Shown: positions 1 to 64,000 of the stretch, piece by piece
Position numbering within the stretch: the stretch's first letter is position 1
Layout: each line of letters begins with the position of its first letter
Origin: Chaetoderma sp. LZ-2023a
Taxonomy: Eukaryota; Mollusca; Caudofoveata; Chaetodermatida; Chaetodermatidae
NCBI GenBank assembly: GCA_034401795.1
Contig: CM067369.1
Span: 185,259,047 to 185,323,046, forward strand
Direction of reading: 5' to 3'
DNA: 64,000 nt
Made by a program: the position numbers and the translations under genes
The notes under the pieces: model-generated
Told to the model about the DNA's origin: nothing
Seen by the model: the letters and a program-made list of their open reading frames with translations, nothing else
The model's database searches: none

Positions 1-780
1 ATACTTGGCTACTAAGATTTCATCGGGACAAGTGTAAGATAATGATGGTACAGAGTTGACGGTCGACAGCTGAGAAAGATAGAACCTACCACTTATACAA
101 GATGAAGGGAGAAAATGTTACTCTTGATAATGTGGACAAAGAAAAGGACATAGGAGTGGTTGTCGACAAAAACATAACCTGTAAAGCCCATATGCAAGCA
201 CAAGTGAACAAGGCAAACAGCATCATGGAACTGATTAGAAGATCTTTTACATACCTCGATGAAGAGATGTTCAGTTGGCTGTTCAAAGCACTCGTGCGAG
301 CACATCTGGAATATGCGGTGAGTGTATGGGGTCCATATACAAAAAATGGTATCTTAGTGCTGGAAAATGTGCAGATGAGAGCAACAGAATTAGTCCCGAC
401 TCAAAGAGCTATATTATCCAGAAAGACTAAGAGGACTAGCACTCCCAACACTCAGATACAGACGCATGAGAGGAGATATGATAGAGACCTTTGAGATCCT
501 GAGTGGTATATATGACCCAGAAGTAACCGTAAATATGATGGAAACTGTCAAAGAAAGTATCACGAGAGGGGACAATTGGAGACTTCTAAGAAGTAAGAAG
601 GGATGCAGACTGGATATCAGAAAGTAGTCTTTCACCAGCAGCGTAGTGGACCTATGGAATAGCCTACTGGAAGCTGTAGTACGCGCCAAAACAGTTTTTC
701 TGTTTGAGGTAGGACTAGACAGATTTTGGTAAACGCTGGAAGTAAAGTACGACTTTACAGCGGAATTCACATCGCCAGGA
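1..780 (+). mobile_element. CR1-like LINE, 3' part of reverse transcriptase (decayed)
   Basis: The plus strand encodes the C-terminal side of a CR1-type RT. Residues such as 'EKDIGVVVDKNI', 'KANSIMELIRRSFTYLD', 'LVRAHLEYAVSVWGPY' and 'ENVQMRATELVP' are in one frame from 102 to about 400. After a frameshift near 400-425 the usual continuation follows ('LALPTLRYRRMRGDMIETF', 'LLRSKKGCRLDIRK') with an in-frame stop near 627, then 'SSVVDLWNSLLEAVV' and a stop near 731. The RT core (motifs A-C) lies left of the window edge. The copy cannot make a working protein. Assignment to the CR1 group is by motif recognition; a neighbouring clade is possible. Confidence 0.85.
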
Positions 781-1297
781 AGTCACGTGTGTGAGTCGTA
801 CCCAGCAGTGACAAAAGAAGAGGCAGACATAAAGGCTGTACAGGCCTGAGTCCATCGAATCATCCTAAGTAATTGCCTATTCCTTGCCAACGAACCCAGA
901 AACGTTAACTGGTCCGTGTTTGAGCTTATCTATTGTTTACTACCTGACACCATCTAAAATAACAACTTGACCACAATATGGCAGATACTGAAAACAGGCT
1001 TTTATTCACATGCTTAGCTTATAATATATAGCTGATAGATTGATAAGGCTAGAGTGGTGTTACAGTGTAAGGGAGGCAACTCTTTCATCAACTAGTTAGC
1101 ACACTCAAGAAGGATAACTCATCCATTAAGCCTACATGTTACATTATCTTCATCCAACTATCACTGAATTATATGTGCGTTAAATGTAAGGGGTCCACCG
1201 CTGTATATGTTCAGCTTTTAGTGGCATGCCTGTTGTGTACATGTAAAAATCTATGTACTATATGACAATAAATAATTTTGAATCTTTGAATCTTTAG
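781..1297 (+). repeat. Non-coding stretch, probable LINE 3' UTR ending in a short tandem tail
   Basis: No open frame of note. The segment ends in 'AATAAATAATTTTGAATC' followed by a repeated 'TTGAATCTT', which is the kind of short 3' tandem tail CR1-like elements carry. It may be the tail of the fragment at 1-780 or of a separate 5'-truncated copy; the sequence does not decide between them. Confidence 0.45.
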
Positions 1298-1499
1298 AGG
1301 TGAATGCACTAGACCACTGAGCTATGCAGCCCGATGATACATTATGGCTCGGCACCAAACTATACTCCAGTCATCTAACATTTACTTACAGGTCCTGTTT
1401 TGACTGCAGGGTTATATACACTTTTCTGTCAACTTCGGGTCTTCTACTATATTAGCTATGTCACATGTGCTTTGAGTCGTGAATGTCTTGTCTATATTT
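1298..1499. other. Unassigned spacer with a tRNA-like box A on the minus strand
   Basis: The minus strand of 1298-1345 reads 'GCATAGCTCAGTGGTCTAG', which resembles a tRNA box A region. No convincing box B or cloverleaf could be drawn. It could be the head of a tRNA-derived SINE. Nothing else is recognisable. Confidence 0.25.
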
Positions 1500-2250
1500 C
1501 CAGTATTTGTCCAGTCTACATTCAAATGTTGGGGTGATAACTGATAACTGCTTCTCGTAAGTCATTCCAAATGTCTACACCTCCGTTAGTGAAGAAGTTC
1601 TTTCCGATGTTCAGTTTTGAATGCCTTTTGAAGATTTTCATGGAATGGCCTCTGTTTGTACTGTTGGTGACTAATAGGATGTTTAGGTGCACTGCTTCTG
1701 GGTCGTATTTGTCGGTTAGCATCTTGTGGAGTTCGATCATATCACCTCTTACTCGACGATATGCAAGTGTTGACAGGTTTATCAGTTTAAATATTTCTTA
1801 ATATGTATGTTCTTGTAGACCAAGTACAAGTTTTGTCACCCTCCGCTGGACATTTTCCAGGGTTATAATTTGTCTTCTGAGGTATGGGCTCCATACTTGG
1901 TTGGAATATTCGAGGTGAGGACGCACAAGTGCGGTTTATACGATTCTGAAGCTGGCTATATCGAGGAATTCCATTGATCTTCTAATGAGTCCCATCATGG
2001 AGTTGGTTTTATTAATTTTCTCATTTTTATGAAAATCAAAGGTTAATTTGTCATCAATGGTGACTCCGGTGTCCTTTTCCTTTGTAGTGCTTTCTGTAGC
2101 TTGGCTGCTTTCATGGAGTTTGTATTTCTGGTTGTCTAATTTGGCTTTGCCAATTCTTATCATTTTGCATTTGTCCAGGTGGAAGTGTAGTAGCCATTTG
2201 TCAGCCCATTCTTGAATGTGTATAAATCTTGTTGAATTATATGCAGTCAT
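1500..2250 (-). mobile_element. CR1-like LINE RT C-terminal fragment, minus strand
   Basis: Reading the minus strand from 2250 downward gives 'IQEWADKWLLHFHLDKCK', 'EKDTGVTIDDKLTF', 'KTNSMMGLIRRSMEFLD', then after a break the 'LNIGKNFFTNGGVDIWNDL' terminus at about 1522-1740. This is the same RT C-terminal module as at 1-780 but from a different, more diverged family and in opposite orientation. Stops and a frameshift separate the two halves. Confidence 0.85.
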
Positions 2251-2739
2251 TTAATACATTTGTTCTTAATAAACGCCGATGAAAAGCATCAATATTTCTT
2301 AGGAATCCACACTTCTTATTCGCTGGGCTGAGACATGACTGTACCAGGTGATCCCAAACGGCAACATTCTGCTCCTTGACATCCTAAATGGTACATCACT
2401 TAAACAGGTGAACAGGAGGTGTGAATACCTTAGACCGCCTAATAACATCACACCCAAGCCTGGTTAGGTGTAGCACAGATCGCTTAGCACTGGGTACAAA
2501 ACGGGCCGGGCTGAGATGCTCTAAATGCACCCGACAGTCCTGAATGGCTGGTGCAGTATAGTCGCACACCACTAAAGGGTATGACATAAATTAGAAGCAG
2601 CCAGTCCCTAATAATAATCTTCTCAAGAAGTCATGTTAGACTCGCTATGCCATCCCTGTTAATAAGCGATACACTTATATAAAATCCAATAAATAAGTGA
2701 TACAACAAGATGCAACGCTACACCGGTCACATGAATAGT
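2251..2739. other. No gene recognised
   Basis: Apart from a 63-residue minus-strand frame without recognisable motifs (2396-2587), this segment shows no coding signal, RNA gene or clear terminal repeat. It separates a minus-strand LINE from a plus-strand LINE and is probably old repeat. Confidence 0.4.
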
Positions 2740-4975
2740 TGAGACGAGACGGTGCTGTTTTGCATTGGTGGGGGTGCTCACCCAGCCCCGCGGGAGTGTG
2801 ACCGTCCCACCGGCCCTAGAGGTCGGTCTTTGTACAACTCAGTAGCCTGTGGTCTCAGCATCGTCGGGTCGGCATGTACCACAGGTACGACGTCGAGTCT
2901 GAACAAGAGGATATACCACCAACTACTGGACAACGAGGCTCCAGAGCTACATAACAAAACGCAAAGTGCACCACCAATAGCAGATCATGACAATTTCATC
3001 ATCGATGTGACGGTTCCACCAATCATAGTAAAACAACCACCAAGGAGAATCTTCAAATACCATAAAGCCAACCCCAGTGAGAACTAAGAACAACAAAGAC
3101 CTTGAGGACGCACAAAAAAATTCTTCAATCGTGTCCCTTCAACCCACACAGTAGAGGACAACTGGTGCTTCTTGAAAGAGTCAATTTTCCAGACGATGAC
3201 CAAAAATATTCCACAAAAAGTACTAGGATCACACTACACTGAGCATATAATGCAGCCAAAAAGAGTGATAGCATCAAAGACAAGAATAAATTTCAACATC
3301 CTCGATGGCAAGTACACCAAGTCCTGCAAAATCCTACTAGAGCTACATCAACAACATACTAAATTCAGATGACAATAAAAGCAGTAAAAAGTTCTGGAGA
3401 TACATAAAGTCTCAATGTCAAGATATCGTATGTATAAGCATCATCAGAGACGAGGGACAAATACTCACTGATTCAAAGAAAAAGGCAGAAGCTTTGAACC
3501 ATCTATTTACACCAGTATTCACCAAAGAGAGTTTCAACAACATACTATCCATGATACCACTATCGCCATATAATGTCATCATCACAAGATAGATAACAAC
3601 GAACAGAGTGGGAAAATCCCTACAACCACTAAACCCATCAAAACTAGCAGGTCCCGACCAGATACCCACAAGAATATTGAAAGCAACATCAACCAAAGTT
3701 GCCCCGTGCTTGCATCATTATTTCAACAGACTCTAAAAGAATCTGTCATACCATCACGCTGGAAACAGGCAAATATAACACCAATTTTCAAAAAGGGCGA
3801 CAGAACAAAGGCAGCAAATTATAGGCTTGTCTCACTAATATCTTTAACATGTAAACTTCTCGAGCACATTATAGCCAGCCAAATGATGCAGCAGCTGGAC
3901 AGAAACAACATTCTGCATTCAAACCAGCATGATTTGAGACATACTAAACTGGATTGAGTCATTTCTCACCAACAGACAACAAAGAGGTGTACTAGATGGA
4001 GGGTTCTCAACCCCAACACATGTCTTGTCAGGTGTTCTTCAAGGATCTGTACTAGGACCATTCCTTTTCCTAGTGTACAACAACGACATCGCATACAATA
4101 TTCAATCAACCATCCAACTCTTTGAAGACGAGTGTCTTCTCTACCACACAATCAAGGAACATGAAGACCATAGAGCTCTCCAGGATTATTTCAACACTCT
4201 CATAGCATGGACTGATACCTGGCAAATGGAGCTTAACACCTTAAAGTGTAACATCATTAAGGTAACTCAGCGAAGGTCTAGCATGATCACCACCTACACC
4301 ACGCGTAGCCAAACTTTACATGAAACTGTGCTAAATCCATACCTGGGAGTATAGGTCAATAGTAAAATGAAATGAGACAAACACATATCAAACATCACCA
4401 GTAAGGACTTCCTCGGCAGAAACATATGCGGGTGTCCACAGATCATCAAGGAATGAGCTTATCATAGCCTCGTCTGACCTAAGCTTGAGTGCAGTGCGAC
4501 AGCCTGGGACTAACCAGCAAAGGAACTACAAAATCAAGTGGAAGCTGTACAGAGAAGTGCAGCACAGGTTGTCCTAGCCAGACCAGTGTACCTTTATCTA
4601 CGACATAGTGTCTCCAGCATGATATCAGAACTAGGCTAGGGCAAACAAGACAGAAGGCCAGCATACCACTCATGTATACATTATTAAATGGTCAGGTATG
4701 GATACCAACTGAATACCACTCAGTAAGAGCAGGCGACACCACCACCAGACGCAGCCATTCACAGAAGCTATATACATTTCAAACATCAATTAGACAACCA
4801 CAGCATTAATTCTTGCCTAGAACAGTACCTCTATGGAACAGCCTCGCCGATTCAACCACCTCGGCAACAGATGTAGAAACATTTAAGAACCTCACCCAGG
4901 AGGCGACCATGTAAGCTGCAAAAAAAATCCTTGTAAATATGTACACATACTGTTTTTAATCTACTGGGATAGCAG
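2740..4975 (+). mobile_element. Non-LTR retrotransposon with degraded RT (plus strand)
   Basis: A LINE in pieces. 3650-3957 carries the RT entry region ('SRWKQANITPIFKKGDR', 'AANYRLVSLISLTCKLLE'). 4025-4354 carries 'SGVLQGSVLGPFLFLVYNND' (motif B) and 'FEDECLLY', a mutated form of the catalytic F/YADD box, then 'WQMELNTLKCNIIKV'. The upstream frames (2752-3372) give the linker between endonuclease and RT. Stops and frameshifts are frequent and the second catalytic Asp of motif C is replaced by Glu, so it is dead. A CR1/Jockey-group element is most likely. Confidence 0.85.
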
Positions 4976-4983
4976 CCTCTCTT

Positions 4984-5110
4984 CCAGTGGCCGTATTCAC
5001 GAAGAGGGCATAACTTATGCCTGGCATAACTTATGCCCTAGGGCTACGCCTCTTAGTTACACCGTATTCACGAAGAGGGGCATAAATAAATGCATCACTG
5101 TAATGCATGT
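4984..5110. repeat. Direct and inverted repeat cluster 'CGTATTCACGAAGAGG'
   Basis: 'CCGTATTCACGAAGAGG' occurs at about 4990 and again at about 5062. Between them is an inverted pair built from 'GGGCATAACTTATGCC'. This looks like the terminus of a small DNA transposon or MITE, not a gene. Confidence 0.45.
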
Positions 5111-5740
5111 AGGCCAGAATTCATTGGTCACATATAGGCAGCTTATTGACATAGTACTGTACGCATCAACAGCTGTCAGAATGTGTGTCACTACAACATG
5201 GAATACTGAACAGGCTAGCTACCATCACCTCAAAATTTAGTATGTACGCTTAATACTAACAAATAAATAAATAAATAAATAAATAGATAATATTCATTCG
5301 GACGTTCTATCGATACTGACTAACCTAGCATATAACCATTCATTAGTGCTTGTCATTACAAAATCTAGGTGCTGCGAAAACATGCAATTATTATATTCTT
5401 ATAACTTTGCTTTAGCATCCTGAAGCCTTTTTGGGAAAACTTGACTTGAGCATGACACATCATTCAGGCTGTTCACATGCGCTTGTTGCCAAACAATACC
5501 ATATCGGTCGAGCCTATTTAACTACCAAATTGTTTCAGCTTCACATTTAGTGAACCGCAGGTACTTTGAATACAGAAATAGGAAAGGTATACAGCTCAAA
5601 TATTTTTAAAAACGGATGCTATGGCTTCACATTAAATAACACTAAATATTTACAAAAAATCAGCTAAATGCAAATTCAATTTATAAAATTCATAATATCC
5701 GATATTCGACTACTGAAACTCACTAAAGTTGAGGCTGTAT
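5111..5740. repeat. AT-rich spacer with an (AAAT)n microsatellite
   Basis: A short (AAAT)n run sits near 5258-5286. No coding or RNA feature was recognised in the remaining sequence. Confidence 0.5.
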
Positions 5741-5980
5741 GGGCACCTACTCTTGAAGTATTTAAAGCCCAAATGTCCAACACCTGACATCAGGATACTC
5801 CAGAACCAAAGTACTGATTCAACATGAAATATCACCATCGCTTACTCAGACAGATAATGGTAGTCATTACCACACTAAAAATCAGGATAATGATTACATA
5901 TCTAAAAGAAGTGTAGCAGGATTTTCCAATACCAAACCCACTTCCACCAACCCAAATGATAATTGGACTGACCAACGAAA

Positions 5981-6304
5981 ATGGTGCTCATTATCGGTAG
6001 CTCCACCCTTAGAAAGTTAAGTGGAAGATATATGTCTGCCAATGAACTCAATATTAATATTCGAACCCTATGTGGGGCACGGATTAATGATTTAACTGAA
6101 CAATTAGACAAATATCTTCAAGTAAACAGTCATGATGCTATTGTCATACATGCTGGTAGCAACGGAATTGGCAAACGAAACCAACAACATATGACTTTAG
6201 ACTACTTTGCCGTAATCGATCACATTCACTCTATATCCCTCGCATTCATGTCTTTGTATCATCCTTGCTGCCACGACCACAAAATGAATATTGCAATAAT
6301 CTAA
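5981..6304 (+). pseudogene. LINE ORF1 remnant with SGNH/esterase-like motifs
   Basis: The frame begins 'MVLIIGSSTLRKL' and continues with 'GARINDLTEQL' and 'DAIVIHAGSNGI'. This is the block I 'GSS', block II Gly and block III 'H-x-G-x-N' layout of SGNH hydrolases as seen in CR1 ORF1 esterases. The frame is lost near residue 90, where other frames carry the continuation. The His/Asp of block V was not located. It would act in the LINE ribonucleoprotein; its biochemical role there is not settled. Confidence 0.7.
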
Positions 6305-6879
6305 CACTCGAGTTCAATTGTATCCTACTAAGCCTGTTTGAAATGCAACACAACATTTATAGACAACTCACCACTTATCTTCAATCCCAGTGGTGAGGTG
6401 TATAAGGAATTATTTTATGATCACATACATCCAAATGTGCAGGGGACTCGTATCCTATCAGAAAATATTATAAACTAGCTCAACAGTACCCGTATCAACA
6501 ATTCTTACAACACTTATGCTTCCGCTGTTCGACAGACTTACCCAGCCTAGAGATCAGCATACAATCCACATTTTTACAATGGAAGGATCCATGGGAGGAA
6601 TCGACCAGCATATACTACAAATCATACACGAATCCACAACATCCCCAATCAATGCCTCACACACTACAACACGGGCACTCCACCAAGTTAGTACTATTAA
6701 GTACTACTAATATTCCTCTATGAAGAAAAATGGTAAAAACTAGTTTAGTTACAGATGCACCTCTTATAAATGTAAAGAACACGACTAAAAATTGTAACAT
6801 GCCCTTAAATGACAAACTGAGAGTATAACAAAGGTAAACACATGTAGACCAAATATATCGTCCAAGAAAACGTCTATCC

Positions 6880-7620
6880 CACACCCATGCCAATTTCAAA
6901 CATGGCAGTGATATCACAGTTTTATGCACTAATGCAGATGTCTTCACACAAGACAAGATTATTGAACTCAAACACTTAAACCAAGACTACATATCATAGC
7001 CATCGCTGAGGTAAAACCAAAGACCGATAAAGTTCATCGAACACTGGCTGATTACAACAAGGATACAACATTGAAGAATCTAATATTGCTGGCAAACACA
7101 GGAGAGGCATTATTTTATTCATATGGAAATCTATATCCTATAACATGTTAACTACCCATGATGCATTTGTAGAATGTCTCGTCTGTGATATAACTGTGGA
7201 AAAGGAAACACTAAGGATTGGTGTATTCTATAGAAGCCCGCATTCAGATAGTTTGAACAACATACAACTTTACCATGTATTTACATACATTATATTCTGA
7301 TAACAGATGCACACTTATACTGGGTGACTTTAGCAATATATATATATATGACTATATCAATTGGGCACTAGCTACATATACCAGCACCACCAATTTAGAT
7401 TTTACTTATCACTTTAATGAGACAATAAGAGATTGCTTCCTACAGCAATTGATAGCAACTCCCACTAGAGGATAGGGCTCGGCTAAGCCCTCAATACTAG
7501 ATCTACTATTTACAAATTATCCTGAACCAGTGGATGACATAGTTGCTAACGCCCCACTCGGTAAGTGTGAGCATTCTATAATACAAGTTACAGTCCATCT
7601 TGACCTGGTCAGCAGTACAA
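6880..7620 (+). pseudogene. LINE endonuclease (APE-type) remnant
   Basis: In several frames the plus strand gives 'LCTNADVFTQDKIIELKHL' (the N-terminal 'NARSL.NK..EL' position), 'IIAIAEVKPKTDK', 'RRGIILFIWKSI', 'LRIGVFYRSPHSD', 'CTLILGDFSN' and 'SILDLLFTN'. These follow the order of an AP-endonuclease-like domain, which nicks target DNA to prime reverse transcription. 'GDFN' appears as 'GDFS', so even the visible catalytic Asn is changed. Frameshifts occur near 7000 and a stop near 7474. Confidence 0.75.
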
Positions 7621-7924
7621 CCACAAAGTTGGGATATTGCTATGATAAAGCAGATTATAAAGCTATGAATGCATATCTGAACATAGACTGGAGCAAACTT
7701 ATGGGAAGGTTCAATGATGTTAATGATCTTTCGCAAACAATACTTTCAAAATATCACAAAGCTGAAGAGAAATTTCATTCCTACTTTAAAAACTAAAAGT
7801 AAGCGAAACAAATACACACTTGATAAAACAACTAGAACTAAGATTAACAAACAGAAAGGTCTCTAGAGAAAATATATAGAAACTGAAGGTGAAGACACAT
7901 ATGCTGAATGCTGTAGAATAAGAA

Positions 7925-8028
7925 ACCAAATTCAAAGTTCAGAGTTCAAAGTTGCTTTATTTCATGGTTTTTCTATACATGTAAATAGAATCTAAACAGG
8001 CAGTCCATCAAAGGCATGTAGTTAGGAC
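7925..8028 (-). mobile_element. Inverted 3' tail of another CR1 copy nested in the LINE
   Basis: The host reading ('YAECCRIRNQI' on one side and 'RTATRKAMKMHEHNISK' on the other) is split by about 105 bases. Read on the minus strand they end in 'AAATAAAGCAACTTTGAAC' followed by near-repeats of 'ACTTTGAA'. That is a typical 5'-truncated CR1 3' end inserted in reverse. The limits are approximate. Confidence 0.55.
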
Positions 8029-8099
8029 AGCTACAAGAAAAGCTATGAAAATGCATGAACATAATATCTCGAAATGTGTTAACCAAAATCCAAAGAAAT

Positions 8100-9470
8100 T
8101 TTGGAAATGCATTCACTCCCTGACAAAACCATAATTGGTATCCCTGATTTAGAAATACCTAATAACAATGGTGTTTTTACTACAAATGTACGCAAAAGGC
8201 AGATGTTTTGGCTGATTACTTTAATTCTGTTTTAACTGTTGAACCTGATTAAGAGGCACCGCCAATTTCAACTAGACATATAATTACGCAGTCTCCACTA
8301 ATTGTTAATATCACTTCAGACATTGTGAAAAAAGATTATCCACGCCCAAGATTTCCAAATCTCCTGGACCTGACAAATTACATCCTAGACCAAGATATGA
8401 ACTTAGGCAAGTATTTTGCCATCCTTTATCACTGCTTTTTAATAGATCACTAGAATCTGGGAAATTGCCAGATAGTTGGACTAATGCCTATATATCAGCC
8501 ATATTAAAAAGGGAGACAAATAGAAACCTGAAAATTATCACCCAATCAGCCTAACGTCGGTAGTTTGTAAAATAATGGAATCAATTATTAAGGATGCAAT
8601 AATGGACCATCTAAGAACAAATAAAATGCTTTCAGAAAAACAATATGGCTTTATCTGTGGCCGATCTGCTGTTCTACAATTGCTAAATGTACTTGAAAAA
8701 TGGCTGCAGACACTTGATAAAGGTGGGATGATTGATGTTATCTACTGCGACTTTATCAAGGCATTTGACAAGGTTCCTCACAAACATCTCCAAAAAAAAA
8801 GTTGTCTATATATGGCATAGAAGGTAAATTGTTAGATTGGATACAAGCATTTTTAACCGCTAGGACATAACAGGTATTAATTAACGGGGTCCCTTCTAAA
8901 ACAACACAAGTCACAAGTGGCATACCACAAGGTTCTGTTTTGGGACCACTCCTTTTCACAATATATATCAATGATCTTCCTGATGCAGTTAACTATGGTT
9001 CTGAAATGTTCCTGTTTGCAGATGGCACAAAACTCTTCAGATCAATTTTTAATCGAACAGACTATTTCATTGCCAAAAGACATAAATTTGATGTGTTCAT
9101 GGACAGATGATTCATTATTAAAACTTCACTCAGATAAGCGCAAATATATGCGAATCTCTACTAAAAAACAGAATCACACTCCTATACAATGAACCCATAC
9201 AGCCATACTTTAACATACTACACTACTGAAAAAAGATATTGGTGTAATAATCGATGAAGAGCTAAATTTCGACCAAAATAATGGGATTAATCCGATGTAT
9301 GTTTAGCTATATAGATAAATATAATTTTACTCACCTATTCAATGCTCTCGTTAGACCAAATATTGAATATGCTAATGTTGTCTGCGCCGCACATTTGAAA
9401 AAACATATAAATGCTGTAGAAAATGTCCAAAGACGAGCCACCAAGCTCGTTTCTGGTCTATGCATCTAAC
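8100..9470 (+). pseudogene. LINE reverse transcriptase remnant
   Basis: Visible RT landmarks: 'SPGPDKLHPR' region near 8350-8390, 'KIMESIIKDAIMDHL' and 'QYGFICGRSAVLQLL' (8570-8680), motif A 'IYCDFIKAFDKVPHKHL' (about 8738-8790), motif B 'SGIPQGSVLGPLLF' (about 8917), and motif C 'FADGTKLF' (about 9017), where the second Asp of the F/YADD pair is Gly. The thumb region 'LVRPNIEYANVVCAAHLK' follows. Loss of the catalytic Asp and several frameshifts make it inactive. Confidence 0.85.
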
Positions 9471-9975
9471 ATACAGTGAACGCCTGCAAACTTTGAAATT
9501 ACCAAACTTGGCATTTCATAGATTATGTGGCGATATGACGCATAGATTTATAAACATCTCAATAACAAATATGACCAAGGAACATCAGACTTCATTGAAC
9601 ATCACAACACAAATACTAATACAAGAGGCCATAGCTTAAAAATCATGAAAGTTAGACCCAGACTAGACATAAGGAAGTATTCCTTCCCATTGCGGTACAC
9701 TGATCATTGGAATAAACTCTCTGAATATGTCATCAGTACACCTTCAATTCATTCTTTTAAATATAGATTGGACAAACTTTGGGAAAGTTACCCTATGCGT
9801 TTCAAATTTGAAGCTAAACCTACATGTATTTCCAATTCTACTTCAATACTAGTTGACTGATGTGAAACTGTTATTTCTGACGTTAGAGGCCTGAGGCCTG
9901 CTGTCAGATGTCCTTTCATTGTATCATTGTATCATTGTATCATTGTATCATTGCATCATTAAAATAAAGTAGACA

Positions 9976-11120
9976 GTCACTATAGGGAATTCAAAGGAGT
10001 GAGCAGATTACTAGTGGACAGCCCATCGTCGATGAAAACATAAAAAAGCAAGATGAGCAGCTTACTCTCCCATGGGCGCGGGACTCCATGGCATCGATGG
10101 GATAACACCAAATGCCAGTATGCACCTGATTGAGATATATGCGTCCTTCCTGTACTACTCTACGGTTTGGACATTCTCATCCTTAACAAGGCAAAAATTA
10201 ATCTGCTAGGCACATTCTACCACAAACTACTACTTCAAATATTAGGCCTTCCAGACAGGACTGCATTCCCATCACCTTATATCCCATTCGGCACCTTACC
10301 AGTTGAGGACATAAGTTGAAGCTCATCATGACAAGAAATATCTGCGGAAACCAGGAAATGCTTCTATTCGGAGTAGTTGTAAGACAAAGTGTTATGAGAC
10401 GCTTTGACCAGGAGAGCTGGATAGCAGACATACACAGGATATTGGCAAGGTATGAGCTGCCATCCATCTATGAAGTCATGGACAGCCCACAAGGAAAATG
10501 TGCCTGGAAGACCACTATCAGAACCAACATACACAAGCAATGGTCTGTGAATTTCAACTCACAACTGCAGCTGTATCCCTCGTTGGAGCACGTCCAGCAC
10601 TATCCAATTAATTTCTGCTCTGCATATCCAGCAGTCGACTCTCTTAATACATTACCTTATGATATACGCCTACTTGCAGTACGACTATGGCTACTGACAG
10701 AATGTTACATTCTTCAGGTGAACACAGCTAAGTTTAGCCGCTACACTGTTAATGCAACCTGCCTACTTTGTAATGCTCAACCCGAGGACCTTCAGCACTT
10801 TCTGACTGCCTGCACTGCTCTAACTGAAATCCGCATGAAATACCTCAATCTTATCCATGCTAGCCTATGTAACGTGTGCAACACTAACACCTACAACATC
10901 TGGACTAACACCAGCATCCTAACATCATTCCTGCTCGACCCTTCTACATATATGTCTAGCAAACCAAGCTGTAGCTGCCATCATAAACTAGAAATGTCAG
11001 TGCGACAATACTTCTACTCACGACACCATAACAGGACCACAAAACTCGTAATTATAGACAGTAATAAATAGACCAAGTCATTCATACACAAGTCCGCTTC
11101 TGCTTTTAACATTTTTGTAT
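9976..11120 (+). mobile_element. C-terminal part of another LINE polyprotein
   Basis: 10316-11071 is an open frame of 251 residues with a zinc-knuckle-like 'CLLCNAQPEDLQHFLTAC' around residue 160. That is the C-terminal cysteine/histidine motif of many LINE RT proteins. The preceding frame (about 10190-10312) encodes 'KINLLGTFYHKLLLQILGLP' and 'PFGTLPVED', the usual upstream part, so one frameshift lies near 10312. The RT core is absent (5' truncation). Long uninterrupted frame compared with its neighbours suggests a younger copy. Confidence 0.75.
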
Positions 11121-11400
11121 TTTACTCATCATCATCATCATTTTACAGTCATGATGCTATCATATACGCCCTTGGTTTGTTATTACCTCTGGGGTTGTGT
11201 TAGTATTGTATTACTAGTGCTTGTACTTTGCTTAGTTACAGTTGCTTATTTGTTTGGTTGGCATTATTCACTGACAGTAATCGGGGACCCTGGTTGACTT
11301 TGGTAGGTGCTGTGGGGTAGATGGGTTATCCCCGCATCAGCTGCGGTGTGCTCATGGTTACACCCGTCTGCGCTTAGCATTTGGGTATATTTCTAGATTG
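11121..11400 (+). repeat. LINE 3' UTR block shared with 11.97, 13.2 and 21.17 kb
   Basis: Contains a (CAT)n stretch and 'CCCCGCATCAGCTGCGGT', which recurs at 13203-13220. A related 'CATCATCATTTTAC' block occurs at about 11980 and 21167. It follows directly on the LINE C-terminus, so I read it as that family's 3' UTR, with the other sites as solitary 3' ends. Confidence 0.5.
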
Positions 11401-11590
11401 TCTTATTATTATATATCTATTAGTTGGTTATGTCATGATCGTATATTATGTCATTTAGGTGCATATCTAGTTTTGATTTAAACACGCTGAGCGTTGGTGC
11501 ATCGACGACAAAAGAAGGGAGTACTCACTCGCGAGCTGCTCCCGTATATGGGAGGGATTTCCGAAACGAATTGAACTATAGGGAAATAAT
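11400..11590 (-). mobile_element. Short CR1-like RT C-terminal scrap, minus strand
   Basis: The minus strand of about 11440-11512 encodes 'VVDAPTLSVFKSKLDMHL', the characteristic end of CR1-like RT proteins. Upstream frames are broken. The fragment is about 150-190 bases long. Confidence 0.65.
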
Positions 11591-13150
11591 CTTTAACTAT
11601 GACTAGAATGATGAATCTACGTAAATTCGCAACAATAACAAGCCATATGCTTATGTTCTGTGGATATGAAGATGATGATGAGAGTCAGAATTTACACAAC
11701 AAGAACAAGAAAGAAGAAAAGGTGTGACGCAAACTCAAACGTTGACTGGACAGTATTGCCTGTCGATCAATCAGTATCGATTTACATCGCATGACGGAAA
11801 ATGTACACAGTTTAGGACATATAGGGATTAAGTTTACATCAGAAGTATGGCAACATTTGGGTTTTCTTCTTTGGTATGTATGTCATAATTGAATTGTCTT
11901 AAACGTACGCATAAAATAAATAACAGAAATAAATCAAAGTTACCGGTTTTCGGGAGAAAAAACGGTATATCATCACCATCATCATTTTACGAGGCGTAAG
12001 CCATTGGCTTGTCATTGCCTCAGTGGGGTTTTTATCGTATGGCTAGCTCAGTTCAATTCAAAAGATTGTTCTTTGAAATAGATCTATCTAGTTTGTATTT
12101 GAATCATTTGACCAATTGTCGCTCAATTAAGTCTCCTCGAAACTGTCAGTATACTATGGGTACCGAAGTTCGTGAATCTAAGCAAGTAATGCACTCGTGA
12201 AAGAAATCTCTTAAACAGATCTGCGCAAAAATTTAACACAATACAAAATAACACTTCCGAATACAAATGCAAAAATTTCAGCACAAAACTCTAATTTTTA
12301 AACAAATTCCAAGCATCTGAACTGATCCACCTCGCCAGGCTATGTGTGAAATAGCGGTACCGAATTTTGTGAATTGGTGATTATGCATCTTCAGCTGTCT
12401 GGTACATGCTTGTAAATCCTTAAATATCAAGGTATTGGTTTGTTGAATGTTTCAACTGCTAATTTTTCCCGTTTTAACCCATAAATTAGTCCTACAAATG
12501 AATGTATAAACTATAAAAGCAATTTATACATTTGAAGAGAAGAAAAACCCCAAATGGATGCCGCTTTCGTTAGGTAGTGACGTCACATGAAATTCATAAA
12601 TATTAATGAGCTGAAGAAATGAACTAACGTTATGGTCTTTAAAACATGTTCAGCAGGCATAAAGGGAAGAATAAAAAAATTTCTATCGTTAACAAAACCA
12701 CGTGTGCATGTTAATTTTGACATTTTGCTAAATCATTGATAAGCACCCACCCCTTCCTCTAGAGCCTCTCCAATAAAATTTAGACGTGCTACCGTCAATC
12801 AGTCTAATCCGACGCGGTGGAAAAATGTAACCAAAGCAGGTGGTAACTTCGGATTGTGAAAATTGCTAATTTTAGGTGCTAAATAACCGCAAGTAAGTAA
12901 TCTAAGAAAGTGCATTAAGGAATCTTGCAATTTTTATCACTACCATCAGTAATTGTATGAAAAGTTTCTTGTTTTGACTGCATTTTGCTCAAAACTTTGT
13001 CAAAAGGTTCAGAACTGTCAATCAAAAAGTGGCTACTGTGTAGATGCGTTCCATGCCACGTTACATCATAGAACGAGAGCGATAAAAACAAATTCACGAA
13101 TTTCGGTACTCACGAATTTAAGCAACTCGACCATATATCAGTGACATTAG
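11591..13150. repeat. Unassigned region with a possible inverted-repeat-bounded element
   Basis: No coding feature recognised. 'GGTACCGAAGTTCGTGAATC' near 12156 is matched in inverted orientation near 13085-13120 ('CACGAATTTCGGTACTCACG'), with a third partial copy near 12355. This could mark the termini of a roughly 0.95-kb non-autonomous DNA transposon. A (CAT)n LINE 3' block lies at about 11968-12035. Confidence 0.4.
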
Positions 13151-13420
13151 ATTTAAAACTTTAGGTGTGTTTTGGGAAATGCTATGATGCAGATGGGTGT
13201 TCCCCGCATCAGCTGCGGTATGCCGCCTACACTCATGGTCACACCCTGCTGCGCCTAGCATTTGTTTGCATGTTCAGTTGTGGAGGCTGTGGTTGGTCTA
13301 ATTGCTGTTGTTTTCATTCTCTGTGCTCATCGCCATCTGAGTCCCTCCTCTACGCAAGTGTCTCTTCATGCACCCACAAAGTGCGGACGTGGGAGTAGAG
13401 ATTATCTACCGGTAATTGGA
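13150..13420 (+). repeat. Second copy of the 'CCCCGCATCAGCTGCGG' LINE 3' block
   Basis: Shares 'CCCCGCATCAGCTGCGGT' and the following 'CATGGT(T/C)ACACCC' with 11322-11370. The short frames here are not recognisable proteins. Confidence 0.5.
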
Positions 13421-13529
13421 ATCACTACTGAGCATGTTCTTGTTTATGCAGAGGCTACTCCAAAATCAGTCCACTGTATAAAAGTGTATTGGCAGAATTG
13501 CAGTATGACTTTGTGATGGTCTGATAAGC

Positions 13530-13640
13530 ATATGGCGTGTAGAGCTGGGCGGTCTGACGGTAGTACCGTGAGGACCGCGGTATACCGCGAACCGATACCG
13601 TGACCGTTGGCATTTCCAAATACCGTGAAAACCGTCCATA
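13530..13640. repeat. Probable solitary hAT-like terminus (TAGAGCTGGGCGGT)
   Basis: 'TAGAGCTGGGCGGTC' at about 13532, followed by repeated 'GGTA..ACCG' palindromes ('CGCGGTATACCGCG'), resembles the subterminal region of TAG-type hAT elements. No matching right end was found nearby, so it may be truncated. Confidence 0.35.
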
Positions 13641-14941
13641 ATGTTTGAGCAATATTTGAGAAATATATTCATAAAATCTGACTTGACCAAGGGTAAATAA
13701 GTGCTAATAGTGCCGAAAATACAGGCATCCCTAACTATTAGCCGAGTTCAGGTGAAAGGGTTTTTGTAAAAACAAACGTCAAGACGTCAATTACAAAATA
13801 ATGACAGGCAGAATTGTATGTCAAACGTACGTCTTGAAAGTCTCACAGTAAAATTGCTTTATTTAAAACATCTAAACTCATGCTCTGGCCGTCCGCCGGT
13901 AGTAATCACACTATAATATATTCCCTATTCCTGTTTCTATTATTTGTAATTTATTACTCCAAGCATTTTGTCACCGAACAAACACGCTAGAATAACAAAA
14001 TAACATACAAACTGCGTGCTATTCAAACACAACAGCGATCTCGCAAAGACGTATCTGATTGGTTGTTCATGAACTAGACCGTGGGAAAATACATTACTAT
14101 GCTGAATTTATCAATGAAAATTTACTAAAACGTAGTATTTGCTCGCGCCGTTTTGATCACATGCTAATTTATTAACAACGAGCAACATTGAAGTCGTTAT
14201 TTTTTATTTTTCTGGCTTGTTTTAAGAAATTTCTTTACGGATTAAATCCAGGTTAAGTAACGACACCTAAAAATTATAGTGTTTTAGTTTTTGTAATTCA
14301 TTTTTCAACTGGCTACACGTCAGAAGTTCGCGGAAATAGCTTTTTACACGCATTGTTCACGTGAAGCATGGCGAGTAACGAGTCTGCACATCGGGTACTC
14401 GGTAATTATGAGAAGCTTTGGAATCGGCTATATTCAATGTCGTGTTATATGTATGTGTATAGGCCTGTTTTCGCGAGTAACAGAATATACAACTCCAACA
14501 GAAATAAAAGCGTACAACACTCGCCCCGTTTAAATACTCGCGGATTTTGTCTGGACTCTGTTTATCAAAGCGCTTGACTGCCAAAATAAAATTTACCGTT
14601 TGCTGGTCGCACGCATAGCAAGAACAATCCAGATTGAAAATAGTGCACCCCATGTCTCAAACAGGGGGTTATAGTTAGCGAGTCGACCACACCCTTTGAC
14701 CGATATTCCCATGAATGATATTACGTCAATAAAAATAGTGACCTAATAAAATCGTGAAACTAAGCAGTCGCAATAGCCATGTTTTTCTTCTCTAAATCAG
14801 GAAGCCGATTTATTTATTTTACCTATATTTACCGTTGATTGGAGATGGAACTGAAAAGGAAATGGAAAATATTGTTCTAATTTCGTGGCATGCCTCAAGC
14901 TCAGATGACGGTGAGTCTTTCTGTGTAGCTGTAGTCTCTAA
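13641..14941. other. No gene recognised
   Basis: Short frames such as 14357-14653 (-) and 14368-14577 (+) overlap each other and show no known motif. No tRNA, rRNA or clear terminal repeat was seen. Confidence 0.4.
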
Positions 14942-15327
14942 TTTGTGCAGGGTTCGTACGCATGTATGGAAGTCTGGAAAAAGTATGGAAAATTAGGAAA
15001 GCCTTTTCCAGGGCTGGAAAAAGTATGGAAATTATCGGCAATCCTAATTTTTCCGACAGCAATCTTTTTGTTTACGAACGAAATCTCACGTTTCCACCAA
15101 TCTTGCCAGAATCTAATTCGATTGGGTCCCGGTCTCGTCTTGCAATAGAAAACCGCCTATTATCGGGAACATCTCGCGGTTGTTGAGCAATATATGTTCT
15201 GAACATGTTCAAGTACAACGCAATAAAAATGAGTGAATCGGCAGTCGTCTGTCAAATAGTACAGAGTGTTAGAAGCCGAAACAATGAAATAATTTGCGAG
15301 ATTGCCATTTTTTGTGATACAGTAAAG

Positions 15328-15520
15328 ATGGGAAAGTGCAAATATGCTAGTGTTTGGGAAACTAATGATAAATATAAGGATTGGATTTTACCGGACAACA
15401 CATGTGACATCAAACTCGCGTGCCAAATGTAGTGTTTGCAATAAGTCGTTTGACATCGGGAATATGGGCTCTTGTTAGCCACATGTCGGGGAAAAAACAT
15501 GAGACACTGACAGAAGTTCG
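15328..15520 (+). pseudogene. BED-like/C2H2 zinc-finger remnant of a transposase
   Basis: The plus strand encodes 'MGKCKYASVWETNDKYKDWI', then after a one-base slip near 15418 'AKCSVCNKSFDIGNMGS', then in another frame a His-x5-His-like 'HMSGKKH'. C-x2-C followed by spaced His residues and 'K-S-F-D-I-G-N-M-G' is typical of the N-terminal DNA-binding finger of hAT-type transposases and their domesticated relatives. At least two frameshifts make it non-functional. No DDE/RNase H core is present. Confidence 0.55.
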
Positions 15521-15603
15521 TCTAATGCCAGCGCCGAAAGTTACGGATTTCTTTTGTTCAAGGTAAGAATATTTTACATTTTCACATTGATAATACCAGA
15601 ATC

Positions 15604-15903
15604 ATTTAGAAGCGTAGCAATCTTATATCGCCCAACGTTAGATGATCCCAACTTTGCCCTCGTATCGTGAGGCCTCTTGTGTTGGCTCATTATCGAGTGA
15701 AAATAATGAATTCCTGTTGCTATGGCGATCATTTAGAAGCATGGAAATTTTATATCGCCCAATGTTAGATGATCCCAACTTTGTGCTGAGTCACGGTAAA
15801 ATATTATTGACTGTCCAACAGCTCTTTCGTATCGCGAGGCCTCTTATGTTGCCGCATTATCAAGTGAAAATAATGAGGATTCCTCCTGTTGCTATGGCGA
15901 TAT
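15604..15903 (+). repeat. Tandem duplication inside the CAGGG element
   Basis: The unit beginning 'TTAGAAGC(G/A)T' and ending 'TTGCTATGGCGAT' occurs twice in a row (about 15604-15731 and 15732-15903). The second copy carries an extra internal stretch. Both contain 'TTAGATGATCCCAACTTTG'. Confidence 0.7.
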
Positions 15904-16035
15904 GATCAGCTGTGGTAAATTTAAATTAAATTAGTGTATGTTTATATGTGCAGTGTTTAACTTGTTATCTAAAGGTGGGGGTGGTGGGGTGGGGGTGGCC
16001 CTCAACAAATAAATGTGTGTGTCTCAAGCTCAACT

Positions 16036-16140
16036 TTGCATGATAGCTGTTGAATATTTTGTAAATAATTTGCCTGGAAACTATTGCTGCAACAGTTTCC
16101 AGTCAAATTATTTTCAAAATATTCAACAAAAAATGTGTTG
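16036..16140. repeat. H2 hairpin MITE
   Basis: Near-perfect palindrome: 'TTGAATATTTTGTAAATAAT' on the left, 'ATTATTTTCAAAATATTCAA' on the right, with 'TTGCTGCAACAG' at the turn. One of about twenty H2 copies in the window. Confidence 0.8.
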
Positions 16141-16399
16141 CTGTAATGAAATTCATATCTGGTTTGCATCTTGAAAAACACTGAGCCACTCCTAGACAAT
16201 ATACGGTTCCCAGAGTCACTCATAGGCAATATACTGTTCCCAATCTAGATTTTGGGACTATATACCCTCAAAAAGTCACTTTATAATGAGAAATCCTGTG
16301 TATGTGTGACACACTGTGTGGGTTTGTGTGTATGTTGATATTTCTGGCTATATTAGATTAAGATAACTCCTATGATCTTTTAATAGTGTGTTTTGATAG

Positions 16400-16505
16400 G
16401 ATAGCTGTTGAATATTTTGAAAATAATTTGACTGGAAACTATTGCTGCTTAAAGCAGCAACAGTTTCCAGTCAAATTATTTTCAAAATATTCAACAAAAA
16501 ATGTG
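16400..16505. repeat. H2 hairpin MITE
   Basis: Second H2 palindrome inside the CAGGG element, nearly identical to the one 365 bases upstream, with 'TTGCTGCTTAAAGCAGCAA' at the turn. The surrounding sequence is also shared, so a segmental duplication is possible. Confidence 0.8.
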
Positions 16506-16821
16506 CTGCTGTAATGAAATTCATATCTGTGTGTGGGCGCGCTGTGCTTTGACATTCTTGTGACAGTTATTTATATATGCAGTTTGTTATTGTCCTCGGG
16601 TCTTCCACTACTTCGGCTGCTTCAGTTCCACAGGCAAAAATGTGCACGCTGTGTTTTGATATTCTTGTTTTATAAAGTTTATAAATGATGAACTTAGTAA
16701 CTGTGTTTGTTTTTTGTCTGATTGAAAGTCCCAAAATGAGGTCTGGAAAATTTGAAATTGAGTCTGGAAAAAGTCTCGAAAATGTATGGGATTTAATTCT
16801 GTTGAAGGTGTATGAACCCTG

Positions 16822-17135
16822 TTTGTGGTAATAACTTTGTTGCCCGACGTTGTACACTTTCTAATAGCTGGGATTGTCGTTTAAATTTTGGTGAGCATAC
16901 CGAGATACAGTATTCAAGAATAGGTCTTACTAAAGATTTGTAGAGTAAAGTAAGTGTAGATGGCTCTATAGAGGAAAAGGTTCTTTTGATTTTTCCTACT
17001 CTACTATTCGCTTTAGATACGATGTTATTTATGTGTGTATCAAAAGAAAGATCTGTGTCGATATGCAGTCCCAAATCATTTTCTAGCTGTGATGTAGATA
17101 TTGGCTGTATGTGGGAGGTACCAGTTGTCATAGAG
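16822..17135 (-). mobile_element. CR1-like RT C-terminal fragment, minus strand
   Basis: An uninterrupted minus-strand frame gives 'LENDLGLHIDTDLSFDTHI', 'KANSRVGKIKRTFSSIEPS', 'LYKSLVRPILEYCISVCSP' and 'ESVQRRATKLLPQ'. It then runs directly into the end of the CAGGG element at 16821, so this LINE was the target of that insertion or was truncated by it. I did not find its continuation to the left of 14948. Confidence 0.85.
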
Positions 17136-17225
17136 TATGGGATTCAGGAGCAGTTACTGCCAAAATGTAAGACATGCGTTTTACTTGTATTTTTGTACAA
17201 TGTTTAAATCTGTATTTCAGCAGTA

Positions 17226-17326
17226 GTAATGCAAGGAGGTAGGTTGTAATGTAGTAATAACGACCAGACGACCCAGAGGGTCTGGTCTTATGTTTTACTA
17301 ATTACATATGTAATCCTTGCATTACG
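17226..17326. repeat. Palindromic module bounded by GTAATGCAAGGA/TCCTTGCATTAC
   Basis: The 100-base module starts 'GTAATGCAAGGAGGTAGGT' and ends 'GTAATCCTTGCATTAC', with a nested 'GACCAGACGACCC...GGGTCTGGTC' hairpin. A related half-module in inverted orientation lies at 17935-18000. Confidence 0.7.
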
Positions 17327-17934
17327 GCCCACCTCACCTCAAGCCTCTCCTCTGTCGGGGGGTGGGGGGCTTGAGGCTTCATTTAAATGGTCATATCTTG
17401 TTAGAATAGTTATATTCAGAATAAGATATTCCTTATATTCTTCAGCCTTTGGGTATTCACGGATGTGTCAGATTTTGACATATTTGGGTATTTCTGAAAG
17501 AAATTCCCCGTCAGATAATGTAGAGTATTTAGGTTAATTTTTAATTTCAGCTTTAGTCAGATATTCAGAGTTGAGTAGTGATAGGATCATCTGCCTCTTC
17601 ATGGATCTGCATAAAGCTGGATTATATGACTGGATTCGTCAATGGAATGAAGTTTTGGTTGCTACCAACATGGTCATGTGATAGCTCTCAGCCAATGAGG
17701 TTGTCATTGTGCTTAATGAACTACTCAGTGGCTCTGGGTATTGGATTAACCCTTTTCTTGCCTCATTCTGACATATAGCATTCAAGCGAATTACTATGGA
17801 TATCATTATTAGAGAGAGTATGGAGATTCCTGAAGAAGCCTTCAGTCACTCTGTAACCACAATACCCAGCAAACATTGGCTGTAAAAAATTCATCCTACT
17901 ACGCTTCCCTTCAGAGAAGGAAAGAGCAATAGTA
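17327..17934. other. Interior between the GTAATGCAAGG modules; no gene recognised
   Basis: Contains the G-rich 'CGGGGGGTGGGGGGCTTGAG' near 17356 and short frames without motifs. It may be cargo between two inverted transposon ends. Confidence 0.4.
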
Positions 17935-18003
17935 ATGCAAGGAGGTAGGTATATGTAATTAGTAAAACATAAGACCAGACCCTCCGGGTCGTCTGGGCGT
18001 TTT
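17935..18003. repeat. Inverted partner of the 17.23-kb palindromic module
   Basis: 'AGTAATGCAAGGAGGTAGGT' followed by 'ATAAGACCAGACCCTCCGGG' is the reverse complement, with few changes, of 17258-17325. The two face each other about 0.6 kb apart, as expected for terminal repeats of a non-autonomous DNA transposon. Confidence 0.6.
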
Positions 18004-18070
18004 TTTACATGTTGAATATTTTCCAATTATTGTATAGGAAAATCATGCGGACCTTTCATTTTCCCACATG

Positions 18071-19893
18071 TTTTTAGCTCACCTGGCCTAAAAGGCCAAG
18101 TGAGCTTATGCCATGGCGACGTCCGTCATCCGTCAACTTTTCCTTTAAACGACTTCTCAAGAACCACTGGACCGATTTCAATTATATTTGGCAAGAAGCA
18201 TCCTTAGGGCATCGGGATCCAAATTTGTTCAAATGAAGCCGATCGGCTGACAGCCATCTTGGATTTTGGCCGATTTTAGGAAACGTCTTTAAAAATCCTC
18301 TTCTCCGAAACCGCTTGGGAAATCGATTCAAACCTCATGTGACATCACCTAGGGAAAGCGGTAAGCCAAGGTTGTTCAAGAAGACTTGATTGGCCAATCA
18401 AGTGGCCATCTTGGATGACCTAGTTTTCCCAAAAACGACTTCTCCAGAACTGCTGAAGGGATCAGGCCAAAATTTGGGAGATATGAATAGGGACTAAGGG
18501 CCTTTAAAGTTTGTTCAAGGTAAGTTGATCCATCAAAAAACACGGCCGTTGTGGGCCAATCAAATTGTAGAGTGTTTGGTGGGCATATTGGATTTCTTTA
18601 TTTGATGGATTTTACGGTCAAAATTGGGTATATTTATGTTTTTGGGTATTCTGAGCTCAAATTTGTCATTTTCGAAACTGTCGGCTAAACAGTTTGGCGG
18701 CCATCTTGGATTGTTTTCCCACCAAAGGCACCCATACTAAAGCAATGGGGACTTTAAAATGTCTTCTTCTCGAGAACTACTAGGCCGATTTCAATTATAT
18801 TTGGCAGGAAGCATGCTTAGGGCATAGGAATCCAAGTTTGTTCAAATAAAGCTTATTGGACTGGCAGTCATCTTGGATTTTGGCCAATTTTAGGAAACGT
18901 CCTTAAAAATCTCCGAAACCATTTGAGGGATCGATTCATAACTCATGAAATATCATCTAGGGCAAGAGCTGTACCAAATTTGTTCAAGAGAACTTAATTG
19001 ACCAAACAATTTGGCGGCCATCTTGGATCAGCTATTTTTTTCTGAAAACAACTAATCCAGAACCGCTGAAGGGATCAGGCCAAAGTTTGGGACATGATTA
19101 TGGAATAAGGGCCATTAAAGTTTGTTCAAGGAAAGTGGATCTGTAAAAAAAACATGCCCGCCGTGCGTCAATCAAAATATAGCGCGTTTGGTGACCATAT
19201 TAGATTTTTTTTATTTGATGTATTTTGAGGCAGAAATTGTTTTTATATGTTTTGGGGTATTTTGATCTCAAATTTGCAATTTTCGAAACTGTCAGATAAA
19301 GGTTTTGCCAGCCATCCTGGATAATTTTCCCACAAAAAGCTCCCATACTAAAGCAATGGGCAATTTAAAATGTCTTCTCGAGAATTACTGGGCCGATTTC
19401 AATAATATTTGGCAGGATACATCCTTAGGGCATGTAGATTTAAATTTGTTCAAACGAACCCAATCGGCCAATTTCGGCGGCAGCCATCATGGATTTTGGT
19501 GGATTTTTAGAAATGTCTTAAAAAATGTTCGCCGAAATTGTTTGAGCGATTGATTCAAAACTCATAAAATATCATCTAGGGCACAAGTTGAACCAAGTTT
19601 GTTCGAGGGAACTTGATTTGCCAAATAGTTGGGTGGCCATCTTGGATGGCCTGTTTTTCATGAAAGCAACTTCGTCTCTAGAGCCACTGAACGGATTGGG
19701 CCGAAATTTGGGAGATATGATATTGAGGGCCATTAAAGTTGGCGCAGGAGAAGTTGATACATAAAGAAACATGGCCTCTGATCTCTTGTTACAAGTCTGC
19801 TCAACTCATTAGAGTTCTACTTATTGTAATGACCATTCTAGTTGAGATGCCTATGGTCCAGGTAAGCGATACAGGCCTTGGGCCTCTTGTTTT
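18071..19893 (+). mobile_element. AGCTCACC element copy A (1.8 kb, three internal units)
   Basis: Begins 'TTTTTAGCTCACCTGGCC' and ends 'GGGCCTCTTGTTTT'. The subterminal 'GCTCACCTGG' is mirrored by a diverged 'CCAGGTAAGC' near the right end. Inside, the block containing 'GATTTCAATTATATTTGGCA' recurs near 18175, 18790 and 19395, so the element is built from three roughly 610-base units. Non-coding. At least four more copies are in this window (26.4, 31.9, 32.7 and 50.4 kb). Confidence 0.75.
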
Positions 19894-22005
19894 AAATGGT
19901 ACTCTTTGGTGTATAATGATAAGTGTAGGTTCATCACACATCGTGTTAAGGTATAATCCAGACTTTGTGGCGTTTTGTTCTACAGGAGAACTCATCAGAG
20001 GCGCAGTTGATGTGAGATGAAGACAGGGTTTGTTGGGCCCTTGTCTATATGGGGGTGTGTGTGGAGAAAGGAGGTTGTTGATGGGGGGTGGGTTCATGGA
20101 GACAAGTTGGTGTCTTTGCATTTAAAACATGGATTCACTGGATACTCGCCTTGTTAGTACCCCCATCGTATCTGATGAAACAAGCTCAGGTTATTGTTTT
20201 TTAGTATGATAAGTAATGACCACCCAAGCCATTAATTCGTTTTCATGTTAATTCACCTTTGCCTTGAAGACACAAATTGAAAATCGTGGGTATTTTCTCA
20301 TGACGATGTCATAATGATGTCAAACACTTTATCATGATTTTCTAATTCTGTAGATACATGCTCTTATTTGTATACAATACAGTTATGTAGTGAAATATGG
20401 GTAGTTTCCATAATATTGAGTGCTAAGGAATGTGGATAATGAGTTTTGCGGGCATTTTGAATTTATGCAAATTAGATAGATTCAGGTGTATTTTGTTTTA
20501 CACATTTACTGGACCATGTAGAAACATCTAAAAAAAAAACCTAGGTAATAAATTAATATTGGGTCAATCTGCCTACGGTTTCGGACCACTGATCCAAGCA
20601 TTACAGTAGCTTCTGTGTGCCGCCTACACTTAAGAATCAGTTGTACATCCTCTGAATAAGCTGTATTGTAAATTAAAGTGGGTGTATTTTCAATGGTTTT
20701 TGTATATGGTGGATAGTCATCCCCTGTTGGATTTAGTTTATTGCCTGCTGATTATAAGTGTACATTACCCTGAGAAATTTAATGTAAGAAATGTAAACTC
20801 CAGTTTATTTCTGTTGTTTAGTTTTAGCGCTTTCTTCGTAGGATGAAAAAAGGCATCATAGAAGTATTGCTTAACATTTTAAAATGTTGTAGACATTGAA
20901 AACATTATATAGATAATTTTATTTATAGTGTTTGAACCAGATTTCAAGGCAAACTGAAAGCCCATAGTAAACCTATGGGAGGGGTAGAATCAAGATATAT
21001 GGCAAATCTGGTTAAAACACTACAAATAATATTATAGTATCCAGTTTCAGTGAGGCTTGGACAGCATGTGCTGTGTAACGATGAGAGTTCTGATGATGTC
21101 ATAATTTTGTAGTCAAACAGTATGTTAATTATCAGTAATGCTTACAGCATTTCCCCTCAATCAACATCATTTTACGAGGCATAGGCCATTGGATTGTTAT
21201 TGCGTCAGTGTTTCTGTTGTAGTATTTCTTGCTCAATCCAATTCAAAAGTTCTTTCTTTGAAGTTGATATCTCGTTTGTTCTTGAATGATTTGACTCTTG
21301 TTGATTAATTAATGCTGAGTTTACGGCATACATGTAAGTAGAGTATCTACTCGAGTTACTAGAGTAGTGCCTAAATGGCTAGAGCACCTACTTGGGAACG
21401 TACTCGAGGCTACCTACTTATCAACAAGGGTAAGTCGAGTAAGTCGCATGTTTGCATTGAAATCAATGTAAATTAAACATGTGGTCATTTACCCGAGGAA
21501 GGTAAATGTAAAAATGATTTCCTAACGATGGCTCGATGACCATGATGACTGTTTAGCTTATCGCGTTGAAACTTCATAATCATAGGATGATTGGTCTACA
21601 TCTGATAGCTCTCATTCATTGATTTGTCATCATGTCCTGGTATTATGAACCATTTATATTAGTGGTAATGATGATTGTCGCATTTGTCAATAATGATATA
21701 AGGACTATTGGTTATGTTTGCCTGATGGACCAATGATGTTTGTATAAAATTCAATGAATATATATGTAGCATTATTTAATGACTTGAATGCATATTCCCA
21801 TTTGATGAACAGTCATTAAGCCCTCACAACTAGTTCCAGTCTACGGAAACATCACACGAGAAAAATTCCCATAGAAATGGCAATAAAGCAATGTGTCATT
21901 TTGACAACTTTGAATGTGCAGCATTTTTGCGCCATCTGTCAACTAGTATAGAATTAATAGTTCTAGAATAGCGACTCCTAGGAGGAGCCCTACTTTCTAG
22001 TTGAA
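19894..22005. other. Upstream intergenic region of the NAGLU gene; repeats only
   Basis: No exon with convincing splice sites and no protein motif was recognised. It holds the 'CATCATTTTACGAGGC' LINE 3' block (about 21167-21230) and a 'TACTCGAG'-rich inverted segment (about 21338-21435). Any promoter and 5' UTR of the gene should lie here or inside the following exon region, but no TATA or initiator could be singled out. Confidence 0.4.
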
Positions 22006-22020
22006 ATGCCTATGTTCCAG
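22006..22020 (+). CDS. NAGLU: Candidate NAGLU start exon (uncertain)
   Basis: 'ATGCCTATGTTCCAG' followed by 'GTGAAT' would give M-P-M-F-Q and splice in phase 0 onto the signal-peptide exon at 22120, leaving a 99-base intron. It is the only nearby ATG that fits the frame. Against it: the 30 bases around it match the right-end sequence of AGCTCACC elements (34558-34587) at about 28 of 30 positions, and it lacks a basic n-region. A further-upstream start exon is quite possible. Confidence 0.3.
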
Positions 22021-22119
22021 GTGAATAGTCCAACTTGCCATGTATTTGTCTTAAACACTCAGATACATGATTATCAGAACTAAATGTTAATTATCTTATG
22101 GTTATTTTCGTATTTCCAG

Positions 22120-22159
22120 ATTCTTGCACTGACTGCAGTCACAATTGTTCAGTGTGTTG
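22120..22159 (+). CDS. NAGLU: NAGLU exon: signal peptide core
   Basis: Acceptor 'TATTTCCAG' and donor 'GTAAGT' bracket 40 bases encoding '[13 protein letters not shown]' plus the first base of a Glu codon completed by 'AA' of the next exon. The hydrophobic stretch followed by a small/polar region fits a signal peptide for entry to the secretory/lysosomal route, and the join to 'EFAGLKVL' is in frame. The exon is short, so recognition rests on the hydrophobic pattern, the splice sites and the phase match rather than on similarity. Confidence 0.7.
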
Positions 22160-25100
22160 GTAAGTGACATCCACAAACACCATTATGTAGATTAAACACA
22201 TTTGATACCAAAGAAACCTTATTTATGATACGGTCAGACCAATTTAATGTTTTGTTTTGCGAAAATTCCCATCCAAAACACATGATCGGAGATGAGGGAA
22301 AAAAATAAAAATAATACACAATTTCAAGCTGAGAAGTTTTAGGCTGTTATAGTATTAATCCTTTCATCAGGCCTCTCCACGAGATGCGAGTGATTGCTCA
22401 CTTCCATTGCTTAGCAGCAATGGTAGCATATAGGTGAGTACTGACACAGCTCGCCTCACCGAGTTAAATTTAAATTCAATAGAGCAAGTTATTGCTCCCC
22501 TTTGAAATTCTCACGTTAATTGTCAAGATTGATTAATAAAATCCAAAAGTTTTTCTCAGTGAGTGTCCATTTGCAGGCGAAGAGAAGACTATAATTTTGC
22601 AAATGTACCACTGGAATGGCTGGTTCATTAATGAGCCAGCCATTCCAGTGGTAAATTTTCGAAAATAATCTCTTCACCAGCAAATGGACTTTTCTCATGA
22701 CCATTGCAAAGCCATTTTGAGTGGCTTGACCATTAAAGGGTTAACAAAACTACAGAGAAGAAAGAGTTACAGAAAATTCTGAGGAATTCCGAGTGATAAG
22801 GATTTTTCTGCGAAAGATTGCTAGATGGAAAGAATGTTAAAATCACTACCTTAAAATTCCAGCTTTATTTTTGTCTGGCCCGCGTAGCAAAAAGTGAGCC
22901 ATAGGGATTACTAATTCCGGTGGCGACACGCTAGAAAATCTTTTAGTTAAGGTTTTCAAATCAACTTATTTTTCAACAATGGCTCATCCGATTTCAATGA
23001 AACTTTACAGAAGTGATATATACTACACAGGGATGTGATTTGCATGACAGCAGATTTCACTTTTGGGCATTTTTACTAAATTTGTTCATGGTTTTGGACT
23101 TTGCATATTTTAATGTATTTTGCCAGTGTAGTTTTGACAAGTTAAGGTTTTTAAATCTACTAATTTGTCAACAATGGCTCATCCGATCTCAATGAAACTT
23201 TACAGAAGTGTTCTATCCTACCCAGGGATCTGATCTGCATGACAGCAGGTTTCATTTTGGGCATTTTTCCTAAATTTTCAGTTTTGGACTGAAATATTTT
23301 CATGGGTTTTGTTGTTACGGTCTTTTATGGACCATTCTTTTTCAACAGTGTATCACGAGATATTGATGCATTACAGTTGTTTGTTGGTACCTCACTGAAT
23401 ATATGTATTACGAACCATACCATGTGTACTTGGCAATCCACACTATCCATGTCTTTACAAGGCAAGTAATTCCATACTTCAGCGTTCTTGTTTTTCTAGA
23501 TATATATGGAAAAATTCAGTTAGGATGGTTTGTAAAACAAAAGAGTATATTGGTATTGCCTAATAAACACTCACATTACAACATAGGCTCTTTAGCATGT
23601 GATATCTTATTGTTTTAGCATGAGAGGATGCCATGGGTGGTCTTAGTCATGTTAGTGGACATACATATATATCCGCCTGGCTTGTCATCCATCCGTCTAG
23701 CCATCACACTATCCGTATGAGCCCATTTGGTCGCACTCAGTCAAATTTTTTATGAGTTGCCCATATGATTGTGTATCGCTAGATGACGTTTATTTTCGGC
23801 CCGGCCCCGTGAACGTGCTGTCAGTGATGGTGAAGGCATGAGGATTTGTGATGGCACTCCATCCTCGACTGTGCGCTCTACTCAGATTATATACATGTAT
23901 ATGTAGATTACGTTCGATATAGAATGTGTAAGCTGCTTGAAACAATACATTTAAAACTAAAAGTATGTACAATTGTGCAAAAATATGTATGTGACAATTT
24001 CACAATTTTGAAGTTGAGCAGCTTCCAGGATCACAATATGACCGAGATAGCTAAGTGAAATTGTTTAATAGAGCATTGCCTGGAACATCTAATTTAAAAA
24101 CCGGGCAGTGGACCCTGAACAAAGCAACACCCACTCTAGATTCATTACCCATTCCCTGACCCAGTAACCGATCTTTCAGGTTTTTAGTTTCATTTCTGAT
24201 AACGCTGCCGTAACCCTTTAACACTCATATCAGCCGAAAACGGTTTCTGTAGTGGTCTTGAGAAATGTCCATTTGCAGACAAAAAGAAGACTATTTTTGA
24301 AAATTTACCACTGGAATAACTGGCTGGATAACCGAGCCAGTCATTCCAGTGGTAAATTTTCAAAAATGGTCTGCTCTTGGTCTGAAAATGGAGATTTTCT
24401 ATGAGAAAATTAAAATTTTCCTAAATAAATTCAAGGGTTAAAGGATTAATGTGTGTTCACATTGGAGAGTTAATCTGACATAACGCCAGACTTATATGTA
24501 TGGTATGGCAGTACTCCAGATTAAGTCTAGTGAGAACACAGATATATAGCGTATCACATTTGTTTTAAATTTGAGAGGTGTGTGTGATTACAGGGTTCAA
24601 AGTGTGAAACTGGACTGGTCTTTAACCCTTTAATTCTACAGTGGTCTTGCAAATGGACATTCACTATATGCACACATTTCAAATTTCTTTTTGACCATTT
24701 AAAGGGTTTCTCTATTACTACTGAATTATCAGTTTATGTTGTTAAGTTCCATTCAACCCTTTAATGGTCAAGCGGGCTTCTACAAAATTTTCTCTTGCAG
24801 TGTGTCCATGTGCAAGTCAAGAGAAGACACATTTTGAAAAAATTGCCACAAATGACTGGCTCGGTAATGGAGCAAGTCATCAATGGATAAAATTTTGAAA
24901 ATATTTTCTCATGGCCTGCAGATGGACATTCCGCGAGATCATGGCAGAGGCCGGTTTTGTCCAGCTTGACCGTTAATGGGTTAACATTTATGTAAGTCAA
25001 GTGTTAGAAAAGAATTTCATGATAAAAGGCTGGTCAAAGTTTTGTATCATCTAAATGATAACGGTATATTCATTATTGATAACATACATGATACATGTAT

Positions 25101-28100
25101 TCTAATGTAGCAGCTGCTCAACAGGTCATACAAACAATTAGCCTGAATTTGTATTACAACCAGGCTTTCTCTTCTAGTTATTTCAGAAAGAGAATTATCA
25201 TAAGCGCAAGATTGATCCATTTTTAGCTATGCCCCACCCATTACTAGCTAAGGATTACGCCCAGGCTTTGCGTGCTGGCATAGATTTATATACTCTGAAC
25301 CCTGAATTCACAGAATTCAAATTTCAAGGTACATGTAACTATGCTACAAGTAAGCTGTTGAATAATTTGAAAATAGCGTGACTTGTTACTGTTAAACGCT
25401 TTAACCCTTTCACGACATAGCCAGCCAAATCCGGCCTCTGCAGTGGCCTTAGGGAATGTAGATTTGGATAATCGAGCCAGTCATTCCAGTGGTAAATTTT
25501 AAAAAATGGACTTCTCTTGGCATGCAAATGGACATTCAATAGACAAATATTTTAATTTTATTGACCAAATTTAAATCACCCAAAACTGCCTCTGCACTGG
25601 TCTTACGGGATGCTCATTTGTAGGACAACAGAAAGCTATTTTTGTAAGCTTCATTGATAAGTTTCCAAATATAGTCTTTACTTGTCTTGTAAAAATTAGA
25701 ATTTTCTTGAAAAATCTTGCCGATTAGTTCTTTACTGGTCAAATTTGGTCAATAAAATCCAAATACCTTGTTATTGTATGTCTATCTGCAGGTAAAGAGA
25801 AGAGTAATTTTGACAATTTATCAATGGAATGACTGGCTCGATTACCGAGTCACTCATTCAGTGGTAAATCTTCAAAAATTATTTTCTCAATACTACCGCA
25901 GAGGCCGGTTTTGGTCAGCTTGACCATTAAAAGGTTAAATGGTTAATTGACATGATTGATATGAGCAGCACTGTGAGACTCTGTTAATAGAATAGAGGTT
26001 AATCAGGGCTAATTAGGCGTAACACTATTTGTGACTCGAAAAGCATCATGTACTGGTATCAAATTCATATTCTAAACCTAACACTGGTTTCTGCCCATTG
26101 ACATTGTGATAAATCCTCATGGCCAATGGAGGGTTCTGATCTTTCACTCAAGTATATGGCATCCTAATCAAATATGTCACATGTAGCTGATGCCGCACAA
26201 TTAAAATGATGCGGCTCCATCATGAAAATCTAAGTCTGTCAATAAAGTGTACAAATTCTATGCTTAATTTACAATTAGTTTCAAAATACTCAATAGCTCA
26301 CCTACGTATAATTTTCTGGAAATTGATGGTCAAGCAGTTCAGGGATCGATTCCAACACGGTGAAGTGTGGGTGGAGCTTAGCTAAACATGGGCGGGACAT
26401 AGCTAAAGCTGGATTCCTCCATTCTTAGCTCACCTGGCCTGAAAGGCAAAGTGACCTTATGCCATGGCGACAGTCCGTCGTCCATCCATCCATCAACTTT
26501 TCCTTTAAACGACTTCTCAAGAACCACTGGGCCAATTTCAATTATATTTCGCAGGAAGCATCCTTAGGGCATAGAGATCCAAGTTTGTCAAACGAAGCCG
26601 ATCGCCTCATGAAATATGAGCAAGAGCTGAACCAAGTTTGTTCAAGGGAACTTGATCGACTGAATGGTTCGGTGGCCATCTTGGATGACCTAGTTTTAGC
26701 GAAAATGACTTCTCTAGAACCGTTGAACAGATCGGGCCGAAATATGGCAGATATGATTAGGGACTAAGGGCCATTAAAGTTTGTTCAAGGGAAGTTGATA
26801 TGTAAAAAACATGGCCACCGTCGACCAATCAAAATGTAGAGTGTTTGAAGCCGAAATTGGTTTTATATTGATTTTTTGATATTCTGGTTTCAAATTTGCC
26901 ATTTTTGAAACTGTCGGCTAAACGGTTAGGTACATGTAGCCATCTTGGGTCTTTTTCATGCCAAAATCTCCCATGCTAAATCAATGGGAACCTTGGCCGA
27001 TTTCAAATATATTTAGCAGGAAGCATCCTTAAGGTATAGGGATCCAAGTTCAAAGGAAGCTGATCGGCCAATCTGGCCGCCCATCTTCGATTTTGGTCAA
27101 TTTTTTAAACGTCTTTAAAAAATTTCTCAGAAACCGCATGGGGGATCGATTCAAAACTCATGAAACATTGTCTGGATCAACAGCTGAACCAAATTTGTTT
27201 GAGGGAACTTGATTGGCCAAATACTTCAGTGGCCATCTTGGATGATCTAGTCTTCGTGAAAATGACTTTTCCAGAACCTTGGAACAGATCAGGCTGAAAT
27301 TTGGGAGATATGACATGTATGATTAGGCGCCGTTAATGTAATTAATACATTGCCTAGTCCATCGAAAGTTGATACGTCAAAAAACATGTCTGCCATGAGT
27401 CAATCACAAATTTGAATTTTTTGGCGGACAATCATAAAAAAGTCTTCTTATTAACCAGGAGGCCAATTTTATTAAAAATTTGACTAAACCTTCCTCACAG
27501 AAATTAGATTGGTAAATTTTTCCAATGGTCATCTCATTTTGTTCGGTTGTGCCAGTGGCCAATAATTCTAGGTGAGCGATACAGGCCCCTTGGGCCTCTT
27601 GTTTTGTTTATTTCATGTCAGATGATATTTAATATTAACTTTATCGATATTTACATTGTAGCACATGATGCACATATGACCACTATATCCCATGAACATC
27701 TGTGTAATTACTATTTCGACTGAATTCAAATGTGTAATGTAACATTTTCCGAAGCCCTGATTGGCATAGTGTCATTAACTTAATAACACTGGATGAAAGC
27801 ATGGGTTATAATAGTAAACATCCTGCTGATTCATTATGCTTAAAATAGTTTAACACTTTAATAGTCACCCTAGCCGAAAGCAGCATTTTGCAATGGTCTT
27901 GAAGAATGTCCATTTGCAGACCAAGAGAAGACTATTTTGGAAAATTTACCACGGCAATAACTGGCTTGATAACTGAGCCAGTCATTCCAGTGGTATATTT
28001 TCCTTTGGTTTGCAAATGGACATCCACTAAGTAAATTTTTATTTTTATTTTTTTGACAAAGCTTGCCCATTAAAGTTTTTAAAGGGTTAAACTGTTTGAC

Positions 28101-31100
28101 AAGTTTCAATCAAATTTGTTCAAACTAATTAAAAGCTTTATTATTTTGCCTCTCAGAGACAGGCGTTCTATTAACATGATTAATGCAGATGAGAAATGAT
28201 GAAACTGTCTATTGCATACAACATATGTGTATTAACAATTTAGTCCTGAAGCCATAATACTTCAGTTTCAAAGCAACCAATTGAAACTAATTTTGCTGCG
28301 AGATTGTACTGCCTACCACAATTTTCAGACAAATTTCTTTGAACGCATTTAAGACTACTTCTTATAGCATAAAGAATTTGATCTGCTTGGTGGAAACAGT
28401 TAAAGACAGCATTCTGTCATTGAAAGGATAAAGATAATATTCGATCATTGAAGGGTTAATTTAGACAACTTTCGATCCTTGATGTACTGTTAACGATAAC
28501 TTTCAATCATTGCTTTTTATCACCAACAGAGATAGGGCTTCAAGATTGGGCTCTTTCCATCATCATTTCCATCAACCGCTGCTTGTTTCTATCAATGGTT
28601 CCATTCATTACCATTTACTGGTCATTGGGCAGGAAAATAACGAAATTGCTTAGTGAATGTTCATTTGCTGTGCAAGAGAATAATATTTCTGAAACTTTAT
28701 CACTAGAATGACAGGCTCAGTTAATGAGTCATGGCTCAGTTTATGAGCCAGTCATTTAAGGGATAATATTTAAGAAATAGTCTTCTGTGGGCCTGCAAAT
28801 GGACATTCCTCAAGACCACGGCAGAAATTGTTTTGGTCAACTTGACCATTAAAAAGTTAATGTTATTTCAGGTTGCAATGACCGATAACGTTTTTAGCTA
28901 TTATTGTAGCAGCTCAATAAACCATCATGTGTCTTAGTTAGTTAGTTGATCCATCATGTCAATTTGTCAGTCAGTCACAAAAGCGTATTCCGGGCTATAT
29001 CTAAAAATCTACTGATCCTATTTGAGTCAGATCTTAACATAAGAAAGGAACTTGCCATGCATGCAAATGTCCAGATTTTGGCTGTGATCCAGAGAAAATA
29101 ACCTGGATCAGATCAAATTCTGGATCGTGGAAACTACTGGTCCGATTTCGCTCAAATGTTAACACGGGAAAAGGTGTGACCATACACCTAGGATTCCATG
29201 ACTTTGGGTGTGATCCGAACAACATCCAGATAATTTGGAACCTGCAGCTACTGAGATTCTATCGACTTTGTTTTTTTGTATTTTCAGAATTTGCTGGTCT
29301 AAAGGTGCTTAAGTCAAACACACCTCTTCACACCCAGCAAGCAGCTGTGAATGCTTTAATTGAGAGAATCTTACCAGGTCGCTCTAAAGAATTCTTCATC
29401 ACTATCAATCCTGCTATCGGTCCCGAATTTAAGGATACATTTGTGGTGAGGATTAGACACACTACCCTTTCAACACTGGATATGATGAATTCTTTTCAAT
29501 CTAAGAAATAATCGCTTGAATAATTATCCTCATGTTGTGATGATACCTGTATTGCAATTGCCTTTGTCTGGTTGTCCATCTGTCTATCCACCTATCTCCT
29601 CTGAAACTAATTGGTGGAATTCAATCAAATTCTTTTTTTGTAATTTACCAACATGATTGTCGATTGCAAGACTACATTTATATTTGTCTTCACCCCTTCA
29701 ACTTGGTGTGAGGTTGTGTCAAAGGATCAGCACTGGGGAAAGCATGGGGATTTGTGATGATGTGCCATCGACTGTGCATACTAATTTGAATTTATTTTGA
29801 CTAGCTATTATTATCTATGATTACCTTCAAGTTGGAATTGCATGGCTATATGTTTGCTACTAATAAAGATGGAGTGCTATCACTAATGTTAGCCATGTCT
29901 GACTGAGAATTGTTCACTTTAACCCTTTAGTGGTCAAGCCGGCCCAAAAATGCCCTCTGTAATGGTCTTGTGGAATGTCCATTTACAGGCCATGATAATA
30001 CAATTTTTGAGAATTTACCACTGGAATGACTGGCTCGATAACCGAGCCAGTCATTCCAGTGATAAATTTTTGAGAATTGTATTCTCTTGTCCTGTAAATG
30101 GACATTCAATAGGCAGCTATTTAAATTTTCTTGACCCGATTTGACCATTAAAGGGTTAATATGTAGCATTACCAGGTAAGCTGAAATTCTGATAAGCGAA
30201 ATGTGGCCTCGGTGAAAATATTAGATTTTTTAAATTATGAATATCCAGGCATACATGTACACATGTGTGATCGTTAAGATGTTTATGTTACTGTAATGAT
30301 GTTTATTTTGCAGCTGTCATCAAACTTTAGTTCTATACAGATTGTTGGTACAAGTGGAGTCGCAGCAGCATGGGGATTTCATCATTATCTCAAGTATATG
30401 TGTGGTTGTCAAATCACCTGGGGTGGTCGACAACTGAATGTCCCGAGCCCGCTTCCAAAAATCCCCACTCCAATGATTATGGAGTCAAATGACAGGTACA
30501 AACATTAGTCAGTTACTGTTTGTATGTCATTATTGTAATAATAGATAGACGGATGGATAGGTAGTTGGGTGGGTCCGTGAATGAATGGGTGGGTGGATGG
30601 ATGTATGTATGTATGGGCATATGGTTGTGTGGAAGCGTGGGTGAATTGATGGATGGGTGGATGGAGACTAATGTGTCATATTATATGTAAAACCTCTGCC
30701 AATATTAGCTCAATTGACTCTTGTGGTCCTCTCCTGCCCTCCCTCTTATGCACTGTTAAAAGTGCTTGAATTGATGAATCTGATCTGTCACTCAAGTTTA
30801 TGACTTCATAATCAATTACGTCACAGATAGGCTGATGTCATAATCAAGACATGTAATGAATGACATATCTAAGTCTGTCATGAACGCTTAATAGTCTGTC
30901 AAGTGTACTAATTGTATGTCTGCTATTTAATAAACATTCTGTTGAATATTTTGAAAATAATTCAACTGGGCACTGTTGCTGCAATAGGTTAGTTAGTTTC
31001 AAAATATTCAACAGCTTACCTGTATAGTTACCTTGATATTGGGATTCTAGGAATTCATGGTTCGATCCATCCCAACACTCGCAAAGTGTGGGCGGAGCTT

Positions 31101-34100
31101 AGATAGAAATGGGCGGGGCATAGCTAAAAGTGTATTCATCCAGTTGCACGTCCCTTGATGTTATGTACCCTGATATGGCACCTTAGCTTTCTCGCATTTA
31201 TTCTCATAGGTTCAGGTATTATGAGAATGTATGTACAGTGAGCTATTCATTTGCCTGGCATAACTGGACACATTGGCAGCAGGAAATTGACTGGATGGTA
31301 ATGAATGGTATCAACTTACCGCTTGCATTCACAGGCCAGGAAGCCATCTTTAGAAAGGTAGAGAACAACATTTTGAAATCAATGTTTTGAAACTCATAAT
31401 TCTATTTTTCCTCAGTAGTAAGGTGCAAACCCTAAACAGTGAAACATGTTTATGTTTGTTTCCGAGTCAGGTGACATGTTGCCGTGACAGAAGACTATTA
31501 GTCTTTAGCCTTTCGATATGTTGCTATCTAATTAGAACATAGGGAAAGTAGAAAAAAAATTTTAAATCAAGGTTTTGGAAATCTGAATTTTATTTCTCCT
31601 ACATAAGGTGCAAATCCTAAAAAAATTTGTTTTCAGAGTCAGGAGGTGATTAGCCTTTCACATATGTTACCATCTAATTAGTATGTGTTAGATGGAATAA
31701 GAAATCAATCATGAATACAAAATGAATTTAAACATATACATAATTTAAAGAAATTAGATTAGCTATGATATTTGTTATTTTCATTTTTGATTTTGTTCAG
31801 TGTTGAAATTCAAATTGTCATGTTCTCAGTTTTACCATGGTTCACCACAAACACACATGATAGAATATTCTCTATAGGCTTTGCACAACTATTCAATTAT
31901 TCACGATTATTAGCTCGACTTTACGAAGTAAAACGAGCTATTGCGATACCCTGTACGTTGTCCGGCGGTGGTGGTGGCGGCGGCGGCATCCAATTTGCGT
32001 TTAGCTCAACTTTTCTATTTATATCTCATGTATGCTTAATCATACAGGACACAAACTTGGGCACATGCTTCCTTATAATGATACAGCATCTCACGATGAC
32101 CTTCAGAGCATCTATTCAGAATTTTAATGGTCCGTTCTTTTTGGTGAAAATCATAAATTTTATGAAAAATTTATCGGAAATTGTCAAGATGCATCATCTC
32201 CATAGCCACTTGGTGGATTTTATCCAAATTTGGCTGCAAAGATTCTGTAGTGGTAGGCTCTAAAACTTCAATTCACAATTTTGGTTGGTCAATTTTTTGG
32301 TGGCCATTTGGATTTTTTTTAAACTTTCCAGAACCATTTAAAACGCTACCCCTTAATTAGTTGGCCAATTTCAACGAAACTTGGGTGGAATGATCCTAGG
32401 CGTCAACATATCAAACGAGAATTTTGATTGGGCAATTTCTTTGGTGGCCGTCTTGGATTTGTTTTTTTAATTATCCATCATGTCTACCGGCAAATGGTTC
32501 AAATCCCAATGTTCCAGGTTAGCATTACACGCCCTTGGGCCTCTTGTTGATAAGACCTATATTTATTTATTAGTCAAGCTTAGTTCATTGCAAAGTTATA
32601 AATTGCAATCACATTCCTTTTTTTAAATATGATAGTGGACGATCACAAAACCAAATAATCAAAGATTTTCAATTTCCAAGATAGGTGTTTTTAGCTCACC
32701 TGGCCTGAGTCCGTCCGTCCATCAACTTTTCCTTTAAAACGACTTCTTCTCAAGAACCACTGGGTCGATTTCAATTATATTTGGCAGGAAGCATCCCTAG
32801 GGCATAGAGATTCAGGTTTGTTCAAACGAAGCCGATCGGCCAAAATCCAAAATGGCCAATTTTTAGAAACACTAAAAAATCTTCTCCGAAACCACTGGAG
32901 GAATTGATTCAAAACTCATAACACATCATCTATTGCAATGGTAGACCAAAGTTTGTTCAAGGCAACCTGATTGGACTATTTGCGTGGTGGCCATCTTGGA
33001 TGACCTAGTTTTCGCGAAAATTACTTCTCCCGAACCGCTGAAGGGATAGGTCTGAAATTTGGTAAATATGCTTAGGGACCAAGGTCCATTCAACTTTGTT
33101 CAAGGGAAGTTTGTACGTTAAAAACATGGCCACCATCAACCAATCAAAATTTAGCGTTTGTTGATCATATTGGCTTATTTGTATTTGATGTATTTTGTTG
33201 GCAAAAATCGATATATATATATATATATATATATGCTTACCAGTGTGGCGAGTTCAAATATGCCACTTTCGCGACTATCGGATAAACGGTTTGGCTGCCA
33301 TCTTGGTTTGTTTTCCCACCATAGGCTCCCATAGTAAAGCAATGGGCCCATAGTAAAGGAATGGGGAATTCTTTAAACGACCTCTTCTCAAGAACCACTG
33401 GGCCAATTTCAATTATATTTTGGAGGAAGCATTTATAGGGCATAGAGATATAACTTTGTTCAAACGAAGCGGGTCAGTCAAAATCCAAGATGGCCATCTG
33501 CCAAAATGGCTGATTTTTAGTAACACTTTAAAAAATATCTGAAACCGCTGGAGGAATTGATTCAACCCTCATAACACGTCATCTGTGGCAACGGTAGACC
33601 CAAGTTTGTTCACGGCAACCTGATTGGCCGATTTGCTTGGTGGCCATCTTGGATGACCTAGTTTTTGCGAAGACTACTTCTCCCGAACAGCTGAAGGGAT
33701 AGAGCTGAAATTTTGTAAATATGCTTAGGGACCAAGCGCCTTTCAAGTTTGTTCAAGGGACATTTGTTCGTTAAAAAAAATGGCCGCCATCAACCAATCA
33801 AAATTCAGCATTTCTTGGTCATATTGGCTTTTTTGTATTTGATGTATTTTGTGGCGAGTTCAAATATGCCACTTTCGAGACTGTCGGTTAAATGGTTTGA
33901 CTGCCATCTTGGTTTGTTTTCTCGGCATATGCTCCCATAGTAAAGCAATGGGCCCCATAGTAAAGCAATGGGGAATTCTTTAAACGACTTCTCAAGAACC
34001 ACTGGGACGATTTCAATTATATTTGGGAGGAAGCATTCATAGGGCATAGAGATCTAATTTTCTTCAAATGAAGCCGATCGGCCAATTTGGCCGCCGGCCA

Positions 34101-37100
34101 TCTTGGCCGCCAGCCATCTTGGCTTTAGGCCGATTTTAGGAAACGTTTTTAAAAATCTCCGAAACTGCTTGGGGGATTGATGCAAACCTCATGAAATATG
34201 ATTTATGGCAAGGGAACTTGATTGGTCAAATGGTTCGGCGGCCATCTTGGTTGACCTAGTTGTAGCAAAAATTACTTATTCTCCAGAAGCGCTGAAGGGA
34301 TCGGGCCGAAATTTGGCGGATATGATTAGGGCCTAAGGGCCATTAAAGTTTGTTCAAGAGAAGTTGATCCATCAAAAAACATTGCCGCCGTGGGCCAATC
34401 AAAATATAGCATGTTTGGTGGCCATATTGGATTTTTTTATTTGATGGATTTTGAGGCCGAAATTCGTTTTATATGTGTTTTGGGTATTCTGATCTCAAAT
34501 TTGCAATTTTCGAAACCATCGGATAAACGTTTTGGTGGCCATCATGTTGATAAAGAGCATTCTAGTTGAAATGCCTATTGTCCAGGTGAGCGATACAGGC
34601 CCCTTGGGCCTCTTGTTCATATATAAAGTCGGCTTACATTTACTGTGATACTAACCCAAGTGAATATGAAAATTATTTTTCAATACTACATTATATCTAT
34701 TTTACTTATTTTGTGACTTGCTTTGATGAAAGAATACATTAAAATGTTTTCCAGTTTTCGGGTCATTCAACCCAATGCCATTTTGCCCAGGACAATAATA
34801 ATTTCGACAGAATATCAATTCTTTAAACTAAACATTTTCGTTAATCATAAAATATTGGACAATACAGATTTGTTGTAATTATTTTAGTTAATAGCATCTA
34901 TGTTTGAGCAACATCTGGACACGCCTTGGAAAACCACAGTGGTGCAGTGCCACACTTTATAAACCACTGCATCACGTGTAGCTAAATGTTCATCTTGGGA
35001 TGTTTTAGAGTCCTAGTAAAAATAATTATCTCTTGGTTGCAAATGGTCATTAGATGAGAAGATCTATAAAGTTTCTTAACCAACTGTCCATTATTAAGTT
35101 AACTGTCTGCCTGCTGAATTTCTGCAGACAACATTTTCCATGGAGTTTACTCTGGACCTGTTGAATATTTTTAAAACCATTTGACTGAAAGTTGTTTGTA
35201 GCTAAGCCACCAATGACTTTCAGGCAAATTGTCTTTAAAATATTATGCAAGTCCATAGTTATTGCCCATTTAAATTATTGTCTGGTGACCTATAACAGCG
35301 AGACAGGTAAGATCAACTTTACCTTCTCGTCGGAATACTCATAATATCTACATATTTCAATTTATGCATATTTCAGGTCTACATAAAATTGGGCTTCAAT
35401 GACACTGATCTTGCAGCACATTTTGGTGGGCCAGCATTTCTTGCATGGTAAGTATATCTGTACTCAGAGTGAAGGTTGGCTCGAGTTCACGATCAAAATA
35501 GCCAGCCACGTGATGTCTCTGAAACCAGGAAACCCTCTAGACATAATGTAATAGTAAATGTTCAGGTTAGAATTTATAATGGTGTTATCTTAGCTTTGGA
35601 ACACTGGCATTCCAGTATTGCAATTTCAAAAGGTAATTCACCTTTCCAGAGTACCCACCCATTATATGACGTCATAATGAACTGCGTGGTGTGCACAATG
35701 ACATCATAATGAATGACGTCGATAAGTACGTCACGAACGCATATTTGATGACGGTCCATGGGCTGTTGTACAAATTGCTTGCTTTTACTATTTAATAAAT
35801 ATTCTGTTGAATATTTTGAAACTAATTTGACTGGGCGCTGTTGCTGCCTATGGCAGCAACAGCACCCAGTCTAATTAGTTACAAAATATTCAACAGCTTC
35901 CCTGTATAGTTTTCAGGAAATTGATAGCTAGGGCATTCGGGGATCGATCAATCCAAACACGGCGAGGTGTGGGTGGAGCTTATCTAGTGATGGGCGGGGC
36001 ATAGCTAAAAATGGAAAGGTCCATTGCATTCGGGTCTGTGTTTGTATGTCTGCACATATTTATGTCTATCTCAGTGACAACAGATGTGATTTGGCTAAAA
36101 TTTAACACAAGAAAGGTTATTAATGTAAGGAAGTAGATTTAAATCTATTTCTTATCTTTAACTTAACTGCAGTTGTCCCCTGTTCTTAAAAATGAAGTCC
36201 TAGTATATCAATTTCAAGGAACTCGTGAGAAACATTTTTGAAAATTCTGAAAATAATTTGATTGGAATCTGTTTCTGCCTTTTATAAATAACAGCTTCTA
36301 GTCAAATTATTTACAAAATTTCCAACGAAATAGTAGCTGATTGCCATTTTGAGCCAATTTGATCAATTGATCTATTATAATAGCATTACCCCGTTAATGG
36401 TCATGCTGGCTCAAACCAGCCTCTGTAATGGTCCTCGTAAATGTCCATTTGCAGGCAAAGAACTTATTTTTAATTTACTAATATAATAACTGGCTCGATT
36501 ATGAGCCAGCCATTCCAGTGTTAAACTTTCATATGTAAGCTTCTCTTGACCTGCGATATATATTCACTAACAAATATAATGTATGTATCTTGCATTTCAG
36601 GGCACGTATGGGAAACATGCGAGGATGGGGTGGCCCATTACCCTTGAACTGGATGAATGAGCAACTCGCGCTTCAGCATCAAATTCTTACTGAAATGCGT
36701 TCATTCGGAATGATTCCAGTTTTACCTGGATTCGCTGGACATGTCCCTAATTCTATCTCCAGGTGATAATATTAATCTGTATGATTACCTTTGTTGGTCG
36801 TCAATGCCAATGTTTATAGCGAACCTTAAAATTGGCTAACCGTTTAATGGTCAAGGCCGGCAGAAATGGGTTCTGCAGTGGGCATGAAAAATTTCCATTT
36901 GCATGCCAAGAGAAGGCTATTTCTGAAAATGTGGGGCTAGAATGACTGGTTCAATAACATGTCCAGCCATTCTTGTTGTAAATTTTCCAAAATACCCTCT
37001 TGGCATGTAAATGGCCGTTCATTAAGTAAAAATTTAGCTTTTCATGATCAATCTGACCCTTAAATGATTAAGATTTATAGTGCTTGAATTCAGAATGTTT

Positions 37101-40100
37101 TTGTCAATGGCCTTGGTATTAACAAATAGACTTAAAATGCTTAAATTTTGCTTTAAAAAATCTCTAAATACATATGCTGTATATCTGCACAAAACCTTTA
37201 TTGTTAAAAGTATGTATTAAGATCATAATGACTGACCTTTTAACCCTTTAACGGCTAAATGTGGTCAAGAATATCAAAATATTTGATTATTGAATTGATT
37301 TGATTATTTGCAGATCAAGAGAAGACTATTTTTGAAAAATTACCACTGGAATGGTAGATTTTCAAAAAAATAGTCTTCTCTTAGTCCACAAATGGAACAT
37401 AGCTTAAGACCTACTGCAGAGGTCATTTTTGCCGGCTTCATCGTGTAAAGGTTAATGGACAAGATTTAAGAAAAATAAAACATTTTGATTAATGAATATT
37501 CATTTGCAGGCCACAGAGATCGTCATTTAGTCATAACTTGCAAATTAAAAGTCTACTTAGTGTATAGTGATACTTTAGATATAATTCTTTTCCATGAAGT
37601 AAAATATATAATTATAATTTATAATTAACGTTTTAGCTGGAAATTGTTTTCAGGGTTTTTCCTAAAGCACATGTTACGCGTTTGAAGGACTGGGGCAGAT
37701 TTAATAGGACATACTGTTGGTAAGGAGGGTCAGACAGTCAAATGGCAATCATTCTAATATGGTTGATATTGCATGCTTGTTTTACTCTGCCTTGCATGTT
37801 TTGTTTGATATGTTGTTTTTGCATTGCATGTTGCATCCCAGATTAATCTTATTTTAACTAATTACGGATATTACAATCGGTACATTCAGGGTCAGGCATG
37901 GATTTTGCATGCCATTAGCCAATAGAATATCCATCAACACTATATTGGTCATATTTTACTTATTTTATCAAATGCTTTTAAATGTTTAAAATCGGTCAAT
38001 GCCATTTAACCCTTTCAACAAAGAACTAAACAGGTGCAAGATTATGTTGAATATTTTAAAACTAATTTCCATAGAAGCTGTTGCTGCCTTCTTCCAGTCA
38101 AATTAGTTTCAAAGTATACAACAACTTACCTATATGTAGGTGGTCAAAATTCGAGCTATTCAGATTTCATGGTTGAACAGCTTAATTTGGTCAGAATAAT
38201 AACAAGTGTATGGTTACGGTGAAGCTCAGAAATAACTTAACACATTTCCAAAACAAAATAAAACGTACTCTTGAATATTTTGAACATTATTGGATTAGAT
38301 TAAGGCAGCAATGTCTTCCAATCCAGTTATGTTCAGAATTTTCAACAGAACATTTTTTACTAGCTACGGTACCATAACATGTTTTTGTTTTGGGAACATG
38401 TTAGCATATTTATGAGTGGTACTGTACACTGCTATTAACTCTAACCCTCGAATTTGTTCAAAAAGATTTAAATTTTCCCCTGATAAAAGTCCATTTGCAG
38501 AGCAAGAGGTTATTTTTTTTAATTTACCACGGGAATGACTGGCTCGGTTATCGAGCCAGTCATTCCAGTGGTAAATTTTAAAAAATAACCTCTTGCTCTG
38601 CAAATGATCATTTTCTCCAGACTACCGCAGAAACCGTTTTTGGCTGATATGTGTTATGGTTAAGATGTCTTCACTAGTTAATTCGCCTGAAATTCAATTT
38701 TCAAGTCATTTGGCTAATGGCTATAGGTCAGTCCCTGAGAGTAACTGTTACTTTGCATATATTAAGCATGCACTCTAACATTTTACTATACTGCCTGCTA
38801 TTTTAGAGGCTCGCACTACGGGGGTAAGGCGCGTGTACCACGATTTATGTATGTCAGGATTTAACAACAATCATGTGAATAAACGGTGGTGGTCCCTTAC
38901 ATACACATGCAGAACTCTATATATCATATGCATAAACAAAGATTTTTAAACACCCAAAATATTTAATAGGCAAGTTTTGAATTGAATTTCTGAAAAATTG
39001 AAATTTACCATAGGGTGTGTGTTGTGTTTCATTTGTCCTCTCACTCATTAAAAAAGATGTGAAGTTTAACAATTTGTTTTTGAAGAAATTTTGCCATATA
39101 TTAGTAATCAATGCCCATCATACCCCATTCTATTTTTGTCATATGCCCTTCTATGTAGTTAACCCTCAAATTTGTTGAAGAAAATTTCAGTTTTCTCATA
39201 GAAACTGTCCATTTGCAGCCCACGGGAAGACTATTATTGGTTATTGAGCCAGTCATTCCAGTGGTAAATTTTCAAAAGTATTCTGCTTTGGTCTGCAAAT
39301 GGACATTTCTTCAGACCACTGCAGAAGCCGTTTTTGGCTGATATAAGTGTTAAAAGGTTAATAACCACATTTTTACACCTTAAGATCCGTATTATAGAAT
39401 CCAAGACGTCGTGCGAAGGTAATTAAAAAAATCATGTACTAGTAAAATATACAATTCTATAATTTCTCTGAATATGTCAATGGTTCCTGTTGTAAGCTTT
39501 TTATCTGATAAGACTAGAGTTGCAATTTCAGAGTGTACCCTGCAGCAATTGTGTGGCGTCTGGGTGATTGGGGTGGATTTAATAGAACCTACTGTTGGTA
39601 AGGATAATGCTACTATTGCACTGATGCTTACTCAATATTCACTCAGTTGTAATTAGCGACGCTCACAGCCCCCATCCACCTGACACCCTGCTTACCATAC
39701 CCATATCTATTCACAATAAAGCCCATATTCTATAGCATATATCTACAAATCAAATCAAATATGTTGCTTTCAGAGTATTTCCTTCAGCTGTTGTGCGGCA
39801 CATGAGTGACTGGTGTGGCTTTAATAAAACATTTTGTTGGTAAGATGGTATTATCACAGTGGTGTTTTCCGTGATGGTTTGGTAGATATTATTGTTTATT
39901 AAGTTTGTTTTTTGAACACCTAGTGTTTGTTGACTGAGTACAACTCATAAATATCTTAACATGGTTCCAAAACAAAATAAAACATACTGTGGAATATTTT
40001 GAACATTATTGAATTGGAAGACATTACTGCCTTCGTTCTGCAATTTCTTCCAATCCAATAATGTTCAAAATGTTCAACAGAACATTTCTCACATTGTGTT

Positions 40101-43100
40101 CAAAATTTTATTAACATGTTTTTGTTTTGAAATCACATTAACTATTTTATTAGTTTATTCTATGCTGTTATCCTTAACCCATTAACCCTTGAATTGCCGG
40201 TGCTTTGTTTTGATCATTTAACCCTTTCATAATGAAGATGGACAAAACCAGCCTCTGCAGTGGTCTTGAGGAATGAGTATTTTTGAAAATTTAAATCTCG
40301 AATGTCTGGCTCGATAACCGAACCCGTCATTCCAGTGGTAAATTATCAACAATCGTCCTTTCTTGACCTGCAAATGGACAATCAATAATCAAATATTATT
40401 ATATGCTTGAACAAATTTAGTCATTAAATGGTTAATGCTTTAATCGTCAAATTTTTCATTAGTAAATGTCCATTTGCAGGCCAAGGGAAAACTTTTTGAA
40501 AAGCCACAATTTAAATCAGTGGCTTTAGTTGTCAGGGGGTGGTGGGTGATAACGACGTGCTGGCCGCCAGTCTGGTGTTTTGACCACCATACAGTAGAGA
40601 GGTGGCCTTTATCCTGCTGGGCTAATCCTGATTGGCTCCATTGTGTGTAGCGGGTTGATCCAGTGGCATTCTTCTTGTCTTCTCCATGGTGTGGAGTTTG
40701 GGTCAGCTGGGTCAGATTATAGTGCCTGTATGATTTTGAAGCTCATGTCGCTTCTTGTGTGCTCTGGTTTGTTGAAATGTCTGGTTACTGGGGTGTCGTA
40801 TCGTTCACTTTTGTGGAGCTTGGTGATTGACCGTAAGTGTTCTTGTATGCATATTTTGAATGTTCTGAGTGTTTCTCCTACATATTGTTTGTGGCAGATT
40901 TTGCTGGTTAGTAGGTAGATGATGTTTGGCAATTGCCTATGATTTTGGCGGTGTAGGAAAGTTTCGTGTGCGAACTTTTGAAAAAAAACTTCATTTGTTG
41001 GCATATTGTGCAATTCTTAGTTTTGCAAGCCGGTAGTGGGTTTGTTTCTATGTGTCTTTTGGCGTTTGTCGCCAATGGGGGATGGAAGTAGGCTTGCGTG
41101 ATTTTTACTTTGAAACATCGCGATCGATTTTCTTTAAAAAATTGTGATTTTCGATTAAATCATAGGTCCAAATTACCAAAGTATAAACCGGGGTAATGTG
41201 ACAAGTCACGAAAACTGGGACTTGGAATTTCTAGAAAAAGTTTAAATAAATGATATTAAAAAAAACCCGAAAGTAGAAAACAATTTCATGCGACAAATTC
41301 CTAACATCCTATGCCTATGCTTAATGAATGCCTTATATCCATCATCGCCGGAGTGAAATTATTAATTGTGACCACCTAAATATTGCATATATACACCTGT
41401 GCAAAAGTTAAGCACCAGCAAAAACAATAGCACGTAGAAACATGATGGTACAACTAGGTTGCCATACTTTTTGTCCCCGCGTTAGCTGACATAATTCCAA
41501 GTACGAAATGCACATGCATGCATGACTTCACGCCGCTTGATGTCCGTGCGTGGCGGGAAACAGCACACGTGTTCAGTTATGTAAAAGTCCAGTTTGAGGT
41601 GTAGAACATTACATACAGATTTAGGCGACAAGATTAGGAATTTTGTGTTCATGACCGTGGTTTATTTGTACAGAGAGAATTAGCTCTTGATTGTGAACCG
41701 CTATGGCAAGACGAAGGTTAAGTGATCGTGTGAAATGGCAAATCATAGGCATGCATACCACTGGTATGTCATGCAGAGAGATTGGCAGACAGCTGAACAT
41801 TAACCATACTGTAATCAGTCGTTTGATTGCAAAACATGGGCAAACTAACGAGGTGAAGGACAGGCCTAGATCTGGAAGACCGAAGAAGACTACTGCCCGT
41901 GATGATCGAGCCCTAGTACGCCTTGTTAGGAGATCTCCATTCACCAACAGTAGAGTGCTCAGCCAGCAATGGGAAACGCGCAATAGAGTGTCAATGTCTA
42001 CCGTCAAAAGGAGACTATGCTGCTGGCATGAAAGCTAGGAGACCTGTCAGACGTCCTCTCCTCACTGCACACCACAAAGAGGAGCGTCTGAGGTGGTGCA
42101 ACGAAAGAAGACACTGGAACATGAGATCCTGGAGACGGGTACACTGGTCCGATGAAAGTCGGTTCCTGCGTCATGCCACAGATGGTCGAACTCGTGTATG
42201 GAGGTCCAGACGCACGGCGTACAACCAACGTAACATCATGGAAGAAGTTCCATTTGGTGGAGGTTCCGTTATGATATGGGGGTTCATCTCCTTTGATTGT
42301 AAGCTGCATCTGTTGACTGTACCTGGAACACTAAATGGACAAAGATATCAAGATTCCATACTGGATAGAGTTGTGGTCCCTCATTTTGTAAATCATGCAC
42401 CTGGAACCCACCCTATATTCATGGATGACAACGCCCGACCACATCGTGCTAGAGCTGTGCATGAATACCTCCGCCAGAATGCCATCGAAACCCTACCATG
42501 GCCAGCAAGGAGCCCTGACATGAACCCTATTGAGCATATCTGGGACATTCTGGGAAACATGGTGAGAAGGAGGGATCCTCCTGTGCAGAACCTACAGGAA
42601 TTAACAGACGCACTCCATCTTGAATGGCAACGAATACCACAATGGCGTATCAGTCGGTTGGTGACCAGCATGAGACGTCGTGTCCAGGCGTCATCCAGGC
42701 ACAAGGTGGATATACCCGGTATTAATAATGACAGTCTCAAACTCGTGCACATATGTTAAACTTCGTTTTCAGACACCATTAATGACAATCTAGCCACGTG
42801 TGTCAACTGTAGGGCAATAGTTGTCAGTTGTGTCAACGTAACCATATTCAGGCCTCGTTTTCAAGTTCAAACAAAAACATACAGTGTTTCCCCACCATCA
42901 TAATCAGCATTCCTCTAGTTGCATTATTACCTCTTGCACTAAGATGGATGGGTACATAAATGTTTATGCTATTGCTTTCTTCATAGCACATGAATATACC
43001 CTCGCATGTGCGTAAAAATAGGGTGGTGCTTAACTTTTGCACAGGTGTATAGTTTAACAAACATCGTTTGTTTCATCAAAATTTGACACAAAATGTCGTA

Positions 43101-46100
43101 GTAAAAATATAAATCATGTGATGTATCAGCTTCCCCTTATGGCCTCCCTTTGTCGGACGAGTTTAGGTCAATACCCGACTACCGCGAAGACGCTAATATT
43201 AGTACCCGGGGAGTTATTGCGCAATCCACATACATGTACATAGCACGGTAGCTTTGTGTACCTACAAGAGTGACGGCGTAAACTCGTCCTATAGTGCGGT
43301 TTATAGTTGCTTTCAGAATGTACGATTTAGTTCTAAGAGTAATCAACAGAAGGCACAGTTCAAAATGACAACCGAATCAAAAAGGAAAAATTATTACACC
43401 GCCTGACCGTGATTATTAATTGAAATTGCTAACTCTAGAATCAAAAAGAATTATGTTCACTGATTATTGCCTAACACTGAAACTAAGTATATCACTTGGT
43501 ATTTCACGACAGACTCCGGGTCTGCAGCGAAAGAAAGAAAATTATATGGCGATTCAACGGAGTAACCAACTAGTTTTCTCAATGGAAAAGGTGTTACCTA
43601 GCTATTGTTAGCTTGTTTATCATAGCGCTTTGTGTTGTGATTAGTAATTATTCGACACATGCATGGCACGGCGGGATATAAACACAATGAACACAGGCAT
43701 GAATCAATTATATTTGTACTCATGTACTGCTAAAATGCGACGGAAAACTACACACCTCAGATTTCAAACAAACGTGAAATATTTTATGATTTTCTGTTTT
43801 TTCTTCAATTACATTATAAAAATTGAATAAATCAAATTTCACAATTAAATTGAAAAATTGGGCAAGCCTAGATGGAAGCTTAGCCCTGACTATGGTGTCT
43901 TTTGATTGTTTTGTTCCTTCTGAAACCAAATAAGGGTTTCTGTGGGAATGCGGCTCTGTATCTTTGGCTTGTTTCTAAAACTAGCCAGTATTTGTTGATG
44001 GTATTTTTCAGAAAGATGCCGGTGCGTGTGTATTCACAGACAAATATTGGTCTGTTCTATGTTGTTGATGTTGTGGCTTTTGTGTGTGGTTTCAGGAGGG
44101 ATTGGCGGTCCTGTTGTCTAGATTTAGTTCTAGCAGTAGTCGGGATATCTGTGGGATATCCTCTATTTTCAAAATATCCTAGGAGATGACTGTTCTTGTC
44201 ATAGTCTGTGATGTGGGTGCATATGCGTCAGATAGAGAAATTGCCAGTAGGGGCTGGCATCCTTGCAGGTGGAGGGATGCGCTGAGTCATAGTGGAGGTA
44301 GCCATGCGTGTCAGTGAGTTTAGTGTATAGGTCGAAGATGATGTGTCTCTCCTTTGTATAGTCAGTGTCCAGGAATGTAACTTTTGTCTCTGAATATTCG
44401 ATAGTGAATTTGATGCTCTGGTGGGCAGAGTTCATGTATGTCACGAATTCGTTTAGGGCGGTTTGCCCCTGCTCTCATGTCATTAAAATATCATCTATGT
44501 ATCTTGATGTGGAGCTTTTTCTAGGAGCTGGTCTCTAGTTCTGCCATGAAGATGCATGCGAATGTGCATGCAGCTTTGCTTCCTATGACGGTGCCCCCGA
44601 TTTGCAGATAGTGTTCGCTGTTGAATTCGAAGTTGTTATATTCTAGCACTAGGTTAAGGAGGTTCAAAATGCCTCTTGTGGACATAGTGCCTGGTAGGCC
44701 ATTACGTTGGCAGCTCTCTAAGGCCTTATTTGTTTGGGATATTCGTGTAGAGTGATGTTTCATCCATAGTGACTAGGAGAGTTTTCTTTTAATGTGCCAA
44801 ATTGTTCGACCTTGCTGATGAAATCCATCTTTGACATATGATTATTGTTATGTGAATTTTGATGTGGTCATCTACGAAACTGCTGATTTGTTCATTTGGG
44901 CATCCTATTTCACTGATTGTTGGTCTGCCTGGTGTTAGTCCATGTTTTTTATCCTTACAAATTTTTGGGTAACATCATTTTGGCGGTGGCTTGGGTTATT
45001 TCACCGCGTGACTAGCTGGTCCAGGAGTTTTTCCACCATTCTGGTGTGTTTTTCTGTGAGATTGGCATTTGTTTCCTAATGGAAGCGTTTGTCTGTTTGA
45101 CAGTTGCTGAGCACTTTTTGTTCTGCACTGTTGAGATTATTTATTTTGGTCCAATGGTTGGTATGACTACTGTATTCGTATTGAATAGCTTTGAAGAAGG
45201 CGTCAATGGGTGCATCCATTGTGGGTGCAGGGACCGAGGTTTTCTTCGGAGCGAATTTCCTGTCTAGGATATCTTGTAAATTTGGTGGTTGTGGTCAAAT
45301 TGTATGAATAATTTGGGGGTTGAGCGGTTGTGTCTGAATTGTATGGTCAATTTGGGAGTTGGTGGTTCACTCTGTGAGGAGTGTGTATAGCGGGTGCGAA
45401 TTTGGTGTGAAGAAATAAATCCACCACATTCTTCTGAAGAATGACTGAAGATCTGTCTATAAGCTTCCCATGTTTGGTTCTGAGACAGTAGGGCTGAAAC
45501 CAAGGCCCTTATCCAGAACATCTATAGTTGGACGATCCAGCGTGGCTTTTGAAAGATTGAAAATGAAAGGCGAGTATGATTCAGATAATTTATTGTTTGT
45601 CTGGGCACCTCTGTTATTGTTACAGTTGAGAGGCGGTGATTGTGATAGCAATGTAGGCAAAGGCAAAGATATATTCAGTGGTGTATAGCAGAAGAGATAG
45701 GAAAGTAGCATTGTATGTGAAGAACTAAATTATGTTTGTTAGTCATGTTGTTCTTCTGGTGTTCCTGAGTTCTGAAACCATTCTGAATAGGTTCTCTATT
45801 GCTTATGTACTTCTCGTGTCCATTAGTGGCACTGGTTGGTGGGTGTAGTTCTACTCAGTTTGCCTCCATTGTGTACCCCTCTGGATGTATGTCTGGCGGG
45901 TCTGGTACTGCACTGGTTTTCTCTGTTGGCGGTCTGCCTTTGATCTGTCCAGGCGGTTCTGGAGACCTCTGGTTTTAGGACTTGCTGATGAGTGGTTTGG
46001 GCTGTGCCTGACCTGTGTTGTGGCGATAGCTAGGGCTACCTCTTTCGTGACCTCAGCTGATGTTGTTGTAGTTCAAAGGCTGTTTTCAGGCCCTTGGTGA

Positions 46101-49100
46101 CCTGGTACTATTTGCTTAGTTTTTCGGCGGTGTGTTGCAGGAGTGAGTCTGTGAGAGTCAATTCGAAGGCGTTGGGTTGTTTTGCCCAGTCCTCTTTGAA
46201 AGCCAGGCTCTGCTTCTGGTGTAAATAGAATCCTGGTTTTTAGCATGTTTGGTGGAGACTTGGTGCTGATTGATAGTTCTAGTCTCTCAATTTGGAACTC
46301 TAAGCGAGTTTCCTTACACGCTGAGTTCCTCCACATTCAATAAGCGGCTAGGTAGTCATCCGGTATCTGTAGTTGAGAGAATTTCTGACCATTGTGGGTT
46401 GTGGTTTGTCTGCCATCATTTGTCAGTGGGTTGACTTCTTCTGTTCTGCGGCATTTGAATGCTTGCTACTGATGAACTTGCTGCCTCGGTCGTGTCGATT
46501 GGTCTGTGGAATTTTTTTGCCGGTTCGCACGTCCGTAGTGGACAGCTCCTGTAGGAGCTCTGCCTCGACCAAGTCGAGGGTTAGTGCCGATATAGATGGT
46601 TACACTACCACTTCCCTCTCTGAGCATGATTTTTTATATTTGGTCATAGCCCAACCCACATCCGGGTCTCAAAACAGGAGTATAAAAGGAGCTGAGGATT
46701 AAGATTTCAACCATTCAGAGTTTGGTCTCACAAGTGAGATCAAGCGTCAGGCTTCACTGCCCATAGAAATAAAAGATCACCATAGACTACATTGTTATTA
46801 TGCTGGCTTTAGTTATCAAGCAAGTCAGTGGCAAGATTAAAAAAAGTAGTCTTCTTGGATTGCAAATGAACAATCCTTAAGACTACAGCAATGGCTGGTT
46901 TTGGCCGCCTTGACGATTAAATGGTTAATGGTCAGTATTTGTCAAGAGAATTTTCCCACAAGAATATCCAACAGTTGGCCAGGAGATGAATATTTTTAAA
47001 AACTAACCAAACAATTTTTTTTCTTTGTCAACAAATTAACATTTCTGACCACTATAGAAGCCATTTGATCGGCTTGACCATTAAAGTGTGAGGTGTGGCA
47101 CCTAGTGTTGTATCTGAAAACAAATTGTACAAAAAGTTAATAGCTAAAAAAAATTGGTGTACATTGCATGAATGGTTGTACTGAAAAACTGTTGTTATAA
47201 ATAGTAGCAGCTTTCTGAGAATGTACTCTGTTATCATGTTATGGTTAGGCCTTTCTATGACTGTACTTTTGTTATGTTATGGTTGGGTCTTTCTGAGAAT
47301 GTACTTTTGTTATCATGTTATGGTTGAGCCTTTCTGAGAATGTACTTTTGTTATGTTATGGATGGGTCTTTCTGAGAATGTACTTTTGTTATGTTATGGT
47401 TGGGTCTTTCTGAGAATGTACTTTGTTATCATGTTATGGTTGGGCCTTTCAGATAATGTACTTTTGTTATCATGTTATGGTTGGGTCTTTCTGAGAATGT
47501 ACTTTGTTATCATGTTATGGTTGGGCCTTTCAGAGAATGTACTTTTGTTATGTTATGGATGAGCCTTTCTGAGAATGTACTTCTGTTATCATGTTATGAT
47601 TCAGCCTTTCTGAGAAGGTACTTCTGTTATCAACATATTAGGAGTCAGCCTTTCTGAGAATGTACTTCTGTTATCATGTTATGATTCAGCCTTTCTGAGA
47701 ATGTACTTCTGTTAGCATGTTATGATTCAGCCTTTCTGAGAATGTACTTCTGTTATCATGTAATGATTCAGCCTTTCTGGGACGATACTTCTCTTATCAT
47801 GCTATGATTGAGGCTTTCTGAGACTAGTTCTGTTATCATGTTATGATTGAGCCTTTCTGGGACAATACTTCTGTTATCATGCTATGATTGAGCCTTTCTG
47901 AGACTGTAGTTCTGTTATCATGTTATGGGTAGGCCTTTCTGAGACTATGCTTCTGTTATCATGTTATGGGTAGGCCTTTCTGAGACTATACTTCTGTTAT
48001 CATGTTATGGGTAGGCCATACCAATTTACTTTTTTGTTTTACAAACCTTCCTACATGTGACTTAACCATTTAATGGTCAAGCCGGCCAAAACTGGCCTCT
48101 GCAGAGGTGTTGAGGAATGTCCATTTGCAGGTAAAGAGAAGAGTATTTTTTTTAATTTACGACTGGAATGGCTGACTAAATAATCGAGCCAGTCATTCCA
48201 GTGATAAATTTTCAAAAATACTCTTCTCTTTACTTGTGGTTGGACATTCAATAAGGAAATATTTGGATTTTCCTGACCAAATCTGACCTGTAAATAAATG
48301 GTTAATTTTTCTATTTCAAGAAATCAATATTCTTTCCATCTAACAATTTTGCGCAGCAAAATCCTTATCAATTGGAATTCCTCAGAATTTTCTTTAAATA
48401 TCCTCTCTGTAGCTTAGTTAACCCTTTAATGCTGAAGCCATTCAACATGGCTTTGTAATGGTCATGCGAAAAGTCCATTTGCATGCTAAGAGAAGACTAT
48501 TTTTGAAATTTTACCACTGGAATCCCTATCTTGTTTAACAGCCCAGCCATTGCAGTGGTAAATGTTTAAAAAAAATAGTCTTTTTTTCCCGTCTCCAATC
48601 TTGTGTTTTTGGTGGGAAGTTTCGTAAAACCAAACAGTAAATTGGTCGGGCCTTAGGTAGGTGAAGGTAAATTACTTCAGGATTAAGGCAGGCCTCTTTG
48701 ATCTTTTGTTATATAAACATTGCAAAATTTATTTTTCATTCTAGACTGAAGTAATCAAGTATTTTAATACGAGTAGTGGTTTTGGGTAATGTCCGTATGT
48801 AGGTCATGAGAAGACTATTTTTCTTAATGTGTGTCTCAAATAACTGGGTCTATGACCGAGCCAGTCAATCTGGTGGTATATTTTCATAAAATGGTTTTCT
48901 CTAAACCTGGACATTCATTGATCATAAGATCTGATTTTCTTGAACAATCACATCTGTTTTCTCCTAAGGGCTGTCTCACTAACCAATATTGCACGCCTTA
49001 TGTGAGTGTCTTTGTCTCAGCCAGTACAATTTGTTCACACATACATGTCTAGCTTGTGATTTTCATCTGTGTACCAGCAACTTACTAGAAAACCTGTTTT

Positions 49101-52100
49101 AGCCCTTTAACATGTTGTATGGCAAAATTTGCTGAAGAAAATCAAAATATTTGCTTATTGAATGTTTATTTGCAGGCTCAGAGAAGACTATTTTTTAACT
49201 AAATTTTCAAAAATAGTATTCTCTTCGCCTGCAAATGTACATTCCTCAAGATCACTGCAGAGGCTGGTTTAGGCCGACTTCAACATAAAAGAGAAAAAAA
49301 TAGTAAGTGAAAATGGACAGGTGGTCGCTTGATACAGGTGGTTTTAGCTATAGGATATTTCTCATGGAGCTCAATGGAGGGATTCGATCTGTCACTCAAG
49401 TATTTGACGTCATAATCAATTACATCACTAGTTCGCTGATGTCACAATCAAATTGCGTAAACCACTCCGTCATGAAGATTGAGAAGTCTGTTATGAAGTG
49501 TACGAATTGTATATCTGATGGATTTACAATTTAATAAACACTCTGGTAAATATTTTGAAACTAATTAGACTAGGAGTTGTTGCTGCCACAGGGAGCAACA
49601 GTACCCACTCAAATTAGTATCAAAATATTTAACAGCTTAGCTGTATAGTTACGTAGAAATATTCTGAAAGCAGCTATAAACTGCACTATGGGACGAGTTT
49701 ATGCCGTTGCATTCATACCTACTCAAAGCTACCGTCCTATGTATATGGATTGCGCAGTATCTCCCCGGGTACTAATATCAGCATCTTCAAGTTACTCCGG
49801 TAATGACCTAAATTCGTCCTACAAAGGGAGGCTATAAGCGGAAGCTGATATGTTCTGTAATTTATATTTATTTCTCGGCGACATTTTATCTCAAATTTTG
49901 ATGAAATAAATAATGTTTATTAAACTATACGCAATATTTAGGCGGTCCCAAGTAATAATTTCACTCCCGGGATGATGGATATAAGGTATACATTAAGCAT
50001 AGATGTAGGAGGGTAAGAATTCGTCGAATGAAAATGTGTTCTAATTTCGTGCTATTTTTGTATCATTTATTTCAATTTTTTCTAGAAACAAGTCACGTTA
50101 CCCCGGTTTATACTTTTGGGAATTTGGTCCTACGATTTAATCGAAAATCAGAATTTTTTTATAAAATCGAACATGATGTTTCAAAGCAAAAATCGTGCAA
50201 GCCTATCCTCAGCCAGAGTCCTTAGCTACCGAAAGTTCTTCTTGGTCCTCAGACAGGCAGGCAGGTCAAAATCATTGAAAAGCTTTCTGAATATGTGTAA
50301 TGATAACTCTCTACCAATGTGATCTTGTTTGTTGCCCTTGGGGTCACGAAGAACTGTATTGTTAGCTCACTTGGCCTGAAAGGCCAATTGAGCTTATGCC
50401 ATGGTAACCGTTCATCTTCCGTCCATCAACTTTTCCTTTAAATGATTTCTTCTCAAGAACTGTGGGGCCAATTTCAATTATACTTGGCAGGAAGCATCCA
50501 TGGGCTATAGGGATGCAAGTTTGTTCAAACTAAGACAATCAGCCAATTTGGCTGGCTGCCATCATGGATTTTGGCCAATTTTTAGAAACGTCTTTAAAAG
50601 TATAATCTGAAACCGCTTGGGGATCCATGCAAACCTCATGAAATATGATCTATGGCAAGAACTGAACAAAGTTTGTTCACGGGAACTTGATTTGCCAAAT
50701 GGTTTAAGGCCATCTTGGATGACCTAGTTTTTGCGAAAATGACTTCTCCAGAACCGCTTAACTGATCGGGCCGAAATTTGGCTGATGCGATTAGAAACTA
50801 CGGGTCATTAGAGTATGTTCAAGGGAAGTTGATCCATAAAAAAATGTCCACCATGAACCAATCAAAATGTAGGCCATATTTGATATTTTTATTTGATGGA
50901 TTTTGAAGCCGAAATTTGTTTAATATTCTGATTTCAAACTTGCCACGTTCGAAACTGTTGGCTGAACGGGTTGGCTGCCATCTTGGATCTTTTTCCGCCG
51001 AAAAGTCCCATACTAAAACAATGGCTAATTAAGAACTACTGGGCCGATTTCAAGTATATTTGGCAGTAAGGTTCCTTAGGCCAAAGGGATCCACATATGT
51101 TCAAAGGGAGCTGATCGGCCAGGCGGACATATTTGATTTTGGCTGATTTTTAGAAACGTCTAAAAATCTCTGAAATCCCTTTGGGGATCGATTCAAAACT
51201 GATGAAGCATTATTTGGAGCAACAGGAAAACCAAATTTGTTCGAGGGAACTTGATTGGCCAAATCCTTCAGTGGCCATCTTGTATGACCTAGTTTTTGCG
51301 AAAATGACCTCCAGAACCGCTGAACATATTCATTATTGGGCCAAAATTTGGGAGATATTAGAGCCTAAACACCATTAAAGATTGTCCATGGAAAGTTCAT
51401 ACATAAAAAAACCATGACCACCATGAATCAATCAAAATTTAGCATTTTTGGCAGACATCTGGTATTGTCTGCAACTTTTTGAGAAAATCATAAAAAGACT
51501 ACTTATTAAGCACTGGGCGAATATTAATAAAACTTGGCTAAACCTTCTTCACAGAAATTAGATTGGTAAATTTTTTTCAGTGATCATCTCGTTTTGTTTG
51601 TTTGTGCCAGTGGCCAATAATTCCAGGTGAGCAATACAGGCCCATTGGGCCTCTTGTTTATAAGTTCAACCCCATTTCTCATAACCTCGATAATCAATCA
51701 CATGTTTAGTTTCATTTTTTTCAGCACATATTTACTGGATTTTGCAGACCCATTGTTTAACAAAATCGGCGGTATGTTTATTGAGGAGGTAAGCTTATCT
51801 GATTCCTGTACATATTATTTAGCCTTATGTATTCCTTATGTGGTTTAAATAATTCTGATTATTTTGAAAACCGTTTGGCTGATTTCTGTCTGAAAGTGAA
51901 TTTACATTGGACTGAAAGCGAATTTACATTGGACACAGTGTGACTTGATGTCACTGTTCAAATTATTATGTCAAATTTGCCAAAACTGACATTTGCAGTG
52001 GTTTTTGTCCATTCTCAGGCGAAGAGATGATCTTTGAAAATGTATCGCTGAAACGCCTTGCTCGATACCTGAGCCAGTGCTTCTAGTGATAAACTTTTGA

Positions 52101-55100
52101 AAATGCTCTTCTCATGACCTGCAAATTGGCATATATTTATTAAGCAATAATTTGGACTTTCTTTGAGTAAAATGTATAGTACAGGACACCTAAAAAATAA
52201 GTTAACATCTTTCGAAAACAAAAACATGTTAGTACAATTTTGAACACAATGTAAGAAATGTTACAGTGAATATTTTGAATATAAGTGGATTGGAAGACAT
52301 TGCTGCCTTATGCACCAATGTCTGCCAATCCAATTGTGTTCAAATATTCATCTGTATGTACTAAGATAATTCTGAGGTGTACTATAGCATCCATCATGGA
52401 AAAATGATGAGCAAGTAGTAGAAGTGTTTAATAGTAAATCATTATCCCCACGTTTTAAAAAAACGTCCGTGTCCGTCCGTCACGCTATCTCCTCCCAAAC
52501 CGTTGGATGGAATTCAACCAAATTTGGTATGTGGGTTACCCATATAATTCAGTTTTGCACGATGATATTTACATTTGGCTCCACCCCAGGGTGCCGGTCA
52601 GGGGTCAAAAGGTCAAATCACTTGTAAAGCAACTTGTGAAACCATTAGACGGAACTCAACCAAATTTGATATGTGAGTTACCCATATGATTCCGAAGTGC
52701 AAGAGGCCATTTACATTTGGCTCCGCCCCCAGGGAGTGGGGATGGGGTCAAAACGTCAAATTTTAACCTGCAGAAATTGATTGTAACGCATCTCCGAAAC
52801 CATTGAACATAATTCAGCCCCTCCCCCCCCCCCCCTCCCCCGTGGTGTGTGGGTGTGTGCGTGGGTGTTGCTTGGGGATGCAGTCAAAAGGTAAAAAAAT
52901 TGATCGTAATGCAACTCCTCCGAAACCGTGAGATGGAACTCAACCAAATTTGATAGGTGAGTTGTCCATATGGTTGTGGAGTGCAAGAGGCCATTTATAT
53001 TTGGCCCTGCCCCCTTTTGGGTGGAGGATGGGGCAACTCCTCCGAAACTGTTTGACGGAATTCAACCAAATTTGGTATGTGAGTTACCCATATGATTGTG
53101 GAGTGCAAAAGGACATTTACGTTTGGTTCTGACCCCGATCAATCTAGTTTAATGGTTGAAATTAGTCAAGAGAAGTATTTGTGGTTTTTTGCTTAGTTCA
53201 TGTTGATTTACAGGCTGATTTTGACAATTTAACACTGGAATGCCTTATCAGTTATCAAGTCATTCATTCCACAGGTAAATTTCCAAACAGAGTCATCTCT
53301 TGCCCAGAAATGCATTTCTCAAGACCACTGAAGAAGCTGTTTTGTTTCCCAATTTAACCATTGAATGGTAAAAATGAGCCATCCACTCACGCCACCTCGC
53401 GTGTACTTTTGCCTTATGGCAGAAACAAGTTTCAACTATTTTTAAAACTATTTAGCTGGTCGAATAATACGTATGAAATGTTTTTTGAATAAAAAAACCT
53501 GAATGGAATAATACAGGACTGTTAACATACTACTGGAAACGGAGCAAGCAGTCCGGTGCACAGTTCTGAAACTATGGACAGATCCACGAGCCCACCCAAG
53601 CATTGATGCATTGAAGGCACAGTTCAGCCCATACAGAGGACGCAGAAGAGAAGGCCAGAGAAGACCAACAGAAGAAACGAGTTTCCCACTATATGCGACA
53701 AAGTCCAGAAAAACTAAAACTGAGACGCGGAACAGTCTTCAATCTGTTGAAACAGTTTGAATGCTAATTGTCAAACAATCAACACTTTTTAAACTATAAG
53801 AATAATATCAATCAAACATCTTGCGAAAGAGATCTCTCTGAAATCTGTTATGTCAAAAACCTATCTGAGAAAAACCTGTCAGACTGTTGTACATGTACTG
53901 TCACTAGTGCTGGGATTCAGCCTCACTGTGATCGAATAAAACATGGGCAGAGAAAGCTAACACACACATTAGCTGATGACAAATGTATTGTTCTCAAAAA
54001 GGCTGATAAAGGACAGGCATATTAAATGCCTATGATTATAATGCTGAAGCTACTATAAATTGGTCACAGAAAACCTTACTACAAAGCACGCTGAAAAGGT
54101 AGAAACAGCCATCACAGGGCTAGTTTTAAAATAGTTTTAAAAGGGGAGATAACTAGCGACTGTTAATGGCCTATGGGTAGACAACCAATGCACAGAGCTA
54201 TTCTATCTTTTGCCGAAAATCCACAAACAAACTACATGAACACTGGGTAGACCAATTATTAGCAGAAACGGCTGCTCTACATAAGCAGTTTTATCGATAA
54301 ACATCTTAAAATTCATCTACCAATTATCACATCATATGTCAGGGACACCACTGCATCAATAAACTAGAAACATTCAGAAAATTACCAAGGCATACGATTC
54401 TAGTCACCATAGATGTTACATCTCTATACACCAACATCGCACACAGTAAGGGAATTAAAGCTGCCGCACAATGTATCAGAGAATTTGCCAATTTGGTATG
54501 TCGGGCGATCTCTTTTAGACCTGTCTATGCCGGACAATCTCTTTTAGACCTGTCATTGTATGCCGAGCGATCTCTTTTAGACCTATTGTCTATAGTATTG
54601 AGATGTAATAATTGTGAATTTAATGACAAACAATATCTCCAAATCAGAGGAACGGCAATGGGCACAAAAGTAGCACCAACATAGGCTATATTTATGGCCC
54701 AACTGGAGAAAAAGTTAGTTCTTAAGAGTGCCTCATAAACCGACCCTCTAATTCCAATACATCGACGATATCTATATGATTTGGACAACTGGTCAACAAA
54801 AACTATATGAATTCATCAACTATCTGAGTACGTCGCACCATTCCATCAAATTTATGGCCGAGCAATCCACAACTAAAGTCTGTTTCTTGGACTCTTATGT
54901 ATACATTGATACTGACCACTCTATCTGCTTTGACTTAAACAGTAAACCTACACACACATGGGTATCTACATTACCAATCAGCACACCCACATAGAGCTGT
55001 TCGATTATGGAAATAAATAATCGATTATGATGTCTGGAAATTAATCGACTTAATCGGATAATTGATTATTTAATCTTGGAACTGTGGAAGTAGCAAATGC

Positions 55101-58100
55101 GCAGTGAGGGAGGGAGAGAATAATAATAATAATAATAATATTAATAACAAATAAATAAATAAAATATTTTCCAGAAAAATAACTGAATATGCAATTTCGT
55201 AAATTGGATCCTAGTTAGGTTTCGATGACCTCAACTAAGTGGGCCTATGAAATTACCGCAAGACTCAATAGAATGATCTATATCAACGAGTCCTCTGGTT
55301 GGCTGAAAGTGAGTAACAACACTGCCCGGTATGGTGAAGTCAATTTGGAATCCATTGTCCACTCGTTTCATTGGAAAATGGTTTTTAAGAAATCAGCGAT
55401 TATGCAAGATTTTCAAGCCAATAAAATGGCGCCAATTTAATTTTAACATTAGATTAACTTTGAATTGTACAGAGCTCGGCCGTAGCGCCTATCTACAATA
55501 TTTCCCTATTTTCCAGCATTGGAAAAGCTGAATATTTTGAAAATCATTTGACTGCATGTTGTTGCTGCCTTAGACAGCAACAACTTTAGGTTAAATTAGT
55601 TCCAAAACAATCAGCAGAATTTATGAAAAATTGTTCTCGAAAATTTGTGAATTTATTACGAAAAACAGGAAGTAAATTTTATTGATTTTGTATTATGATA
55701 TACATTTCGCTCATAGTCCCTATATCTATGATGTTGCCAAGCTTTTCCAGCATTAGAAACGTCAAATATTTTGAGAATCATTTGACTGCAAGTTGTTGCT
55801 GCTTTAGGCAGCAACAGATTTAAGTCAAACTAATCGCAAAACAATCGGCAGAATTTGTGAAGATTTGCATCAAAATTTTGTGAATTTACTATGAAAAACA
55901 GTAATTAATTTTTTACATTTTTCCACAAAATGGCTACCAGCACCAGTCTATAGTCTTCAGAGGTGGATAATTTTCTATAAACAGTAACAATCAAATGTTT
56001 CCAATCACCGGCGTATCAAGGGATAAACATTCGCGTGCATGGACAATGACTCGGGAGGTGTGGCCTTGAACGTCAGGAATAAATGTCTGTACATTTACTA
56101 CCTTGTTAGGACAATCAAGCCACCGATGCATTAGCTGTATCACAAAACTAAACACTAAATTATGCCTGATTAAAATAAATAATCGATTTTTGCTCGATTA
56201 AATCGATTTTTGATTTTTCGATTATTTTATTTTACACTCGATTATATAATCATCAGGAAAAATAATCAACTATCGATGAAATATCTATTAACCGAACAGG
56301 CCTACACCCACAGTTTACCAAAGATTCCAGCCCATATGGACAACTCCTAAGGCTACCCAGAATCTGCAGCAAGGAAATAGATTTCCATAAACACACCCAT
56401 GAACTCATTGGCTATTATCAAGAGAGACTCCTCCCGAGCTTCTTCTAAACAGTTATAAGAAAGCTTGCACATGTTCAAGACATGATCTACTCACATTGAA
56501 AGGACTTTAAGCGCAAAGTTATAAAGCAAGAGAAATTATCCAAAAGAATTGGGAACTACTAGAAAGCAGTCCCTACCCAACCGATGTTTGGCTATAGAAC
56601 GAATCCTACTTTCAAAGACACGCTCGTCACAGCTAAATTAGAGCTTCCTGCCACTAGAGGTTTCCAAGAAAGAACCTTCCAAAACCTTATATGTCCATGC
56701 ACAAGAAAATATAGCTTTTTCTGTCACAATATGGATAGTAAACCTGAATTCACTAGCGCTTACTCTGGCTTAAAATATAGATGTACAGTTAAGACACATA
56801 CTATGATACACGCAATGTCATATACTTGCTCTCATGCACACAATGTCACAAATTGTATGTGGAGGAAACAAACCGGGAATTCCAGAAAGAACATCTTAGG
56901 GATATCAAAAACACACAAGGATATGCCTGTGCCTAAATATTTAATTTGCCCAATCATACTGGACAAAACGTGTCCTATAACATTATACAAGTTCTCTCTC
57001 ATGACTGAGGACACTGACAAAACTCGCATCAGAAAAGAAGAACAGTATTGGATACACCAACTACACACGTTAGGGATTAACCATGCAGATTGGTGATTCC
57101 AAGGCAAAATCTGAGTTGTTGTTTTTAATTTGATTGGGAGCTGACCTGTCGATGGCAGCAACAACTCGCAGTCAAATAATTTTCTAAATACCCAACAGAA
57201 TGGTTATTAATTTGTAAATTAATAAAAGACATACAATTAAGATGCTTTCATGACAGACTATTGTCAGTCTGGCCCACATTCCCGATGGACTTACATCATT
57301 TTGATTGTCATGTCAGGTAAGAAGTGACATATTTTTATTTTGATGTCAGATACTTGAGTGACAGATTGAATCCCTCTTAGCCCTTGTATATGTGTATACA
57401 TAGTAGCCAGTCTAAAAACATGAAAAGACTGAATTTGTGACATGTGTATTTATACGTATAGACTTATTAATAACTAAAACTACATGTGTGCTTGCATAAA
57501 TTATCATGTGCATTTGTGCCAGTTTCTAAATATTAAACGATAATATCTGTTTTTCAGTTGATTGCTGAGTTTGGTACAAACCATATTTACAATGCTGATA
57601 CGTTTAATGAGATGAGGCCATTATCAAGGTACGTCGGGTGTAAATCTTATTTCAAACTATGTTTGAGTATATGTTTATTAGTAAGGTATCAGTATATGTA
57701 TCTATGTAACCCTTTCACCCTTACCACTCTGGTGTCAACATTTTTATTTTTCAAATTAAAGTAAAAGATGAACTAGTGTTTATTTTTCAACAAATTTGGT
57801 GGAAGATACCAAAAGTGTTGAAAAATGCACTAGTTTCTTTGCTATTGACAACGTAAAAGATAAAATATTGACATCAGTGTGCTAAGGGTTAATGGTGAAG
57901 CCGGACAAAACTGACCTCTGCAATGGTCAATAACTGGGATTTAATTCAGGATATGCTGAAATTTTTGAAAACAATTTGACTGAAAGTTGTTGGTGTGTTC
58001 GCCATTATAATATGAAAATAGGCATTGCCTATAAGCGAATGCAGACACCATTTATTGCTTAAATAAACAGGATGAATTTGTATAGGGTCGAAACGTCCTA

Positions 58101-61100
58101 ACTACGTATGCCCATGTATAGTACATTTGAAGCTAATTTTTCGCCATGCTTGGAGAGTAGTCTGATAAATCCAGTCCACAATATTCACAATAATGCGTCT
58201 GCCCATAGTCAGTGATATCCACCAACATTAGTGCATCTTTTCCCTCCAGGGCCTACACCATTAATATTTGCACCAGTCCAATAATGTTATAAAATTTGTA
58301 CCAACGTATAACGGTGCGCCTCGCTATTTGGGGAAATACAAACAAGTTCATAGTAACTATGACGTCATAATGAAATGTTGTCCGCTAGAATTTTTAAATT
58401 GTGTTTATCCGGACATATGCTACAAAAAACGGGAGTTAATGCATGTCTGCGAGTACATACATGAATGTACATTCCATCCGGGTGTGAATGGCATGCTACC
58501 CGGCCTTAAATTTCCTGCTATCAGCACTAAATGCTTACGACTGACAACGACGACTTTCCACGGCCGTGTGTGTTAAAAATAATATGAGAGTCAACCAAAC
58601 CTCATATTGCATTTACAGACGCATAAATAGGAATAAATGTAGCTTTTATCTGGTCTGCTTCATACAATTTAATCATTTTACATTCCGAAGTAAATGTATG
58701 CTATTTCATGATAACAATATTAGACAAATTTTGGACATTGAAAAGGCACAGTAAGTTTCCCTAAAACAACTAGGGGAACATACGCATAATGAATAACCAT
58801 ATCCCATAATGCACTGGGAGGCCCATGAAGAAACCACAAAAGCTATATCATAAGCCGAAACCGGAACCAAAAAAATAGTTCGCGACCTGAAATGAAGCTT
58901 TCTTTGTCTCATTGTATATGTATTTTAGCCTGGCTCCCTGTCTCATTTCTGTTGATTTTTCCTCTACACATACATACATGTTATCTATATACGCTCACTT
59001 CGTACGCTATTAAGCCTATCCAGAGTTAAATCTCATGGAATATGCAGTCTGCAGAAATTCAGCAGCCTGGCAGTTAATCAATAATACTCTGTTTTGGCAA
59101 TATAATTATAGCTTTCTGTTTCCCTGTATTTTTCTTAGCAATTTGTCATACATTGCTGCTGCTGGACGGAGTGTGTTTGAAGCTATGACCACTGGTGATG
59201 CAGATGCAGTGTGGTAAGTGCGATAAACGTGATAAACACCTTGCACGAAACATCTTACAGAAATAGCAATAATAACAGGATCCATTTTTAGCTATACTCC
59301 GCCCACTTTCTAGGTGTGTTTAATGATCCCTGAATTTCTACATCCCAATTTTAAGATATCCAATACCAACCATACAGGTAAGCTGTTGGATATTTTGAAA
59401 CAAATTTGACTGCTCACAACAGCTCGCAATAAGATTTGTTTCATAATATTCAAGATAATGCTTATTAATCGTAAATTCACCCATTGAGAATTTTGGGTTT
59501 GAATTTGGGCATACCCAAATATCCAACAAACACAACAGATTTTTGGCTGATTTGACGAGGCAGTGATTCCATATTTTTCAAAGGGTCCTCTCTGGACCTG
59601 AAAATGGAGCACTGCAGAGGATGGTTTTGGCTGGCTTGGCCATTAAAATGCTAAATTCGTTGGACTTAGATCATGGGTCCATAAAAAAATCATGTAGGTA
59701 CTCAACTACAGTACCAACAGAGGGAACTGATATGCTTCATAGAGACTATAAAACCTTATGCGGAAAGGGACAAGGTATTTTTTCAATTTATTACTGATGC
59801 CAGTCATAGCATATCTCTTATCTGGAGCATTTAAAGAAACCAATTTCACCTTGGTTGCAAATTGTTATTTTCATCAATAAAAAGGAAACCAGTAACAGGT
59901 TTTTGATAGTTCATTATTTTGTTCTTATATCTTCCTCATATGAACTAAGAAGATAAGTTCACTATTTTAAGATAGTAGCTCAGAATGGAGGGATCTGATA
60001 TGTCACTCAAGTATATGATTTTGTAATCAAATACTTCACATGTTAGCTGATATCACAATCAATATGACGTAAAATACAGAAAGTGAAATGTTCATCATAA
60101 AAGTCTGCGAATGTCTTTGATGAATTTCTGGTTCAGTAAGCCTTCTGTTGAATATTTTGAAACTAATCTGATAGGGAGCCATTGCTGCCATTGGCAGCAG
60201 CATCCCTAGTCATATTCATTTAGAATATTCAACAGCTTACCTGACAGTGTATAGTTACCTTGAAATTTGGAATTCTGAAAATTCAGGGTAACATATATAA
60301 ATCGATTCTATCACACGTACAATGTGAGCGGGGCTTAACTAGAAATGGGCGGGGCATAGGTAGAAATGGAGCCCTCTATTATCTGTTAACTGTGTATATT
60401 CATGCTGTTAGGTTGATGCAAGGATGGTTATTCCTCGATTCAGGATTTTGGAAACCGCCTGTTGTTGAAGCTCTTGTCACAGCTGTGCCACAGGTATGTT
60501 AAGTGTGTTTGGGTTAGCATGTGTGCATGCATGCTGATACATGTCTTAGTAGAAGACCCTGTCATAGGTTCCGTGATCAGTGTTTTGGGGCATTTGTTTT
60601 TTAAATGGTTTTCATGTCTCTAAGTGAGTTGTGTATCTCCCTCAAAAGTTTACGCAAATGGCCCAAGCCTGGAAATAGGGTGCCTGTCATGGCCATTGTC
60701 AGGTACCAGACTATCAAATGTCAGGCACAGTATTGGCGGTTCTTGACATTTTGTCAGGTACAGATTTAAACAGTCGCAGTAGTTGCACTGTGCAACAAAA
60801 GAGTGCATACAAGTGTTGACAAAGCCATAAAATATTCATCTACCTAAGGTGTATCACGATCATTATGACACATGTTTAGTTGCTTTTTGACATGTTTCAA
60901 AAAGTTTAAATAAAGTACACTGCGAAGGAGAAGTGTTGACAGTCAGGAAATTCTGGATGTCTAATACTAAGTAGCTGGTGCCCGACAAAGTGTTGGACAC
61001 AGTTGAAAAAGTTATTTCCAGGCCTGATGGCCTATGGTAATATTGTCAGGAGCCAACACCTACAATATGTAAGGAGCCAAAACCTACAGCCGGCAGAGGA

Positions 61101-64000
61101 CATCACTGCACAAACCCGCTAAAGGTGCTATGTAGTAATCTGAAAGACGCAGGACCTGGCACACTGAGAACCAAGAAGAACCTGTTGGAGATAACGACTA
61201 ACTAAGGATTAGAAGGACTGATTGCAGCTCAACAATGTTTTCAACCTACTGCAGCTGCCAACCACAGTACATCATCAGCATCTTTATCATAATCTTCGTC
61301 ATCATCTTTATCATTATCTTTATCATTGTCATAAGTCAAGACAGTTGTTTTGGTGGTATTTTCCACCTATTTCAGAATACGGGAATTAGCTGTGTGGAAA
61401 TAGCACTGTTGCACTTCAGGATGAGACGATGGGTGAAGATCATTCTTCAAATATTACTGATATTAAACTTTTAATGGTTCTAAACTTTACTTCATGCGGT
61501 AACCTGGTGATATTAAACGTTACAAACATTAATTAACTATCTGTAGAAAACTATCTCTAACACTATGAAGCTCTATGTTTATTTGTCTGACTGTATAATT
61601 CTATCTCTAGCTCTGTCTCTCACTGTTTCTCTCACTCATTCTATCTGTCAAATATACAAATTCATTTATATTTTATAGCTAGTGGTTGTTAAAGTGAACA
61701 AACAGGTAGTCAAGAGACATGTTCGAAATAAATTCAGAACATGTCTAAAATCATTAATAATTTGTTTAAAGTATCAAGTTTTTACTAATAGTACTTTTGT
61801 GAATTCCAAATTTATGCATTTCAATAAAATAAATATAATTAACCACTCATTCTGTATAAGTGCTGACACTATTTTACTCTGACAAATTCAGAAAATCCTG
61901 ATGACTATTTTGAAAACAATCAAAGCCCAAGTTGTTTCTCCTTGAGGCAGCAACAACTTTCAGTCAAATTATTTCCAAAATAATATGCAGGTTTCTTATG
62001 CCAATGTCTTGAAATCATGTTTACGGGAATTCAGAATGAAAACGGTTATCGGATTATAAACATGCATTTTCATAAGTGTGTTATAATATATAAAAGTTCA
62101 GCATATACATGTCTTGGAATACTGTAATTTATTATGTCCACACTGCAGCCTGGGTCGCTTTAATTGTCCTGGCTATTAATTGGGCTATTGTCCTCTATCC
62201 ACTAGACTCCTAGAATCGTCACACTTGATTTCATATGATTCAGTTGGTCACAATTATGAACATTCTAATTTATGCTGGTTAAAATCAATACTATATAACT
62301 CCACACAGAATTGCCTATACCTGGCCTAATAGCACCATGACACAGTTATAATTTTGCTTAGTGAATGCCAATTTACAGGTCAAGTCATGGTCAAGAGAAA
62401 ACTATTTTTGAAAATTTAGCACTGGAATGACTGGCTCAGTTATTGAGCCAGTCATTCCAGTGGTAAATTTTCTAAAATAGTCTTCTCATGGTCTCTAAGA
62501 GGTCAATGTTATACGTCTTGACCATTAAAGGGCTAAAGTTGTAGCTAAATTGTGTTATTAACCTGCTGGCTAATGTACTAGTGTATTTATTTGCAGGGTC
62601 GGATGATTATTCTGGACTTGATGAGCGAACTTGCCCCTCAGTATACGCGTTTAAGTTCTTACTTTGGCCAGCCATTCATCTGGTGTATGCTGCATAATTT
62701 TGGTGGCTCTATGGAACTTTATGGTGCCTTCGACAACATTAACGAAGTAAGTTGTAAACATGTCCCAAAGATTTTTTCATATCCTCTCGTGAAATATTAT
62801 ACTAAATTGATACCTCTCTGTCTATTTTCTTGTCAACCCCTCAATCTGCTTGTACATGTATCGTAAACTCCTTCGAGAACATCAGTAAAGTAAGGTATGG
62901 TGTAATCCCTCAGTGATAATAAACTGATCTCAAACAACTTCCCATTTAACCCTTTGATGGTAATGCCCTGCAAAACCAGCCTTTTCAGTGGTCTTGAGGA
63001 ATTAACTTTGCTGGGCAATGGGAGATTATTTTCTAAAGATTGCCAAAGGATTGTCGACTTTTTGTCGTCATTCTAGTGGTAAAATAGCAAAAATAGTTTT
63101 TACTTGCCATGCAAATTTATCTCCCTCCGTAAGACAAAATCTCAATTTTCTTGACCAAATCTGACCATTAAATGGTTAGCCCTTTCGCTTATGAATCCCC
63201 CATATTTCAATGCAATTGTTCAGGAAAACTATTGAATATTTTTAAATTAATGTGACTCGGAGCCGTTGCTGCCATAGACAGCAACAACTTCCAGTCAACT
63301 TAGTTATATAAAATATCCAACAGAATAAGCTTTATAGTTTAAAGAATATACTTTTTTCAGGAATTTGCCGGTGAAAGGGTTACTGCTCAAGATTAGTTTA
63401 GAAAATGAAAATTTGTACTTAATGTATATCCATTTTCAGTCTAAGAGAAGATTATGTTAGAAATTTTGACACTGGAATAACAGACTGGATAATTTAGCAT
63501 GTCATTCCAGTTGTGAAATTTCAAAAATAGTGTTCTTGCTTGACCTGTAAATTTAGACATTTCTCAATATTGCTGCAAAGGCTAGTTTTGTTTGGCAGCT
63601 TAGCCAAATAGTAAATATTTTAGCCACATCTTTACTTCAATGTCACTTATGAAAATATTTGCGGTCAGTCATCATCAATTAATATTATCAATTTTACAAT
63701 CCAGACACAATAGGGTCTTAATATATAACAAATGTGTTGAATATTTTGAAACTAATATGAGTGAAAGGAATTGCAGTAGTCAGAATTCAGCAAATCAAGA
63801 AAATTTAATTAATTTTAATCATTAGCCAATGATTTAGCCAATTCTGCTTTTCATTAGGCAGATTTCAGTTTTACTACTAGTTGGCTAATTGACTAGTGGG
63901 TAGATCGATCGCTGGCTGACATCACATTAATTGGTTACTGTGTGTGCTTGATATTGCGCATTGATATCTTGTTTCAGGGTCCATTTCAAGGTCGTGCATT
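22120..64000 (+). CDS. NAGLU: Alpha-N-acetylglucosaminidase (GH89), multi-exon, 3' end outside window
   Basis: Lysosomal exo-glycosidase that removes terminal alpha-linked N-acetylglucosamine from heparan sulfate; loss in humans causes Sanfilippo syndrome B. Exons seen: 22120-22159, 29288-29445, 30314-30495, 31210-31357, 35377-35447, 36601-36762, one or more of 37654-37719 / 39532-39597 / 39774-39839, 51725-51788, 57558-57628, 59139-59213, 60412-60493, 62597-62746, and 63978 onward. All splice junctions are AG/GT and all phases agree. About 430 residues are covered: signal peptide, N-terminal domain and most of the catalytic (beta/alpha)8 barrel. The catalytic acid/base Glu is present; the nucleophile (human E446) and the helical C-terminal domain lie beyond 64000. 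The gene exceeds 41 kb because its introns are full of transposons. Confidence 0.95.
22505..22743. repeat. H1 hairpin MITE
   Basis: H1 is a palindromic family whose arms run 'GTCCATTTGCAGGC', 'AGAGAAGACTAT', 'AATTTACCACTGGAATG' to a 'CTGGCTCG...CGAGCCAG' turn and back, with 'AACCCTTTAATGGTCA'-type ends. In this copy the turn is 'ATTAATGAGCCAGCCATTCC' and the right end 'TTGACCATTAAAGGGTTAA' is well kept. Confidence 0.85.
22744..23645. repeat. Intronic repeat with a duplicated ~190-base unit
   Basis: The segment containing 'ACAATGGCTCATCCGAT' and 'CAATGAAACTTTACAGAAGT' occurs at about 22977 and again at about 23170. It is preceded by 'CTGGCCCGCGTAGCAAAAAG'. Non-coding. The rest of the stretch shows no feature. 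Confidence 0.55.
23646..24210. repeat. Intronic remnant of the 'CAACCAAATTTGGTATG' repeat family
   Basis: 'CAAATTTTTTATGAGTTGCC' followed by 'CATATGATTGTG' matches, with divergence, the tandem family at 52434-53145 and a copy at 29570-29790. No gene seen. Confidence 0.45.
24211..24440. repeat. H1 hairpin MITE
   Basis: Complete copy from 'TAACCCTTTAACACTCATAT' to 'AATTCAAGGGTTAA' with the turn 'CTGGATAACCGAGCCAG'. The left-arm end differs from the commonest form (TCATATCAGCCGAAAACGG). Confidence 0.85.
24624..24983. repeat. Two adjacent H1 copies (one short, one full)
   Basis: A short deletion derivative (24624-24707) keeps only the ends. A full copy (24754-24983) has the turn 'CTCGGTAATGGAGCAAG' and right end 'TTGACCGTTAATGGGTTAA'. 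Confidence 0.75.
25401..25936. repeat. H1 hairpin copies, partly deleted
   Basis: 25401-25578 lacks most of its left inner arm. 25570-25936 holds two fused derivatives, ending with 'GCAGAGGCCGGTTTTGGTCA' and 'TTGACCATTAAAAGGTTAA'. A half H2 arm precedes them near 25350. Confidence 0.7.
26125..26420. repeat. H3 composite repeat (CACTCAAGTATATG...GGGCGGGACATAGC)
   Basis: H3 begins near 'TCTGATCTTTCACTCAAGTA', carries 'GTCACATGTAGCTGATG', usually contains an H2 hairpin, and ends 'GGGCGG(G)GCATAGCTA'. In this copy the hairpin is mostly lost. Other copies: 30.76, 35.6, 49.38 and 59.99 kb, and reversed at 57.2 kb. Confidence 0.7.
26422..27605 (+). mobile_element. AGCTCACC element copy B
   Basis: Begins 'TTCTTAGCTCACCTGGCC' and ends 'AGGTGAGCGATACAGGCCCC' plus 'TTGGGCCTCTTGTTTT'. 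It contains two rather than three of the 'TTTCAA(T/A)TATATTT' internal units and a different segment before the right end, shared with copy E at 50.4 kb. Non-coding. Confidence 0.75.
27850..28090. repeat. H1 hairpin MITE
   Basis: Full copy; arms 'GTCCATTTGCAGACCAAGAG' and 'GGTTTGCAAATGGACAT', turn 'GGCTTGATAACTGAGCC', end 'TTAAAGGGTTAA'. The right inner arm is shortened. Confidence 0.8.
28640..28862. repeat. H1 hairpin MITE with a duplicated turn
   Basis: 'GGCTCAGTTAATGAGTCATG' followed by 'GCTCAGTTTATGAGCC' shows that the turn was duplicated. The left outer end is missing; the right end 'TTGACCATTAAAAAGTTAA' is kept. Confidence 0.75.
28980..29225. repeat. Diverged repeat abutting the exon at 29288
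   Basis: Contains two related blocks, 'TTTTGGCTGTGATCCAGA' near 29076 and 'CTTTGGGTGTGATCCGAA' near 29202, separated by 'GTCCGATTTCGCTCAAATG'. No coding potential. It ends about 60 bases before the exon acceptor. Confidence 0.45.
29288..29445 (+). CDS. NAGLU: NAGLU exon: N-terminal domain, first part
   Basis: Acceptor 'TTTTCAG', donor 'GTGAGG'. It encodes '[20 protein letters not shown]' and '[18 protein letters not shown]', matching the 'A-V-x-A-L-V-x-R-L-L-G' start of mature GH89 enzymes. The end is phase 0. The acceptor lies directly after a repeat (about 28985-29220). Confidence 0.9.
29570..29800. repeat. Intronic copy of the 'TCTCCTCTGAAACTAATTGG' family
   Basis: 'CTCCTCTGAAACTAATTGG' and 'GGAATTCAATCAAATTC' match the unit tandemly repeated at 52434-53145, here as a single diverged unit. 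Confidence 0.5.
29921..30159. repeat. H1 hairpin MITE, one of the best-preserved copies
   Basis: Ends 'AACCCTTTAGTGGTCAAGCC' and 'TTTGACCATTAAAGGGTTAA'. The central palindrome runs from 'TTTACCACTGGAATGACTGG' through 'CTCGATAACCGAG' to its mirror with almost no mismatches. Confidence 0.9.
30314..30495 (+). CDS. NAGLU: NAGLU exon: N-terminal domain, second part
   Basis: Acceptor 'TTTTGCAG', donor 'GTACAA', phase 0 to phase 2. It encodes '[20 protein letters not shown]' and '[15 protein letters not shown]', clearly the GH89 'G-S-T-G-V-A-A-A-x-G-L-x-x-Y-L' signature. An N-F-S sequon is present near its start. Confidence 0.95.
30545..30665. repeat. (GGAT)n/(GGGT)n-rich microsatellite
   Basis: Imperfect run of GGAT, GGGT and GTAT units, just after the exon ending at 30495. 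Confidence 0.8.
30760..31150. repeat. H3 composite repeat with an H2 hairpin inside
   Basis: 'TCTGTCACTCAAGTTTATGA' at the left, an H2 core at 30943-31017 ('TGTTGAATATTTTGAAAATA', turn shortened), and 'GGGCGGGGCATAGCTAAAAG' at the right, 60 bases before the exon at 31210. Confidence 0.75.
31210..31357 (+). CDS. NAGLU: NAGLU exon: start of catalytic barrel
   Basis: Acceptor 'TTCTCATAG', donor 'GTAGAG'. It encodes '[20 protein letters not shown]' and '[20 protein letters not shown]', the conserved barrel entry of GH89 (human 'YRYYQNVCTQSYSF' and '[20 protein letters not shown]'). An N-W-T sequon is present. The Arg codon is split across the preceding intron. Confidence 0.95.
31908..32549 (+). 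mobile_element. AGCTCACC-type element, diverged copy C
   Basis: Begins 'TTAGCTCGACTTTACGAAGT' and ends 'CCTTGGGCCTCTTGTT'. It shares the right end with the other copies but has a different left end, and contains a GGT/GGC trinucleotide run near 31965-31988. The 163-residue frame here is a chance frame across the repeat and its left flank. Confidence 0.6.
32687..34617 (+). mobile_element. AGCTCACC element copy D (1.9 kb)
   Basis: From 'TTTTTAGCTCACCTGGCC' to 'CCTTGGGCCTCTTGTT', with three internal units near 32750, 33390 and 33990 each carrying 'TTTCAATTATATTT'. An (AT)n run lies at about 33210-33234. The right end holds 'TTCTAGTTGAAATGCCTAT' and 'CCAGGTGAGCGATACAGG', the block echoed at 21995. 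Non-coding. Confidence 0.75.
34618..35150. other. Intronic sequence, nothing recognised
   Basis: AT-rich spacer without open frames, hairpins or known termini. Confidence 0.4.
35155..35252. repeat. H2 hairpin MITE, diverged
   Basis: Left arm 'TGTTGAATATTTTTAAAACC', turn 'GTTTGTAGCTAAGCCACC', right arm 'TTGTCTTTAAAATATTATGC'. It sits about 125 bases before the exon at 35377. Confidence 0.65.
35377..35447 (+). CDS. NAGLU: NAGLU exon: 71 nt, 'GPAFLAW' motif
   Basis: Acceptor 'TTTCAG', donor 'GTAAGT', phase 0 to phase 2. It encodes '[20 protein letters not shown]' and 'FLAW', equivalent to human 'VYLALGL...FFTGPAFLAW'. The final Trp codon is completed by the next exon. An N-D-T sequon is present. 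Confidence 0.95.
35600..36020. repeat. H3 composite repeat with a perfect H2 hairpin
   Basis: The H2 core at 35807-35900 has arms 'TGTTGAATATTTTGAAACTA' and 'TAGTTACAAAATATTCAACA' around 'TTGCTGCCTATGGCAGCAA'. The right end 'GGGCGGGGCATAGCTAAAA' is complete. Confidence 0.8.
36235..36330. repeat. H2 hairpin MITE
   Basis: Diverged palindrome with arms near 'TTTTGAAAATTCTGAAAATA' and 'AAATTATTTACAAAATTTCC'. Confidence 0.65.
36388..36570. repeat. H1 hairpin MITE next to an exon acceptor
   Basis: Left end 'CCCGTTAATGGTCATGCTGG', turn 'GGCTCGATTATGAGCC'. The right outer end is lost about 30 bases before the acceptor at 36600. Confidence 0.75.
36601..36762 (+). CDS. NAGLU: NAGLU exon: 'GRMGN..GWGGPLP' to 'FAGHVP'
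   Basis: Acceptor 'TTGCATTTCAG', donor 'GTGATA', phase 2 on both sides. It encodes '[20 protein letters not shown]', '[18 protein letters not shown]' and ends in the first two bases of the Arg codon that precedes the triplicated exon. An H1 hairpin ends about 30 bases upstream of the acceptor. Confidence 0.95.
36834..37072. repeat. H1 hairpin MITE
   Basis: Full but diverged copy; 'GGTCAAGGCCGGCAGAAATG' at the left and 'GACCCTTAAATGATTAAG' at the right. Confidence 0.75.
37242..37455. repeat. H1 hairpin MITE lacking the turn
   Basis: The arms 'TTACCACTGGAATGG' and 'TAGATTTTCAAAAAAATAG' are directly joined, so the CGAGCC turn is deleted. It lies about 200 bases upstream of alternative exon a. 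Confidence 0.75.
37654..37719 (+). CDS. NAGLU: NAGLU alternative exon copy a (66 nt)
   Basis: Acceptor 'TTGTTTTCAG', donor 'GTAAGG', phase 2-2. It encodes '[20 protein letters not shown]' plus Cys, aligning with human NAGLU residues around 257-277 ('VFPQVNVTKMGSWGHFN...'). The Trp matches human W268 and the N-R-T sequon sits at the human N272 glycosylation site. It splices in frame from 36762 and to 51725. It is one of three tandem versions; which is used cannot be told from DNA. Confidence 0.9.
38040..38352. repeat. Two H2-type hairpins between alternative exons a and b
   Basis: 38042-38125 ('TGTTGAATATTTTAAAACTA', turn 'GCTGTTGCTGCC') and 38268-38350 ('TTGAATATTTTGAACATTAT' with mirror 'ATGTTCAGAATTTTCAACAG'). 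The second belongs to a sub-family also seen at 39990 and 52262. Confidence 0.7.
38442..38662. repeat. H1 hairpin MITE, strong stem
   Basis: Arms 'CATTTGCAGAGCAAGAGGTT' and 'AACCTCTTGCTCTGCAAATG' are perfect reverse complements, with the turn 'GGCTCGGTTATCGAGCC'. It lies between alternative exons a and b. Confidence 0.85.
38663..39160. other. Intronic spacer between alternative exons a and b
   Basis: No repeat or frame recognised. I searched it for a further copy of the 66-nt exon (pattern D-W-x-x-F-N-x-T) and saw none. Confidence 0.45.
39161..39361. repeat. H1 hairpin MITE
   Basis: Left inner arm partly deleted; right arm 'GGTCTGCAAATGGACATTTC' kept. It ends about 170 bases before alternative exon b. 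Confidence 0.7.
39532..39597 (+). CDS. NAGLU: NAGLU alternative exon copy b (66 nt)
   Basis: Acceptor 'GCAATTTCAG', donor 'GTAAGG', same length and phases as copy a. It encodes '[20 protein letters not shown]' plus Cys. By hand alignment 15 of 21 residues equal copy a, and seven of those 15 use different synonymous codons, so the duplication is old and the protein has been kept. The Arg codon is completed with A (AGA) instead of G. Confidence 0.88.
39774..39839 (+). CDS. NAGLU: NAGLU alternative exon copy c (66 nt)
   Basis: Acceptor 'GTTGCTTTCAG', donor 'GTAAGA', only 176 bases after copy b. It encodes '[20 protein letters not shown]' plus Cys. About 11 of 21 residues match either other copy. 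It keeps V-x-P, D-W, F-N-x-T and the final Cys, but replaces the Gly after the Trp by Cys. Open frame and both splice sites are intact. Confidence 0.87.
39985..40085. repeat. H2-type hairpin after alternative exon c
   Basis: Arms 'GGAATATTTTGAACATTATT' and 'AATAATGTTCAAAATGTTCA' around 'CATTACTGCCTTCG'; same sub-family as 38268-38350. Confidence 0.75.
40219..40434. repeat. H1 hairpin MITE
   Basis: 'AACCCTTTCATAATGAAGAT' to 'TTAGTCATTAAATGGTTAA', turn 'GGCTCGATAACCGAACC'. Confidence 0.75.
40717..41013 (-). pseudogene. GIY-YIG endonuclease domain of the Penelope-like element
   Basis: Minus-strand frame with '[20 protein letters not shown]' (GIY as IIY and YIG as YVG), the conserved Arg position as '[11 protein letters not shown]', and '[14 protein letters not shown]'. 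Upstream cysteines 'CKTKNCTIC' lie in an adjoining frame just right of this one. The domain makes the first-strand nick at the insertion site. Confidence 0.85.
41392..43049 (+). mobile_element. Tc1-like transposon, 1658 bp, nearly intact
   Basis: Terminal inverted repeats of 26 bases ('TACACCTGTGCAAAAGTTAA' plus 'GCACCA', and the exact reverse complement at 43024-43049) are flanked by TA. The single gene is a DD34E transposase with one frameshift. Size and structure are those of Tc1. An empty counterpart of the insertion site exists at about 49929. Confidence 0.95.
41703..42759 (+). pseudogene. Tc1 transposase, one frameshift
   Basis: 41703 to about 42015 encodes the paired-like helix-turn-helix region ('[20 protein letters not shown]', '[15 protein letters not shown]') and a GRPR-type hook 'RSGRPKKT'. 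A one-base slip near 42010-42020 moves to the frame that carries the catalytic core: first Asp in 'HWSDESRF', second Asp in '[11 protein letters not shown]', and Glu in '[12 protein letters not shown]' with 34 residues between the second Asp and the Glu. The catalytic triad is intact, so only the frameshift visibly disables it. The protein would cut and paste the element at TA sites. Confidence 0.93.
44199..44763 (-). pseudogene. Penelope-like RT palm remnant
   Basis: Minus-strand frames give '[20 protein letters not shown]' followed by '[15 protein letters not shown]' (the Q-x-x-G-x-x-M/I-G-x-K-x-A block). Then come '[19 protein letters not shown]' and '[20 protein letters not shown]', typical after the catalytic YxDD. 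The YxDD block itself lies in the frameshifted gap between the two frames and could not be read cleanly. Confidence 0.8.
46544..46579. repeat. Two adjacent short hairpins near the Penelope 5' side
   Basis: 'AGCTCCTGTAGGAGCT' (7-bp stem, 2-base loop) is followed at once by 'CCTCGACCAAGTCGAGG' (7-bp stem, 3-base loop). Both are perfect. They may be an RNA or terminus structure of the element. I looked for a hammerhead ribozyme core (CTGATGA with GAAA) and did not find a complete one. Confidence 0.45.
46927..47095. repeat. Degenerate H1 copy
   Basis: Only the right end 'CGGCTTGACCATTAAAG' and traces of the arms ('GTCAAGAGAATTTTCC') remain. Confidence 0.5.
47230..48017 (+). repeat. Minisatellite, ~41-base unit, about 19 copies
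   Basis: Unit 'GTTATCATGTTATGGTTGGG' followed by 'CCTTTCTGAGAATGTACTTC' and T. The left half has 'GGTTGGG(C/T)C' variants and the right half 'GATTCAGCC' and 'GGGTAGGCC' variants, so subtypes are clustered. Some units lack the ATC/AT segment. The short frames over it are repeats, not genes. Confidence 0.9.
48062..48305. repeat. H1 hairpin MITE
   Basis: Near-complete: 'CTTAACCATTTAATGGTCAA' to 'AATAAATGGTTAA', turn 'GACTAAATAATCGAGCCAG'. The arms 'GTAAAGAGAAGAGTATTTTT' and 'AAAATACTCTTCTCTTTAC' pair almost perfectly. Confidence 0.85.
48419..48595. repeat. H1 hairpin MITE
   Basis: Left end 'TTAACCCTTTAATGCTGAAG', turn region diverged ('CCTATCTTGTTTAACAGCC'). The right arm is truncated in 'AAAAAAAATAGTC'. 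Confidence 0.75.
48783..49292. repeat. Two diverged H1 copies
   Basis: 48783-48955 keeps the turn 'GGGTCTATGACCGAGCCAG'. 49104-49292 lacks the turn but keeps arms 'TTTGCAGGCTCAGAGAAGAC' and 'TTCTCTTCGCCTGCAAATG'. Confidence 0.7.
49375..49655. repeat. H3 composite repeat with H2 hairpin, right end truncated
   Basis: 'GATCTGTCACTCAAGTATTT' at the left, H2 core at 49546-49638 with turn 'TTGCTGCCACAGGGAGCAA'. It is cut directly by the hAT-like copy 2. Confidence 0.75.
49656..50204. mobile_element. hAT-like element copy 2 (inverted, truncated), empty Tc1 site
   Basis: In reverse orientation it matches the outer parts of copy 1: 'GGACGAGTTTATGCC', 'CCCCGGGTACTAATAT' and the right end 'AAAATCGTGCAAGCCTA'. 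At about 49925-49932 the site that in copy 1 holds the Tc1 transposon reads straight through with a single TA. The left end is missing. Confidence 0.8.
50361..51659 (+). mobile_element. AGCTCACC element copy E
   Basis: From 'GTTAGCTCACTTGGCCTGAA' to 'CATTGGGCCTCTTGTTT'. Same organisation as copy B (two main units and the 'CAGTGGCCAATAATTC' right segment). It ends 65 bases before the NAGLU exon at 51725. Confidence 0.75.
51725..51788 (+). CDS. NAGLU: NAGLU exon: '[16 protein letters not shown]'
   Basis: Acceptor 'TTTTTTCAG', donor 'GTAAGC'. The first base C completes a Cys codon begun by any of the three alternative exons. It encodes '[20 protein letters not shown]', matching human '[20 protein letters not shown]'. 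It ends in phase 0. The acceptor lies just downstream of an AGCTCACC element. Confidence 0.93.
51970..52350. repeat. Diverged H1 copy followed by an H2-type hairpin
   Basis: 51970-52172 is an old H1 ('GCTCGATACCTGAGCC' turn). 52260-52350 is an H2-type palindrome of the 'GAATATTTTGAA(T/C)AT' sub-family with 'GAAGACATTGCTGCC'. Confidence 0.65.
52434..53145 (+). repeat. Tandem array of the 'CAACCAAATTTGGTATGTG' unit
   Basis: Four to five diverged units, each with 'TCCTCCGAAACCGTT', 'GGAATTCAACCAAATTTG', 'GAGTTACCCATATGATT' and 'CATTTACATTTGGCTCC' (near 52490, 52640, 52915 and 53035). A poly-C/T-C stretch lies near 52820-52842. Non-coding. Single units also occur at 23.7 and 29.6 kb. Confidence 0.75.
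53149..53372. repeat. Diverged H1 copy
   Basis: 'TTTAATGGTTGAAATTAGTC' to 'TTTAACCATTGAATGGTAA' with the turn 'CTTATCAGTTATCAAGTCA'. Confidence 0.65.
53768..54994 (+). pseudogene. Penelope-like reverse transcriptase remnant
   Basis: Contains the 'A-D-K-G' entry motif, 'LPKIHK', motif A '[12 protein letters not shown]', the '[11 protein letters not shown]' block and catalytic 'YIDD' at 54758-54769. A stop interrupts after 'VAPT' and frames change near 54020, 54300 and 54740. A 34-base tandem triplication inside it (54505-54590) is unusual. Confidence 0.8.
54505..54590 (+). repeat. Triplicated ~34-base unit inside the Penelope RT
   Basis: 'ATCTCTTTTAGACCTGTC' occurs three times at about 54509, 54538 and 54570, separated by 'TATGCCGGACA' and 'ATTGTATGCCGAGCG'. 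It lengthens the RT frame without breaking it. Confidence 0.75.
54992..56304. mobile_element. hAT-like element inside the second Penelope copy
   Basis: Ends 'TAGAGCTGTTCGATT' and 'AACCGAACAGGCCTA' are imperfect inverted repeats. The 8-bp duplication 'CACCCACA' is perfect (54984-54991 and 56305-56312). Both subterminal regions are rich in 'AATCGATT' motifs. Interior carries two H2 hairpins (55525-55612 and 55762-55848) within a duplicated segment. No transposase found. Confidence 0.88.
55525..55850. repeat. Two H2 hairpins in a duplicated block
   Basis: 'GTTGCTGCCTTAGACAGCAA' (55559) and 'GTTGCTGCTTTAGGCAGCAA' (55793) mark the turns. The flanks 'TTTCCAGCATT(G/A)GAAA' and 'CAATC(A/G)GCAGAATTT' repeat as well, so the whole roughly 235-base unit was duplicated. 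Confidence 0.75.
56584..57096 (+). pseudogene. Penelope-like GIY-YIG endonuclease remnant
   Basis: An unusually long frame (170 residues) keeps '[16 protein letters not shown]', '[12 protein letters not shown]' and the terminus '[20 protein letters not shown]', matching the C-terminal third of Penelope proteins. The GIY and YIG motifs themselves are blurred ('MSYTC...'), so it is likely inactive. Confidence 0.65.
57115..57390. repeat. H2 hairpin and reversed H3 repeat
   Basis: H2 core at 57115-57200 ('GTCGATGGCAGCAACAACTC'). The sequence to 57385 is H3 in reverse ('GATACTTGAGTGACAGATTG'). It ends 170 bases before the catalytic-Glu exon. Confidence 0.7.
57558..57628 (+). CDS. NAGLU: NAGLU exon carrying the catalytic acid/base Glu
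   Basis: Acceptor 'GTTTTTCAG', donor 'GTACGT'. It encodes '[20 protein letters not shown]'. The Glu in 'ADTFNEM' corresponds to human E316, the general acid/base of GH89. The exon is 71 nt, phase 0 to phase 2. Confidence 0.95.
57705..58240. repeat. Half copies of H1 and H2, otherwise unassigned
   Basis: 'TTAATGGTGAAGCCGGAC' (57890) is an H1 end and 'AAACAATTTGACTGAAAGTT' (57971) a half H2 arm, broken off into unrelated sequence at about 57995. Confidence 0.5.
58241..59030. other. Intronic region with an unassigned 102-residue frame
   Basis: The plus-strand frame 58268-58576 has no recognisable domain and no stop for 309 bases ('[20 protein letters not shown]'). It may be a fragment of a mobile element or chance. 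Nothing else seen. Confidence 0.3.
59139..59213 (+). CDS. NAGLU: NAGLU exon: '[23 protein letters not shown]'
   Basis: Acceptor 'TTTTTCTTAG', donor 'GTAAGT'. It encodes '[20 protein letters not shown]' and 'ADAVW' with the Trp codon split. It corresponds to human '[20 protein letters not shown]'. An N-L-S sequon is at its start. Confidence 0.95.
59383..59652. repeat. H2 hairpin and half H1 copy
   Basis: H2 at 59383-59455 with a shortened turn ('CAACAGCTCGCAAT'). H1 right half at about 59565-59652 ('GGACCTGAAAATGGA', 'GGCTTGGCCATTAAA'). Confidence 0.6.
59985..60370. repeat. H3 composite repeat with H2 hairpin
   Basis: 'GATATGTCACTCAAGTATAT' left, H2 core 60146-60240 ('TTGCTGCCATTGGCAGCAG'), 'GGGCGGGGCATAGGTAGAAA' right, 42 bases before the exon at 60412. 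Confidence 0.8.
60412..60493 (+). CDS. NAGLU: NAGLU exon: 'LMQGWLF' motif
   Basis: Acceptor 'GCTGTTAG', donor 'GTATGT'. It encodes '[20 protein letters not shown]' and 'LVTAVPQ', equal to human '[20 protein letters not shown]'. It ends in phase 0. An H2/H3 repeat lies just upstream (59.99-60.37 kb). Confidence 0.95.
60664..61026. mobile_element. Short CAAGCCTGG...CCAGGCCTG element, 6-bp duplication
   Basis: Left end 'CAAGCCTGGAAATA', right end 'TTATTTCCAGGCCTG' (inverted). Direct 'ATGGCC' on both sides (60658-60663 and 61027-61032). 363 bases, non-coding, hAT-like. The 6-bp duplication matches that of the CAGGG element at 14948. Confidence 0.7.
61033..61880. repeat. Unassigned intronic sequence with (ATCTTTATC)n-type run
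   Basis: A CATC/TTATC-rich run lies at about 61270-61332 and makes an Ile-rich frame that is low-complexity, not a protein. It may be the 3' tail of a LINE. No other feature. Confidence 0.5.
61898..61990. repeat. H2 hairpin MITE, diverged
   Basis: Turn 'CTTGAGGCAGCAACAAC', right arm 'AGTCAAATTATTTCCAAAAT'. Confidence 0.65.
62352..62537. repeat. H1 hairpin MITE just upstream of an exon
   Basis: Strong central palindrome 'CACTGGAATGACTGGCTCAG' / 'TATTGAGCCAGTCATTCCAG'. It ends about 60 bases before the exon acceptor at 62596. Confidence 0.85.
62597..62746 (+). CDS. NAGLU: NAGLU exon: 'WCMLHNFGG' motif
   Basis: Acceptor 'TTATTTGCAG', donor 'GTAAGT', 50 codons, phase 0 both ends. It encodes '[20 protein letters not shown]' and '[20 protein letters not shown]'. 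'[14 protein letters not shown]' is identical to the human enzyme. Confidence 0.97.
62946..63179. repeat. Diverged H1 copy
   Basis: Ends 'TTAACCCTTTGATGGTAATG' and 'TCTGACCATTAAATGGTTAG'; the turn has been replaced by unrelated bases. Confidence 0.65.
63228..63325. repeat. H2 hairpin MITE
   Basis: Turn 'GTTGCTGCCATAGACAGCAA', arms 'TTGAATATTTTTAAATTAAT' and 'ATATAAAATATCCAACAG'. Confidence 0.75.
63377..63770. repeat. Diverged H1 copy and half an H2 arm
   Basis: 63377-63612 is H1 ('CACTGGAATAACAGACTGG'). 63733-63770 is a single H2 arm ('TGTTGAATATTTTGAAACTA') without its partner. Confidence 0.6.
63978..64000 (+). CDS. NAGLU: NAGLU exon, cut by the window edge
   Basis: Acceptor 'CTTGTTTCAG' then 'GPFQGRA', which continues the frame after 'NINE'. 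In the human enzyme the same place reads 'GGPEAAR'. The nucleophile Glu is expected a few tens of residues on, outside the window. Confidence 0.8.

Follow-up and report, generated by a model that had tools for sequence, protein, structure and literature searches.

Two clusters of three tandem exons in the NAGLU gene of Chaetoderma sp., probably mutually exclusive and placed at the substrate cleft of a GH89 enzyme

The NAGLU gene and its duplicated exons

The DNA analysed, called the window below, is a stretch of 64,000 nucleotides on chromosome 11 of Chaetoderma sp. (C11:185259047-185323046), from an assembly of 2,438,752,110 bases in 2,753 contigs. The window carries the NAGLU gene, encoding the GH89 alpha-N-acetylglucosaminidase. 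Five NAGLU exon matches on two chromosomes passed the Pfam cut-off, four of them in the window gene. The product, over the length read, matched human NAGLU (PDB 4XWH) with an E value of 3.6e-215 and bacterial GH89 (2VC9) with 1e-87, and the positions of Glu316 and Glu446 are kept in the alignment to 4XWH. A tree of 49 NAGLU proteins placed the Chaetoderma protein beside that of the chiton Liolophura (support 85/91), outside bivalves and gastropods, which agrees with a caudofoveate mollusc. Human numbering was taken as the 4XWH chain position plus 23, and 4XWH spans residues 24-743 according to the available text of PMC13207710. The numbering checked itself: a tryptophan falls at 268 and the human His at 270, which are residues named in the docking paper (PMC12938346). 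The exons of the gene are as follows.

29288..29445, + strand: NAGLU exon E1, the first exon seen (exons farther upstream were not sought)
30314..30495, + strand: NAGLU exon E2
31210..31357, + strand: NAGLU exon E3
35377..35447, + strand: NAGLU exon E4
36601..36762, + strand: constitutive exon 5' of cluster 1, with AG of a split Arg codon as its last bases, found once in 93,954 nt
37654..37719, + strand: cluster-1 alternative exon A (66 nt, phase 2/2), profile score 58.9
39532..39597, + strand: cluster-1 alternative exon b (66 nt), beginning with A, profile score 50.0
39774..39839, + strand: cluster-1 alternative exon c (66 nt), beginning with A, profile score 46.4
51725..51788, + strand: constitutive exon 3' of cluster 1, beginning with C (TG/C = Cys), single copy in 93,954 nt
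57558..57628, + strand: exon with DTFNEM, counterpart of catalytic Glu316 (alignment to human)
59139..59213, + strand: NAGLU exon E9
60412..60493, + strand: NAGLU exon E10
62597..62746, + strand: NAGLU exon E11
63978..64000, + strand: start of NAGLU exon E12, which continues 120 bases past the window end
C11:185324548-185324620: NAGLU exon E13, outside the window
C11:185328080-185328166 (L007:5080-5166): cluster-2 exon 2a, 87 nt, phase 0, AG/GT
C11:185333877-185333972 (L008:877-972): cluster-2 exon 2b, 96 nt, phase 0, AG/GT
C11:185336068-185336166 (L008:3068-3166): cluster-2 exon 2c, 99 nt, phase 0, AG/GT
From C11:185337943: NAGLU exon E15, outside the window

All 15 other NAGLU exons searched matched only themselves at E 0.05 in the 93,954 nt, so that two places of the gene are duplicated. 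Decayed partial copies of NAGLU exons 2-4, with stops, are found elsewhere in the assembly at L011:8655-8835, L004 and L006 (chromosome 3, contig C2044). The intron 51788-57558 holds broken reading frames at 54310-57093 that resemble those of Penelope-like elements, with a likely GIY-type endonuclease beside a likely reverse transcriptase (YIDD). Contig C18, over 4.6 Mb long, has two COX1 genes without stops (L023, L024), which perhaps come from a bacterial symbiont in the assembly.

Exons A, b and c of cluster 1 are indeed three 66-nt exons with good AG/GT sites, as the initial annotation had proposed, and all three positions were borne out. Each is preceded by TTTCAG, ends at TTG/GTAAG and has phase 2 at both ends; the first codon of exon A is split with 36761-36762. 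Any of the three joins in frame to 36601-36762 on one side and to 51725-51788 on the other, also as claimed. Residue identity agreed with the earlier counts (15/21 for A and b, 11/21 for A and c, 11/21 for b and c, with the shared first Arg left out), and is 16/22, 12/22 and 12/22 when this Arg is included. The segment had been placed at about human residues 257-277; the location is right, and the exact span in the 4XWH alignment is 255-276. It does not lie right before the exon of the catalytic Glu, because exon 51725-51788 comes between it and the Glu316 exon (DTFNE) at 57558-57628.

At the DNA level, A and b share 46 of 66 bases, A and c 43 of 66, and b and c 48 of 66. Differences at first, second and third codon positions were 6/5/8, 6/7/9 and 6/4/8 in the three pairs, and a strong third-position excess is absent, a point against the mutually exclusive reading. 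In 11 of 12 comparisons among A, b and c, the flanking intron sequences were no more alike than shuffled ones, so that the copies are old exons amid unrelated flanks. When sequences related to exon c were sought by a region search, a single candidate came up, without a match. An AT-rich element of 23-25 nt is common to the 5' flanks of A (37598-37620) and b (39441-39465), with a score reached by 0 of 300 shuffles; there is none upstream of c and none elsewhere in the window. It is a duplication relic or a splicing element.

Cluster 2 sits beyond the window end, between E13 and E15, and corresponds to human residues 499-528, with copies of 29-33 residues. Profile scores are 38.9 for 2a, 21.0 for 2b and 27.4 for 2c. 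Among 2,000 mutants of each copy at 30% divergence, none reached the score of its own parent, and the lowest real score (2b, 21.0) was reached by 12/2,000 mutants of 2a, 0/2,000 of 2b and 3/2,000 of 2c. A fourth cluster-2 copy was not found, the best of 3,154 windows outside exons scoring 4.3 against 21.0-38.9 for the real copies. All nine combinations of A, b or c with 2a, 2b or 2c are open across E1-E15.

Constraint on the copies and the junction stop

A residue profile was made from 96 distinct gapless segments (99 distinct segments with three gapped ones removed) of the 120 homologues listed. The family segments score 29.6-76.1 bits with a median of 58.9, and all three Chaetoderma copies fall in this range. 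Neutral mutants at the observed divergence had mean scores of -6.8 to -22.0 bits in six comparisons, and matched the real profile score in only 0-3 per 100,000 trials. Residue identity is a weaker measure than the profile score and does not separate b from c: A/b identity is above neutral (equalled in 0.013%-0.014% of trials), A/c weakly above it (2-3%), and b/c within the neutral range (28-35%). These scores indicate that the conserved thing is the family pattern, not the likeness of b and c. In a six-frame profile scan of the 93,954 nt, nothing above 5 bits was found except A, b and c.

All three copies of cluster 1 end in TG, and both b and c have A as their first base. TGA is therefore created at the junction whenever two copies are joined (A-b, A-c, b-c), while one copy followed by exon 51725 gives TGC (Cys), and skipping of A, b and c gives AGC (Ser) with the frame open. 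It follows from the TGA at each double join that at most one copy is usable in a productive mRNA, though 66 is divisible by three. The initial annotation overlooked that TG/A makes TGA, which closes all three two-copy series. Cluster 2 has phase 0 and no such lock: its double joins stay open and a junction stop is absent.

Decay policing is said not to apply to multiple-of-three exons in the available text of PMC6071210, where the decay-policed class requires exons that are not a multiple of three. The exons of 66 nt do not have this property, and with the stop arising at the junction instead, cluster 1 would work like the decay-policed class but is no member by its definition. The junction-split stop is a way round the multiple-of-three limit, and it shows how decay could police exons of such length. 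Stops at exon-exon junctions have been described after the skipping of essential exons (PMC11062102, available text). The split codon encodes Arg (AG/A or AG/G), for which both later copies would start with A in about one of four cases; we do not claim selection of the lock, and it may have arisen by chance.

Isoforms in bivalves and the origin of the clusters

In the homologue search, the 8,000 candidates with the most words in common with the query were scored, 5,057 proteins were found and the best 120 were listed. At the segment of cluster 1, isoforms predicted for one gene differ from each other in three Mytilus species and in Ostrea edulis. Among the matches listed, the five isoforms of M. 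californianus form 10 pairs, all of which have their differences confined to 259-278 and 500-531; the four of M. trossulus differ only at the two segments (6/6 pairs), and the four of M. galloprovincialis at the matching two places (6/6 pairs); the single pair from O. edulis differs only at 262-280, the first segment. One M. galloprovincialis contig of 39,289 bases has seven proteins, for which the 15 pairs without P0065 differ only at both segments; P0065 has further differences at its ends. For segment 1, M. californianus has three versions among the matches listed, for segment 2 it has four, and Crassostrea P0027 and P0023 there each resemble one of the two Ostrea versions.

Most of these bivalve isoforms are predictions. 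P0028, with 780 aa, carries non-canonical versions of both segments, and its source contigs (<=2,817 bases) are too short for the unspliced gene, so it is presumably a spliced transcript. P0096 (M. galloprovincialis X7) is a predicted isoform without segment 1, and P0094 and P0095 (M. coruscus) have part of one segment version fused to another. Several segment-2 versions in series were carried by five of the 120 listed models.

Two versions in series: Ruditapes P0005, Haliotis asinina P0006, Mercenaria P0014, Nucella P0044
Three versions in series: Pinctada P0020

We read the serial models as alternative exons strung together by annotation, which can occur wherever a junction stop is lacking; joint use is the less likely reading. 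Six same-species pairs (Haliotis, Patella, Mercenaria, Babylonia, Argopecten, Aplysia) differ along the whole protein and were taken as separate genes. Argopecten irradians has two NAGLU proteins (P0017/P0061) in which the 22-residue segments differ like alternative copies (DWAGF vs DWGHF), and the sequences would fit gene duplication, possibly in place of exon choice. A second search with oyster P0027 gave 1,873 matches, and the best 120 listed held 19 new proteins, of which seven were examined and none was decisive. Gryllus P0121 without the segment and Solemya P0126 with an unusual segment start are odd models.

Scores alone, among the matches listed, make 2b most similar to oyster versions P0036 and P0027, 2c to Lingula P0090, and 2a to the short cephalopod and annelid versions P0075 and P0064. 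This suggests that cluster 2 predates the split of the mollusc classes. Exon A shares 16/22 residues with the canonical Mytilus version and is closest to a hemichordate among the matches listed, so A is simply canonical. For cluster 1, a similarity comparison of the Mytilus, Ostrea and Chaetoderma copies gave no settled one-to-one orthologues.

Cluster 1 could have arisen independently in Chaetoderma and in bivalves, as argued for mrp-1 in the available text of PMC7434440; this concerns origin and not function, and we consider it only slightly short of an even proposition. Exons b and c are without a clear partner among bivalve versions, and among the 120 listed proteins those of gastropods, cephalopods and chitons show no alternative for segment 1, though the database merges near-identical proteins and missing isoforms are weak evidence. 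The equal position, phase and length of cluster 1 in both lineages speak against separate origins, and so do the cluster-2 copies, which look like distinct older types.

A more far-reaching reading, which we put forward tentatively and with more doubt than belief, is that the last common ancestor of shell-bearing and aculiferan molluscs already had the combinatorial swap of two exon clusters for the active-site cleft of a lysosomal glycosidase. This swap would provide a set of GH89 enzymes with different glycan preferences, with a split stop codon and not a frame shift enforcing the choice in cluster 1. If this is true, one gene gives nine GH89 enzymes here, and in M. californianus their number may be as high as 3 x 4.

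Exon choice and the substrate cleft

The features of both places are those of mutually exclusive exons. Clusters of this kind, as described in the available text of PMC3228551 and PMC5740500, consist like those of NAGLU of homologous tandem exons with similar length, phase and splice sites. By the marks given in PMC3228551, copy lengths are 66/66/66 and 87/96/99 nt, splice sites and frame are compatible with one phase per cluster and no in-frame stop, and the encoded segments are homologous by residue identity and profile scores. Validation by reads, according to PMC5740500 (available text), consists of reads joining each copy to the flanks and no two-copy reads unless they carry a premature stop.

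We are highly confident that Chaetoderma NAGLU has two mutually exclusive exon clusters, with three copies each, which vary the substrate cleft of this GH89 enzyme; the exclusive use of exons in this animal is what we infer from the sequence. The initial annotation had taken the first place for a set of mutually exclusive exons within the catalytic domain, and this is still the best reading in view of the sequence features, the junction stop and the Mytilus and Ostrea isoforms that differ there. One copy of each cluster would enter each mRNA, giving up to nine enzyme variants. Cluster 1 would swap 22 residues (human 255-276) and cluster 2 29-33 residues (human 499-528), and Trp268, Glu316 and Glu446 would be unchanged in all isoforms. 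The reading frame would police the choice in cluster 1, as double use would bring in TGA and the transcript would presumably be lost by nonsense-mediated decay. The choice in cluster 2 would go without such policing.

The TGA at every double junction would also be expected if A alone makes the enzyme, and b and c are regulatory (poison exons beside A, leading to decay) or on the way out. Exon A does have the best family fit (58.9 vs 50.0 and 46.4). However, b and c keep the family pattern, a protein constraint that is needless for a poison exon, each is open when used alone, and non-canonical versions occur in full-length isoform models of Mytilus and Ostrea, so that we regard this as unlikely. 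Still less probable is a loose choice in which skipping of all three exons is common and exclusivity comes solely from the destruction of double products. Skipping keeps the frame (AGC), and the predicted isoform P0096 is without the segment, but skipping deletes Trp268, which is invariant in 96/96 segments from the 120 listed homologues, and the product would hardly work. An assembly artefact or unmerged haplotypes might be thought of because partial NAGLU copies exist elsewhere in the assembly, and can practically be dismissed, as A, b and c differ at 18-23 of 66 bases, their flanks are unrelated as noted above, and no cluster-1 exon was found in the 13 loci fetched around those partial copies.

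Both variable segments hold residues of the substrate pocket. Docking of heparan sulphate on 4XWH named contacts to GlcNAc at Cys136, Tyr140, Trp201, Met204, Trp268, Phe410 and Ala508, and further at Trp649, Ile655, Tyr658, His270, Asn315, Glu316 and Glu446 (PMC12938346, available text). Of these, segment 1 contains Trp268 and His270, and segment 2 contains Ala508. Another docking study (PMC13207710, available text) names Arg514, Arg519, Asn526 and Asp657, the first three of which fall in segment 2. The cleft lies, according to the same source, between domains II (127-465) and III (466-743), which places segment 1 in domain II and segment 2 in domain III. All these contacts were computed by docking and not taken from a complex. 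The earlier proposal of different barrel loops can be sharpened to the docked contacts 268 and 270. In a structure model of the Mytilus isoform P0031 (mean pLDDT 85.9), the variable stretches 258-279 and 500-531 are mostly loop, with confidence below that of their surroundings (61 for 271-280, 73-74 for 501-520).

At position 270, Chaetoderma has Arg in A and Gly in b and c, with the following codons.

37697-37699, + strand: human-270 codon in exon A, AGA (Arg)
39575-39577, + strand: human-270 codon in exon b, GGA (Gly)
39817-39819, + strand: human-270 codon in exon c, GGC (Gly)

Among the matches listed, the successive Mytilus versions have Arg, then either Asp or Gly, and lastly Gly at this position, with the exception of Arg in P0028, and Ostrea has His and Ser. 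Since both segments hold pocket residues, the isoforms most likely differ in binding the sugar beside the cleaved GlcNAc. They would vary in which sugar is tolerated there, whether in differently sulphated heparan sulphate or in other glycans with alpha-GlcNAc. Whether substrate specificity is altered in this way we judge to be evenly balanced, on the basis of modelled contacts. The copies would offer natural variants at positions important for human NAGLU (268, 270, 508), and the prediction is that one mollusc gene serves several alpha-GlcNAc glycans.

Mutually exclusive exons are well known as a kind, and coq-2 of helminths, annelids and molluscs is a close parallel (PMC7434440, available text). 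Its exons 6a/6e are, like those of NAGLU, homologous and mutually exclusive, and they change the enzyme product. In coq-2 there is one cluster of two in a polyprenyltransferase, shown by mutants and RNA-seq, whereas NAGLU has two clusters of three in a glycosidase and is known from sequence. Clusters in general exclude double use through a frame shift, and 60% of human clusters have exons not divisible by three (PMC3228551, PMC5740500, available text); in contrast, cluster 1 of NAGLU has multiple-of-three exons locked by a split stop codon. Human NAGLU (4XWH) and bacterial GH89 (2VC9) belong to the same family, but each solved chain has one version per segment. The initial annotation knew of no description for a GH89 enzyme, and we likewise found no alternative NAGLU exons described in the literature searched, judged by titles and the opening lines of abstracts, with most subscription journals and preprints lying outside it. 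The combined swapping of two substrate-cleft parts in one hydrolase is undescribed for GH89 in that literature. Public databases already contain the Mytilus and Ostrea isoform sequences, though the pattern seems undescribed.

Exon 6 of Dscam also has tandem copies from which one is chosen at a time, in a gene with several clusters as in NAGLU, and uses pairing of a docking site with selectors (PMC6071210, available text). In NAGLU, by contrast, the only pairings seen in such a comparison are of dispersed repeats found window-wide, from which a docking/selector arrangement did not stand out. Exon A could be looped out by pairing of repeats in the intron between the 5' constitutive exon and A (36837-37051, 37306-37396) with their copies in the intron between A and b (38454-38613, 39208-39360). 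This first family is short and palindromic, with 16 matches at 22633-62471, mostly in introns of the NAGLU gene, and for this window-wide number the pairing was treated as background. A second repeat family, by pairing of 38261-38423 with 39937-40087, could put b and c in a loop; its members were located at 38277-38339, 39996-40071 and 52272.
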